Assembly (NCBI GenBank): GCA_031280635.1
Contig: JAITGK010000086.1
Span: forward strand, 1-43,688
From: Synergistaceae bacterium
Lineage (GTDB): Bacteria; Synergistota; Synergistia; Synergistales; Aminobacteriaceae
Direction of reading: 5' to 3'
Length of the DNA: 43,688 bases
Shown here one piece after another: positions 1 to 43,688 of this stretch; position 1 is the first letter of the stretch; each line of letters opens with the position of its first letter. The notes below the pieces were generated by a model, which was not told the DNA's origin, ran no database searches, and saw nothing but the letters and a program-made list of their open reading frames with translations. Made by a program: the position numbers and the translations under genes.

Positions 1-480
1 ATCTTACGCGTTTTAGCGTTGATGATTATTTGCGTTTTCAGCGTGTGCCGTTTCTTCTTTCCCGAATAATATTTGCGCTGATTACGTTTAGGCCGCTCTA
101 TTGGACTTTCTGTCACATCCACTATGATTACCTCAAGGTCTTCGCCTGTTAAAAGTGTTTTTTTTCCGGCAGTCCGAATCTGCCGCTTTTTATCAATACA
201 TTTTCAACCCAAACCGTTATATCGTGAGCGGTACTTTCCGCTGCTCCGAACCCGGCCGCAAGGGATAGGAAGGTGACATATTCCCGCCAATATTTACACG
301 CCGGTAAAAGCATGTCCGCAGCGTCCAGTTTGGCGTGCCTCCCGCGCCGCTTGTGTTTCGCTGCGTATGCCTTGCGCTACCGGCCGTCACCTTCATCGCC
401 GTCTTCGTGTACCCATACAGCCTGCGAAACTGCACATCTATATCGGCACATTTAAACATTACTTTAATTCCCGAAGAGGT
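1..480 (-). pseudogene. IS5-family transposase remnant, frameshifted, cut by window edge
   Basis: The minus strand carries pieces of a DDE transposase of the IS5 superfamily in more than one frame. An N-terminal piece begins with ATG at 459 (MFKCADIDVQ). A middle piece reads KLDAADMLLPACKYWREY and LAAGFGAAESTAHDITVW. A downstream piece reads VIIVDVTESPIERPKRNQ followed by a basic KYYSGKKKRHTLKTQ block, which is the conserved second-Asp region of this family. At least one frame change lies between the N-terminal and middle pieces. Another lies at a run of eight A (minus strand, near 158-165), where the middle frame runs into a stop. The 3' half lies outside the window. The element's upstream end (GACCTCTTCGGGAATTAAAG, around 461-480) abuts the truncated Thg1 gene. 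I infer an inactive insertion, although the A-run could be a programmed slip site. Confidence 0.8.
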
Positions 481-945
481 CTAATGAGCGTTCAGTGCGT
501 TCCGAGCCGTGTCCTCACTTCGCCAGCGGAAGTAATCGACGACAAGTCCTTCGTTAGGAAGCTCGGAAATCCTGCAATCGAAACAGGCCAGGCCGTCAAG
601 CAACAGGGAAAACTTCGCGCTGGCCTCGCCTGCCAAAATTGAGTTGAACTTTCGCGTCTTCCTTTTGAAGGCGCTCTCTCCCGCATCGAAAAGGAGCGAT
701 ATTTCGTCGCTTTCCGTGAATCCATAGAGTACCTTAAAACCGCATTCCATAAGGTGTTTGGTGGTCTCCGTCATCATGTCCCTGAAGCGCGTGTCGAAGG
801 GGGCTTCGAACTTGTGTGTCTTCTTCGTGAGGCAGGTGAAATTTCTGCCGTCTATCCGCGCGACGATAAATATTTCCGGCGGGACGACACGGTCCTGCGA
901 CGTTTCGTACACGCGCATTCTCTTATCGAGGTCGTCGAACTTCAT
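481..945 (-). pseudogene. Thg1-like tRNA(His) guanylyltransferase / 3'-5' RNA polymerase, C-terminally truncated by IS
   Basis: The 154-residue reading frame matches the N-terminal catalytic half of the Thg1/TLP family, which adds nucleotides to RNA 5' ends in the 3'-5' direction (tRNA-His G-1 addition in eukaryotes, 5'-end repair in bacterial TLPs). Visible hallmarks are VARIDGRNFT with the first metal-binding Asp (about residue 31) and GFTESDEISLLF with the second carboxylate pair (about residues 76-84). WRSEDTARNALNAH then matches the conserved region just before the C-terminal part. The frame stops immediately after this at a TAG made at the junction with the IS5 element, so roughly the last 80-100 residues of a normal ~240-residue protein are missing. 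Its ATG overlaps the stop of the upstream kinase-like fragment (ATGA), indicating former translational coupling. The remainder of the gene may lie beyond the left window edge. Confidence 0.85.
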
Positions 946-1195
946 TCAAGATAATCCTCCGCAACGAATTCAAAATCGGGAGTCATGCGAACGCAGCGCA
1001 GCGCGTCGAAGCCCTCCCCGTACTTTGGCAGCTCTAGTTTTTTGTAAACAGCGGCAACACCGGCGGTGGGTATTCGCTCTCCATTGTAAAACTCGCTCTT
1101 GCCAACAGCCTGTATCCCGACTTGTCAGCGGATTTTTGTTGGGGAAGCGTTAGAGCGTTTGAGAAAAGCCACGTTTTCCGTTCCCCTTGGCCGGT
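942..1195 (-). pseudogene. C-terminal stub of a probable polynucleotide-kinase-type P-loop ATPase
   Basis: This minus-strand frame is open from about 1195 to a TGA at 942-944 and has no ATG. Its end reads RIPTAGVAAVYKKLELPKY followed by GEGFDALRCVR. This resembles the tail of AAA_33/PNK-like kinases, where 'P.e.i..my..le.P...EGFd.v' is typical. The P-loop N-terminus is absent: only about 45 bases separate the fragment from the end of the next gene upstream. The stop codon overlaps the Thg1-like start by ATGA, so the two were once one operon. Kinase plus Thg1 fits an RNA-repair function. The family assignment rests on a short pattern recalled by eye and is tentative; that the stretch was once coding is better supported by the overlap. 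Confidence 0.5.
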
Positions 1196-1240
1196 TTACA
1201 AGCGGCTAAGCCAAAGGGAGCGAACAATCAAAACAGATGA

Positions 1241-3742
1241 CTATTGGTTATGAACGGTGACGCTCAGGCCATTTCGCGAAGCCATCGCGGCCGCGTAGTC
1301 GGCGTATTCGCTGAACATCCTACCCCGCACTTCTTGCGCGAGAGCGAGCACTTCCTCGTCGTCGGGTGCCAGTCCCAAGGCACTCTCCACGTAGCCGCGG
1401 GCGAGGTCGTAGTTAGGGATGTGACACAGATCCTTCGATGAAAAGATGCGCGCCCCGTCCTTGAGAAACGCCAAGGCTGCCTCTCGCGGAAGCCCGAATA
1501 TGCCGATGCTTTTCTGTTCCATCCGCGAGGCGAAAACCGTGGCCTCGGCGTTGCGGCCCTCCCGTTCGAGGGCCAGGGCCAGCTTCCAGTCGATCCGGTC
1601 GTCCCAAAAGTACCACCATTTATGGTCCGCTCTGGCGAGCAGGTTGTCTAGGAGGACGTAGGTGTCCAACAGCTCGTCCTTGTCCTCGATCTCGGCCAGG
1701 CGCTTCAACTGCTCTATGGCCTCTATGGGCTTGAGTTCCTTCTCCAATGGGTTCAAGTCCTGAACTCTCCCGTAAGGAGGGAAAAACGGCAGGCTCTCGA
1801 TGGAATAGCCCTCATCCCAAAGCGTGTTGACCTTTTCCACGGCGACGGCGACGTAACGCAGCCAGGTCTCCATAAAATCCAAAGCATTGCGGTGTCCCAA
1901 GACGAACTCCGCGTGTATCCTCTGCCACTCCTGCACGGAGGCGACGTCGTCCAAGGCCTTCACTTGGGCCAAAGCCGCCGCGCCCAAGGTTACTTGGCTC
2001 TGGTTGATGAACTCCAGCACGGGGTTGGCGCGGTGCACCCCGTCCAAAATGTCGCCCGCTTTCCCCCCGATCTTCATACGCTGAGACGGAGCCAGTGCCG
2101 GCGCGCCCACGCGCTCAATAAGCTCGTCCACCCCGTCCAGCTTCTTGCGCGTGTCGCGGATATACTCCATGCCCTCTTCTATGTTTTTCAGGACGCGCCG
2201 GGCGGACTCCGCCCGCTGCTCCGGGGTTTTCGCCGCGGCAGCCACGAGGCCCGCGGGGGTTTGGGTAAAGGGCTTGACGCCCTCCACGTGGGTAGCCATC
2301 CACTCCGTCAGTGGAACGACGGTTGTTCCCTGGATCAGCGCGCCGCCCTCCGTGCAGTCGAACACCGGCATCCCCAGCAAGGGAACGAAACGCTCCAAAA
2401 GCCGCAGGAACAGGAACCATATCGAGTGGGTCAGCACCATTCCACCCAAAGCGCCGGGCACGGTGAAATGGCGCTTCCAATCGCCTTCTTTGCTCTCCCC
2501 TTGTATCGCCGCCAGTGAGACCGTGGATTCGGCGTGGGTCCGCCGAGCCTCCCCGAACGCCAAATCCTGTCCCATCAGGGCCAGGGACGACGCACCCATG
2601 ATCGCGGCCAGCCATACCCCCATGTGGGCCACGGAAAGGCCGGAGTAGAAGATATCCCCCTCAAGCACCTTGCCCACCAGCCAGATATCCGAGGGAACGT
2701 CCCCTTTCCCGACGACGATCTTCGGGCCCGGCCACTTTCCGGCGATCTCCGGTACGCAGACGGCCTGGGAGACCAGCAGGATTTTCTTCGTTTCCTCCGG
2801 ATACCGGATCCACGTTTTTTCCAGATATTCGTAAATCGGCCTGCCGCGCTCCAAGGCCACCGAGATGTGCGGAATGATCCCCAGCCCCAGGAGCTTGTAC
2901 ATCACCGTGTCCGCACAGATGATGACGGCGCGGTCAGCGTTTTCCCTCAGCAGGTGCACGTTTTTATCCAGGGATGGCCCCGATGCCACCCAGATAAAGG
3001 GGCGTCCCTTGTAGGCAGCGGAGATCGTTGACAGGGAGGGCGCGAAGACGATCCACGGCGCCGACAGCGCGATCTGCCGGAAGCCCAGCAGGGTGTCCTC
3101 CGCGGAGTTGCCCAGTTCTTGCAGCTTGGTGACGACGCGCTCGCGCAGGGCTTTTTGCAACAGGGCCATCTGAGTCTGAAAGGCCTCGGCCTCACCAGGA
3201 TGCACCCATAACCGAGCTTGGGAGGCGATGTAGGTCCCAAGGGATATAACGTTAACCTCCAACGCTTCCTCAATAGCTACTTCCTGCGGGTTCGTTGCGA
3301 AGGAGATGCGGCACCCCGTTGGCGCCGCCGCGTAGACGTTCGTCGTGTGCAGCAGGCAGGCCAGGAGTGCGAGGTTGGGCTCCAGCACCACCACACCCAG
3401 CGTTCCCTTCGGCAGGTCGCGCAGCATGCGGAACAGCCACGAGGATACCCCCACGCCGTAGATGAAAAAGAGCGGTACCTTTTTCTCCTCGTCCTTGCGC
3501 CATGGGCGTTCCGGGAGTCCGTTTGGCTGAAAAAAGGGCTCCAAAACGTTGGAATCCTCGGAGGGAAAGTCGCTGATCCACGTGCCGGCGGGCGTTTCCG
3601 TCTTCTCGTGCCTGAACGTCCGGCCGTGGAACGTCACCCAGTTCTCCAGCTCAGCGGCGAGTCGTGGCTGCAAACGCTGCAGTTCCTTTATGTTGGTGTT
3701 CCAGACAGACAAGTTTTTAGGGTCAAGCGCAACGGTTGTCAT
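1241..3742 (-). CDS. Maf-type motility accessory factor (flagellin glycosyltransferase, DUF115/MptE-like)
   Basis: This is an 833-residue protein of the motility-associated-factor family, whose members transfer nonulosonic acids (pseudaminic or legionaminic type) to flagellin in the cytoplasm before export. The diagnostic DUF115 (MptE-like) core is visible at about residues 245-310: [13 protein letters not shown], then [18 protein letters not shown] and [10 protein letters not shown], a Rossmann-like nucleotide-sugar binding fold. A second conserved stretch, [13 protein letters not shown], follows. The C-terminal third is helical and probably mediates substrate recognition. It is the last gene of the flagellar operon, and its ATG overlaps the csrA stop as ATGA, so translation is coupled. 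The nucleotide-sugar dehydratase at 25787 could feed the same glycan pathway, but this is inference. I saw no signal peptide. Confidence 0.88.
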
Positions 3743-4044
3743 TGATTTTTCCCCTGTTCTCCCTGTTTTTTCGGGCGCACCGTCTTAAGTTTGGGGAGCT
3801 TCGAGAAAGCCGAGACGGGAAGCTGGGGCGTGGACACCGCCGTTTTCGCGGTCTGCCGGGCCGCTCTTGCCGCTTTCCGGTTTTCCTCCACAATGGCATC
3901 CCAAAGCTCCTTGCGCCAAATTTGTGTTTTCTGCGGGGCGTTGATGCCCAGACGCACCACGTCTCCCCGCACGTCGATAATGGTGACTTCGATGTCCTCG
4001 CCGATCTGTATGGACTCGTTGACGCGGCGGCTGAGGACCAACAT
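3739..4044 (-). CDS. csrA: CsrA translational regulator with C-terminal extension
   Basis: This is an RNA-binding post-transcriptional regulator that binds GGA motifs in leaders, classically of flagellin mRNA, and is sequestered by FliW. Residues 1-60 are canonical: [15 protein letters not shown], then [18 protein letters not shown] and the IWRKEL stretch containing the RNA-binding Arg. At the position usually occupied by His this copy has Trp (QIWR). Typical CsrA is 60-75 residues; this one is 101, with an added basic, Ala/Lys-rich tail ending [11 protein letters not shown]. The start ATG directly follows the fliW TAG, and the stop overlaps the maf start. FliW-CsrA adjacency is the standard partner-switch arrangement. 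Confidence 0.95.
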
Positions 4045-4530
4045 CTACGCTTCCCCCGCCAGTTCCGCCAACGCCGCTGTCTTCATCGCATCCCGCACGT
4101 TCTCCGGGAAAACGACGTGGTGAATAGAGTATTCCTCGTTTAAAACAATGACCTGCACGGCCCTGCGGCTCTTCAGGTTCACGAGGATCGGCGCGCGGAG
4201 GTTAGCCGTCATATCCCACGGTGCGGCTTCCGGAATAGACACCACGATCAAAAGCGCCAAGTCGCTGGGGTCCTTGGAACCCACCAAATCCAGCTCGTCC
4301 TCCGGTATTTTGGCGTTGTAGTCCGACATCACCGCGTCCGGCGTCGTCACGGGCAGAGCCAGCTCACTGTCCTCCACGTTTTGGAGCCACTTGATGGCGT
4401 TCTCCTCCTCGCCCGCCAAAACCCAGCTGTGATTGTCCTCAAAGGCCGGCAGCCCTCGCGGAAAAACAAGAACATCTTCTTCTGTATATGAAATATTGCC
4501 GAAACGCGAACTCGCCACTGTTTGAACCAT
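4045..4530 (-). CDS. fliW: FliW flagellar assembly factor, CsrA antagonist
   Basis: The 161-residue protein matches FliW. Its start SRFGNISYTEEDVLVFPRG carries the family's 'F....i.f..Gl.gFe' pattern, followed by LPAFEDNHSWVL, a conserved LALPVTTPD segment and a C-terminal half with VNLKSRRAVQVIVLNEEYS. FliW binds flagellin and CsrA alternately, coupling flagellin synthesis to export. The gene sits between flgL and csrA. There is a GAGG ribosome site 6 bases before the ATG, and the stop codon touches the csrA start. Length and gene order are both normal for the family. Confidence 0.95.
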   Translation of the reverse strand: MVQTVASSRFGNISYTEEDVLVFPRGLPAFEDNHSWVLAGEEENAIKWLQNVEDSELALPVTTPDAVMSDYNAKIPEDELDLVGSKDPSDLALLIVVSIPEAAPWDMTANLRAPILVNLKSRRAVQVIVLNEEYSIHHVVFPENVRDAMKTAALAELAGEA

Positions 4531-4542
4531 ATCGGCCTCGTA

Positions 4543-7500
4543 TCAGCGCAGGTAGTTGAGCAGCGTTGGCTGGACGATGTAGGAAATGACGCCCAGGCTT
4601 GCTTGATAGACGGTCTGAGCCATCATCAGCTGTGTGGTGAGTTCATCGATTTCGGGAACGAACAGCCTGTCGTGAGTCTCCGTCATGGAGATACCGTCAA
4701 GCTCCATCCGCGATCTGTTGCTCTCGTAACGGATCTGCAGGGCTCCGCTGGCGGATATGAACTTCAGCACGTTGTCCATGAAGGCGTCGATCTTGGGCAG
4801 CAGCTTATCCGATAAACCGTCGCGGTTCTCCGCCCGGACTGCAGCGGCAATGTCGTCCAGCACCCCGAAGAAGTTCTGCCGCGTCTGGTTCGCCCCGCTG
4901 CGCGTCACCACGTTCTGGGTGTAAATGCCCGGCGCTGCGCGGACATAACCCGGCGTGTTCGAGCCCTGCAGGTCGTACCCGCCCCGGTAGGGAGTGGATG
5001 AAGTTCCCGTTCCAAGGAAATCACCCGTTATATCCACAATGTTTGGAGGAACACTGGTGTCCGGCCCCCAAGCTTCTGCCTCTATCGAATATCCCCGTGG
5101 GGACCAGAGCACCAAACATCCGTCCTTGTTCAACTCGGCCCTCACGTCGTAGTCCTGCATCCGCGCGTTGATGGCGGCCACCAGGTCCGCCGCGTCCATG
5201 TTCCCGTTGCCGTTGATGTCGCGCATGGCCGTGAGGTCTATCGTGTGGGTGTAGCCCGCCACGGTTATGCTGAAAGTACTTGGAGGCGTGGCGCCGACGG
5301 CGGTTTGCCAATAATTGGGGTCAGCGGGATCGTCGAGTTTAAGGCTTCCCTGTATGCTGGTGTTGAGCAGCAGTTGATTTTGTGCCACCGTGCCCGCCGC
5401 GTCGATGACGTTCACAGCGGAGCCGTCCTTGGCGGCGATGGAGATAACCGGGTCGTTGCCGCCCAGGTAGCCCACGTTGCCCATGTTTTGGTCGAAGTAG
5501 TTGACGTAGAGCCAGTCTCCGGCCTGGGATCGCAGGCGATCCATGATGCTCTTCACCGTGTCGTTCGGTCCCACGTCGATCTCGACGCTGTGCCCCAGCG
5601 TCTCAAAGCGGATCGTTCCCGTGCTATTGACGATATCGTCGTCGTCCATAGCCGGAACGCTGGTTACACCGCCGTGAATGCCCATCTGGGCGGCGATGCC
5701 CGCCGTGTAGGAGTCGCTCCAGCTGGGGTCGAGAATAGGCAGGTCCACCACCTCGAAGGGCTCTCCCGTCACCGCCGCCAGGGACGCGGAGTTCGGCAGC
5801 GGCTGCCCGGTAACGTCGTCCACGGGAATGACGACCTTCATGATCTCGTAGCCTGCCTGCTCGTTGACCTGCTTGGCGATCTGCTCCATCACCTTCACCC
5901 GGTCGGCAAAGTGCGTGTTCGGGTCGTAGCCAGGCAGAGCAGGGTTGGGCTGATAGGCAGGGTTGAGAGTCCCCGCGTCCTTGCGCGTCAGGCGGATGTC
6001 GTAGGTCTTGCCGCAGGTCATTTGTACCCGAACCATCGCGGCCAGGTTATCGTCAAGGCAGGGCGCTGAGGGAAAGCGGATTTCGTCCAAACCCGTCTTG
6101 TCGTCCGTGCGCAGGGCCGTAGAAAGCCCCACGGTCTCCGCGTAACGCGATGCGTTCATGTCCATGATCGCCACGGGGGAGCCGTCCTTACTGCGGATAA
6201 CGAGACGGCTGGTGGCGGGTTCCTCGTTGGCGCTGGTACCCAGGCCGGTCTCGTAGTCGTCCATGTTGGACGACCCCGGTGTTCGGGAGGGGTCCACCGT
6301 GACCTCCAGCCAGCCCACCCCGGCGTTCCTCAGGCGCTCGGCCAGCTGTTCCATGGTGTACTCGCCGGGGTTCAGCGTAATCTCTGTCACGTGGGAGCCG
6401 CTGACAACCCGCCAATGCAGGGGATCGCCCGTGTAGGTACCTGAACCAGGGGGTGTTTCCGTTCCCACTTTCAGCACCTCGCCCGCCTTGTACTCGCGGC
6501 TCGTCAGGGCCGTTTCCATGCCCAGATAGTCGAACACGTCGATGTGACTGTGGTCCACGGGGCGGGTCTGCTCCTTGGAGCCCACGATACCCTGTTCCAG
6601 CGTCGAGGCCGGCGCCACGGAGTGGGAATAATCGAACAAGGACATGGCCATGCCCTCGCCCCAGATAGTAAAAGAGGGGTAGTGCTGTTTTTCCTGGGCC
6701 GCGTTCACCGCCAAGGGGTCGGAAGGCGCGTCGCCCGTGCGCTGCGCGGCAACCACCAGCTGGGTACCGTCCGCCGACGTGCGGGCGTAAAGCCCCTCGA
6801 TGGCGTTGAGGCGCTCGGCGATTTCCGTTATTCCGTCTCCCTCGTTGACGAAAACCCTCATGGGAAGGGCCTCACCCAGCTTCACCGTCAAGGAGCTGAA
6901 GGTGCTCTTTAATGGCGGCATCCCGCCCGCATAGCCGAAAAGCTGCATCGTTCCGCCGGAGGTGTACGGCGCTGTTGTGTCGTCCTGGACCTCGACCTGA
7001 CCCAGCGTGGACTGCAGCACCAAGCGGCCCGCCACTAGAGAGGCGAAGGGTTCGTCCCCCGCTCCGGTGGGCATTTTGGCGTTGATGGCGTTTACCAACT
7101 CATTGATGTTTCTGTAGTCGTCCAGTTCGAAGGTCTCCGAGGGATGCCCCGCTATCGTGATGCTGATGGCCTTGTTCAAGCTGTCGCCCCGCCAGCCCAG
7201 CACGTTGGTCGTGCCCATCAGGCCGCTGTGCCTGGGAGGCTCGCTCACCTTTATCCCTCCCGTCACCGCGTCCAGCCCCGTGCCGTCAACCTGGATTTTG
7301 CTGCCAGGAGGAGAAGTGAAGACGATTTTACCGTTCCACGCGCTGGCCGTGACGCCAGCCGGAAGGTTCCCTGACATGTTCATCCAGGCGGCCAAATCGT
7401 CAACGGTTGGGTCCGGTGGGAAATATGAGGATAAAAAGCTGTTTAAATTCATGGCCGTCCCCGCCGTCCCGTCGAGGTACACGGTCAAAGCCTTTCCTGC

Positions 7501-8547
7501 CATGGCCCCGAAATTCGGCTCGGTGGAACCGACCAACCAAGTTTCATTCCAGTCATTGGATGAAAAAAAAGCGCTGTCCATCTTCAAGCCCGCTATCGAC
7601 TGGGGCAGGGGGAGATAATCGGTGTCAGGCCAGTCGGTTATGGAGATCGGCTCGCCCGTGTTGCTTTTGAATACCAGGCGCTGCTGGTTAGAGTTGTAGT
7701 CCTTCTCCACGGTGGCCGTGACCAGCATGTCCGCGCCCTGCTCCTTCAAGGCGCGGTTGACCAGCGTGGACAGGTCGTCCAGAGAGATGCCCGTGAGTTC
7801 ATCCGGGTCACGGAACTGGTTGTAGTCCGTGGGCTTCTCGGTTCCCGTGGCCACCTCGTCGAGCCACTGCTCCGGGATGTAAACCGGAAGGGTGCGGCTG
7901 CCCACCATGATCTGCACCTTTTCCTCGCGCCCCGTCCACTTCCAGTCAAGGGGCACGTAGTGGCTGCACACGAAGTAGCTCTGGTTGTCTTTGGGCACGA
8001 TGTCCGCTCCCGTGAAGGAAACGTCGCCCAAAAGCCCTTCTTCTATCTCGTAACGGATGCGCTCGTTGGAGCCCACGTAACGGATCTGTCCGCTGGGGTC
8101 CATCACGAAGGGGGGATGCGTGGTATCTGCCCCACCGAAGATGTACTTCCCAGCGGCCTTCTTGTTGAGCGTGTCGAGAATTTGCTGTTTCATAGCTTCG
8201 ATCTCGGTGGCGATGGCCTCGACTTCTGAGGGCCCCAACGTCCCGTTCCCCGCCTGTATAACCAGCTTCCTGATTTCCTCCACGCTGTCTACCACCGTCT
8301 GCATCGCGGTCTCCGAGAGTTTCAGCATGGTGATGGAGTCTTCCTGGTTGGTGATGTAGCGCGAGTTGGAAGCTATGGAAGACTGAAGAGAAAGCGCGCG
8401 GGCGATCTCCGCTGGACTGTCTGAAAGTTTGGAAAATTTTCTGCCCGTGGACATCTGCTGTTCCAGGTCCAGGAGCTTTTGCATGTTGCTTTGCAGAGAC
8501 CCCGTCAGGGAGTTGTACATCATCGAGGTCGTAACCCGATAAGCCAT
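4543..8547 (-). CDS. flgL: FlgL hook-filament junction protein, giant form (1334 aa)
   Basis: The N-terminus is classic FlgL/flagellin D0-D1: MAYRVTTSMMYNSLTGSLQ, STGRKFSKLSDSPAEIARAL and a helical region to about residue 145 ending AAGKYIFGGADT. The C-terminus (about 1225-1334) restores the second D0-D1 helix with DELTTQLMMAQTVYQASLGV. FlgL is usually about 300 residues; this protein has about 1000 extra residues inserted between the two conserved ends. The insert contains several flagellin-IN-like units (for example LVNAINAKM, LAERLNAIEG, LVAAINARMQ) and a DINGNGNMDAADL loop at about 1110-1122 that resembles an EF-hand/dockerin calcium loop. It should form a large surface-exposed domain on the junction ring. 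GGAGA lies upstream of the ATG. It is co-oriented after flgK with a 109-base gap containing GC-rich hairpins. Confidence 0.93.
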   Translation of the reverse strand: MAYRVTTSMMYNSLTGSLQSNMQKLLDLEQQMSTGRKFSKLSDSPAEIARALSLQSSIASNSRYITNQEDSITMLKLSETAMQTVVDSVEEIRKLVIQAGNGTLGPSEVEAIATEIEAMKQQILDTLNKKAAGKYIFGGADTTHPPFVMDPSGQIRYVGSNERIRYEIEEGLLGDVSFTGADIVPKDNQSYFVCSHYVPLDWKWTGREEKVQIMVGSRTLPVYIPEQWLDEVATGTEKPTDYNQFRDPDELTGISLDDLSTLVNRALKEQGADMLVTATVEKDYNSNQQRLVFKSNTGEPISITDWPDTDYLPLPQSIAGLKMDSAFFSSNDWNETWLVGSTEPNFGAMAGKALTVYLDGTAGTAMNLNSFLSSYFPPDPTVDDLAAWMNMSGNLPAGVTASAWNGKIVFTSPPGSKIQVDGTGLDAVTGGIKVSEPPRHSGLMGTTNVLGWRGDSLNKAISITIAGHPSETFELDDYRNINELVNAINAKMPTGAGDEPFASLVAGRLVLQSTLGQVEVQDDTTAPYTSGGTMQLFGYAGGMPPLKSTFSSLTVKLGEALPMRVFVNEGDGITEIAERLNAIEGLYARTSADGTQLVVAAQRTGDAPSDPLAVNAAQEKQHYPSFTIWGEGMAMSLFDYSHSVAPASTLEQGIVGSKEQTRPVDHSHIDVFDYLGMETALTSREYKAGEVLKVGTETPPGSGTYTGDPLHWRVVSGSHVTEITLNPGEYTMEQLAERLRNAGVGWLEVTVDPSRTPGSSNMDDYETGLGTSANEEPATSRLVIRSKDGSPVAIMDMNASRYAETVGLSTALRTDDKTGLDEIRFPSAPCLDDNLAAMVRVQMTCGKTYDIRLTRKDAGTLNPAYQPNPALPGYDPNTHFADRVKVMEQIAKQVNEQAGYEIMKVVIPVDDVTGQPLPNSASLAAVTGEPFEVVDLPILDPSWSDSYTAGIAAQMGIHGGVTSVPAMDDDDIVNSTGTIRFETLGHSVEIDVGPNDTVKSIMDRLRSQAGDWLYVNYFDQNMGNVGYLGGNDPVISIAAKDGSAVNVIDAAGTVAQNQLLLNTSIQGSLKLDDPADPNYWQTAVGATPPSTFSITVAGYTHTIDLTAMRDINGNGNMDAADLVAAINARMQDYDVRAELNKDGCLVLWSPRGYSIEAEAWGPDTSVPPNIVDITGDFLGTGTSSTPYRGGYDLQGSNTPGYVRAAPGIYTQNVVTRSGANQTRQNFFGVLDDIAAAVRAENRDGLSDKLLPKIDAFMDNVLKFISASGALQIRYESNRSRMELDGISMTETHDRLFVPEIDELTTQLMMAQTVYQASLGVISYIVQPTLLNYLR

Positions 8548-8624
8548 GAATTTATCTCCTTTCCTAACTGAGGCGTCTCCCCGACCAACGGGAGGGCCCG
8601 TACAATTGCCTTTCCAGCGCGCGA

Positions 8625-8656
8625 AGCGCTATCGGGTCAAGGGGCTCCGCCCCTTG
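8625..8656. repeat. GC-rich palindrome in flgK-flgL gap
   Basis: The gap holds two adjacent dyads: AGCGCGCGAAGCGCT, and an AAGGGGCTCCGCCCCTT stem right after the flgK stop. There is no U-run, so this is unlikely to be a terminator; an intercistronic stabiliser or processing hairpin is more plausible. The GGGGCTcxGCCCC core also occurs in the gaps near 25720 and 32440. Confidence 0.5.
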
Positions 8657-11359
8657 TTATCTGCCGACCACGCCGAAGCCATTTATCAGGCGGTCCAGCA
8701 TTTCGTCGACGGTGGAGGCGTAGCGGGCCATGGCGTTGTAAGCTTGGTTCCATTTCAAGATGTCCAGCATTTCCTCGTCCACGTTGACGCCCATGACGGA
8801 TTGACGCTGCTGGTCGATCTGCTCCGTCAGGCTTTCTTGGGTCTTGAGCATCAGGGCCGCGTGCCCGGCTTTACTGCCGATCTCCGCCAGGTAAGCCTCG
8901 TAGAAGCTGCCGAGGGACGCGCTGTTGCCGCTCAGGAGCGTCGTGTTTTTCAGCTCCGCCATTCGGGCGGCGTTGGTGCCGCTCCCCTCCCCGGAACTCT
9001 TGCCGGACACGGCCTTTCCATTCGCGTCGAGTTCCCCCGACGCCGCGCCGATGAGGCTGATGTCGTCGTCCACCGCCGTGGAGACCTTCAGCTTCGAAGC
9101 CGCGTCTGACTTGGAGGAAAGGGCTTCGAAAAACTCCACGCCGGTGGTATTGGCGTTGACGCCGATGCCGTAGCCCGAATACTGATAGGCGTTGAAGCTG
9201 TTGACCAGCGCCCAGGCCAGCTCGTCCAGCTCGCCCTTGAGCTTGGGAAGCAAGCCGTCGCGGACGTCCTCCAGTCCCTTGACAGAGCCGTCGCGGACGT
9301 GGTGACGGACGGTAATGGCCGTGCGCCCGACGCCCTTCAAGTCCAGCCATATCCCCTCACTGACCGCTTCCAGCGTCTTGGCGCTGTAGTCGGTGCGGTT
9401 GGTTCCCGCTGGGATGCGGCGCGCCTTCTCGAACTTGTTGTCCGCCGAGAGGAAATTCACCCCGTCGAAAGAGAACGACGCGTCTTCTGCCACCTTGGAG
9501 TAGGCCGTCACCTCGCGGTAAACGGGGTCGCCGCTGGCCGTCTCGCCCGTTTGCACCAGGGTCACGAGCCCTAAGCGGCGGAGGGTCTGCATGTTGCCGT
9601 CCTCGTCGCCCATAAGGGTGATGCGCTGAGCCTCCCCCACCACGTCGCTGGCGATGGAAAGGTGCCAGGACTGGTCGGTGTCCTGCACCAGCGCGGCGTG
9701 AACCCACTGTTCGGGGTTCGTCAAGCCGTAGGCCTCCTGATATTTTTCGTTGATTTTATTGCGGATGGTCTCCAGGGAGTCCGCCGCATCCACGTCGATG
9801 GTGATCACGGGGTTCTGGTTGACCATTCCCATTTGGGCGGCCAGGCTGCCGGTCACGTCGCTGACAGAGATCAGGTAGTTGTTATTGGACCCCACGGAGA
9901 ACTGCGTGGGCGGGTTGCCCGTCCTGACGGTAAAGCCATCGTCTCCGCTGGAGGGCAGTACAGACCTCAGAAAGTCGGTGAGTTCCGTCACCGTCAAAAC
10001 CGACCCCGTTGTCTGGACGGGATACGGCGTCGGCAGGGAAACGTAGGAAGTTCCTCCTGCGGTGTTGAAAACGTCGCTGGTCAGCAGCCATTTCTGGTAG
10101 GTTGGGCTTGCGGGATCGCTGTCCCAAGTCACCGTCACGTCGGCCTGGTAGTCCCCGGCCCCGAGCCGGAAGGTATAGGTCTCGCCGTCTTGCCCCGACC
10201 CCAGGACGTTGTTGCCGATGGCGGGGTTGGGGCTGTTAAAGATCTTCGACGCAACCTGGGTCCCCTGGCTGCCCACCTGAATACGGAAGGAGGTTGAGAG
10301 CCCCAGGGCCTCGGTGGCGGTCATAGGCCGCGTGCGCATGGGAATGGTATGCGGCGGCGCCGTAGGGCTCATTTTGAGGGTGCCGTCGTCGTTCAGGCAG
10401 AGCGGGTCTTGGCCGCCCACGGTCCAGGCCTCGCCGTTAGCGAGACGGTAGACGTTGAGCTGGTGGACGCCCTCGGGCCCCGTGGCCAGGGCCAAGGCCA
10501 CGCCTGTGTCCTCCACGATGTCGAACTCGTTGTCCCGCACCTGCACGTCGTAGTAGATTTTGTTCTCCCACTGGAAAGCGTGGGCCACCAGCTCCCTCAC
10601 CTTGTCCCCCTGAACCAGGGTGCGGCCGTTAAGGGTAATGAAAAACTCCCCCGTCACGCTGCCGTTGGAATAGGGGTCCTGAATGTCCACGTCCAGCATC
10701 TTCGACAGCTTGTCCAGAAGCAGGTCGCGTTTGTCCATCAGGTCGTTGGGGTTCTGTCCCAGGCCCTGAAGCTGGTATATCTGTTTATTCAGGGCCGCCA
10801 CTTCGTAAAGTATCTCGTTGGCCTGGGTCACAGCGGTCTGCACCTCGTCGTTGACCAGCGAGGCGTATTGGTCATAGCCCTGCACGATCTGGCCGATCAT
10901 CTCCCCCAGGGACTTAGCGGACTCTATTACGGAGCGCCGTATGGAGGGATCTTCCGGGTTCTTTTGAAGCTGCTGCAGGTCGTCCCAGAACGAGTCTAGA
11001 GCCACTCGCACCCCCTGACCGGCGGGCTCCTCCAGGTAGAGCTGAACGGTGTTGTACAAGCTGTTGACTTTACCCCAATAGCCTAGGGTGGAAAGCTCGG
11101 AACGGTATTGCAGGTCAAGAAACTCGTCCCGGATGCGGATGATATCGTCGAGCTTGGCCCCCGTACCAATTTGCCCCACAATGGCCGGGCTCGAAAGCCC
11201 AGGCGCCGCGTAAGGCGTCGTGGTGGAGATGTTCACCCGCTGACGCGAGTAGCCCTCCGTGTCCATATTGGTGACGTTGTGCCCCGCCACCTCAATTCCC
11301 TGGCGAAACGCGTTGAGAGCGCGCTTGCTCATTTCCAATCCAGCAAAATTGTTTAACAT
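8657..11359 (-). CDS. flgK: FlgK hook-associated protein 1, large form (900 aa)
   Basis: Typical FlgK ends are present. The N-terminus has FAGLEMSKRALNAFRQGIE, VAGHNVTNMDTEGYSRQRV and a PYAAPGLSSP segment. The C-terminus has LKTQESLTEQIDQQRQSV followed by GVNVDEEMLDILKWNQAYNA and ASTVDEMLDRLINGFG. Between them lies an expanded variable domain, making it 900 residues against the common 450-650. FlgK forms the first hook-filament junction ring outside the cell, exported with its chaperone FlgN, which is encoded just upstream. A GGGGG ribosome site lies 9 bases before the ATG, and the gap to flgN is only 6 bases. Confidence 0.95.
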   Translation of the reverse strand: MLNNFAGLEMSKRALNAFRQGIEVAGHNVTNMDTEGYSRQRVNISTTTPYAAPGLSSPAIVGQIGTGAKLDDIIRIRDEFLDLQYRSELSTLGYWGKVNSLYNTVQLYLEEPAGQGVRVALDSFWDDLQQLQKNPEDPSIRRSVIESAKSLGEMIGQIVQGYDQYASLVNDEVQTAVTQANEILYEVAALNKQIYQLQGLGQNPNDLMDKRDLLLDKLSKMLDVDIQDPYSNGSVTGEFFITLNGRTLVQGDKVRELVAHAFQWENKIYYDVQVRDNEFDIVEDTGVALALATGPEGVHQLNVYRLANGEAWTVGGQDPLCLNDDGTLKMSPTAPPHTIPMRTRPMTATEALGLSTSFRIQVGSQGTQVASKIFNSPNPAIGNNVLGSGQDGETYTFRLGAGDYQADVTVTWDSDPASPTYQKWLLTSDVFNTAGGTSYVSLPTPYPVQTTGSVLTVTELTDFLRSVLPSSGDDGFTVRTGNPPTQFSVGSNNNYLISVSDVTGSLAAQMGMVNQNPVITIDVDAADSLETIRNKINEKYQEAYGLTNPEQWVHAALVQDTDQSWHLSIASDVVGEAQRITLMGDEDGNMQTLRRLGLVTLVQTGETASGDPVYREVTAYSKVAEDASFSFDGVNFLSADNKFEKARRIPAGTNRTDYSAKTLEAVSEGIWLDLKGVGRTAITVRHHVRDGSVKGLEDVRDGLLPKLKGELDELAWALVNSFNAYQYSGYGIGVNANTTGVEFFEALSSKSDAASKLKVSTAVDDDISLIGAASGELDANGKAVSGKSSGEGSGTNAARMAELKNTTLLSGNSASLGSFYEAYLAEIGSKAGHAALMLKTQESLTEQIDQQRQSVMGVNVDEEMLDILKWNQAYNAMARYASTVDEMLDRLINGFGVVGR

Positions 11360-11365
11360 ATCGCG

Positions 11366-11812
11366 TTACCCCCTAAAATCCAGCCCTCCGGCGCGCGTAA
11401 ATCCCGCGTTAAGGCGTCTCCACTCGGAAAGAAGCATTGCGCTGTAACGCTCGTTCCGCTCGATCAGGCTGATCAAAACCGCCATCTCCGACTTCAAAGC
11501 GAAAACCACGTGCCCCAAACGGTCTCCCGCTCCTCGGAACAAGGCTCGCTCCCCGTCGGAAATGGCCGCCGCCAGGGCTGAAAGGCGGGGCTCACAGCCC
11601 AGTGCGGCGGCAAGGGACTCCGCCAAACGCGTCCTTTGGGCCTCCTTGGTCTGAATGCTAAAAAAAACGTCCTGGACGTCCTTCATCAAGTCCTGCATGA
11701 GTTCACGGTCGTCGTCCTTGACGGCCTCGCGCTGTTCCGTGACCAAATCAATCAGTTCGTCGAGCAGCTCGGCCTCCTCCAGCATGGCGTGGGTCAGGGC
11801 CTGCGCGGACAA
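11366..11812 (-). CDS. flgN: FlgN-like export chaperone
   Basis: The 148-residue, mostly alpha-helical protein is rich in Leu, Glu and Arg and sits exactly where FlgN is expected, between flgM and flgK. It opens with ALTHAMLEEAELLDELIDLV, the amphipathic helix typical of FlgN, and ends with a helix containing ISLIERNERYSAMLLSEW. FlgN binds the C-termini of FlgK and FlgL in the cytoplasm and delivers them to the export gate. I chose a TTG start at 11812, preceded by GAGGAA at 7 bases; the alternative would be an internal start after the first helix. Primary sequence is weakly conserved in the family, so context contributes strongly. Confidence 0.85.
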   Translation of the reverse strand: MSAQALTHAMLEEAELLDELIDLVTEQREAVKDDDRELMQDLMKDVQDVFFSIQTKEAQRTRLAESLAAALGCEPRLSALAAAISDGERALFRGAGDRLGHVVFALKSEMAVLISLIERNERYSAMLLSEWRRLNAGFTRAGGLDFRG

Positions 11813-11815
11813 GCG

Positions 11816-12103
11816 CTATTCCTCACCGTTCAGGATTCCGGCCAAAAAGAGGTTGTGGGCGACTTTTTCGAGAGGGGACTGGTATTCCCCCGCGTCCACT
11901 TTTTCCTTGAGTTCGTCGACAAGGTCCTGCCGAACATCGGGAACGCTCCTCAGCTCCCCAGAGATCCGGGCAAGCTCGACGGCGAACAGGCTGAAATTTG
12001 CCTCGTCTGAGCCGCTCCTGATTCCACCGGCCCCGCAGCCTTTTCGAGCTTTCGCCTTGGCGGCCGCCTCGACTCCATACTGACCCGTAATCTTTTCTAT
12101 CAA
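11816..12103 (-). CDS. flgM: FlgM anti-sigma-28 factor
   Basis: The 95-residue protein has a disordered, basic N-terminal half and a C-terminal sigma-28-binding helix region with VRQDLVDELKEKVDAGEY and EKVAHNLFLAGIL, the FlgM pattern 'R.dkv..lk..i..G.Y......A..ll'. FlgM holds sigma-28 (FliA) inactive until it is exported through the completed hook. The start is TTG at 12103, with AAGGAG nine bases upstream. It is the first gene of the operon and lies about 100 bases below an apparent sigma-28 promoter, so it is probably autoregulated. The stop lies 3 bases before the flgN start. Confidence 0.92.
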   Translation of the reverse strand: MIEKITGQYGVEAAAKAKARKGCGAGGIRSGSDEANFSLFAVELARISGELRSVPDVRQDLVDELKEKVDAGEYQSPLEKVAHNLFLAGILNGEE

Positions 12104-12204
12104 GGGGATCCACTCCTTTACACGGAATATCCTTGAGTCCTCAAATTTTTACCGCGTTTTTACCGCGCCCCGCTTTCCCACGCCGCCACTTTTTCTCTGG
12201 GTTT

Positions 12205-12232
12205 GTATCGGCAAGTGCGCCAGAAGGCTTTA
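12205..12232 (-). promoter_or_regulatory. Sigma-28 (FliA) type promoter for the flgM operon
   Basis: Read on the minus strand there is TAAA (12232-12229), a 16-base gap, then GCCGATAC (12212-12205). The FliA consensus is TAAA, about 15 bases, GCCGATAA. Seven of eight -10 bases match; the spacer is one base longer than ideal. It lies about 100 bases upstream of flgM. The TAAA directly abuts an IS5-family terminal repeat starting at 12234. Confidence 0.75.
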
Positions 12233-12233
12233 G

Positions 12234-12330
12234 AGCGTGTTTTAAAAGGTCTCAGATAGACCGAAGGCGTCTCAACATGAAGATTAGATCATAGCCAGTG
12301 TAAAGATGCAGAGAACCCTCCCTCAAATGA
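12234..12330 (-). mobile_element. IS5-family right-end remnant with transposase C-terminus
   Basis: The sequence starts with GAGCGTGTTTTAAAAG, identical to the left end of the IS remnant at 23419. Reading away from this end on the minus strand, a frame closes with LHLYTGYDLIFMLRRLRSI then a stop, resembling the usual '..MIRLMLRRL' ending of IS5-type transposases. Only the last ~25 codons are recognisable. The fragment separates the cobN-like operon from the flagellar promoter. Confidence 0.7.
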
Positions 12331-12354
12331 CGGTGGGGGGGCTTTGTCACCGTC
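12329..12354. other. Hairpin downstream of the CobN-like gene
   Basis: A perfect 7-bp stem GACGGTG/CACCGTC encloses a G/C-rich loop, about 80 bases past the stop of the chelatase gene. It has only a weak T stretch on the minus strand (ATTT), so a terminator role for the upstream operon is possible but not convincing. Confidence 0.3.
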
Positions 12355-12430
12355 CTGATCGCCTCAGTGCTCATCGCAGGGCTTTTCGTAAAAATACTGG
12401 GGTGAAAGATTGCGAACACGTCCTAGTGCT

Positions 12431-15400
12431 CTAGTCCTTTTTCTTTCCGCGTCTGAGGCCGGCATAGAACAGCGCCAGCAGGGCCAACACGAACGCGGCG
12501 GCGAACCACTCCACTCCTGAGGAGGACAGGGACGTATGATCTTGCCTGTCCTCCACCCGCTCCATCTTGAAGCCCTTGACACTAACCTCTCCAGTGTCGC
12601 TTTCGGGGCCTGCCGCCGAGTTGGAGGGGGTGGCCTCACCCAGGTTTTTCAGCAGGTTCGCGCGGGCCTCCACCATCTCCTCAAGGCTTTTCTGCCCCGT
12701 TTTTTCCACTGCCAATTTGAACTCAGCTGTCATTTCGGGCGCCATGAGGCCCGGAATTGAGATGATGTTGAGCACCGTCTGGTGAAACTGCGGGTTGTTG
12801 CAGGTGTGGTCGCAGCAGGCGACTCCACGGTTTATCACGCTCATGGCGTAGTTCACAGCCAGCTTGCGCTCAATCTCCTCGCCGGCGTCCCAATAACCCC
12901 TGCGCGCCGTCTCCAGCATCCGCGCGGTCATGGACTGGTAGGCCCACGGGTTGTTCTCGTCCAGAAATTTGTGAATGTCCAGCCCGTACTTGTCCGTCAC
13001 GTACACTTCGTAGGTCTGTTTCCACAGGGAATCGTCCACAGCCTCAGGCGTCGTCACCTGCCACCCCCAAAGGTGGTCTACGTAGTCGGACATCTCGGCG
13101 GCCCCGGCGTACTTCTCTTCCTTCATTCCCTCTATCCACCTGGGGTTCAGATAACGCGCCCGCGTCTCGCCCGCGAGGAATTTCTGGAGTGTCTTCATTT
13201 TGACCAAACCCCGTGTCCTCTGATCTGCCACCAGTGTATCCGGCGCGACACCGGACACGTGGCGTATGGCCATGGACAGGCCGCCGAGCCACTGAAACAT
13301 GTCGTCGTTGTCCAGAAGTCCGTACAGGTTCGAAGAGACGGAATGCCACGCCACCTTTGAATCGCGCATGTTCTCGTCGAAAGCGCCTTGAGCCGGCTCA
13401 CCCCACAGGCCCTCCCCATACGCGAAGCCGATCTGCTTCCTGTACACGTCGGACACGGCCGAATCCTCCTTCCACAGCCCGGACGCCGACACCATCTCGC
13501 TCACCCTGGTTCCGTAAGAACCCGGTCTCGCGGAGAATATCCTGACCTTTGAAAAACGCACGGCCTCCTCCTCACTCATGCCGGACGTCATCAGCCTTTC
13601 CTTGATGCGAAGGTCGTTCCTAGCGATGAAGTTTTCTATGTCATCCTGGACCACAGCCTGCCTGATGGCATTATCGATAAAGAGCAGCTTGTCCGGAAAA
13701 ATATCCCGGTAAAGGCTGGAGGGGTTGATCAGCACATCTATCCTCGGACGCTTGAGGATGCTTCCCGGTATGGGCCGCGTGCCCGTCACCGTGCCTGAAG
13801 CGTTCCACACCGGCTCCACGCCGATCAGGGCGAATAGCGTGGCCTCGTTTAAGCCCTCGTTGCGCAGGGACTCCTCGGCCCACAGCACTACGGCCACTTT
13901 ATCGGGGTACGTTCCGTGTTTGTCTGTATAAGCGGACACAATCTGCTCCGCGGCCTTTTGTCCTAGCTCCCACGCCGCAGGAGTGGGCAGCCGGTTCGGA
14001 AAAATCCCGTAAAAATTTTTCCCCGTGGGGAGCGCACCCGGGTTGCGGATCGGGTCCCCGGCCTCCGCTGGAGGCACGTAGCGACCCTCCAGTGCCCGCA
14101 GGAAGTTCGTCATCTCCGACGGCCCCGATCTCGAAAGGTTGTCCGCAGCCGCTTTCGCGCTCCAGTCCACGTTCTGTCTGACGATGGACGCGGCAAATTC
14201 CTTGACCTCGTCCTCCGCGGGAGAGCGCCCGTAAGTGTGAAGGCCGTAGGGCGCCGTGTCCGTTTCCAGGTACTCCAGGTACTCGGCGAGCGCCTCCACG
14301 TCCTCCTCCCCGCCGATTTCTTCGAGTCCCAGGTCCTTGTGGAGCCCCAGGCTCTCCGCCAGCGCCCGGACGCGCTCAAGGTACGTCTCTTCCGTCAGCG
14401 AACCGGTAGAAGCAGCGCTCTCGTATTGCGCGCAGAACTCCTTCAGTTCTTTGTATTCTGCGTAGCCCTCCGCTGGGGTCAGCGTCGGCGTCAGGTGATC
14501 CAGCGTCACGGCCCGCCCCCTGCGTTTAGCCTGAAGCCCTTCCCCGACCAAGTCCATGTTGTAGGGGTAGAGGTTCGGGACGTCTGTCACCATGACCTCC
14601 GGGGGGCAGGAAAGCGAAAGACCCGATTGCTTGCCCGGCAGCCACTCGTGGGTAGCATGCGTCCCCAGGTGCACCATCGCGTCGGCCCCGAAAACGCGCT
14701 CAAGCCAGAGGTAGACCGCAATATATTGATGGTGCGGGTAGATCACGGCGTCGTGGTAGAGCTTCATAGGGTCATCGGTAACGGCGCGCGGCGGTTCGGG
14801 AAGCATTACCAGGTTGCGGGAACTCACCATCGGGATAACGATGTTCCCGTCCTTGATCATAGGGCCGTCCCGACCCGGTTCCCCCCACTGTTCCGTCACG
14901 CGGCGCTTGAAGTCCTCAGGCAGCTCGGCGAACCATTTTTTGTACGTTTCGACCGGAAGGAGTTCCGCCTGCCCTGAGGCGATGAGGGCCTCCAGCTCCC
15001 CCGGCGCCCACGAGCCCACGTTGCGCCCTCCCCTCAGAACCAGCCCCTGGATGTTCTCCTCACGGAGCGCGGCGTTTGAAACCAAGTACCCGGCGTTCTG
15101 CAGAGCGGAGGAGATTTCTTCCAGGCTGCGGAACACGTTGAGGTAGCTTGCGCCGATTTTTTGTTTCCCCTGACTGTTATTATAGTAGAGAATCGCCACT
15201 TTTTTCTCCGAATTTGGTTTTTTCCTCAGCTTGATCCAGTTATGAATCCTTGGTGCCATTCTCTCCACCATGCCGGGGATAAGCACTGTACGGTACACCA
15301 CGCCGCCGCTTGACGGGTGGCGTTCCTCCACTTTCGCCATCAGGGGCGTGGGCTCGACGATCCCGCTGATCTCCGGCGTCGCCAGGGTCCGCGTCACGTC

Positions 15401-16315
15401 CAGGACAGGCAGGCCTTGCTCGCTCCGGGACCATTCGTCAATCGTGAGCGACCTTATGTTGATAGCGTTGAACACCAGCGTATCCAGCGCCTCGATCAGC
15501 TTCCCCAGCTCCTCGTCCAGAGCGGAGTAAAATTTCAGCGTGAAAAGAAGAACGGCATCCACCCGGGGCCGTCTCTTTTCGTCCAGGAAAAACGACTCGA
15601 AGGTGACGCGGTCCGGGCCGAAGGCGACGATTACATTGAAGCCCTCACCCTCCAGTTTCGACACCAGCTCGTCCAGCGCGTCGCGCTGTCCCTCCAGGAC
15701 GGACGTGGAAAAAACGGTGATTCCGAGCCTGGGAAGCTCAGCGTTGTAGGCGCTCCTGGACTCCGACCACCTCATGTAGTCCACGTAGTTGCCGAACGGG
15801 GACGGGGCGTCCGGGTGGTATAGGCCCGTTTTCAGCGTCTCCTCCACCGGCCCGTAGGACACGTCCCCGTCCAGAGTTTTGTGTATGGCGAGTTTCAGCA
15901 TGTTGCGGATGTTTTCCCGGCCGATGTTCAGAAAATAGGCCGCGACCTCACTGTCGAACAGGAAGCCCCGTTCTCTCAGTTCTTTGTCGTCCCGAGAGCG
16001 TCTCAGGGCAAAGACCGTCTTACCCTCGGTCAAACCGTGGCTGAGCAGGTACTGCGCCAGGTTCCAGCCCATCACGTCCACTAGTATAACCTCGCTGCCG
16101 CGGACGAACTCCTCCGCTTCCGCGCTCTCCAAATCCGCCAAGCAATACGCTCGCGCACGGATATCTTGGGGAAGATCGAGATTTGCCATGGCCTCCTGTG
16201 CCACGAAACTGTCGGAATCGATAACAATCAAGGACACGTCCGCCGCCCAGCAAGCGGCGGGCGTCAGGACGAACATGGAGAAAAAGGCGATCGCAAAAAG
16301 AAAAATTTTTTTCAC
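12431..16315 (-). CDS. CobN/HmuS-like chelatase, extracytoplasmic and membrane-anchored (1294 aa)
   Basis: This large protein belongs to the CobN/BchH/ChlH family of metal-tetrapyrrole chelatase subunits. The family signature is at about residues 544-560, MVHLGTHATHEWLPGKQ, with the conserved His and Glu. Nearby blocks GPMIKDGNIVIPMVSSRNL and YPHHQYIAVYLWLERVFGAD are also typical. Unlike cytoplasmic CobN, it starts with a clear signal peptide (MKKIFLFAIAFFSMFVL, cleavage near CWAAD) and ends with a transmembrane helix and basic tail (WFAAAFVLALLALFYAG, then RRGKKKD). That topology matches HmuS-type proteins of haem or corrinoid uptake loci, which are thought to act outside the cytoplasm in metal removal or exchange. 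No ChlI/ChlD or CobS/CobT ATPase partners are encoded nearby. It is the last of six genes behind a cobalamin riboswitch, 33 bases after the TonB receptor gene. The substrate (corrinoid or haem) is not decidable from sequence alone. Confidence 0.88.
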   Translation of the reverse strand: MKKIFLFAIAFFSMFVLTPAACWAADVSLIVIDSDSFVAQEAMANLDLPQDIRARAYCLADLESAEAEEFVRGSEVILVDVMGWNLAQYLLSHGLTEGKTVFALRRSRDDKELRERGFLFDSEVAAYFLNIGRENIRNMLKLAIHKTLDGDVSYGPVEETLKTGLYHPDAPSPFGNYVDYMRWSESRSAYNAELPRLGITVFSTSVLEGQRDALDELVSKLEGEGFNVIVAFGPDRVTFESFFLDEKRRPRVDAVLLFTLKFYSALDEELGKLIEALDTLVFNAINIRSLTIDEWSRSEQGLPVLDVTRTLATPEISGIVEPTPLMAKVEERHPSSGGVVYRTVLIPGMVERMAPRIHNWIKLRKKPNSEKKVAILYYNNSQGKQKIGASYLNVFRSLEEISSALQNAGYLVSNAALREENIQGLVLRGGRNVGSWAPGELEALIASGQAELLPVETYKKWFAELPEDFKRRVTEQWGEPGRDGPMIKDGNIVIPMVSSRNLVMLPEPPRAVTDDPMKLYHDAVIYPHHQYIAVYLWLERVFGADAMVHLGTHATHEWLPGKQSGLSLSCPPEVMVTDVPNLYPYNMDLVGEGLQAKRRGRAVTLDHLTPTLTPAEGYAEYKELKEFCAQYESAASTGSLTEETYLERVRALAESLGLHKDLGLEEIGGEEDVEALAEYLEYLETDTAPYGLHTYGRSPAEDEVKEFAASIVRQNVDWSAKAAADNLSRSGPSEMTNFLRALEGRYVPPAEAGDPIRNPGALPTGKNFYGIFPNRLPTPAAWELGQKAAEQIVSAYTDKHGTYPDKVAVVLWAEESLRNEGLNEATLFALIGVEPVWNASGTVTGTRPIPGSILKRPRIDVLINPSSLYRDIFPDKLLFIDNAIRQAVVQDDIENFIARNDLRIKERLMTSGMSEEEAVRFSKVRIFSARPGSYGTRVSEMVSASGLWKEDSAVSDVYRKQIGFAYGEGLWGEPAQGAFDENMRDSKVAWHSVSSNLYGLLDNDDMFQWLGGLSMAIRHVSGVAPDTLVADQRTRGLVKMKTLQKFLAGETRARYLNPRWIEGMKEEKYAGAAEMSDYVDHLWGWQVTTPEAVDDSLWKQTYEVYVTDKYGLDIHKFLDENNPWAYQSMTARMLETARRGYWDAGEEIERKLAVNYAMSVINRGVACCDHTCNNPQFHQTVLNIISIPGLMAPEMTAEFKLAVEKTGQKSLEEMVEARANLLKNLGEATPSNSAAGPESDTGEVSVKGFKMERVEDRQDHTSLSSSGVEWFAAAFVLALLALFYAGLRRGKKKD

Positions 16316-16348
16316 GGCGCAACTCCTTAAATTTTTTATAATACTAGT

Positions 16349-18397
16349 TTATAATACTAAGTTGAAGGTTACGTAAAACCTCCGCCCTTCCACCGGGTAC
16401 CAAAGCACGCGCTCTGGACCGTTGTAGCCGTTGGAGCGCAGCCGCCAGCCGTCCGCGCTGTTGAAAACGTCGTTCACTCCCGCCATGAGCTGGGTCGTCG
16501 AACTCAGGTCATATTTGAGTCCCAGGTTCCACAGGTCGCGCCGGTCGAAAAGGACGGTCTCCTGGGCGTCGGCGAAGTTCCTCCCCACATACTGGTATTC
16601 CAAAAACGCGGAACCCCTGCTGAACTTTCGCATCAGGCGCAGAGCGCCGCTCCACTCCGGGCGGTTGGGCAGCCTCTTCCCGTCGTAGTACGCCGTCCCG
16701 GAGTCGGGGACGTTCCGGGTAGTGTTGATCCCCCGTAGCCACGTGGCCGAGCCCGACAGGCTCCACTTCTCCCAGTCCAGCGCCCCCTCCAGCTCCACCC
16801 CATTCACCTCGGCGTCCGATATATTTTCGTACCGGCCTACCCGGTGGCTCATCACCTGAAACTCAATGAGGTTCTCCACGTTGCGCCAGAACGCGGAGAG
16901 CGACGCCCTCGCTTTCGCGCTGTCCAGAGGTCGGATAGAGCCATTCCACATGAGCCCTAGGTCGAACTGCACGCCGGTCTCCCACTTCAAACCGCCGGAG
17001 GAGGGCATGATGAATGCGCCGTCGCCGTGCCTCTCAAACAAATTCGGTGCGCGGGCGTAAGCGCCATAGGTTCCTTTCAACATCCAGCGAGGCGAGAACT
17101 CCTTGGTTAGCGCTATCTGCCAGGTGAAGTGGCTGTCGCCGTCCAGCATATGCCAGCGGACGGACGGCGTGGCCAGAAACGTTCCGGCCCTGTTCAGGGC
17201 GACGGTGTCCTGAAAGTTCACGTTCCAGTCCTCGCGTCTGAAATGGCTGTCCCCGGCCAGCACGTCCGCCACGAAGCGATCCCCGGAAATTCTGAGGCTC
17301 TCGTTGGAATACTCGGCCAGTAGTTCCAGGAAGTGACGTTCCCCGGCGCTGAGGCTGGCGCTGAGAGACAGCCCGATCCTGTCCGAGCCGTATTTCACGC
17401 GGCGCGTGTAGGCATACCCTATCGGATCCGTGCCAGTGCTTGTCCTGCTGTCGTAGATTCTCTCCTGCCCGGTGTAGGAGAGCCCCCATATCCAGTCCAC
17501 GGCCCCGTTTCTCTGAGTCCTGGCCAAGGACAAGTCCCACCTCTCTGTGTCTTGGGTGGGACCTGGGGGCTGACTGAGGCCGAAATTGTCCGTACCAGGC
17601 CCCGCAATGGCAAGCTCCCGATTCCTCCGCACCCACGAGGCCCGCGCCTTCCAATAGCCGTTCTCCCACTTCAACAGAGTGTCAACGTTGTCGAATCCGT
17701 TATTGCGGCGTTTGCCATCGTAATCGTCCGTAAGGTTGTAGGGCGTTCCGTTGTCGTTCCAGTAGGTGAAATCCCCACCGTAGGTCTCGTAGCCCAGCGA
17801 CGTGAAGAATTTGCCGCGTCCGGCCGGGGCGCTGTGGGACGCTGTCGCGGCGAGGCGCCCAAAGGAACCCGCCTCCAGGGACAGTCGTGTCTCCGGCTTT
17901 TCAGATGTCTGGGTCACGATATTGATGATCCCGCCCATGCCCTGCGCGCCGAATCGGGCCGGGATGTACCCCCGATAAACCTCTACCCGCTCCACGCTGC
18001 CCATGGGAATCCGGGAGAGGTCCACCGCGGACTCACCCTGAAGGTTCATCAGCATGCCGTCTACGTACACGGCCACCTGCGCGGAGGTGCTGCCCCTGAC
18101 GGAGGCGAAGACGTAGCCGTAGCGCCCGCGGAGCGCGATGACCCGCAGGCCCGGCACGTCCTGCAAAAGCTCTGGCAGGGTGAGCTGCTCGCCCGCCCTG
18201 TCCTCGGCGGGACGTATCACCGTCACCATGCCCGGTGAGACATACTTGTCCTCCTCCCTGTCGTAGATCACCGACCCGCTCACCACCTCCTCCAGCATCT
18301 CCGCCGCCGCTCCCGCCGGGAGCGCAGCGGGAAAAAACAGGATCAGGACGGCAACCAGCGCCCAAAGCCGGGAACAGTGGGCTCCACCCGGCCTCAT
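16349..18397 (-). CDS. TonB-dependent outer-membrane receptor, BtuB-like
   Basis: This is a 682-residue receptor. The start is the ATG at 18397, which overlaps the preceding gene's stop as ATGA and is followed by a signal peptide (LWALVAVLILFFPAALPAGA). An upstream in-frame start would add 23 residues and bury the signal. The plug domain is clear: LTLPELLQDVPGLRV, VRGSTSAQVAVYVDGM, VERVEVYRGYIPARFG and the GGIINIVT box. The barrel follows with alternating aromatic strands and ends YVTFNLVL. Such receptors import vitamin B12, haem or siderophores using TonB energy. Control by a cobalamin riboswitch argues for a corrinoid substrate. The C-terminal residue is Leu rather than the usual Phe or Trp. 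Confidence 0.9.
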   Translation of the reverse strand: MRPGGAHCSRLWALVAVLILFFPAALPAGAAAEMLEEVVSGSVIYDREEDKYVSPGMVTVIRPAEDRAGEQLTLPELLQDVPGLRVIALRGRYGYVFASVRGSTSAQVAVYVDGMLMNLQGESAVDLSRIPMGSVERVEVYRGYIPARFGAQGMGGIINIVTQTSEKPETRLSLEAGSFGRLAATASHSAPAGRGKFFTSLGYETYGGDFTYWNDNGTPYNLTDDYDGKRRNNGFDNVDTLLKWENGYWKARASWVRRNRELAIAGPGTDNFGLSQPPGPTQDTERWDLSLARTQRNGAVDWIWGLSYTGQERIYDSRTSTGTDPIGYAYTRRVKYGSDRIGLSLSASLSAGERHFLELLAEYSNESLRISGDRFVADVLAGDSHFRREDWNVNFQDTVALNRAGTFLATPSVRWHMLDGDSHFTWQIALTKEFSPRWMLKGTYGAYARAPNLFERHGDGAFIMPSSGGLKWETGVQFDLGLMWNGSIRPLDSAKARASLSAFWRNVENLIEFQVMSHRVGRYENISDAEVNGVELEGALDWEKWSLSGSATWLRGINTTRNVPDSGTAYYDGKRLPNRPEWSGALRLMRKFSRGSAFLEYQYVGRNFADAQETVLFDRRDLWNLGLKYDLSSTTQLMAGVNDVFNSADGWRLRSNGYNGPERVLWYPVEGRRFYVTFNLVL

Positions 18398-19728
18398 GCC
18401 CCGCACCTCCGCAGCCGCAACGCCGGAACCAGAAGCCAAACAAGCCCCCAGACCCCGGCGGAGCACCCGCTAGGCGCACCATCGCCGCCCCCGCTCCCGT
18501 CCCCCAGGCTGAGCCTCTCCACTGGGGCAAACGCCACTGTGTTGTTTGTCCCTTTGTGCTGGTCCTCGGCGAGGGATGCCCTCAAAATTCCGTCTTCGCC
18601 GTAGGCGGCAAACCGCCTGTTGGCCATGTACCAGAACGTCCCGTCGTCTTCGTCGTAGATCAGGTCCACCCTGCCCGGCGCGCCGTCATAATACGCCAAA
18701 CAGGTGACATTTGGGGCGACCCCGGCGTCCAAGTCTGCGACGGTGGCACGCATCAGCACGGAGTAATAATTAGAACTGGCGTAGTCATAACCCACGAGAA
18801 ACACAACGCCGGTGTTCGAAATGGAAATCCGGTGGAAACCTCTCATGTTGGCGGTGGGACGCGAAATCTCGGAAATTGTCAGCAGCTTCGTCACCGTCAG
18901 GTCGTCGGCCGTCACCTTCCATATTGCACCATCTTTGGAGGTGTCGCCGGTTGTTCCTCCCGTCGCCGCGATGTAAAAATTGCCTTCGTAAAACGCCATG
19001 TTGTTCACGTTCCGGCCTGCCGTCCAGCTATCGTCGTCCGGGGCGGAAGACTCCTCAATCCACGCTTTGTTTTCAAGGTCGAGATTCTCGTTGAAACAAA
19101 ATATCTCACTGGCGTCGTAGGGTGTGCTGGTTTTATAGGACATGGAGAGCACGTAGACTTTCCCGTTGCGGACGTAGATGTCCTGCCCTCTTCTGTAGGT
19201 TTCGGCAGAGTTTCTGTATCCGTCCGTGAGGCCCTCGAAATTGTATCGCACCACCTCCCTGTAGCCGTCTTCCATGTCTAGCTTTATCACCGACCCTGAC
19301 CTCAAATTGGCGGTTCCGACGTCGCCGTTGCTCACAAATTTCTGCGAGCAGGTGATATAAAGGTAGCGCCCCGCCGCGGCCGCCCCGTTGATAGAGTAGC
19401 AGTTGATGGCTTTCGTGTTGTGGACAGGCCGACTCCAGTCCATGGGGTCATAGATGGAGAGCACGTCGTTTCCTGAACCTGCGGTGTACTCATTCACCAG
19501 CACGCGGTCTCGGCCGAGCATATCCTGATAGGAAAACACTGAGACGGAGACGCCGGACTTGAGGCCAGTAACCAAAAACGGGTGGGCTTCGTAGCCCGAG
19601 CCGCTTGGCGTTATAGCCCCCAGAAAATTGCCGCCCGATGGGTCTCCGATGTAGAGCAGCTCCGCGCGGGCGGAATCGACCCCAACCATAAGCGACAGAG
19701 CCAACAAAAAAATTTTGAAACGTTTCAC
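18394..19728 (-). CDS. Secreted propeller-like protein with Synerg-CTERM sorting signal
   Basis: The 444-residue protein starts at GTG 19728 (AAGGAG ten bases upstream), giving a signal peptide VKRFKIFLLALSLMVGVDSA. A longer TTG start adds 8 residues. The body has repeating beta-rich units with Asp/Gly/Tyr-rich turns (LLYIGDPSGGNFLG, GRYLYITCSQKF, VRNGKVYVLSMSY, FYEGNFYIAATGG), suggesting a beta-propeller. The C-terminus has a Gly/Ser spacer, PSGCSAGVWG, a short hydrophobic helix LVWLLVPAL and RLRR, which matches the Synergist-specific C-terminal sorting signal with its Cys. Similar secreted propellers in Bacteroides B12 loci (BtuG) capture corrinoids on the surface; an analogous role here is inference from position next to the TonB receptor. 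Confidence 0.75.
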   Translation of the reverse strand: MKRFKIFLLALSLMVGVDSARAELLYIGDPSGGNFLGAITPSGSGYEAHPFLVTGLKSGVSVSVFSYQDMLGRDRVLVNEYTAGSGNDVLSIYDPMDWSRPVHNTKAINCYSINGAAAAGRYLYITCSQKFVSNGDVGTANLRSGSVIKLDMEDGYREVVRYNFEGLTDGYRNSAETYRRGQDIYVRNGKVYVLSMSYKTSTPYDASEIFCFNENLDLENKAWIEESSAPDDDSWTAGRNVNNMAFYEGNFYIAATGGTTGDTSKDGAIWKVTADDLTVTKLLTISEISRPTANMRGFHRISISNTGVVFLVGYDYASSNYYSVLMRATVADLDAGVAPNVTCLAYYDGAPGRVDLIYDEDDGTFWYMANRRFAAYGEDGILRASLAEDQHKGTNNTVAFAPVERLSLGDGSGGGDGAPSGCSAGVWGLVWLLVPALRLRRCGA

Positions 19729-19755
19729 TGAAATCCTCTCCTTACTCGCCAACGT

Positions 19756-21006
19756 TCACTTTTCCCCCAGTATGCCGCGATACGCCTCGAGCCTCGTTCG
19801 CAGGTTCCCCTCGTCCTCGGTCGCGTAATCGGTCTCCAGCCGTATGAACTTCAGCCCGCCCTCCTTCAGCGCACCTTCCAGGCCCCGGCTCTCTATATCG
19901 TAAAGGTGACACCCTTTCAGGACGTGAAACACCACCCCGCGGAAATCAATTCCCTCCCGCTGTCCCAGGATGTTGTTGATCCGCCTGTCGTTGTCGATGA
20001 ACGTGGGGCACAGGCAACCCTGGTGGTAACGCTCCGCCAGTGCTGTCATCATCCCATGCAGAGAGGAATCCCGGTACGTGACCGCGCCGGGGATGATTCG
20101 CTCCGACGAGCAAAGGTCGTCGGAGGCCATGTAAAGCCCCACCTCTTCCATCAGCAGAGGAATTTTGAAATTAGGGAAAAAAATCGGAGATCCGGCCAAA
20201 AACACCCTCGCCTTTTCTTCTGTGGGGTCTAGAGCAGGCGAGCCGGTTATCTTCTTGGCCGCCTCGCTCCACCTTTCGGGCGAATCCGAAAAAAACGAAC
20301 CTGCTATCAGCATGAACCAAACCGCCGCGAGACGCCCCTCCTTCCGCATGGCCGACAGGCGACTCAAAGCGGCCCAGGCCCTTTGGTACCGCTCAATCGC
20401 TTGAGCGAGAGATTTTTTATCTACCCTGCGCCCGATGCTTTCGAGAAAGTCTTTCAGCTCGTATACTTCATTCAGCCACCTTTTCTGCCCATGCTCGCCG
20501 TCCTTCAGATGAGGCAGCTCCAGCCAGTGCATCTTCGGTGAAAAAACGCGCCCTTCCCGGGAGGCCAGCTCAGGAAACTTGACGACCCAGTCGCAGGTGG
20601 TGGGAAGCACCCAGATGGACTCGCGGGTCTCGTCCTTCATGCCGACGGCCCCCAGCACCGCGCGCAGCATGGGACACATCAGGGCCGGAGTGCCTTGGAC
20701 CGTCAGACTGGAGACGGCGGGCGAGCCGCTCCACACCTTGAGCGGATGAAAGCCCGCCGCGCTCACTAGCTCCACTGGAACCTGAATACACAGCAATTTC
20801 GCCACGGGCCGCCCGGTTTTCTCCGCCATGGCCTCGGGTATGCCGCCGTTCTCGGCGAGATCCAGGAAGTAATCAAATTGCGGCGAATAATCACCTCTGG
20901 CCCTCAAAAACTCGGCGCACCTGCGGGCCTCCTGAGTGACCCGTTCCGCCGCCCTCTCACGCCTGTTCAAGCCGCCTGATCCGGCGGTCACGATTTCCTT
21001 CTCCAC
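19756..21006 (-). CDS. 2-hydroxyacyl-CoA dehydratase D-component / double-cubane cluster family protein
   Basis: The 416-residue protein resembles the HgdB/FldC/BcrC/DCCP superfamily of Fe-S proteins that accept very low-potential electrons. Visible elements are a RRCAEFL helix near the N-terminus, GRPVAKLLCIQVPVELVSAA, LMCPMLRAVLG, LPTTCDWVVKF and FHVLKGCHLYDIE, with Cys at the positions expected to hold the cluster. Length is normal for the family. Its ASKHA-type ATPase activator is not in the window, and no CoA-substrate genes surround it, so a dehydratase role is unlikely. In this operon it may deliver electrons to a metal-tetrapyrrole reaction (inference). The first in-frame start is GTG at 21006, inside the 3' end of the preceding gene; a GGAGGT site is better placed for an out-of-frame ATG at 21018. 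Confidence 0.78.
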   Translation of the reverse strand: MEKEIVTAGSGGLNRRERAAERVTQEARRCAEFLRARGDYSPQFDYFLDLAENGGIPEAMAEKTGRPVAKLLCIQVPVELVSAAGFHPLKVWSGSPAVSSLTVQGTPALMCPMLRAVLGAVGMKDETRESIWVLPTTCDWVVKFPELASREGRVFSPKMHWLELPHLKDGEHGQKRWLNEVYELKDFLESIGRRVDKKSLAQAIERYQRAWAALSRLSAMRKEGRLAAVWFMLIAGSFFSDSPERWSEAAKKITGSPALDPTEEKARVFLAGSPIFFPNFKIPLLMEEVGLYMASDDLCSSERIIPGAVTYRDSSLHGMMTALAERYHQGCLCPTFIDNDRRINNILGQREGIDFRGVVFHVLKGCHLYDIESRGLEGALKEGGLKFIRLETDYATEDEGNLRTRLEAYRGILGEK

Positions 21007-21983
21007 GGTGTTCTCATTTTTGATACCTCCAGTCCGCTACTCTCGTCCGTCTTTGACGTCCCCAGTCCCGCCGCGCGCGCCCGCGACGCCGAAAATATAC
21101 GTCTCCTAAAAAATGACAAGAACAGCGCGTCGTCCGAGGGGCACGCCTTCACACATTCCGCGCAGCCGAGACACTCGTCGGCCTGCACGTCGCTGGAAAC
21201 TCTTTCCCTGTAGACGACCTCGATCTGCATCGGGCACGCCCTGCGGCAGCTGCCGCACCCGATACAGCTCTCCGGACGCTTCACGAGCCTGAGCGCGGTC
21301 AAGGGTTTTAAGATATGTATTATGGCCAACATGGGGCAAAAAACGCAGAAAAAACGCTCCCTCAACAACATCCCCGCCAGCATGAAGCCTGTGATGGAGG
21401 TGAGAGCCGCGGAATACCAAAACCGTATGTCGTTGTCGAAGTTAATATTGAAGTAGAGCGTTTTTCCCTCGAACAGGGGGAGAAGGGTCTTTCCGGGACA
21501 GATTTTGCAGAACGGGAGGTAGAAATCCCTGTGAAGCGCGCCGGCGGTGACTAACAGCGGAATGACGGCCATGCAGAGCAGCAACCCGTATTTTATGTAA
21601 GAAAGCCTGCGAAGCGTCTTTGGGAATAGCAGTGTCTCGCGTATCCCAAGCTCCCGACGTATGGAAGTCATCCAGTCTTGGAGAAGCCCCATCGGGCAAA
21701 GCCAGCCGCACCAGGCTTTACCCAGGAACGCCACAGATAAGACGAAAAGGGTGAGCCACCCCAGCGCTTTGAGCAACCCCACGCCGGTGGCCTGAACCAG
21801 GGTCATGCCGAAACCGATGGAGCCCTGGAAGCCCATGAGGTAACAGTTGCCTCCGCAGCCCGACACATATGGGCAGGAAAAACAGGGGACGGCGCGCCCT
21901 AAGTTGAAACCGGCCCGTCCGCCGTATATCATCACGAGAAAGCTAATGTGCTTGACCAAGAGCTTGAGGTTGGAAAATTTCAT
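20988..21983 (-). CDS. NapH/RdxA-like membrane-bound 4Fe-4S protein
   Basis: The 331-residue membrane protein has about five hydrophobic segments and many Cys motifs. Two are ferredoxin clusters near the C-terminus: CIGCGSCRRACP and CLGCAECVKACP. NapH-type membrane Cys motifs are also present: AWCGWLCPMGLLQDW, FCKICPGKTLLP and FFCVFCPMLAI. An unusual CFSCPYVSGCGGNCY lies near the N-terminus. Such proteins pass electrons from quinol or ferredoxin across the membrane to periplasmic reductases. I chose ATG 21983 because it overlaps the upstream stop (ATGA); the ORF extends further upstream but only into the previous gene. The 3' end overlaps the next gene by 19 bases. The operon suggests it powers an extracytoplasmic or membrane-associated reduction. 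Confidence 0.85.
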   Translation of the reverse strand: MKFSNLKLLVKHISFLVMIYGGRAGFNLGRAVPCFSCPYVSGCGGNCYLMGFQGSIGFGMTLVQATGVGLLKALGWLTLFVLSVAFLGKAWCGWLCPMGLLQDWMTSIRRELGIRETLLFPKTLRRLSYIKYGLLLCMAVIPLLVTAGALHRDFYLPFCKICPGKTLLPLFEGKTLYFNINFDNDIRFWYSAALTSITGFMLAGMLLRERFFCVFCPMLAIIHILKPLTALRLVKRPESCIGCGSCRRACPMQIEVVYRERVSSDVQADECLGCAECVKACPSDDALFLSFFRRRIFSASRARAAGLGTSKTDESSGLEVSKMRTPWRRKS

Positions 21984-22831
21984 CTGATTCGGCATCTCCT
22001 GTTCTGGCGGGTCAAAAACAACAGCCCCACACACGTCCCGATACAGACCGAGACGAGTCCGTGCCGGAGACTGATCTTGCCGTAATAGACGCGATACAGC
22101 GGCAGATACAGGCTTATCGTGCCTGTGCCATCCGAAATTTTCGCCTCCATGACCAAATCTTTGTACGTCGTGTAGCTTGCCTGCGACAATGCCTCGTCGT
22201 GGGGAGGAGTGTAGCTGTACAACCCCAACTCGCCGCGCCGGACCGATGCCGTTAGATTCCTGTCCTCGAAAACCCTCACGGTCTCCGAGGCCGCGTCGCA
22301 ATCGATTAGGACGGGCGTTTCCGTGCGCGCCCGGATAAAATCCAGGTCGGCAAAACGAAACGCAGGCCAGTCCGGGATACGGTCAATCCGCTCTATGTCC
22401 ATATCCCGCGCCTCGAAGCCGCCGTTGCCGGTGAACATGGTCTGCGCATAATACAGGTCATCTCCGCTGCGTATCCTGGAGAACAGTTCCACGCGCTCCG
22501 AGCGTCCGCTGCGTATGGTTATCACCGGTTTCTCTCCGTTCGCTGGGATGCCGACAACTTTCCGATACGCCTCTGGCGGGCCGTAGCGCCTCATCGACCG
22601 TTTTCCGATTTGCGGGTAAGTAACATAAAAAGCGGCTATTTCACCGGGTGCTTTACCGTCGGGCATCATCAGCTCAAAGACGGTGAGCATGCTGCCATCG
22701 CGGTCTATCTCTTGGGCTGTCATTCTCCACCAGGTAAAATCCATCGCCTCGCCGGAGCACGCGGCAGAGCCGCCGGTTTGAGTGAAACAAAACCACATCG
22801 CTAGACCTAATGCCAGGCGAAACTGCCTCAT
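21980..22831 (-). CDS. Secreted single-pass protein of unknown function, possibly DUF4198/CbiK-like
   Basis: The 283-residue protein has an N-terminal signal (LALGLAMWFCFTQTGGSA) and a C-terminal membrane helix (LVSVCIGTCVGLLFL) with a basic end, so most of it lies outside the cytoplasm. The segment LGLYSYTPPHDEALSQASY and the beta-rich YRVYYGKISL before the anchor weakly recall DUF4198/CbiK-type cobalt or nickel binding proteins. I cannot confirm this without a profile search. It is the first gene after the cobalamin riboswitch and terminator, about 90 bases below the latter, and its stop overlaps the next gene (ATGA). A short dyad GAGCC-cga-GGCTC sits just upstream of the start and could affect ribosome access. 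Confidence 0.7.
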   Translation of the reverse strand: MRQFRLALGLAMWFCFTQTGGSAACSGEAMDFTWWRMTAQEIDRDGSMLTVFELMMPDGKAPGEIAAFYVTYPQIGKRSMRRYGPPEAYRKVVGIPANGEKPVITIRSGRSERVELFSRIRSGDDLYYAQTMFTGNGGFEARDMDIERIDRIPDWPAFRFADLDFIRARTETPVLIDCDAASETVRVFEDRNLTASVRRGELGLYSYTPPHDEALSQASYTTYKDLVMEAKISDGTGTISLYLPLYRVYYGKISLRHGLVSVCIGTCVGLLFLTRQNRRCRIR

Positions 22832-22922
22832 AGAACACCACTCGCTTTAGAGCCTCGGGCTCAATATTTGGGCCATTGCTGGGTGCATAATTACGAAACC
22901 GCCATAAAGTGACCTTTAGGAC

Positions 22923-22957
22923 AACAAAAAGCCCGGACCACTCAAAGTGACCCGGGC
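22923..22957 (-). terminator. Intrinsic terminator of the cobalamin riboswitch leader
   Basis: The minus strand has a 12-bp stem (GCCCGGGTCACT pairing with AGTGGTCCGGGC through two G-U pairs), a 3-base loop and then TTTTTGTT. It lies between the riboswitch and the first gene and has no other gene upstream, so it is the likely expression platform: B12 binding would favour termination. Confidence 0.85.
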
Positions 22958-23085
22958 ATCCCATTTCCGCTCGATCATTATGAAATTGTATTATAGCTAC
23001 CGCCCTTTCGCGCGCGATAAATTCAGAACATCAGATTTTACGCGAGATTTTAGAGCTGCTATAACCGGCGAGACCCTGAATTCCC

Positions 23086-23280
23086 CCCAGGCTTCTCAAT
23101 CCGCTTTCGCCCAGGCAGGTCTTCTGGCTCGTCCTCTTTTTCACGGTCTTCCCATCGGCGAAGTGACAGTGACCCTAACATCGTGAAAAAGCCCGCCATC
23201 GTCTGGCGGCCGGACTTACAGTGATGGGTTCGCTCCTGACTTTCACAGGATTCCCTATTCTCTCTAAAAGAGCACCTGAA
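23086..23280 (-). promoter_or_regulatory. Cobalamin (AdoCbl-type) riboswitch
   Basis: Read on the minus strand the leader contains the conserved blocks in order: AGGTGCTCTTTTAGAG, then AATAGGGAATCCTGTGAAA, AGGAGCGAACCC, CACTGTAA, GATGGGAAGACC, GAGCCAGAAGACCTGCC and a closing GAAGCCTGGGG stem. GCCAGAAGACCTGCC is the B12 box. It sits just after a strong promoter and about 250 bases before the first gene of the six-gene CobN-like/TonB operon. Confidence 0.97.
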
Positions 23281-23288
23281 CGAGGTAT

Positions 23289-23317
23289 ATTTTATCTGCC
23301 CACTATTGGTTTGTCAA
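23289..23317 (-). promoter_or_regulatory. Sigma-70 promoter for the riboswitch operon
   Basis: On the minus strand TTGACA (23317-23312) is followed by a 17-base spacer and TAAAAT (23294-23289), with transcription expected to start a few bases before the riboswitch. This is the best vegetative promoter match in the window. Confidence 0.88.
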
Positions 23318-23418
23318 TCGTACTGATCCAATTCCCAGGGCAAACGCATCAAACGGCGGCAAGCAACTGGAGGATATAATCGTCGTTCCAGGAGGCTTTA
23401 AGAAGCTTGCCTCTAAGA

Positions 23419-23704
23419 GCGTGTTTTAAAAGAATGAGGAGGCTCTACATTATGCTAATGCTGTATTATATATATGATACGTGCTAAATATGCTGCAGAC
23501 TTAAACGACGAAGATTGGAATGCAGCGGAAGGCCTTATCCCTTCGGCCTGCGAAGGCGGACGTCCGCGCAGTGCAGATATGAGGGAAATTTTAAACGCTG
23601 TCTTTTACATCCTGCGAGCTGGATGTGCGCGGCGCCTTCTTCCGCATGACCTGCCTCCATGGCACGTTCACTTTCCAGTCGCCTTGTGTGTTACTATGAG
23701 CTAA
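23419..23704 (+). mobile_element. Truncated IS5-family element: left end plus transposase N-terminus
   Basis: The left terminal repeat GAGCGTGTTTTAAAAG is followed at 23474 by a transposase frame that opens [18 protein letters not shown] and continues [18 protein letters not shown] and [17 protein letters not shown], the DUF4096-type N-terminal domain of IS5 transposases. After this point homology is lost and the frame ends at 23704 (76 codons; a full protein is about 250-280). No catalytic domain or right end follows, so it is a dead remnant upstream of the cysteine-synthase-family gene. Confidence 0.85.
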
Positions 23705-23741
23705 ACAAAAAAATTTGTGCTCCATCGGAGGCGAAACGAAT

Positions 23742-24695
23742 ATGGCAGTGATGAAAAGCGTTTTGGAGGCCATTGGCAACACCCCCCTTGTGGACTTGGA
23801 GCGGCTTGTAAAGCACTGGAAGCTGGACGGGCGGATTCTGGCGAAGTTAGACAGCTTGAACCCGTCGGGGAGCAAAAAAGACCGCATCGCCCTTGGAATG
23901 ATCCGCGCGGCGGAGCGCAAGGGACTTCTGAAGCCGGGGCAGACGGTTATCGAGGAAACCAGCGGCAACACGGGCAACGGCTTGGCACTGGTGTGCTCGC
24001 TTCTGGGGTACCCTTTCATCGCGGTAATGTCGAAGGGAAACTCGATAGAGCGAGTGCGGATCTGCCAGGCCTTCGGCGCGAAGGTGGTACGCGTGGACCA
24101 AGCACCGGGTTCCAAGCCGGGGGCAGTGAGTTCGGCGGATATGGATTTGGTAATGGCGGAGACGGAGCGCCTGACCAAAGAACTGGGCGCATTCTGCGTG
24201 GGGCAGTTCCGCAACGCGGACAACGCGGCCGCGCAGGAGACCACGGGCGACGAAATGTGGGAGCAATCCGGGGGGAAAATTGACGCCATCGCCGACTTTA
24301 TAGGAACGGGAGGCGGCTTCACCGGAATCGCCACGGCCATGCGCCGCCGCAGTCCCGGCGTTCGATGTTACGTTGTGGAGCCCGAAAACGTTCCCTGCTA
24401 CAGCGGAGAAAAACCAAAAGGGGGCGGGCATCGGATTCAGGGCGGCGGCTATGGCCGGGAAGTTCCCTTTCTGGACCGCTCCCTTATCACCGGGTGCGTG
24501 GGTGTGAGCGACGACGAAGCCATTGAGGGCGCGCGGCTTTTGTCCGGCGTGGAGGGCATTTTCTGCGGGTTCTCCTCCGGGGCCCACGCCGCGGCGGCCC
24601 GGAAGCTGCTTCAAGGTCCCGAAAAGGGCAAAACCGTCGCCATTGTTATCTGCGACACGGGCCTCAAGTACCTGAGCACGGATCTTTACGCTTAG
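23742..24695 (+). CDS. Cysteine synthase family PLP enzyme
   Basis: The 317-residue fold-type II PLP enzyme opens with LEAIGNTPLVDL. The PLP-lysine is K46 in NPSGSKKDR, the substrate loop is ETSGNTGNG, the phosphate loop is GTGGGFTG and a late CGFSSGAHAAAA matches the family. Relatives are CysK/CysM O-acetylserine sulfhydrylases and cystathionine beta-synthase. The phosphate loop (GGF instead of the usual GT-aliphatic) differs slightly from typical CysK, so the exact donor substrate is uncertain. The start at 23742 has GGAGG about 10 bases upstream; a start at 23715 would precede the ribosome site. The stop lies 44 bases before a 2-hydroxyacid dehydrogenase gene, probably co-transcribed. Confidence 0.88.
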   Translation: MAVMKSVLEAIGNTPLVDLERLVKHWKLDGRILAKLDSLNPSGSKKDRIALGMIRAAERKGLLKPGQTVIEETSGNTGNGLALVCSLLGYPFIAVMSKGNSIERVRICQAFGAKVVRVDQAPGSKPGAVSSADMDLVMAETERLTKELGAFCVGQFRNADNAAAQETTGDEMWEQSGGKIDAIADFIGTGGGFTGIATAMRRRSPGVRCYVVEPENVPCYSGEKPKGGGHRIQGGGYGREVPFLDRSLITGCVGVSDDEAIEGARLLSGVEGIFCGFSSGAHAAAARKLLQGPEKGKTVAIVICDTGLKYLSTDLYA

Positions 24696-24739
24696 CAGCC
24701 ATATATCTTTAGTACACATATATCTAAGGAGGAGAGAAC

Positions 24740-25696
24740 ATGAAAATTGTGGTGCTGGACGGAGATACCCTGAGCTTGAAGGACGTTCCCTGGGACCCTA
24801 TAGCCAAGCTGGGGGAGTTGAAGGTGTACGAGCGGACCGCGCCGGAAGACGTGGTTCCGCGGGCGAAGGAGTGCGAGTGCCTCTTCACCAACAAGACCGT
24901 TTTGAGCGCCGACACTATTGCCCAACTGCCGAACCTGCGTTACATTGGGGTGCTGGCGACGGGCTACGACGTGGTTGACGTGACGGCGGCGAAGACGAGA
25001 AACATCCCGGTCTGCAACGTCCCCACTTACGGCACGGCCTCCGTGGCACAGCTGGCGATAGCCCTGGTTCTCGAACACTACCTGGCGGCGGGGGCGCACA
25101 GCAAACACGTGGCTGAGGGAGGCTGGGCCCGCTACCCCGATTACTCCTATCAGCTTCAGCCCCTGCACGAGCTATCGGGAAGGACCATCGGCTTCATCGG
25201 GTTCGGACGTATCGGCCAAAGGACGGCGGACATCGCGGGAGCCCTGGGAATGAACATTGTGGCCTCCGACCCCGTCCGCAGCGACCAAAGCGCGAGAAAG
25301 AACTTCCGCTGGGCGGAGCTGGACGAACTCTACGCCGTCTCCGACGTTATCAGCCTGCACTGCAACCTCACCCCAGAGAACAAGGGAATGATCAACAAAG
25401 ACAGCATCGCCAAGATGAAACCCCACGCGCTGATCGTCAACACCGCCCGCGGGGGCCTGATCAACGAGTCCGACCTCCTGGACGCCCTGCAATCGCAGCG
25501 CATCGGCGGCGCGGCTTTAGACGTCATCTCCCAGGAACCGCCAGTGAACGGCAATATCCTCATCGGGGCGCCCAACGCCATCGTCACCCCGCACATCGCC
25601 TGGTCCAGCGTGGAAGCCCGCAGCCGCCTGATGGACATCGCCGCTGCCAGCTTGGAGTCCTTCCTGAACGGCAAAACCGTCAACTGCGTGTATTAA
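24740..25696 (+). CDS. D-2-hydroxyacid dehydrogenase (glycerate dehydrogenase/hydroxypyruvate reductase type)
   Basis: The 318-residue NAD-dependent enzyme has GFIGFGRIGQRTADIA (dinucleotide fold), the catalytic Arg in NTARGGLINE, Glu in ISQEPP and His in TPHIAWSS. The C-terminal pattern resembles HprA-type hydroxypyruvate reductases more than SerA: there is no ACT domain. AAGGAGGAGA precedes the ATG. Together with the upstream PLP enzyme it may belong to serine/cysteine or 3-carbon hydroxyacid metabolism; the precise substrate cannot be read from the sequence. The TAA stop is part of the TTAA flanking a repeat element. Confidence 0.88.
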   Translation: MKIVVLDGDTLSLKDVPWDPIAKLGELKVYERTAPEDVVPRAKECECLFTNKTVLSADTIAQLPNLRYIGVLATGYDVVDVTAAKTRNIPVCNVPTYGTASVAQLAIALVLEHYLAAGAHSKHVAEGGWARYPDYSYQLQPLHELSGRTIGFIGFGRIGQRTADIAGALGMNIVASDPVRSDQSARKNFRWAELDELYAVSDVISLHCNLTPENKGMINKDSIAKMKPHALIVNTARGGLINESDLLDALQSQRIGGAALDVISQEPPVNGNILIGAPNAIVTPHIAWSSVEARSRLMDIAAASLESFLNGKTVNCVY

Positions 25697-25797
25697 GGAA
25701 GCGCTGATTAAGCCCTTGCGGGGCTCTGCCCCACGCCCCGCTTAGGGGTCGCGGACCCCAAGGGGCCTCAGGCCCCTCCCCATTAATCAGTGCTTTC
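25697..25797. repeat. Inverted-repeat (MITE-like) element between convergent genes
   Basis: The 15-bp ends GGAAGCGCTGATTAA and TTAATCAGTGCTTTC are inverted relative to each other and enclose a GC-rich core with several hairpins (GGGGCTCTGCCCC and GGGGTCGCGGACCCC). It is flanked by TTAA on the left and TTAT on the right, suggesting a 4-base target duplication. The right end supplies the stop codon of the minus-strand dehydratase gene. A second two-ended copy is at 43019-43108. Confidence 0.75.
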
Positions 25798-27643
25798 TTA
25801 TGTTCTTTCTATACTCCGGTACCATCTGGCGGAGCAGCTCCAGGGCGCGGCCCGGTTCGTCCAGGCTCTGGCGGAGGAGTTCCGCCACGGGCGCGGTCTT
25901 CGGCGCCGTCAAGCGCGAGGCGAAGACCTTCGGATGCGCGGTGGGGCGCACGGCGTCGGGGTCGTAAAAAAGCTCCTCGAACAGCTTTTCCCCAGGTCGT
26001 ATCCCCGTGTAGACGATGGAGACGTCCTTTCTCGGCTCGTAGCCGTGCAGGCGTATCAGGAGTTCCGCCATCTCGGTAATGGAAACCGGCTCTCCCATGT
26101 CCAGCGCGAAAAGCTCCCCGCCCTGCCCGATGGCCCCGGCTTCGATCACCAGACTGACGGCCTCGGGAATCAACATGAAGTAGCGCTTCATCGCGGGGTC
26201 CGTGACGGTCACTGGCCCGCCGTTCGCGATCTGCTGCTCGAACTTCGGGATGACGCTGCCGCGGCTGCCCAGGACGTTACCGAAGCGCACCGCCATGTAG
26301 ACCGTGCTGGGGAAGCGCTCCTGCGCCTCCCCTAACAGCAGTTCCGCGACACGCTTGCTCGCCCCCATGACGCTGGACGGGTTAACGGCCTTGTCAGTGG
26401 AGATCAGCACCATCCGCTCCGCGCGGAATTCACCGGCAAGTTCCGCCGTCGTCAGGGTTCCCAGGGCGTTGACGCGCAGGGCCTCGCGGGGGCAGTCCTC
26501 CATCAGGGGAACGTGCTTGTGAGCTGCGGCGTGGAAGACCACCTGGGGCCTCCACCGCGCAAAAACACCCCTCATGCCCGCCGCGTCCGCCGCGTCCGCG
26601 ATGATGGGGCACAGGGGAACGGGTGAATCCCGGAGGGACTCCAGCAGCAGGTAAATGGACTGCTCCCCGTGCCCCAGCAGGACGACCTCTTTTGGGCCGT
26701 TCCGCAGGACCTGCCGGACGATCTCGCTCCCAATGGAGCCTCCCGCTCCCGTGACCAGGACGCTGCGCCCCCGCAGGTACGCGGCGACCTTCTGGATGTC
26801 GAGCTGCACGGGTTCCCTTCCCAAGAGGTCTTCGAGGCGGATATGGCGCAGGCGGCTGACGGAGATGTTTCCGCCCGCCAGCTCGTGAAGGCTGGGAAGC
26901 ACGCGCACGCTGACGCCTAGGGGGGCCAGGGCATCATAGAGCGTGCGTATCCTGCGGCCGTTGACTGACGGAAGGGCCACCAGCACCACCTTGATCTGGT
27001 GCCGGCGCACCAAGGAAGGCAGGGCTTCGCTGCCCCCCAGGACGGCAAGCCCAGCGATCCGTTTGCCTTCCTTCTGGAGGTCGTCATCGATAAAGCCGCG
27101 GAGACGCAGCTCTCCCGGATTGCGAAGCAGGTCCCGCGCCAAAAGCGTCCCCGCTTCCCCCGCTCCAAAGATCAGCGCGTCGAGCTGAAGCTGGCTCGTG
27201 GGGTGCGGTGGAAGCGCAAGCCGCCAAGAAACCCGCAGCGCCCCGCAGAAGATCATTCCGGAGAAGAGCATAATCGCAAAGGAGGTCCGGGGCAGTAAAA
27301 ACAGCGCGCGGGACGGCAAGGCCAAGCGCCAGGAAAAAAACACCGCCGCGAACAGGAGCGCCCCCAAGACGTAAAGGCGCGCGAAGCGCACGTAGTCCTC
27401 AAAGCCGGCCTGGGTCCAGAGCGTTCCATACTGCCGCCCGGCGAGGAAAATTACGACTATCGAGGCAGGGAAGACGAGCGCGACGCGTCCCAAATCAGGG
27501 AGGTTCACGGGGGGGATGAAGAGGGTCAGGCGTATGGCGTAACCCAGATAGGCGGCGAACGCCAGGAAAACAAAATCAAGCGCGGCTACGCAGAAGCCGC
27601 GCCCAGCGAGTTTTTTCCAGATTGTACACAGACGGTTTAACAT
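25787..27643 (-). CDS. Membrane nucleoside-diphosphate-sugar 4,6-dehydratase (CapD/PglF/FlaA1-like)
   Basis: The ~618-residue protein has about four N-terminal transmembrane helices, a CoA-binding-like Rossmann domain (LIFGAGEAGTLLARDLL) and a C-terminal short-chain dehydrogenase domain with VLVTGAGGSIGSE, FHAAAHKHVPLMED and [17 protein letters not shown]. The Met-x3-Lys in place of Tyr-x3-Lys is characteristic of WbpM/PglF-type UDP-GlcNAc C6 dehydratases. These make UDP-4-keto-6-deoxy sugars for surface polysaccharides or protein glycans. I chose ATG 27643; a GTG at 27667 would add 8 residues. The last codons and the stop fall in a repeat element. The gene follows the 144-residue gene closely and is probably in one operon with it. 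Confidence 0.9.
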   Translation of the reverse strand: MLNRLCTIWKKLAGRGFCVAALDFVFLAFAAYLGYAIRLTLFIPPVNLPDLGRVALVFPASIVVIFLAGRQYGTLWTQAGFEDYVRFARLYVLGALLFAAVFFSWRLALPSRALFLLPRTSFAIMLFSGMIFCGALRVSWRLALPPHPTSQLQLDALIFGAGEAGTLLARDLLRNPGELRLRGFIDDDLQKEGKRIAGLAVLGGSEALPSLVRRHQIKVVLVALPSVNGRRIRTLYDALAPLGVSVRVLPSLHELAGGNISVSRLRHIRLEDLLGREPVQLDIQKVAAYLRGRSVLVTGAGGSIGSEIVRQVLRNGPKEVVLLGHGEQSIYLLLESLRDSPVPLCPIIADAADAAGMRGVFARWRPQVVFHAAAHKHVPLMEDCPREALRVNALGTLTTAELAGEFRAERMVLISTDKAVNPSSVMGASKRVAELLLGEAQERFPSTVYMAVRFGNVLGSRGSVIPKFEQQIANGGPVTVTDPAMKRYFMLIPEAVSLVIEAGAIGQGGELFALDMGEPVSITEMAELLIRLHGYEPRKDVSIVYTGIRPGEKLFEELFYDPDAVRPTAHPKVFASRLTAPKTAPVAELLRQSLDEPGRALELLRQMVPEYRKNIRKH

Positions 27644-27668
27644 AGGGGCGCGGGAAGCCCGCCCCACG

Positions 27669-28103
27669 TCACAGGATGAGCTTCTTCCCGCCGCCTTGAT
27701 GCCGGTCGCCCATGCGGTCGAGCTGGCTCAGCACTGCCGCGGGAGCCACGTCGATCTTGGGTTTCTGCTGTTTCGCCATGGCGTCGGACACGCGCTTTTC
27801 ATACTCCGCCATCGTTTTCTTGAGGGTGGCTGCGTCCCCCTTGAGCCACAGCAGAAGCCCCTTGGCGGTGCTTTCCAGAACCTCGGCAGAGGGAAGCTCC
27901 TCGATGAGTCCCAAGTCCTTCAAAATCCGGTGCTCCTCCCGCACGGAATCCAACACGTCCTGGTCGGAGATCAGGCCCTTTTTGTAAAGGACGCGGAACA
28001 TGATGTTGAAACGGCTTTTCTGGTTTTCCGACTCCATCGCCATCCCGTCCACCCGAGACAAAAGCATCGAAAGCAACTCGTCAAGTCCAATCTGCATGGG
28101 CAT
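27669..28103 (-). CDS. Small hypothetical protein
   Basis: The 144-residue soluble protein shows no family I recognise. It has an N-terminal region GLDELLSMLLSRVDGMAMES, a middle RVLYKKGLISDQDVLDSV resembling a short helical motif, charged helices and a basic C-terminus ending GGGKKLIL. There is no signal peptide or membrane segment. AGGAGGGG precedes the ATG. Its stop is 26 bases before the ATG of the sugar-dehydratase gene, implying co-expression. The middle segment superficially recalls 'lower-level' helical repeats of regulatory proteins, but nothing is diagnostic. Confidence 0.75.
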   Translation of the reverse strand: MPMQIGLDELLSMLLSRVDGMAMESENQKSRFNIMFRVLYKKGLISDQDVLDSVREEHRILKDLGLIEELPSAEVLESTAKGLLLWLKGDAATLKKTMAEYEKRVSDAMAKQQKPKIDVAPAAVLSQLDRMGDRHQGGGKKLIL

Positions 28104-28140
28104 GGTATCCCCTCCTTGTTTAGCTTAATTCTAGCACACC

Positions 28141-28206
28141 AAGGCCCCAGCCGCTGCCGAATCTGGCAGGATGCCCATTCCTCCGGCATGTTTGGGGCTT
28201 TTTTGT
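28141..28206 (+). other. Branched hairpin with trailing T-run
   Basis: On the plus strand AAGGCCCCA pairs with TGGGGCTTT over 9 bp (one G-U) and encloses two smaller stems, CTGCC/GGCAG and ATGCC/GGCAT; a TTTTTT tract follows. The structure looks like a three-way junction ending in a terminator. No gene upstream on this strand uses it, so it could end a short non-coding transcript starting near 28100. Function unknown. Confidence 0.35.
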
Positions 28207-28300
28207 CGTTTAGGATAAATTTCATTTAAAATATTTGTTCTTCCACATATATATAAAATCCGCCGTCACTATATACTCTTTGTAAAAAGAAACGCGAAAG

Positions 28301-29545
28301 GTGGCTGAGGGCGTGGAGTACCCGCTGGAGGATATTGGCTACGCGGAGGCGGCGTTCAACCGGTTCTACGACATTGGCGTCACGGACAGCGGCGGCGTGA
28401 CCCGTCTCGGATACAGCAAAGAAGAGGAGAAAATGCACGCCGCTTTCTCAGAACTGGGGCGCGGCCTGGGGATGGAGGTTTACACCGACGCGGTAGGGAA
28501 CACCTTCGTCTCCAACGGCGGTGTTTCCAGCGGCTATTACCTCATCGGCTCCCACCTGGACTCGGTGGTGGACGGCGGTCGGTACGACGGCGTGGCGGGC
28601 ATTCTGGCCGGACTCCTGGCGCTGCGGTGGGCCAAGCGCGACGGACTGGCCCTGTCCCTCCGCGTCGCGGCCTTCCGCTGCGAGGAGTCCAGCAGCTTCG
28701 GCTTCAGCACCCTGGGAAGCTCCCTGGTGGCTAAGGGAGGCGTTGGGGCGGAAGTGTGGGCGCTCAGGGACAAGGATAAACGAGCCCTTGGCGAGGTCTT
28801 CGCGGAGCGCGGCTACAACCCCAAGCCCGACCGCATTTCAGGGGTTCGGGAGTACCTGGAGGTTCACATTGAGCAGGGCAGGGTACTGGAGGAGTACAAG
28901 CAGAAAATCGGTATCGTGACCACCATCGCCGGCCCGCGGCGCTTCAACCTGTACATTCAGGGCAGGGCCGAGCACTCCGGCGCGACCCCCATGGTCATGC
29001 GCAACGACGCCCTCTGCGCGGCGGCGGAGCTGATCCTGGAGATCGAAAAGATCGGCATGGCGGAGTCCGTGCGGAACTCGGTGGCGACGGTGGGGGTGAT
29101 AGAAAACCAGCCCAACGCCCTGAACGTCATCCCTGGCGAGGTGAAACTGCAGGTGGACACCCGCGGTATTGAGATTGCCAGCCTGGACGAAATGGAGCAG
29201 CGCATCAAGCAGGCGGGGAAAACCGTCTGCGGCAGGCGCGGGGCAACTTTCCTCAAGGAGAAGATAGGTGAGACAAAGCCGGTGGCCATGGACCACAAGA
29301 TGCAGGACAAGCTGGCGCGGGCGGCCCACAGCCTGGGAATCAGTCACCGAAGAATGATCAGCGGGGCGGGGCACGACGCTATGCAGATGGCGGAGGTTTG
29401 CGACGCGGCCCTGCTCTTCATCCCCTGCCGGGACGGCGTGAGCCACAGCAAAAAAGAATTTGCCCACATGGAAAGCGTCTGCGACGGGGCAAGGGTCATC
29501 TACAAATACCTTCAGGAGGAGTGCGGCCAAGATGATACTCATTAA
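28301..29545 (+). CDS. M20-family N-carbamoyl-L-amino-acid hydrolase / allantoate amidohydrolase-like
   Basis: The 414-residue zinc amidohydrolase belongs to the HyuC/AllC/beta-ureidopropionase group. It has GVTRLGYSKEEEKMH, metal-ligand motifs LIGSHLDSVVDGGRYDGV (His and Asp) and FRCEESSSFG (paired Glu), YLEVHIEQGRVLE (His), a dimerisation domain (PRRFNLYIQGRAEHSGATP) and C-terminal SGAGHDAMQMA (His). The enzyme removes a carbamoyl or ureido group from an amino acid, releasing CO2 and ammonia. The start is GTG at 28301 or GTG at 28313; neither has a strong ribosome site. Its 3' end overlaps pyrC by 14 bases, so the natural substrate may be N-carbamoyl-aspartate, the product of dihydroorotase running in the hydrolytic direction (inference). 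Confidence 0.87.
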   Translation: MAEGVEYPLEDIGYAEAAFNRFYDIGVTDSGGVTRLGYSKEEEKMHAAFSELGRGLGMEVYTDAVGNTFVSNGGVSSGYYLIGSHLDSVVDGGRYDGVAGILAGLLALRWAKRDGLALSLRVAAFRCEESSSFGFSTLGSSLVAKGGVGAEVWALRDKDKRALGEVFAERGYNPKPDRISGVREYLEVHIEQGRVLEEYKQKIGIVTTIAGPRRFNLYIQGRAEHSGATPMVMRNDALCAAAELILEIEKIGMAESVRNSVATVGVIENQPNALNVIPGEVKLQVDTRGIEIASLDEMEQRIKQAGKTVCGRRGATFLKEKIGETKPVAMDHKMQDKLARAAHSLGISHRRMISGAGHDAMQMAEVCDAALLFIPCRDGVSHSKKEFAHMESVCDGARVIYKYLQEECGQDDTH

Positions 29546-30800
29546 AGACGGCCGGCTGATCGACCCCAAGTCCGGCGTTGACGAGGTTCGTGACGTGGTG
29601 CTGGAGGGGGAGCGGGTCAAGTACATCGGAAAATTTCACGTCAGTGACGAGTACGAGCGGGTGATCGACGCCCGCTCCAAGGTGATCGCCCCCGGTCTGG
29701 TGGACGTGCACGTGCACTTTCGCGAGCCCGGCTTCACCTACAAGGAAGACATCTCCAGCGGCGCGGCGGCGGCGGCCCGCGGCGGCTTCACCACGGTGGT
29801 CTGCATGGCAAACACCAAACCGGCGGCGGACAACCCACAGGTGCTCCAACAGGTGCTGGAGAGCGCGGCTAGGGTTCCCATCCGCGTGAGGACCGTGGCG
29901 GCGGTGAGCAAAGGGTTCGAAGGCAGGGAGCTGACCGACATGGGTGAGCTGAAGGCCGCGGGGGCCGTGGGGTTCAGCGATGACGGCGTTCCCATCACTG
30001 ACCCCGCCTTTCTGCGGGAGGCCATGAGGGCCGTCCGGGAGCTGGACGTGCCCGTCAGCCTTCACGAGGAGGACCCTTCCCTTATTGGCAGGGCGGGGAT
30101 CAACGACGGGGAGGTGGCCGCCGCTCTGGGCCTCGTGGGCGCGCCCAAGGTTTCGGAAAGCTCCATGGTGGCCAGGGACTGTATGCTAGCTCTGGACACG
30201 GGGGCCAAGGTTCACATGCAGCACGTGAGCTGCGCGGAATCTATCGCCGTCATCCGGCTGGCCAAGGAACTGGGGGCCAGGGTGACGGCGGAGGCGACCC
30301 CCTCGCACTTTTCCCTGACGGAAAAGGCCCTTTTGGAAAAGGGAACCCTGGCAAAGCTGAACCCTCCCCTGCGGAACGAGAGAGACCGCTACGCCCTCGT
30401 TGCCGGGCTGAAGGACGGCGCCATCGACATGATCGCCACCGACCACGCGCCACACAGCGACGAGGAAAAAAGAAAAAAACTGACGGAGGCCCCCAGCGGC
30501 CTCACGGGGCTTGAAACCTCCCTGGCCCTGGGAATTACCAACCTGGTTCGCAATGGGCGCCTGACCCTGTTCAATCTTATAGAAAAAATGGCGCTGTCCC
30601 CCGCGCGGCTTTATGGGTTCGACGCCGGGTATCTGGCGGAGGGCGCTCCCGCGGACGTCGTCATCTTTGACGACAAGGAGAGCTGGGTTGTCTCCAATTT
30701 CGCGTCGAAGGCGAATAACTCCCCATTTGTGGGACAAACGCTCCTCGGTAAGGTAAAATATACCATCTGCCAGGGCAAAATCGTTTATGAGGGTGAGTGA
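29532..30800 (+). CDS. pyrC: Dihydroorotase (class I)
   Basis: The 422-residue amidohydrolase interconverts N-carbamoyl-L-aspartate and dihydroorotate. Signature DVHVHFREPG (HxH metal ligands and substrate Arg), TVVCMANTKP, HMQHVSC and IATDHAPHSDEEK (catalytic Asp) are all present. I chose ATG 29532 because an AGGAGGAG site lies about 12 bases upstream and the product then starts MILIKDGRLIDP; the longer frame runs into the previous gene. It is translationally coupled to the upstream carbamoyl-amino-acid hydrolase, and pyrK starts 3 bases after its stop. Confidence 0.95.
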   Translation: MILIKDGRLIDPKSGVDEVRDVVLEGERVKYIGKFHVSDEYERVIDARSKVIAPGLVDVHVHFREPGFTYKEDISSGAAAAARGGFTTVVCMANTKPAADNPQVLQQVLESAARVPIRVRTVAAVSKGFEGRELTDMGELKAAGAVGFSDDGVPITDPAFLREAMRAVRELDVPVSLHEEDPSLIGRAGINDGEVAAALGLVGAPKVSESSMVARDCMLALDTGAKVHMQHVSCAESIAVIRLAKELGARVTAEATPSHFSLTEKALLEKGTLAKLNPPLRNERDRYALVAGLKDGAIDMIATDHAPHSDEEKRKKLTEAPSGLTGLETSLALGITNLVRNGRLTLFNLIEKMALSPARLYGFDAGYLAEGAPADVVIFDDKESWVVSNFASKANNSPFVGQTLLGKVKYTICQGKIVYEGE

Positions 30801-30803
30801 GCG

Positions 30804-31517
30804 ATGGCGGTATCGAAAATTGTACGGAACGAGCAGTATAGCCGGGATTTTTACGGGATGACAGTGGAGTGTCCCAATCAGGCGCGGATGGGGCAGTTTT
30901 ACATGCTTCGGGCGTGGGAAAACTATCCGTTGCTCTCCCGGCCTATAAGCGTGTTCGACTCCGACGGAAAAACCGTTTCCTTTCTCTACAAGGTGGTGGG
31001 CAAGGGAACGGAGGTCTTCGCCGGGTTGAAGGCCGGGGACGGCGTTACCCTGCAGGGCCCCCTGGGGAACTCCTTCCCGGAGGTGGACGGAAAGGTCGCC
31101 TTGGTGGGAGGCGGGGTTGGCATCGCGCCGCTTTTCCTGGCGGCTAAACAGCTCAGGGCCGCGCACCCCGGCTGCCAGCTGGACCTCTACCTGGGCTTCA
31201 GCGGCCAAGCGCTTCTGACCGACGAGTACCGGCGCGCCGCGGACAGCGTCACCATCGACGTTGGGGGCTTCATCACGGACAAGGTCGATCCTTCGGGGTA
31301 TGACCACCTGCTGACCTGCGGCCCCGAGATTATGATGCGGGCCCTCTACGGGAAGTGTAAGGGAGCCGACGCGGCAAAGGTGTACGTGTCCATGGAAAAC
31401 CGCATGGCCTGCGGCGTGGGGGCGTGTCTGGTGTGCAGCTGCAGAACGGCGGGCGGGAACAAAAAAGTCTGCAAGGACGGCCCCGTGTTCAAAGGAAAGG
31501 AGGTGTTCGGCCTGTGA
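30804..31517 (+). CDS. pyrK: Dihydroorotate dehydrogenase electron-transfer subunit PyrK
   Basis: The 237-residue FAD and [2Fe-2S] protein has [10 protein letters not shown] (FAD-binding RPxS), [16 protein letters not shown] (NAD-binding) and the C-terminal cluster ligands C-x4-C-x2-C in [13 protein letters not shown] followed by a fourth Cys in [10 protein letters not shown]. It links the PyrD catalytic subunit to NAD+, which defines the class 1B enzyme. The gene is packed tightly between pyrC and pyrD; its TGA overlaps the pyrD GTG start (GTGA). Confidence 0.96.
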
Positions 31518-32416
31518 GCAGCCGCCTGAAAACGGAATTCGCCGGGGTTTCCTTCAAAAACCCGGTGGCGCTGGCCTCCGGCACCTGCGGGTTTGGGCGC
31601 GAGTACGCCGAGATTTTCGACGTTCGGCGGCTGGGCGGTCTCTGTTCGAAGGGGCTGACTCTGAACCCCCGGCCCGGCAACGAGGGCATGCGGATATGGG
31701 AGACCGCCAGCGGCGTCATGAACAGCGTCGGCCTGGAAAACCCCGGCGTGAGGGCCTTTATCGAGAAGGACTTGGACTGGGTGAACGGCCTGGGTGTGGT
31801 GAACATCGTCAACCTAGGGGGCCACTCCATAGAGGACTATTTGGAGGGCGTGGAGCTTCTGAACGAGGTGAAACTGGACATTTTGGAGCTGAACATCTCC
31901 TGCCCCAACGTTAAGTCCGGGGGCATGAACTTCGGCATCAAGACCGATCTGGCGCGGGAGGTGGTGCGGAAGGTCCGCGGGGTGTGCCGGCACAAGCTGA
32001 TGGTAAAACTCTCGCCCAACGCGGAGGACGTCGTGGCCCTGGCCCGTGCCTGCGAGGAAGAGGGGGCAGATGGTATTTCCCTGGTGAACACCTTTTTGGC
32101 TATGGCCATTGACTTGAAAAAGCGGGCCCCCGTCTTCCAGAACACCTACGCGGGCCTTTCCGGCCCGGCGATTAAGCCTATCGCCCTGCGAATGGTACAT
32201 CAGGCCGCGAAGGCGGTGCGGATTCCCGTGATGGGTATCGGTGGGATAACCACCTGGCAGGACGCAATGGAGTTCATCATGGCCGGGGCCGCCGTGGTGC
32301 AGATTGGCACGGGAAGCTTTATCAACCCCTCCCTGGCTCTGGACGTGATCGAGGGAATAGAAAAGTACCTCGAATCGCAGGGGAAAAACATCGCGGAACT
32401 CCGTGGCTGTATATAA
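31514..32416 (+). CDS. pyrD: Dihydroorotate dehydrogenase B catalytic subunit
   Basis: The 300-residue FMN enzyme starts at GTG 31514, overlapping the pyrK stop; the frame is open further upstream but that part lies inside pyr[14 protein letters not shown], the catalytic Cys in [13 protein letters not shown] (about residue 134), [21 protein letters not shown] and [16 protein letters not shown] identify the class 1B type, which uses Cys as the base and NAD+ through PyrK. Class 1B enzymes work in biosynthesis and, in orotate-fermenting clostridia, also in the reductive direction. The stop is followed by two GC-rich hairpins and then the TRAP transporter genes. Confidence 0.96.
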
Positions 32417-32417
32417 T

Positions 32418-32474
32418 GGGGTCAAGGGGAGCCTGCTCCCCTTGCGGGGTTTGGGGCAGAGCCCCAAGTTCTTT
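32418..32474. repeat. GC-rich double hairpin between pyrD and dctP
   Basis: Two perfect dyads follow each other: CAAGGGGAGC/GCTCCCCTTG and TTGGGGCagaGCCCCAA, with a T-rich GTTCTTTATTCTTT after the second. This could attenuate transcription into the TRAP genes. In reverse complement, the GGGGCTCTGCCCC plus CCCCGC pattern matches the core of the repeat at 25697. Confidence 0.6.
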
Positions 32475-32496
32475 ATTCTTTAAGGGAGGTTTTATC

Positions 32497-33501
32497 GTGA
32501 AGGTCAGTCGTTTCGTTTTCGCTCTATTGGTTTGCGTGATGGCCGCCGTACCTGCGGCATTTGCCGCCGAGCCGCTGCTGATCCGTTTCAGCCACAACCA
32601 GCCCGTGGGCAGCCCGGAGGACGTGGGCGCTCAGGCACTGAAGGCAAAACTGGAGGAACTTGCCGGCGGCAAGGTGAAGGTGGAGGTCTACCCAGCCTCT
32701 CAGCTGGGAAACCTGCGGGAGCAGATCGAAAGCACCCAAATGGGCGTCATTCACCTTTCGCTGCAGCCCGTGTCCGTGCTCACGCCGTTCGTGGACGACA
32801 TCAAGCTCATCGACTTCCCGTACCTGCTGCCCTCCGACCGGAACAAAGTGTTCCAGGTTCTCGACAGCGAGGTGGGGCAGGAGGCGCTCTCGCCCCTGGA
32901 CAGGGTTGGGCTCAAGGGCCTAGGTTATTGGTTCGCCGGTTACAAACTCTTTACCACCAAGAAAAACGAAATCCATGCCCCTGGTGACTTCAAAGGCCTC
33001 CGCATCCGCGTAATGGACTCCCCGCTCCTGATCTCCCAGTACAAGACCTGGGGCGCCACGGCCGTTCCCATCGCCTACTCTGAACTTTACAACTCCTTGC
33101 AGCAAAACGTCGTGGACGGGCAGGAAAACCCCATCCAGACCATCGTCCTGAACAACTACCACGAGGTTCAGGGGCAGATCATTCAGAGTTATCACGGGAG
33201 CATGACCTATATTTTGGTGAGCAACAAGTCCTGGTTCGAGGCGCTGGACGCGGAGATAAGGGGCTTCATCGCGGAGGCTGAGAAGTTTGGCCGCGTGTCC
33301 TCCCGTGAAAATTACGCGGTGCAGGAAAAAGAGTACATCGAAAAGGTGAAAAACGCCCCCAACGTCCACTACTACTCCTTGACCGAGGAGGAGATCGCCC
33401 GCTTTAGGGAAGCGTCCCTGCCCGTCTACGCCGAGCACGCCACCAGCGATTGGCAGAAACAGCACCTGAAAAAACTTCAGGAAGCCTTCACGGGTAAATA
33501 A
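32497..33501 (+). CDS. TRAP transporter solute-binding protein (DctP family)
   Basis: The 334-residue periplasmic protein has a signal peptide (FVFALLVCVMAAVPAAFA). I chose GTG 32497 with GGGAGG 8 bases upstream; the frame extends upstream only through the hairpin region. Family features are RFSHNQPVGSPEDVGA, VYPASQLGN, FKGLRIRVMDSP (with the Arg that usually binds a substrate carboxylate), YNSLQQNVVDGQENP and YILVSNKSWFEAL. DctP proteins deliver organic acids to a Na+-driven DctQM permease. The operon position after pyrCKD suggests orotate, dihydroorotate or ureidosuccinate as ligand, which is inference. Confidence 0.92.
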   Translation: MKVSRFVFALLVCVMAAVPAAFAAEPLLIRFSHNQPVGSPEDVGAQALKAKLEELAGGKVKVEVYPASQLGNLREQIESTQMGVIHLSLQPVSVLTPFVDDIKLIDFPYLLPSDRNKVFQVLDSEVGQEALSPLDRVGLKGLGYWFAGYKLFTTKKNEIHAPGDFKGLRIRVMDSPLLISQYKTWGATAVPIAYSELYNSLQQNVVDGQENPIQTIVLNNYHEVQGQIIQSYHGSMTYILVSNKSWFEALDAEIRGFIAEAEKFGRVSSRENYAVQEKEYIEKVKNAPNVHYYSLTEEEIARFREASLPVYAEHATSDWQKQHLKKLQEAFTGK

Positions 33502-33502
33502 A

Positions 33503-33598
33503 ATGGCATACGACGTCACGATAGTGGAACTGCCCGCCAAGCGCCTGGTGGGGCTGGACGAGCGCATGAACATGGGTGAGTACGGGGGTCGCGGGTAA
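33503..33598 (+). pseudogene. Short ORF resembling the N-terminus of a GyrI-like effector-binding protein
   Basis: A 31-codon frame starts one base after the dctP stop: MAYDVTIVELPAKRLVGLDE followed by RMNMGEYGGRG and a stop. The 'yeVkivelPa.rlvGl..r..m' pattern is the usual first strand and helix of GyrI/AraC effector-binding domains (about 150-160 residues). The rest of the domain is absent, so this is a degraded fragment or a very small protein. It has no clear ribosome site of its own, but could be translated by reinitiation after dctP. Confidence 0.5.
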
Positions 33599-33617
33599 GT
33601 GAGGAGCGTGAGTTGGT

Positions 33618-34151
33618 TTGAAACCGGAAAAGGAGAGAGCCGCTGACAGGATTTTTCCTGTCGATGAGGAGAGTTTTATCGCTATCGCGCTTTTGTGCTC
33701 TACCGCCGTTCTTTTCCTGAACGTGGTACTGCGTTACGTTTTCAGTAAGAGCTTGACTTGGGCGGAGGAGTTCATCCGCTACTCCATGATCTGGATCAGC
33801 TTCATCGGGTCGGCGGCCTGCTTCAAAAAGGGCATCCACTTCGGCGTGGACTTGATTCTGCGGGTGAAATCCAAGTGGTTCGTGCGCGCCGTGAAGATTT
33901 TCATCGAAACGACCGGTCTTGTCTTTTGCTGTTTCCTGCTTAAGTTCAGCCTCGACTTGGTGTTCTTCTCCAAGCAAAGCGGCCAAATCTCGCCCGCTAT
34001 GCAGGTGCCGCTCTGGATCGTGTACGCCGTTATTCCCTTCAGCGCGGCTTTGGCGGTGATTTACGAGAGCGTGCGGGTGCTCCTGCTCTGCATCGGGGCG
34101 GAGCCGCCTTCGGGACTAGACAGCGAGCCAAAGGAGGAGGCTGGACAATGA
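33618..34151 (+). CDS. TRAP transporter small permease (DctQ family)
   Basis: The 177-residue protein has four hydrophobic helices. ALLCSTAVLFLNVVLRYVF is helix 1, and the DctQ signature SLTWAEEFIRYSMIWISFIG with its Trp-Ala-Glu-Glu follows; the later helices are LVFCCFLLKFSL and PLWIVYAVIPFSAAL. It couples the large permease to the binding protein. The start is TTG at 33618 with GAGGAG about 12 bases upstream. Its stop overlaps the dctM start (ATGA). Confidence 0.92.
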   Translation: MKPEKERAADRIFPVDEESFIAIALLCSTAVLFLNVVLRYVFSKSLTWAEEFIRYSMIWISFIGSAACFKKGIHFGVDLILRVKSKWFVRAVKIFIETTGLVFCCFLLKFSLDLVFFSKQSGQISPAMQVPLWIVYAVIPFSAALAVIYESVRVLLLCIGAEPPSGLDSEPKEEAGQ

Positions 34152-35425
34152 TCACCGCGCTCGTGACGGGCATCGTCATTTTTTTGCTGCTGGGCGTGCC
34201 CATTTACGTTTCCTTGGCGCTCTCCAGCTTCATTGCGGTGGTGTTTTTCTCCAACCTTCCCCCTATGGTGCTGGTGCAGCGGTTTTTCGGGGGCATGGAC
34301 ACCTTCGCGCTCATGGCCCTGCCCTTCTTCATCCTGGCGGCCAACTTGATGGACACCGGCGGCCTGTCCCGCCGTATCCTCAAGACGGCCAGGGCCCTGG
34401 TGGGGCACATCTCCGGCGGCATGGCCATGACTACCCAGCTCGCCAGCATGTTTTTCGGCGCGCTGTCGGGTTCAGCGCCCTCCACCGTGGTGGCCATCGG
34501 CAAGGTCATGTACCCCGAGCTGCGCGGCGGCGGCTACGACGTGTCCTTCTCGTCAGGGCTCCTGGCCTCGGCCGGGTCGGTGTCTTTGATTATCCCTCCT
34601 AGTATCACCTTCATCATCTACGCGTCGGTGACAGGGGTTTCGGTGGGCAAGCTGTTCATGGCGGGACTGGGGGCGGGCATCATCTACGGCGGCGCGAGCC
34701 TCGTTTATATCTACTTTCACTCCAAAAAACACAACATTCCCAAGGACAGGAAGGCGACAGGTCAAGAACTCGCCGTCAGCCTGAAGGAGTCTGCCTGGGC
34801 CCTGATGATTCCCGTGATCATTCTCGGCGGCATCTACACCGGTGTCTTCACGCCCACGGAGGCCGCAGGAATTTCTGCCGTGTACTCCGTGGGCGTCGGC
34901 ATGTTCATCTACAGAGAGCTGGACATGAAGGGCCTTGTGGCGGCCTGCCGCGCCACGGCTGTGAGCTGCGGGCAGATCCTGGTGATGGTGGCCGGCGCCC
35001 AGTCTTTAGGGTGGATTCTTACCATGGGGCAGGTCCCGCAGTTCGTCACCACGAAAGTCTTGCTCGCCATTGGCTCCGACTCCAAACTCGTCTTTCTCGC
35101 GCTGCTCAACCTGATCCTGCTCGTCATGGGCATGTTCATGGAGGGCGTGGCCGCCATCATTATCGTGGCGCCCTTGATCTTCCCCATCATCGGGCAGCTC
35201 GGCATCGACCCCGTCCACCTGGGCACCATCATGGTCTCCAACCTGGCCATAGGTATGTTCACCCCGCCTTTCGGCATGAACATCTTCGTAACCAGCTCCA
35301 TCGCCCGGTGCGACCTGGTGGACATGCTCCCCGGCCTCGTCCGCTTTTTTCTGGTGGACCTGGCGGCGCTGCTCCTGATTACCTACGTTCCCCAGATATC
35401 CCTGTGGATTCCCTCCATGTTCTGA
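34148..35425 (+). CDS. TRAP transporter large permease (DctM family)
   Basis: The 425-residue integral membrane protein has about twelve hydrophobic segments. It includes LPFFILAANLMDTGGLSRR, FGALSGSAPSTVVAIGKVMYPE, SLIIPPSITFIIYASVTGV, FTPTEAAGISAVYS and LAIGMFTPPFGMNIFVTSS, all hallmarks of DctM, the Na+-coupled transport subunit. The ATG overlaps the dctQ stop. It is the last gene of the run that began at 28301 and converges on pyrE with a shared hairpin between them. Confidence 0.94.
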   Translation: MITALVTGIVIFLLLGVPIYVSLALSSFIAVVFFSNLPPMVLVQRFFGGMDTFALMALPFFILAANLMDTGGLSRRILKTARALVGHISGGMAMTTQLASMFFGALSGSAPSTVVAIGKVMYPELRGGGYDVSFSSGLLASAGSVSLIIPPSITFIIYASVTGVSVGKLFMAGLGAGIIYGGASLVYIYFHSKKHNIPKDRKATGQELAVSLKESAWALMIPVIILGGIYTGVFTPTEAAGISAVYSVGVGMFIYRELDMKGLVAACRATAVSCGQILVMVAGAQSLGWILTMGQVPQFVTTKVLLAIGSDSKLVFLALLNLILLVMGMFMEGVAAIIIVAPLIFPIIGQLGIDPVHLGTIMVSNLAIGMFTPPFGMNIFVTSSIARCDLVDMLPGLVRFFLVDLAALLLITYVPQISLWIPSMF

Positions 35426-35455
35426 GTTCTTCGTTCTGAGTTCTTTGGAAACGGA

Positions 35456-35484
35456 CCCGGCGGCCGCTACTTTCGGCTGCCGGG
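35456..35484. terminator. Bidirectional hairpin between dctM and pyrE
   Basis: An 11-bp stem, CCCGGCGGCCG with CGGCTGCCGGG (one G-U pair), has a 7-base loop and lies partly over the last codons of pyrE. T-richness on either side is modest, so termination strength is uncertain. Confidence 0.5.
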
Positions 35485-36042
35485 CTTGATTAAGGGTACG
35501 CCCTGGCGGCACAGGGGGCAGTCGGCGGCGTCCCAGGCTTTCATGTCTAGAGTGGCCAGGGCATAAAAAGGAACGCCGAAGTCCACGGTTCCGTTGGAGC
35601 GGTCAACCACCGCCCCAACCCCGACGACCTCCGCGCCTTGGCCGCGCAGAAGCTCCATGACCTCGCGGGTGGAGCCTCCCGTCGTTACCACGTCTTCCGT
35701 CACCAGCGCCCGGCAGCCCTCCATCACGGCGTCAGCGAAGCCCCGCCGCAGGGTCATAACCCCTTCTTCCCGCTCCGCGAAGAGGCTGCGCGCTCCCAGA
35801 ACCCGCGCCACCTCGTATGCGATGATGATACCCCCTAAAGCGGGCCCCACCACGATGTTCACGTTCTTGCCCTGAAAGGCCTCCGCGATCTCCCCGCAAA
35901 CCCTGGCGCTCTCCGCCGGGTACTGAAAAAGCCGCGCGCACTGCATGTAGCGGTCGCTGTGCAGTCCCGACGTGAACCTGAAATGCCCCTCCAACATCAC
36001 GCCGGTACGCCGAAAAATCTCCCATGCTTGTTCCAACCGCAT
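35467..36042 (-). CDS. pyrE: Orotate phosphoribosyltransferase
   Basis: The 191-residue enzyme converts orotate and PRPP to OMP. GHFRFTSGLHSDRYMQCARL opens the protein, and the PRPP-binding loop ALVTEDVVTTGGSTREVMEL is near residue 120. I chose ATG 36042, with GGGAGG about 9 bases upstream, over the longer frame. It stands alone on the minus strand, convergent with the TRAP operon. No PyrR-type attenuator was seen in its short leader. The C-terminus has a CPLC motif, unusual for PyrE but short. Confidence 0.94.
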   Translation of the reverse strand: MRLEQAWEIFRRTGVMLEGHFRFTSGLHSDRYMQCARLFQYPAESARVCGEIAEAFQGKNVNIVVGPALGGIIIAYEVARVLGARSLFAEREEGVMTLRRGFADAVMEGCRALVTEDVVTTGGSTREVMELLRGQGAEVVGVGAVVDRSNGTVDFGVPFYALATLDMKAWDAADCPLCRQGVPLIKPGSRK

Positions 36043-36103
36043 ATAATATTCCTCCCTGTCGCTGTGTCCATAATGACACGCTATACACCGCACAACTTTT
36101 TGC

Positions 36104-36109
36104 TATAAT
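36104..36109 (+). promoter_or_regulatory. Extended -10 element (TGCTATAAT)
   Basis: TGCTATAAT is a perfect extended -10 box (TGn plus TATAAT). No good -35 hexamer lies at 16-18 bases, as is common for extended -10 promoters. It would start transcription near 36116, at the 5' edge of the structured leader upstream of the slipin gene. Confidence 0.5.
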
Positions 36110-36115
36110 GACAAC

Positions 36116-36450
36116 GCCCTAGGGATAGGGGTCTTGACGGCGCTTCTCCGCCAAGCGGTCGACCCCGTGATGCCGGCGGCGTGCCGTGGTGGTATTTCAG
36201 TTTCGCGTATCCCTGGAGCATCACGCTGGATAATGCCAGTCGTTGCAGGGACAAAACCCCGCAATCGACTCGGCAGAAAGCGGAGAGAGCTTTTCCAAGG
36301 ATGCAATCGCGGCGCCGATCATGCAGCGTCGGAGATACCGTCTATACTTCCCATTGCCCAGCGTATCCATCCCGCCCGGCTATGGGCGGCATAGGCTTAA
36401 CCAAGGCTCCATCGGCCTCGCGATCCTTGCGAAAACCTCTCATATCAACC
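36116..36450 (+). other. Long structured leader or ncRNA candidate upstream of the slipin gene
   Basis: This ~340-base gap has no convincing gene, although several frames are open by chance. It contains successive potential stems on the plus strand: GGGGTC/GACCCC closing an inner CGGCG/CGCCG arm (36137-36176); AGTCGTTGC/GCAATCGACT around a GGG/CCC core (36238-36275); CCGA/TCGG; and GCCC/GGGC (36374-36387). I did not recognise a known riboswitch or RNA family. It may be a 5' UTR or an independent RNA. Confidence 0.35.
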
Positions 36451-36468
36451 ATCGAGGAGATGAAAACG

Positions 36469-37971
36469 ATGAGAATTATGATTCAGGAAAACGAGCGCGG
36501 CTTTTTGTTCAAAAACGGGCGCTTCGTCCGCATGCTGGAGCCCGGGCGGCACATGACCCTGCCCTTTTTTGGCCATAGAGTGAACGTCGTAGAGGTCGGC
36601 GATCAACCGTTTACGGACGAGCGTCTGATAGCGACCTACGGCAAAGACGAAAATTTTCAGAAGAGCATCGTGAAGGTGGACGTGGGCGACGGCCAGATCG
36701 CTCTGCATTACGTAGACGGCCGTTACTCTGGGGTACTTGAGAAAGGAGGCTATGCCTATTGGAACGTTTTCCGCAAGCATGCGTTCCAAATCACAGATAC
36801 GCTGGACAACACCTCCCTGGAAAACGTCCCCCTGATGGCATACAGCAAGGACGAAAATTTTCAGAAGCATATCGTGAAGGTGGACGTGGCCGATGGTCAG
36901 ATCGCTCTGCATTACGTAGACGGCCGTTACTGTGGGGTACTTGAGAAAGGAGGTTACGCCTACTGGAATACCTTTCACAAACATACGTTCAAAATCGTTA
37001 GCATGCTGGACGACACGTCCCTGAAGGACATTCCCCTGATGGCATACGGCAAAGACGAAAATTTTCAGAAGCACATAGTGAAGGTGGACGTGGCCGATGG
37101 TCAGATCGCTCTGCACTACGTAGACGGCCGTTACTGTGGAGTACTTGAGAAAGGAGGCTACGCCTACTGGAATACCTTTCACAAACATACGTTCAGAATC
37201 GCGGACATGCTGGACGACGCATCCTCGAAAGATATTCCCCTTCCGATTCTGGCCAGTCTCCAGAACCGGCTCTGCACGCAGGTTGTCGTGGATGACTGGC
37301 AGGCCGTGCTGCTCTACATCGACGGAGCTTTTGTTCGCAGGCTGCCCTCCGGCAGGCATTTTTTCTGGCAGAATGGGCGAGTGATATCCCTGGTCGAATA
37401 TGACATGAGGACGGTACAAATGGAGGTTCTGGGGCAGGAGATACTGACTCTGGACAAGGTGGGACTCCGGGTGAACTTCGTCTGCCAGTATCGCGTTATC
37501 GACCCGATTCAGCTGCACAACGAGTTCCAGGATTACCAAAAGCAGCTCTACGTCACGCTGCAGCTGACCCTGCGCGAGATCATCGGACGGCTCCGCCTCG
37601 ACGAGATTCTCGAACTCAGGAACAGCATTGCCGATAAAGCGCTCGATCTTTTGAGGGAAAAGAAAGACTTTCCGCTGGAGTTCCAGAGCGCTGGCGTAAA
37701 AGACATCATCCTGCCGGGAGAGATCCGCGACATCATGAACACGGTACTGGTCGCTGAAAAGAAGGCGCAGGCGAACGTGATCACGAGGCGCGAGGAGGTT
37801 GCTTCGACTCGCAGCCTGCTCAACACGGCCCGCCTGATGGACGAGAACAAAACCCTTTATAAGCTGAAAGAGCTGGAGTACCTGGAAAAAATATGCGAGA
37901 ACGTAAGCAGCATCTCCGTAAGCAGCGCCTCTGGCCTGCTTGAACAACTGAGTTCTATTATGAAGGTGTAG
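36469..37971 (+). CDS. Slipin-like SPFH/band-7 protein with three tandem 68-residue repeats
   Basis: The 500-residue protein starts at ATG 36469, 9 bases after GAGGAG; the upstream frame is non-coding leader. Residues 1-55 (MRIMIQENERGFLFKNGRF, LEPGRHMTLPFF) resemble a slipin N-terminus. Three tandem units, each starting KDENFQK (36643, 36847 and 37051, exactly 204 bases apart), repeat VKVDVADGQIALHYVDGRY and GVLEKGGYAYWNTFHKHTF, which are themselves copies of the slipin 'vP.gqvaLvy.dGr...vLepG.y.fW' motif. A fourth divergent unit (VVVDDWQAVLLYIDGAF) leads into the SPFH domain (LDKVGLRVNFVCQYRVIDP) and a C-terminal coiled coil with KKAQANVITRREEVASTRS. SPFH proteins form oligomeric membrane-associated rings. 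No transmembrane helix is evident, so this one may be cytoplasmic. Confidence 0.85.
   Translation: MRIMIQENERGFLFKNGRFVRMLEPGRHMTLPFFGHRVNVVEVGDQPFTDERLIATYGKDENFQKSIVKVDVGDGQIALHYVDGRYSGVLEKGGYAYWNVFRKHAFQITDTLDNTSLENVPLMAYSKDENFQKHIVKVDVADGQIALHYVDGRYCGVLEKGGYAYWNTFHKHTFKIVSMLDDTSLKDIPLMAYGKDENFQKHIVKVDVADGQIALHYVDGRYCGVLEKGGYAYWNTFHKHTFRIADMLDDASSKDIPLPILASLQNRLCTQVVVDDWQAVLLYIDGAFVRRLPSGRHFFWQNGRVISLVEYDMRTVQMEVLGQEILTLDKVGLRVNFVCQYRVIDPIQLHNEFQDYQKQLYVTLQLTLREIIGRLRLDEILELRNSIADKALDLLREKKDFPLEFQSAGVKDIILPGEIRDIMNTVLVAEKKAQANVITRREEVASTRSLLNTARLMDENKTLYKLKELEYLEKICENVSSISVSSASGLLEQLSSIMKV
36643..37254 (+). repeat. Three tandem 204-bp repeats within the slipin gene
   Basis: The units begin at 36643, 36847 and 37051. 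Units 2 and 3 differ by about six bases over their first ~145 bases by eye; unit 1 is slightly more divergent. The near-identity at DNA level points to recent in-frame amplification. Confidence 0.93.
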
Positions 37972-37980
37972 GAGAAGCAC

Positions 37981-38877
37981 TCAGCGTTCCTCTATTATTT
38001 TTCTCAAATCGTCTCTCATTTTCAAGGTCTCGTCGCGGGCGGCGGCGGCGAAGTTCTCGGTGTTCCGCTTCTTGTAAGCAAGGAGCAGGCTGCGGGAGGC
38101 GTTCACCACCACCCCGCGTCCCTTTCCGTCAAAACACCCAGCCAGGTCCTTCGCCGTGGCCCCTTGGGCGCCGTAGCCGGGAACCAGGAAAAAAGTGTGA
38201 GGAAGAAGCTCACGCAGCCTTTTTCCCTCGTCCGGCCAGGTGGCCCCCACCACCGCCCCCACCGAGCTGTAGCCGTGTTCTCCCATCAAGGTACTGCCCC
38301 ATTCAGCCGCTTTGAGCCCCATGTGCTCGTACAGAGGGCGCTCCATTCCGTCCGCGCCCCGAAGGCTCAGGTTTTGGAACTCCCCCGCCGAGGGGTTCGA
38401 GGTGCGGACCAAGACGAAAATTCCCCCTCCGTTTTTTTCGCACTGAGTCAGAAAGGGATTGACCCCGTCCGAGCCTAAATAGGCGTTGATGGTGACGAAG
38501 TCCGCGGAGAAGGGGGCCAAGCTCTCTCCTCCCAGGTACGCGGCGGCGTAGGCCTCCGCTGTCGAGCCGATATCATTGCGCTTCACGTCCGCGATAGTAA
38601 TTAGGCCCTTTTCGCGGGCGTAGAGCAGCGTGTCCCGGAACGTCCTCATGCCCTCAGGCCCTAATGCCTCGTAGCAGGCGGCCTGAACCTTCACACAGGG
38701 TACTATGTCGGCCAGCGTGTCGATCAGAACGCGATTAAAGGCGCGGACCGCTCCAGCCGGGTCGGGAAAATCGCCGCGAAAAGACGGGGGAAGGTACTCG
38801 GCCCGGGTGTCAAGCCCTAAGGCCGCGGGGTTTCCGGTGGTTTCAATCGCTTCAATTAAACGGTCTATCGAAGTCAT
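37981..38877 (-). CDS. pyrF: Orotidine 5'-phosphate decarboxylase, subfamily 2
   Basis: The 298-residue enzyme makes UMP from OMP. The catalytic signature is IADVKRNDIGSTAEAYA; LGLDTRAEYLPP near the N-terminus and FFLVPGYGAQGATAKDL near the C-terminus are typical of the longer subfamily 2. The start is ATG 38877, the position normally seen (MTSIDRLIEAIE), with AAGGAG about 15 bases upstream. It is downstream of pyrR on the minus strand, so it should fall under the same attenuator, with GC-rich hairpins in the gap. Confidence 0.94.
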   Translation of the reverse strand: MTSIDRLIEAIETTGNPAALGLDTRAEYLPPSFRGDFPDPAGAVRAFNRVLIDTLADIVPCVKVQAACYEALGPEGMRTFRDTLLYAREKGLITIADVKRNDIGSTAEAYAAAYLGGESLAPFSADFVTINAYLGSDGVNPFLTQCEKNGGGIFVLVRTSNPSAGEFQNLSLRGADGMERPLYEHMGLKAAEWGSTLMGEHGYSSVGAVVGATWPDEGKRLRELLPHTFFLVPGYGAQGATAKDLAGCFDGKGRGVVVNASRSLLLAYKKRNTENFAAAARDETLKMRDDLRKIIEER

Positions 38878-38905
38878 TATTGATAGATGCAACTCCTTTA
38901 TAGAT

Positions 38906-38958
38906 GGGATTCTCAAGGGTCTGCGGCCCTTAAGCGGGGTTTGACCCCAAAGGTTTTC
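38906..38958. repeat. GC-rich hairpin repeat in the pyrR-pyrF gap
   Basis: AAGGGTctgcggcCCTT and GGGGTTTGACCCC dyads lie side by side. In reverse complement the CCCCGCTTAAGGGCCGCAGA stretch resembles the core of the element at 25697 (CCCCGCTTAGGGGTCGCGGA), but no TTAA-flanked ends are present. Confidence 0.5.
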
Positions 38959-38972
38959 CTCTACTCCTCCAG

Positions 38973-39655
<683 letters not shown>

Positions 39656-39683
39656 TTAAAGGACACGGTTACAAACTGAGAGA

Positions 39684-39712
39684 AGTATATCACCCTCCAC
39701 CCTGTTTGTCCA
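39684..39712 (-). promoter_or_regulatory. Promoter of pyrR-pyrF
   Basis: On the minus strand TGGACA (39712-39707) is followed by 17 bases and TATACT (39689-39684). The start site would fall just upstream of the PyrR binding loop. It overlaps the end of mutY by only a few bases. Confidence 0.75.
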
Positions 39713-39716
39713 ATTT

Positions 39717-40787
39717 TTAGTTCAGGAGGGTCAAAAATTTTCTGCTGGGGGCGGGGAGGGTCAGGCGCTCGAGGGAGTTGGGGGCGTGGAGGCTCCACTG
39801 GCCTAGGCGCTCTTTCTCGCGGAAAGCTGGGGAAAGCGCGGTTTCACAGGCCACGACCCAGGCCGTCACCCGGTAACTCGTGAAAGAAAAACGCACCACA
39901 CCCAACTCTCTGTAGGAGAGACACTCTATCCCGACCTCGCTGACCCAGGCCTTTATCTCGGCGGGAGCGTCTCCTGTCCTGCGCGGGAACCAGGGAAGCT
40001 CCCACAACCCCGCCCAAAGCCCCTCCTTCGGACGGCGGCGCAGCAGGCAAGCGCCATCGGAGAAAAGCAGCACTCCCCACGCCGGAACCTTTTCCACCGC
40101 AGGACGCGGCCTCGCCAAGGGACGCTGAGTCTGAACGCCCAGAGCCCTCGACAGGCAGAGGGAACCCCAGGGGCACTCCGGGCAAGCTGGAAGCTTAGGC
40201 AAGCAGACCAGGGCCCCCAGTTCCATCAGAGCTTGGTTGAAATCCCGCGCTTCTTCTTTCGGCATCATGTCCAGGACGCGCTCTGCGGCCAGGTGTTTGA
40301 GCGTGGGGCTTCCGGCGCGTTCCGTCAGGTTCAGCAGGCGCGAGATCACGCGTTCCACGTTGCCGTCCACGGCGGGAACGGGCAGGTTATAGGCAATGCT
40401 GGCCATGGCCCCCGCCGTGTAGAGACCAATACCCGGATAACGCAGAAGGGCTTCGGCGGAAGGCGGGGGATTGTCCAGGCCCTCCTGCACCATGGCCCGC
40501 GCGGCGGCCAGCAGACGGCGACACCGCGAGTAGTACCCAAGCCCCTCCCACAGCTTCTCCACGTCCTCTTCGTCGGCCCGCGCCAAAGAGGCCAGGTCGG
40601 GGTAACGTTCCATCCACCGGGCGAAATAGGGCAGCACCGTTTCAACCTGAGTTTGCTGAAGCATGAACTCCGACACCAAAATCTTGTAAGGATCGTAGCC
40701 CTCCCGCCAAGGGAGTGACCTGGCGCTGTGGTGGAACCACTCCAGCAGCGGCGCGGCTGCCTCCTCCAAAAAGCTTGCAGAACTCAA
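39717..40787 (-). CDS. mutY: A/G-specific adenine DNA glycosylase
   Basis: The 356-residue repair enzyme removes adenine mispaired with 8-oxoguanine. Catalytic Glu40 is in LVSEFMLQQTQVE, the helix-hairpin-helix is RYPGIGLYTAGAMAS, and catalytic Asp141 is in VPAVDGNVERVISR. The 4Fe-4S ligands follow the C-x6-C-x2-C-x5-C spacing (CLPKLPACPECPWGSLC), and the C-terminal NUDIX-like domain contains LLRRRPKEGLWAGLWELP. The start is TTG at 40787, about 9 bases after AAGGAGG. It is divergent from the gene at 40922, and its stop lies just upstream of the pyrR promoter. Confidence 0.95.
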   Translation of the reverse strand: MSSASFLEEAAAPLLEWFHHSARSLPWREGYDPYKILVSEFMLQQTQVETVLPYFARWMERYPDLASLARADEEDVEKLWEGLGYYSRCRRLLAAARAMVQEGLDNPPPSAEALLRYPGIGLYTAGAMASIAYNLPVPAVDGNVERVISRLLNLTERAGSPTLKHLAAERVLDMMPKEEARDFNQALMELGALVCLPKLPACPECPWGSLCLSRALGVQTQRPLARPRPAVEKVPAWGVLLFSDGACLLRRRPKEGLWAGLWELPWFPRRTGDAPAEIKAWVSEVGIECLSYRELGVVRFSFTSYRVTAWVVACETALSPAFREKERLGQWSLHAPNSLERLTLPAPSRKFLTLLN

Positions 40788-40921
40788 AAAAATCTGCCTC
40801 CTTCGCAGAAATGTGTTATTCTTTAATACAAGACTTCGTGTACCACAATTTATGATAAACTTTTTTTATTACAGGTGCTTCACATCATCGATAAATATTA
40901 TGAACAAATGCAGGAGCGGAC

Positions 40922-42841
40922 ATGAAAACGAAAAAACATATTCTCGAACGGACAACGAAATTGGGAGGCTGGGGATTGTCACGGCTCGCGTTTTTGACCT
41001 GCCTTTTTGTCTTCCTCTCGCGGCCTGTCCTGGCAGGAGAGTTGCCGCGGGCGCAGCTGGACGAGTCCGAGCGCCACTTCACGGAGGCCTACATGCGCTT
41101 CTTGAACCGGGATTACTGGGGGGCCTCCAGCTATCTGGACCGCGCGCTGAAGGCTAACACTTATTTGGTGGACTACTACCTCATGAAGGGACTGGCGATG
41201 GATCGAACGGGGGACTACGTCTCAGGACGAGAAGCCCTGGTTTATTATTTGGAGGTTCGCCCACTGGACATCACCGCGCCCCGGATACTTTCCCACGCTA
41301 TAGCCCAACAGCGCGACCTGCGGCGGCTTCTTGGAACCTCCGCCCTCTCCGTCAGGTGGCAGATATCCCCGCTGGACTTGCAGATGGAGTTGGGAATGGG
41401 AACTTTTCGACCCTTCAGCGTCGTGGGGATGGGGAAGGCTAAGGCGTGGGGATCGGTTCTGTGCGTGGCGGACACTTTGGGGAACAAGGTCGCCTACGTC
41501 AAGAAATCTTCGGGCAAGGCCAGCGACTTCGTTTTAGACGCTCCCATCGCGCCCCTGCCCCTTGGAGACGGTACCTTTTACGCCGTCACGGTTTCTGGGG
41601 ATGTGTATGCCTTTGACGCTCTTTCGAACGCCCCGGCCTCACCGGACTTAAAAGGCACGCTGGACGTGGCGGGAGTGGTGGCCGACGCGGCGGCGCTGTC
41701 AGGGGGCGAACTGGTTGTTGCTGACCCCGTGGCCCGTCAGATGGCCTTTTATTCCCTGACCACCTCCGCAAACACGGGGGTTTGGGCCCCACCGGAGGAA
41801 GAGGGCGCGATGCTTTTTGAGCCCGTGGCCCTTGCGGCCTATGGCCCGTGGCTGGCTGTGGCCGACAGGGGTAATGGGAAGATTTTTTTCCTGAATGGAG
41901 CGAATCGGCGCGATTTTTTCTCAGTCAACATGCCCCGCCCGAGGGACGTGGCCTGGTCCCCCATAGGGGAGCTTTTCGTCATCAACGAAGACGGGAACTT
42001 ATACCGGATTCCCGCTGACTTCCGCGACCGAAAGACGGGCACGCCCGACCTGATGGAGAGCGGCCTTGCTGAGGGCTGGACGCTTTTCGCCGCGCCGGGG
42101 GGGGACTTGTACTGCATGGATATCTCCGCCTCCCGGCTATGGAAGGCCGTTCCCGTGCCCGATGTGGATATCTCATCGGGTTTCCTCAGCCTTTCCCATC
42201 CCAAAGTGGAACGTGAGGAGAACAAGGAGAGCTTCGTCCTGGAGGCCATCCTGTCTTCACCTTTCGTAACTTATGCAAAGAAAACGGTTCCCGTGGTTTA
42301 TTCCGTGTGGAACAACAGGTCTATCTCCTCTGCCGCTGCGTGGCTGGATGAACCGAAGAAGGCGGAGGTTCTTGTCTTCCACCGCCCCGCATCCCCCGGC
42401 ATGGTTTACCCGGCGCTTCAGAACAGAGTGGCGGAGAACGGAACGGACATTCAGCTCGCCCTGCCCGCCCTGTGGAGCACTCAGAGGACGTCTTTGACGA
42501 ACATCGTGGTGGATTCTTCTATTATTTTCTCGCCGGACGAACTGGACGCTTTGACCCTTTTCTGCCTGAACAACGGGCTGGAACTGGACGTTTGGGCGCG
42601 TTCCATCCCCTCGGTGGAGCTGACGCGGGCTTCTGCCCTTACAGGCGGGAAAACCCTCCTCTCGATGACCAACGCGCCGGACTTAAACCCGCCGCGCAAT
42701 AAAATGCAGGTGCGTATTCCCCTCCCTCAGGAGCTTTCCTCATCGGGCTACCCCAGCCGCTCCATGCTCACGGTGTTCCTCGACGTGGGCATGATGCACA
42801 CGAAAGATTGGATACCGTTGTGGCCTGACCTTTTGGAGTGA
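40922..42841 (+). CDS. Secreted TPR/beta-propeller protein of unknown function
   Basis: The 639-residue protein has a signal peptide (LSRLAFLTCLFVFLSRPVLA). Residues about 50-120 form a TPR-like helical region (HFTEAYMRFLNRDYWGASSY, DYYLMKGLAMDRTGDYVSGR). Then comes a propeller-like region of NHL/SMP-30 style repeats (GSVLCVADTLGNKVAYV, GELVVADPVARQMAFY, PWLAVADRGNGKIFFLNG, GELFVINEDGNLYRIP). The C-terminal ~200 residues are mixed alpha/beta with no motif I can name. AGGAGCGG precedes the ATG. It stands alone on the plus strand, divergent from mutY. Probably a periplasmic or surface scaffold; I cannot assign a role. Confidence 0.82.
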   Translation: MKTKKHILERTTKLGGWGLSRLAFLTCLFVFLSRPVLAGELPRAQLDESERHFTEAYMRFLNRDYWGASSYLDRALKANTYLVDYYLMKGLAMDRTGDYVSGREALVYYLEVRPLDITAPRILSHAIAQQRDLRRLLGTSALSVRWQISPLDLQMELGMGTFRPFSVVGMGKAKAWGSVLCVADTLGNKVAYVKKSSGKASDFVLDAPIAPLPLGDGTFYAVTVSGDVYAFDALSNAPASPDLKGTLDVAGVVADAAALSGGELVVADPVARQMAFYSLTTSANTGVWAPPEEEGAMLFEPVALAAYGPWLAVADRGNGKIFFLNGANRRDFFSVNMPRPRDVAWSPIGELFVINEDGNLYRIPADFRDRKTGTPDLMESGLAEGWTLFAAPGGDLYCMDISASRLWKAVPVPDVDISSGFLSLSHPKVEREENKESFVLEAILSSPFVTYAKKTVPVVYSVWNNRSISSAAAWLDEPKKAEVLVFHRPASPGMVYPALQNRVAENGTDIQLALPALWSTQRTSLTNIVVDSSIIFSPDELDALTLFCLNNGLELDVWARSIPSVELTRASALTGGKTLLSMTNAPDLNPPRNKMQVRIPLPQELSSSGYPSRSMLTVFLDVGMMHTKDWIPLWPDLLE

Positions 42842-42942
42842 TTCAAATGCTGGCCCATTGCCATGCCTGTTCTCGACTTATTCCACGGCTTTGTGGTTTC
42901 CTGTACCTCGCCCGTAATCGCTTCCATTGCTTCCAAATATTA
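42842..42942. other. Spacer after the TPR/propeller gene
   Basis: About 100 bases without a convincing gene or terminator. A GTG overlapping the previous stop opens a 39-codon frame that ends inside the next repeat, with no recognisable features. Confidence 0.4.
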
Positions 42943-42957
42943 GGAAGCACTGATTAA
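42943..42957 (+). repeat. Solo left end of the MITE-like repeat
   Basis: GGAAGCACTGATTAA matches the terminal repeat of the elements at 25697 and 43019. No matching right end follows; instead an IS5-type end (GAGCGTGTCTAG) begins at about 42969. Confidence 0.65.
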
Positions 42958-42968
42958 TGGAGTTCTTA

Positions 42969-43372
42969 GAGCGTGTCTAGTATCTTTCCATAATGAAAAG
43001 ATACAAGAGTCAACTTAAGGAGGCACTGATTAATGGGCTTCTTAGGAGCCTGAAGCCCCTAAAGCAGGGCGTGGATCAGAGTCCTATAAGGGGTTAATCA
43101 GCGTTTCCTTAACCATACTAAGCGTTGTTTCAATAAGACGTTCGCAGTTTTTCCATAAACAACAACATTTATCCAGCCACCCAAATGTACGCTCAATTCA
43201 AGGTTTTCCTCCTAATCAACTTTAGTTGCACAATAACTACGCCCCTTCGCCATGTAACAGCTCTTAACCGTCTCAGACTACTACGAGCGTTCCGTACCCA
43301 TGCAGGATCAGGTTCTTTAACAATGCAGATTGTCGGTTTCGCTTCGTTACCACGAGGCGCACTTGCCTTTAA
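42969..43372 (-). mobile_element. Degenerate IS5-family element, transposase C-terminus, interrupted by a repeat
   Basis: The end GAGCGTGTCTAGTATC lies at 42969. On the minus strand, a frame between about 43190 and 43113 reads IERTFGWLDKC then LWKNCERLIETTLSMV, the typical last helices of IS5 transposases. The frame resumes on the other side of the repeat at 43019-43108 as KLTLVSFHYGKILDTL with the stop inside the terminal repeat. Upstream of 43190 stops interrupt every frame. Removing the repeat and one TTAA restores the frame, showing the repeat inserted into an already present IS. Confidence 0.7.
43019..43108. repeat. MITE-like inverted-repeat element inside the IS5 remnant
   Basis: The ends are GGAGGCACTGATTAA and TTAATCAGCGTTTCC, inverted relative to each other, and both sides are flanked by TTAA (43015-43018 and 43109-43112), a perfect 4-base target duplication. 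The core is a diverged version of the GC-rich core at 25712-25782. Confidence 0.82.
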
Positions 43373-43468
43373 GGCGTGTTTTAAAACTAACTATTCCCAA
43401 AAAAACAGTCGTTTTTAGGCACTTTTTTAATGCATTTATAGTGAATATAGGAGTTTTTAAACACACCC
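43373..43468. repeat. Short AT-rich MITE with IS5-type ends
   Basis: GGCGTGTTTTAAAACTAACT on the left and GAGTTTTTAAACACACCC on the right are imperfect inverted repeats about 95 bases apart, and both resemble the GAGCGTGTTTTAAAA ends of the IS5 remnants at 12234 and 23419. The core has no coding capacity. It is likely an internally deleted, non-autonomous derivative. Confidence 0.6.
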
Positions 43469-43514
43469 TAGCCTTTTGTCTTCACTGTCTACACATATAA
43501 AAGGGGAGGAAGAC

Positions 43515-43610
43515 ATGTATGCGTTTTATGTCATGGACCTGAGTGACTGACACAATTTCATTACATTAGCAAGTGAAATTATAAATCAATGTCAACAACT
43601 TAAAATCTAA
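43515..43610 (+). pseudogene. Short interrupted ORF after a strong ribosome site
   Basis: AAGGGGAGGA is followed 5 bases later by ATG and the frame MYAFYVMDLSD, then TGA; the same frame continues HNFITLASEIINQCQQLKI to a TAA at 43608. It looks like a small gene broken by a stop, in an AT-rich region unlike the rest of the window. No family is recognised. The remaining bases to the window end show nothing else I can support. Confidence 0.35.
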
Positions 43611-43688
43611 AAGCGTATTAAGACTAAGAATAGGCTGATTGAATATGTAAAAATAAGGCAAATACATTATTGAGAGAATCTAACAATG

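Follow-up and report, generated by a model that had tools for sequence, protein, structure and literature searches.

Six co-directional genes, here termed g1 to g6, lie on the minus strand of the window (the whole 43,688-nucleotide stretch of DNA that was analysed), as do all features described below. Upstream of g1 are a sigma-70-type promoter, TTGACA-17-TAAAAT (23289..23317; 11/12 matches, the top among 6 promoter-like sites), and a cobalamin riboswitch aptamer (RF00174; 23097..23294) that matches the whole covariance model (positions 1-189) with 79.8 bits (E 3.4e-18; gathering score 31.5 bits). An intrinsic terminator with a 12-pair hairpin (8 G-C) and a T tract follows in the interval between aptamer and g1 (22931..22957), and is likely to represent the expression platform. 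The promoter, the riboswitch, the terminator and the six genes had been reported in the initial annotation and were all located again, as were the gene junctions: ATGA overlaps occur at g1/g2 and g4/g5, and gaps of 3 bp and 33 bp separate g3/g4 and g5/g6, respectively. With the listed GTG start, g2 and g3 overlap by 19 bp; for g5, a start at 18397 fits better than the listed 18466.

The first gene, g1 (21980..22831), encodes a protein of 283 residues with a secretion signal, a predicted beta-sandwich and a C-terminal membrane helix. It matched no known family among the profile models, and assignment to a known enzyme was rejected after a fold search that yielded Ig-like sandwiches alone (TM ~0.2). 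Across the 188 genomes surveyed in the phylum, this secreted protein is co-inherited with the cassette described below without exception. The product of g2 (20988..21983) is a membrane Fe-S protein of the NapH/Fer4_5 type that falls under the NCBIfam cut-off for NapH (TIGR02163, 68.4 versus 213). It has 18 invariant cysteines, of which the charge rule predicts 6 to be outside and 12 inside. The predicted periplasmic residues form two motifs: CxxCx5CxxxC (C34, C37, C43 and C47; 21843..21884), invariant in 35/35 homologues, and CxxC (C159 and C162; 21498..21509), invariant in 36/36. The third gene, g3 (19756..21006), encodes a subunit (HGD-D) resembling double-cubane cluster proteins (DCCPs), with its best alignment to DCCP 6eno/7yyl. 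With BzdN as the reference, the candidate cluster ligands C73, C111, C138, C299, C333 and C366 correspond to BzdN C36/73/100/263/293/327, and all six [8Fe-9S] ligand cysteines are invariant among g3 homologues. The score against the curated equivalog model for double-cubane cluster proteins (NF040772) is 186.5 bits, under the cut-off of 350, and the view of g3 as an ordinary DCCP homologue was discarded, as the tree places it in a clade of its own with 100/100 support.

Judged by comparison of loci, g1, g2 and g3 form a four-gene cassette with a BcrAD/BadFG-type activase ATPase, the window copy being without the fourth member. In 34 of 38 related loci, two of them in the source genome (an assembly with 8% contamination, in which the sister cassettes sit on short contigs), the gene after g3 encodes the activase, two cysteines of which are invariant in 33/33 sequences. 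The usual site of this gene (PF01869) corresponds here to 19753..19755. The ATPase that would confer low potential on the Fe-S part is hence seen at other loci only, outside the window.

The cassette was found in seven bacterial phyla with the same gene order, usually under B12 riboswitches: a cobalamin riboswitch lies upstream on the same strand at 22 of the 38 other cassette loci, several contigs being cut off. Within Synergistota, the g1, g2 and g3 clades are confined to the same 7 of 188 genomes, with 9 copies each; members of the g2 clade all score at least 565 bits, versus 99 bits for the next-best protein. By contrast, neither g1 nor g2 is present at any of 23 generic double-cubane loci examined as controls, and a cobalamin riboswitch was found at 0/20 of such loci. 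That unrelated genes have come together by chance might be suggested by the window copy, from which both the activase and a DUF2162-ExbB-DUF2149 trio are missing, but the shared gene order across seven phyla, the perfect co-occurrence over 188 genomes and the clean control loci rule this out for practical purposes.

Other frequent neighbours of the cassette are TonB receptors, secreted BtuF-CbiZ, CbiZ and CobN/HmuS-like chelatases. The trio is found in loci C77 and C12 of the source genome and in one further locus (L039), and BtuFCD genes adjoin the cassette in another (L040). In Sporomusa ovata, a nitrogenase-like reductase joins the cassette, NifH-like and NifDK-like genes sharing its operon. 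A CobN homologue is present in only 9/188 Synergistota genomes, and 6 of the 7 cassette genomes are among those 9 (Fisher p = 1e-8); relatives thus keep CobN genes together with the Fe-S and HgdB-like genes, a point on which the initial annotation had made its reading depend. The connection that this annotation drew from corrinoid uptake and a CobN-like chelatase to low-potential Fe-S proteins is likewise supported by co-occurrence and by riboswitches across phyla. The six genes had further been taken as one functional unit; their association holds, but they resolve into two modules, the cassette (g1-g2-g3-activase) and an uptake/chelatase module that also occurs without it, both at L110 within the same genus and at C77 and C12 within the source genome. 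Overall, genomic context argues strongly for a link between the cassette and corrinoids.

Surface uptake would fall to g4 and g5. The former (18394..19752) encodes a secreted beta-propeller according to fold prediction (pLDDT 63), without a family match among the profile models. Its Synerg-CTERM-like GCSAG end is assigned from the tail GGGDGAPSGCSAG, g4 itself having no NCBIfam match; a protein of the same propeller family in the same genus, encoded directly before the TonB receptor in L110, reaches 25.6 against a cut-off of 22.5 for TIGR04564. Propellers of the g4 family precede the TonB receptor in both L109 and L110. In the fold search, BtuG2, of the seven-bladed BtuG type, gave a TM (by target) of 0.56-0.58, with Sec12 and others ranking higher. 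Identification of g4 as a proven BtuG was therefore rejected, since support ends at the propeller fold and generic propellers match better; it is regarded as a candidate surface corrinoid binder. Family models identify g5 (16349..18397) as a TonB-dependent receptor with a BtuB-like plug and barrel, the best NCBIfam model being TIGR01779 (TonB-B12; 127.4 bits, below the equivalog cut-off of 599.7).

The last gene, g6 (12431..16315), encodes a CobN/HmuS-like class I chelatase (PF02514) with an N-terminal signal peptide and a C-terminal membrane anchor. It scores below every CobN equivalog cut-off (best 944.9 versus 1619; TIGR02257, 594 versus 822), and these scores, together with the signal peptide and the anchor, rule out an aerobic-type CobN for B12 synthesis. 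Its closest solved relative is HmuS (9d26), with 515 bits versus 442 for biosynthetic CobN. The catalytic His-538 of HmuS is kept as H553, whereas His-254 at the haem site, which is family-defining for HmuS (PMC12583661), is replaced by Tyr in a weak region of the pairwise alignment, and for ~200 HmuS residues (692-891) the two blocks that align offer no equivalent in g6. HmuS requires a reductant, the delivery route of which is unknown (PMC12583661).

These properties bear on the substrate. Electrons from the cassette might let the CobN/HmuS-like protein strip cobalt from foreign corrinoids, much as HmuS acts on haem iron, the cobalt then going into the cell's own synthesis. The proximity of g6 to HmuS and the retained catalytic His would fit such a role, as would the corrin-ring genes CbiC and CobS and a riboswitch-controlled secreted CbiK in the source genome. 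However, corrins give up cobalt with difficulty, the destruction of corrinoids under B12 scarcity looks wasteful, and CobN adjoins the cassette in only 10/38 loci and so cannot be the obligatory electron acceptor; we therefore consider cobalt removal rather improbable. Less probable still is that the substrate is haem, another tetrapyrrole (hmu-like) or a small molecule, with B12 serving merely as the riboswitch signal. HmuS is indeed the best solved match of g6, hmu operons include an ExbB-like HmuU (PMC13227078), and double-cubane proteins reduce small molecules (acetylene, azide and hydrazine) with as yet unclear physiological relevance (PMC11971306), but the fusion of CbiZ, an adenosylcobinamide amidohydrolase, to BtuF in sister operons, the BtuB-like receptor and the cobalamin riboswitches in several phyla point to corrinoids.

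We propose, giving this slightly less than an even chance, that the operon serves to scavenge corrinoids under B12 repression and has an ATP-driven reductase attached. In this system, ATP is probably spent to give corrinoids very low-potential electrons via g3. The window copy has no activase, and this must therefore be borrowed: an activase from the sister cassettes of the source genome probably hydrolyses ATP and charges the double-cubane-type cluster of g3 with electrons well below ferredoxin potential. Co(II)/Co(I) potentials are -530 mV for corrinoid proteins and -460 to about -600 mV for free cobalamin, and with activators of this ATPase kind the electrons handed on reach about -600 to -800 mV (PMC6739815); the g3 electron would hence be in the range required for reduction of cob(II) to cob(I).

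Where these electrons are delivered is a separate matter. The reductase may be cytoplasmic, with g2 taking quinol or periplasmic electrons inward, the activase and g3 making cob(I) from imported corrinoid or a corrinoid enzyme for adenosylation or reactivation, and g1 acting as an assembly factor. The NapH family, to which g2 is related, operates with quinol. The activases and double-cubane proteins known so far reside in the cytoplasm, cob(I) is needed for adenosylation, and corrinoids and B12 reductases occur in that compartment too, in which g3 with a plain activase would be enough; BtuFCD lies beside one cassette, and a search of the source genome for BtuR-type adenosyltransferase (PF02572) found none. 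Against this stand the six invariant g2 cysteines on the predicted outer side, the secreted and always co-inherited g1, and the signal peptides of the corrinoid-handling neighbours CobN and BtuF-CbiZ, and we regard a cytoplasmic reductase as unlikely, albeit the most credible of the alternatives.

Periplasmic delivery is the reading that we infer from these same features. The cassette may then constitute an ATP-powered transmembrane electron pump: the activase and the double-cubane protein on the cytoplasmic side, a wire of 18 cysteines in the membrane and a secreted protein beyond it would supply the periplasm with electrons below -500 mV that reduce corrinoid cobalt; we advance this tentatively, as somewhat less assured than the scavenging system as a whole. 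Electrons would pass from g3 to g2, entering at its cytoplasmic ferredoxin domain and running through its membrane-embedded clusters to the six periplasmic-side cysteines, a direction of flow that the sequence does not fix, and g1 may provide a docking site for the periplasmic partner. Corrinoid imported by the propeller and TonB receptor would rest on the anchored CobN/HmuS-like chelatase and, in sister loci, also on BtuF-CbiZ. Reduction of its cobalt could strip axial ligands or loosen the metal, after which the corrinoid may be remodelled, passed to an importer or demetallated; the reductive remodelling or metal removal previously suggested for the operon may be of this kind.

To our knowledge, no system is known that supplies the periplasm with electrons below -500 mV for corrinoid cobalt reduction. 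The cassette offers double-cubane proteins a possible physiological setting and is a candidate donor of electrons to tetrapyrrole chelatases of the periplasm, HmuS among them. If periplasmic delivery holds, ATP spent in the cytoplasm could power reactions of very low potential on the outer side of the membrane. The genes, so far without annotation, lie behind B12 riboswitches in anaerobes that are in culture, and the system can be put to the test in Sporomusa ovata and Desulfospira joergensenii. A search of open-licence papers on the gene combination gave no description of the cassette, and we found none of such Fe-S genes in the setting of a B12-controlled scavenging operon.

Parts of the locus resemble known systems. 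As in the BtuBG complex of Bacteroides, a propeller gene adjoins a TonB receptor under a B12 riboswitch (PMC10404256), and BtuG2 (8okv) and BtuG3 (8p97) both appear in the g4 fold-search list; unlike BtuG, g4 has no sequence match and bears a C-terminal Synerg-CTERM-like anchor rather than an N-terminal lipid. The Hmu haem-scavenging operon (HmuY, R, S, T, U and V) likewise combines a TonB receptor with a membrane-anchored periplasmic CobN homologue and has an ExbB-like partner, which is matched in sister loci, the window holding receptor and chelatase only. It differs from the loci described here in their cobalamin riboswitch, BtuF-CbiZ, Fe-S cassette, propeller in place of HmuY and, for g6, a Tyr aligned with His-254. 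In corrinoid operon-2 of Dehalobacter restrictus, induced 346-fold on corrinoid starvation, a cobalamin riboswitch likewise governs CobN and CbiZ, but alongside Mg-chelatase subunits and ABC transporters; NapH-like, double-cubane and activase genes go unmentioned in the accessible part of that report (PMC4285132). With DCCP and its activase reductase, g3 has in common the six cluster cysteines and, at sister loci, an activase as partner; the association of the g3 clade with B12 riboswitches, a membrane ferredoxin and a secreted protein is seen at no generic DCCP control locus. Finally, RACo, RamA, the O-demethylase AE and the activation of MCR (Ni-F430) are all examples of ATP-driven, very low-potential reduction of a tetrapyrrole metal (PMC6739815, PMC12176620). 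Their targets are cytoplasmic cofactors bound to enzymes, and the proteins involved are unrelated or only distantly related; the setting of the cassette, by contrast, is one of uptake and the membrane.

The minus-strand operon of the window (12431-23317) has the layout that the initial annotation had described: a promoter (TTGACA-17-TAAAAT), a complete cobalamin riboswitch (79.8 bits) and a strong terminator, all on the minus strand, precede six closely packed genes. These encode a secreted, C-terminally anchored protein of 283 residues matching no known family (g1), a NapH-like protein (g2), an HGD-D protein whose nearest relative is a double-cubane cluster protein (g3), a secreted propeller (g4), a TonB receptor that matches the B12-receptor model best (g5), and a CobN/Mg-chelatase homologue with a signal peptide and C-terminal anchor (g6), whose best match among solved structures is the haem dechelatase HmuS (515 bits), ahead of CobN (442) and ChlH (385). 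The finding exceeds that description: g1, g2, g3 and a BcrAD/BadFG-type activase ATPase (PF01869) constitute a conserved B12-controlled four-gene cassette present in seven phyla.

The window's Synergistota genome (2.84 Mb, 98.6% complete, 8% contamination) contains CbiC and CobS, representing corrin-ring and late cobamide genes, two B12-binding enzymes, one FecCD permease and one CbiZ, and on contig C21 (L037:7250-8431) the gene for a secreted CbiK cobalt chelatase lies behind a cobalamin riboswitch; the host therefore probably both makes and scavenges corrinoids. An exact 16-bp direct repeat, TTTTAAAACACGCTCT, flanks the whole operon (window 12232-12247 and 23416-23431; 0.01 expected by chance), and weaker copies stand at two other places, 1084 and 43371. 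Past the operon end, just downstream on the same strand, are FlgK-like and FlgN-like genes (8657-11812).

Across 188 Synergistota genomes, nine g3 copies of at least 55% identity occur in seven genomes, the next matches dropping to 34%. A g2 query returned nine copies in the identical seven genomes (all at least 565 bits; next protein, 99), as did a g1 query, with nothing else matched. The order g1-g2-g3 is kept in 9/9 loci. Where the contig continues, the activase is the next gene after g3, the exception being the window, in which g4 follows directly. Two further cassette copies in the window's genome, on contigs C15 and C40, each have their own upstream riboswitch, activase and propeller. 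With these two cassette activases and a generic one (C175) in the genome, the window cassette could borrow one. As C15 and C40 are short contigs and the assembly is 8% contaminated, it is likely, not certain, that they belong to the same cell.

Genome contigs scanned with an alignment of g3 yielded 36 loci, many in MAGs and on contigs that end early, from Synergistota, Pseudomonadota, Thermodesulfobacteriota (including Candidatus Adiutrix), Acidobacteriota, Myxococcota, Planctomycetota and Bacillota (Sporomusa ovata DSM 2662 and Sporomusa sp. KB1). With the window left out (n = 38 loci), g2 adjoins g3 in 34, the activase is present in 34, g1 is in its position in 30, and a same-strand cobalamin riboswitch lies upstream in 22, despite the many incomplete contigs. 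Neighbours include a TonB receptor (at least 13), a DUF2162/ExbB/DUF2149 trio (at least 11), CobN (at least 10) and CbiZ (at least 10), these counts being lower bounds from a single-sequence search. Four Myxococcota MAGs (L073, L074, L076 and L080) have g3-activase apart from g1-g2, separated, where the contig shows it, by a divergent ABC gene; a divergent, minus-strand TPP riboswitch lies just upstream of g3 in the first three. The g3 gene of one Desulfobulbus MAG has an in-frame stop (L061:10406-10408): TGA stands in place of the conserved Trp codon that follows the PTTCD motif, which may reflect sequencing error, decay or recoding.

Ordinary double-cubane proteins lack this context. A 100/100 branch separates the cassette g3 proteins from 23 such proteins; g1 and g2 are absent from all 23 control loci (~1.5 kb read on each side), and no cobalamin riboswitch was found in the 20 scanned over the same span. 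The activase is present in 17 of the 23. The link to B12 is thus specific to the cassette g3 clade.

CobN homologues occur in only 9/188 Synergistota genomes, yet in 6/7 cassette genomes (Fisher p = 1e-8), in agreement with the earlier pairing of the Fe-S and HgdB-like genes with CobN; the remaining genome (G124) is 71% complete. A single gene run in L039 comprises a TonB receptor, DUF2162, ExbB, DUF2149, a secreted BtuF-CbiZ fusion and CobN, followed by g1, g2, g3, activase, ExbB and TonB. In L041 (558-6464), BtuF, CbiZ and CobN are fused in one 1968-residue frame. Since the substrate of CbiZ is by family definition adenosylcobinamide, its presence points to a corrinoid rather than haem. Overall, the corrinoid link of the cassette is almost certain. 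The uptake/chelatase genes also occur without the cassette, on two other contigs of the window's genome (C77 and C12) and in the same genus (L110). The single six-gene functional unit initially proposed therefore resolves into two modules, the window operon being a cassette set before an uptake/chelatase module. Within the corrinoid/CobN operons of L108 (6113-6919) and L110 (4085-5074), a conserved protein resembling, by eye, a 2-hydroxyacid dehydrogenase lies between DUF2149 and CbiZ.

The predicted g4 model is modest (pLDDT 63) yet clearly a propeller. Generic propellers rank above BtuG2 with cobalamin (8okv) and BtuG3 (8p97), which are among the better matches (target TM 0.56-0.58). In both L109 and L110, the gene immediately preceding that of the TonB receptor belongs to the g4 family, and the L110 protein passes the Synerg-CTERM model. 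It is reasonable to guess that g4 binds corrinoids at the cell surface in the manner of BtuG, though with C-terminal anchoring.

In Sporomusa ovata, a NifH-like and two NifDK/NifE-like genes lie between the riboswitch and g1 (L064:4744-8132) and run together with the cassette on the riboswitch transcript, a predicted nitrogenase-like reductase under B12 control. The nitrogenase-like enzymes CfbCD and BchLNB are tetrapyrrole reductases, so these genes fit a corrin substrate. The same locus (2412-3903 and 11230-12020) holds CobN remnants in two frames and an activase that is broken between two frames, unlike the intact one of Sporomusa sp. KB1 (L066).

The activase has two cysteines invariant in 33/33 sequences, as expected of the cluster bridging dimers of this type. 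C73, C111, C138, C299, C333 and C366 of g3, invariant throughout its clade, align exactly with the six cysteines (C36, 73, 100, 263, 293 and 327) holding the [8Fe-9S] cluster of BzdN (PMC11971306). Eighteen cysteines are invariant in g2, eight of them in its C-terminal double ferredoxin domain; C92, C96, C213 and C216 are predicted near the inner face, and C34, C37, C43, C47, C159 and C162 fall in stretches that the positive-inside rule places outside (8-10 K/R in the 87-131 loop; 1-3 in the 151-185 loop in most members), a topology that we infer, the first membrane helix being weakly hydrophobic. The confident g1 prediction (pLDDT 83) shows beta-sandwich domains and a terminal helix, and a structure search returned no informative match.

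The cassette's parts are of known kinds, and no description of their combination was found in the literature searched. Together they probably provide an ATP-driven supply of low-potential electrons; delivery of these to the periplasm is a more tentative proposal. In the most economical model, the cassette would be expressed under B12 scarcity alone and would supply electrons specifically for the processing of corrinoids on the periplasmic side of the membrane. The reduced corrinoid may be stripped of ligands, remodelled with CbiZ or have its cobalt removed by the CobN-like protein. CobN adjoins the cassette in only a quarter of the loci, which speaks for a role broader than demetallation. Activases of this kind take donated electrons down to about -600 or -800 mV, and the Co(II)/Co(I) couple lies at -530 mV when the corrinoid is bound to a protein and, in the case of cobalamin, at about -460 to -600 mV (PMC6739815); for this reduction ATP-driven injection is sufficient and ferredoxin alone is insufficient. 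HmuS requires a reductant for its metal, by a route that its discoverers call unknown (PMC12583661). A parallel is found in F430, another tetrapyrrole served by ATP and large Fe-S clusters, whose nickel is activated by ATP at -650 mV (PMC12176620).
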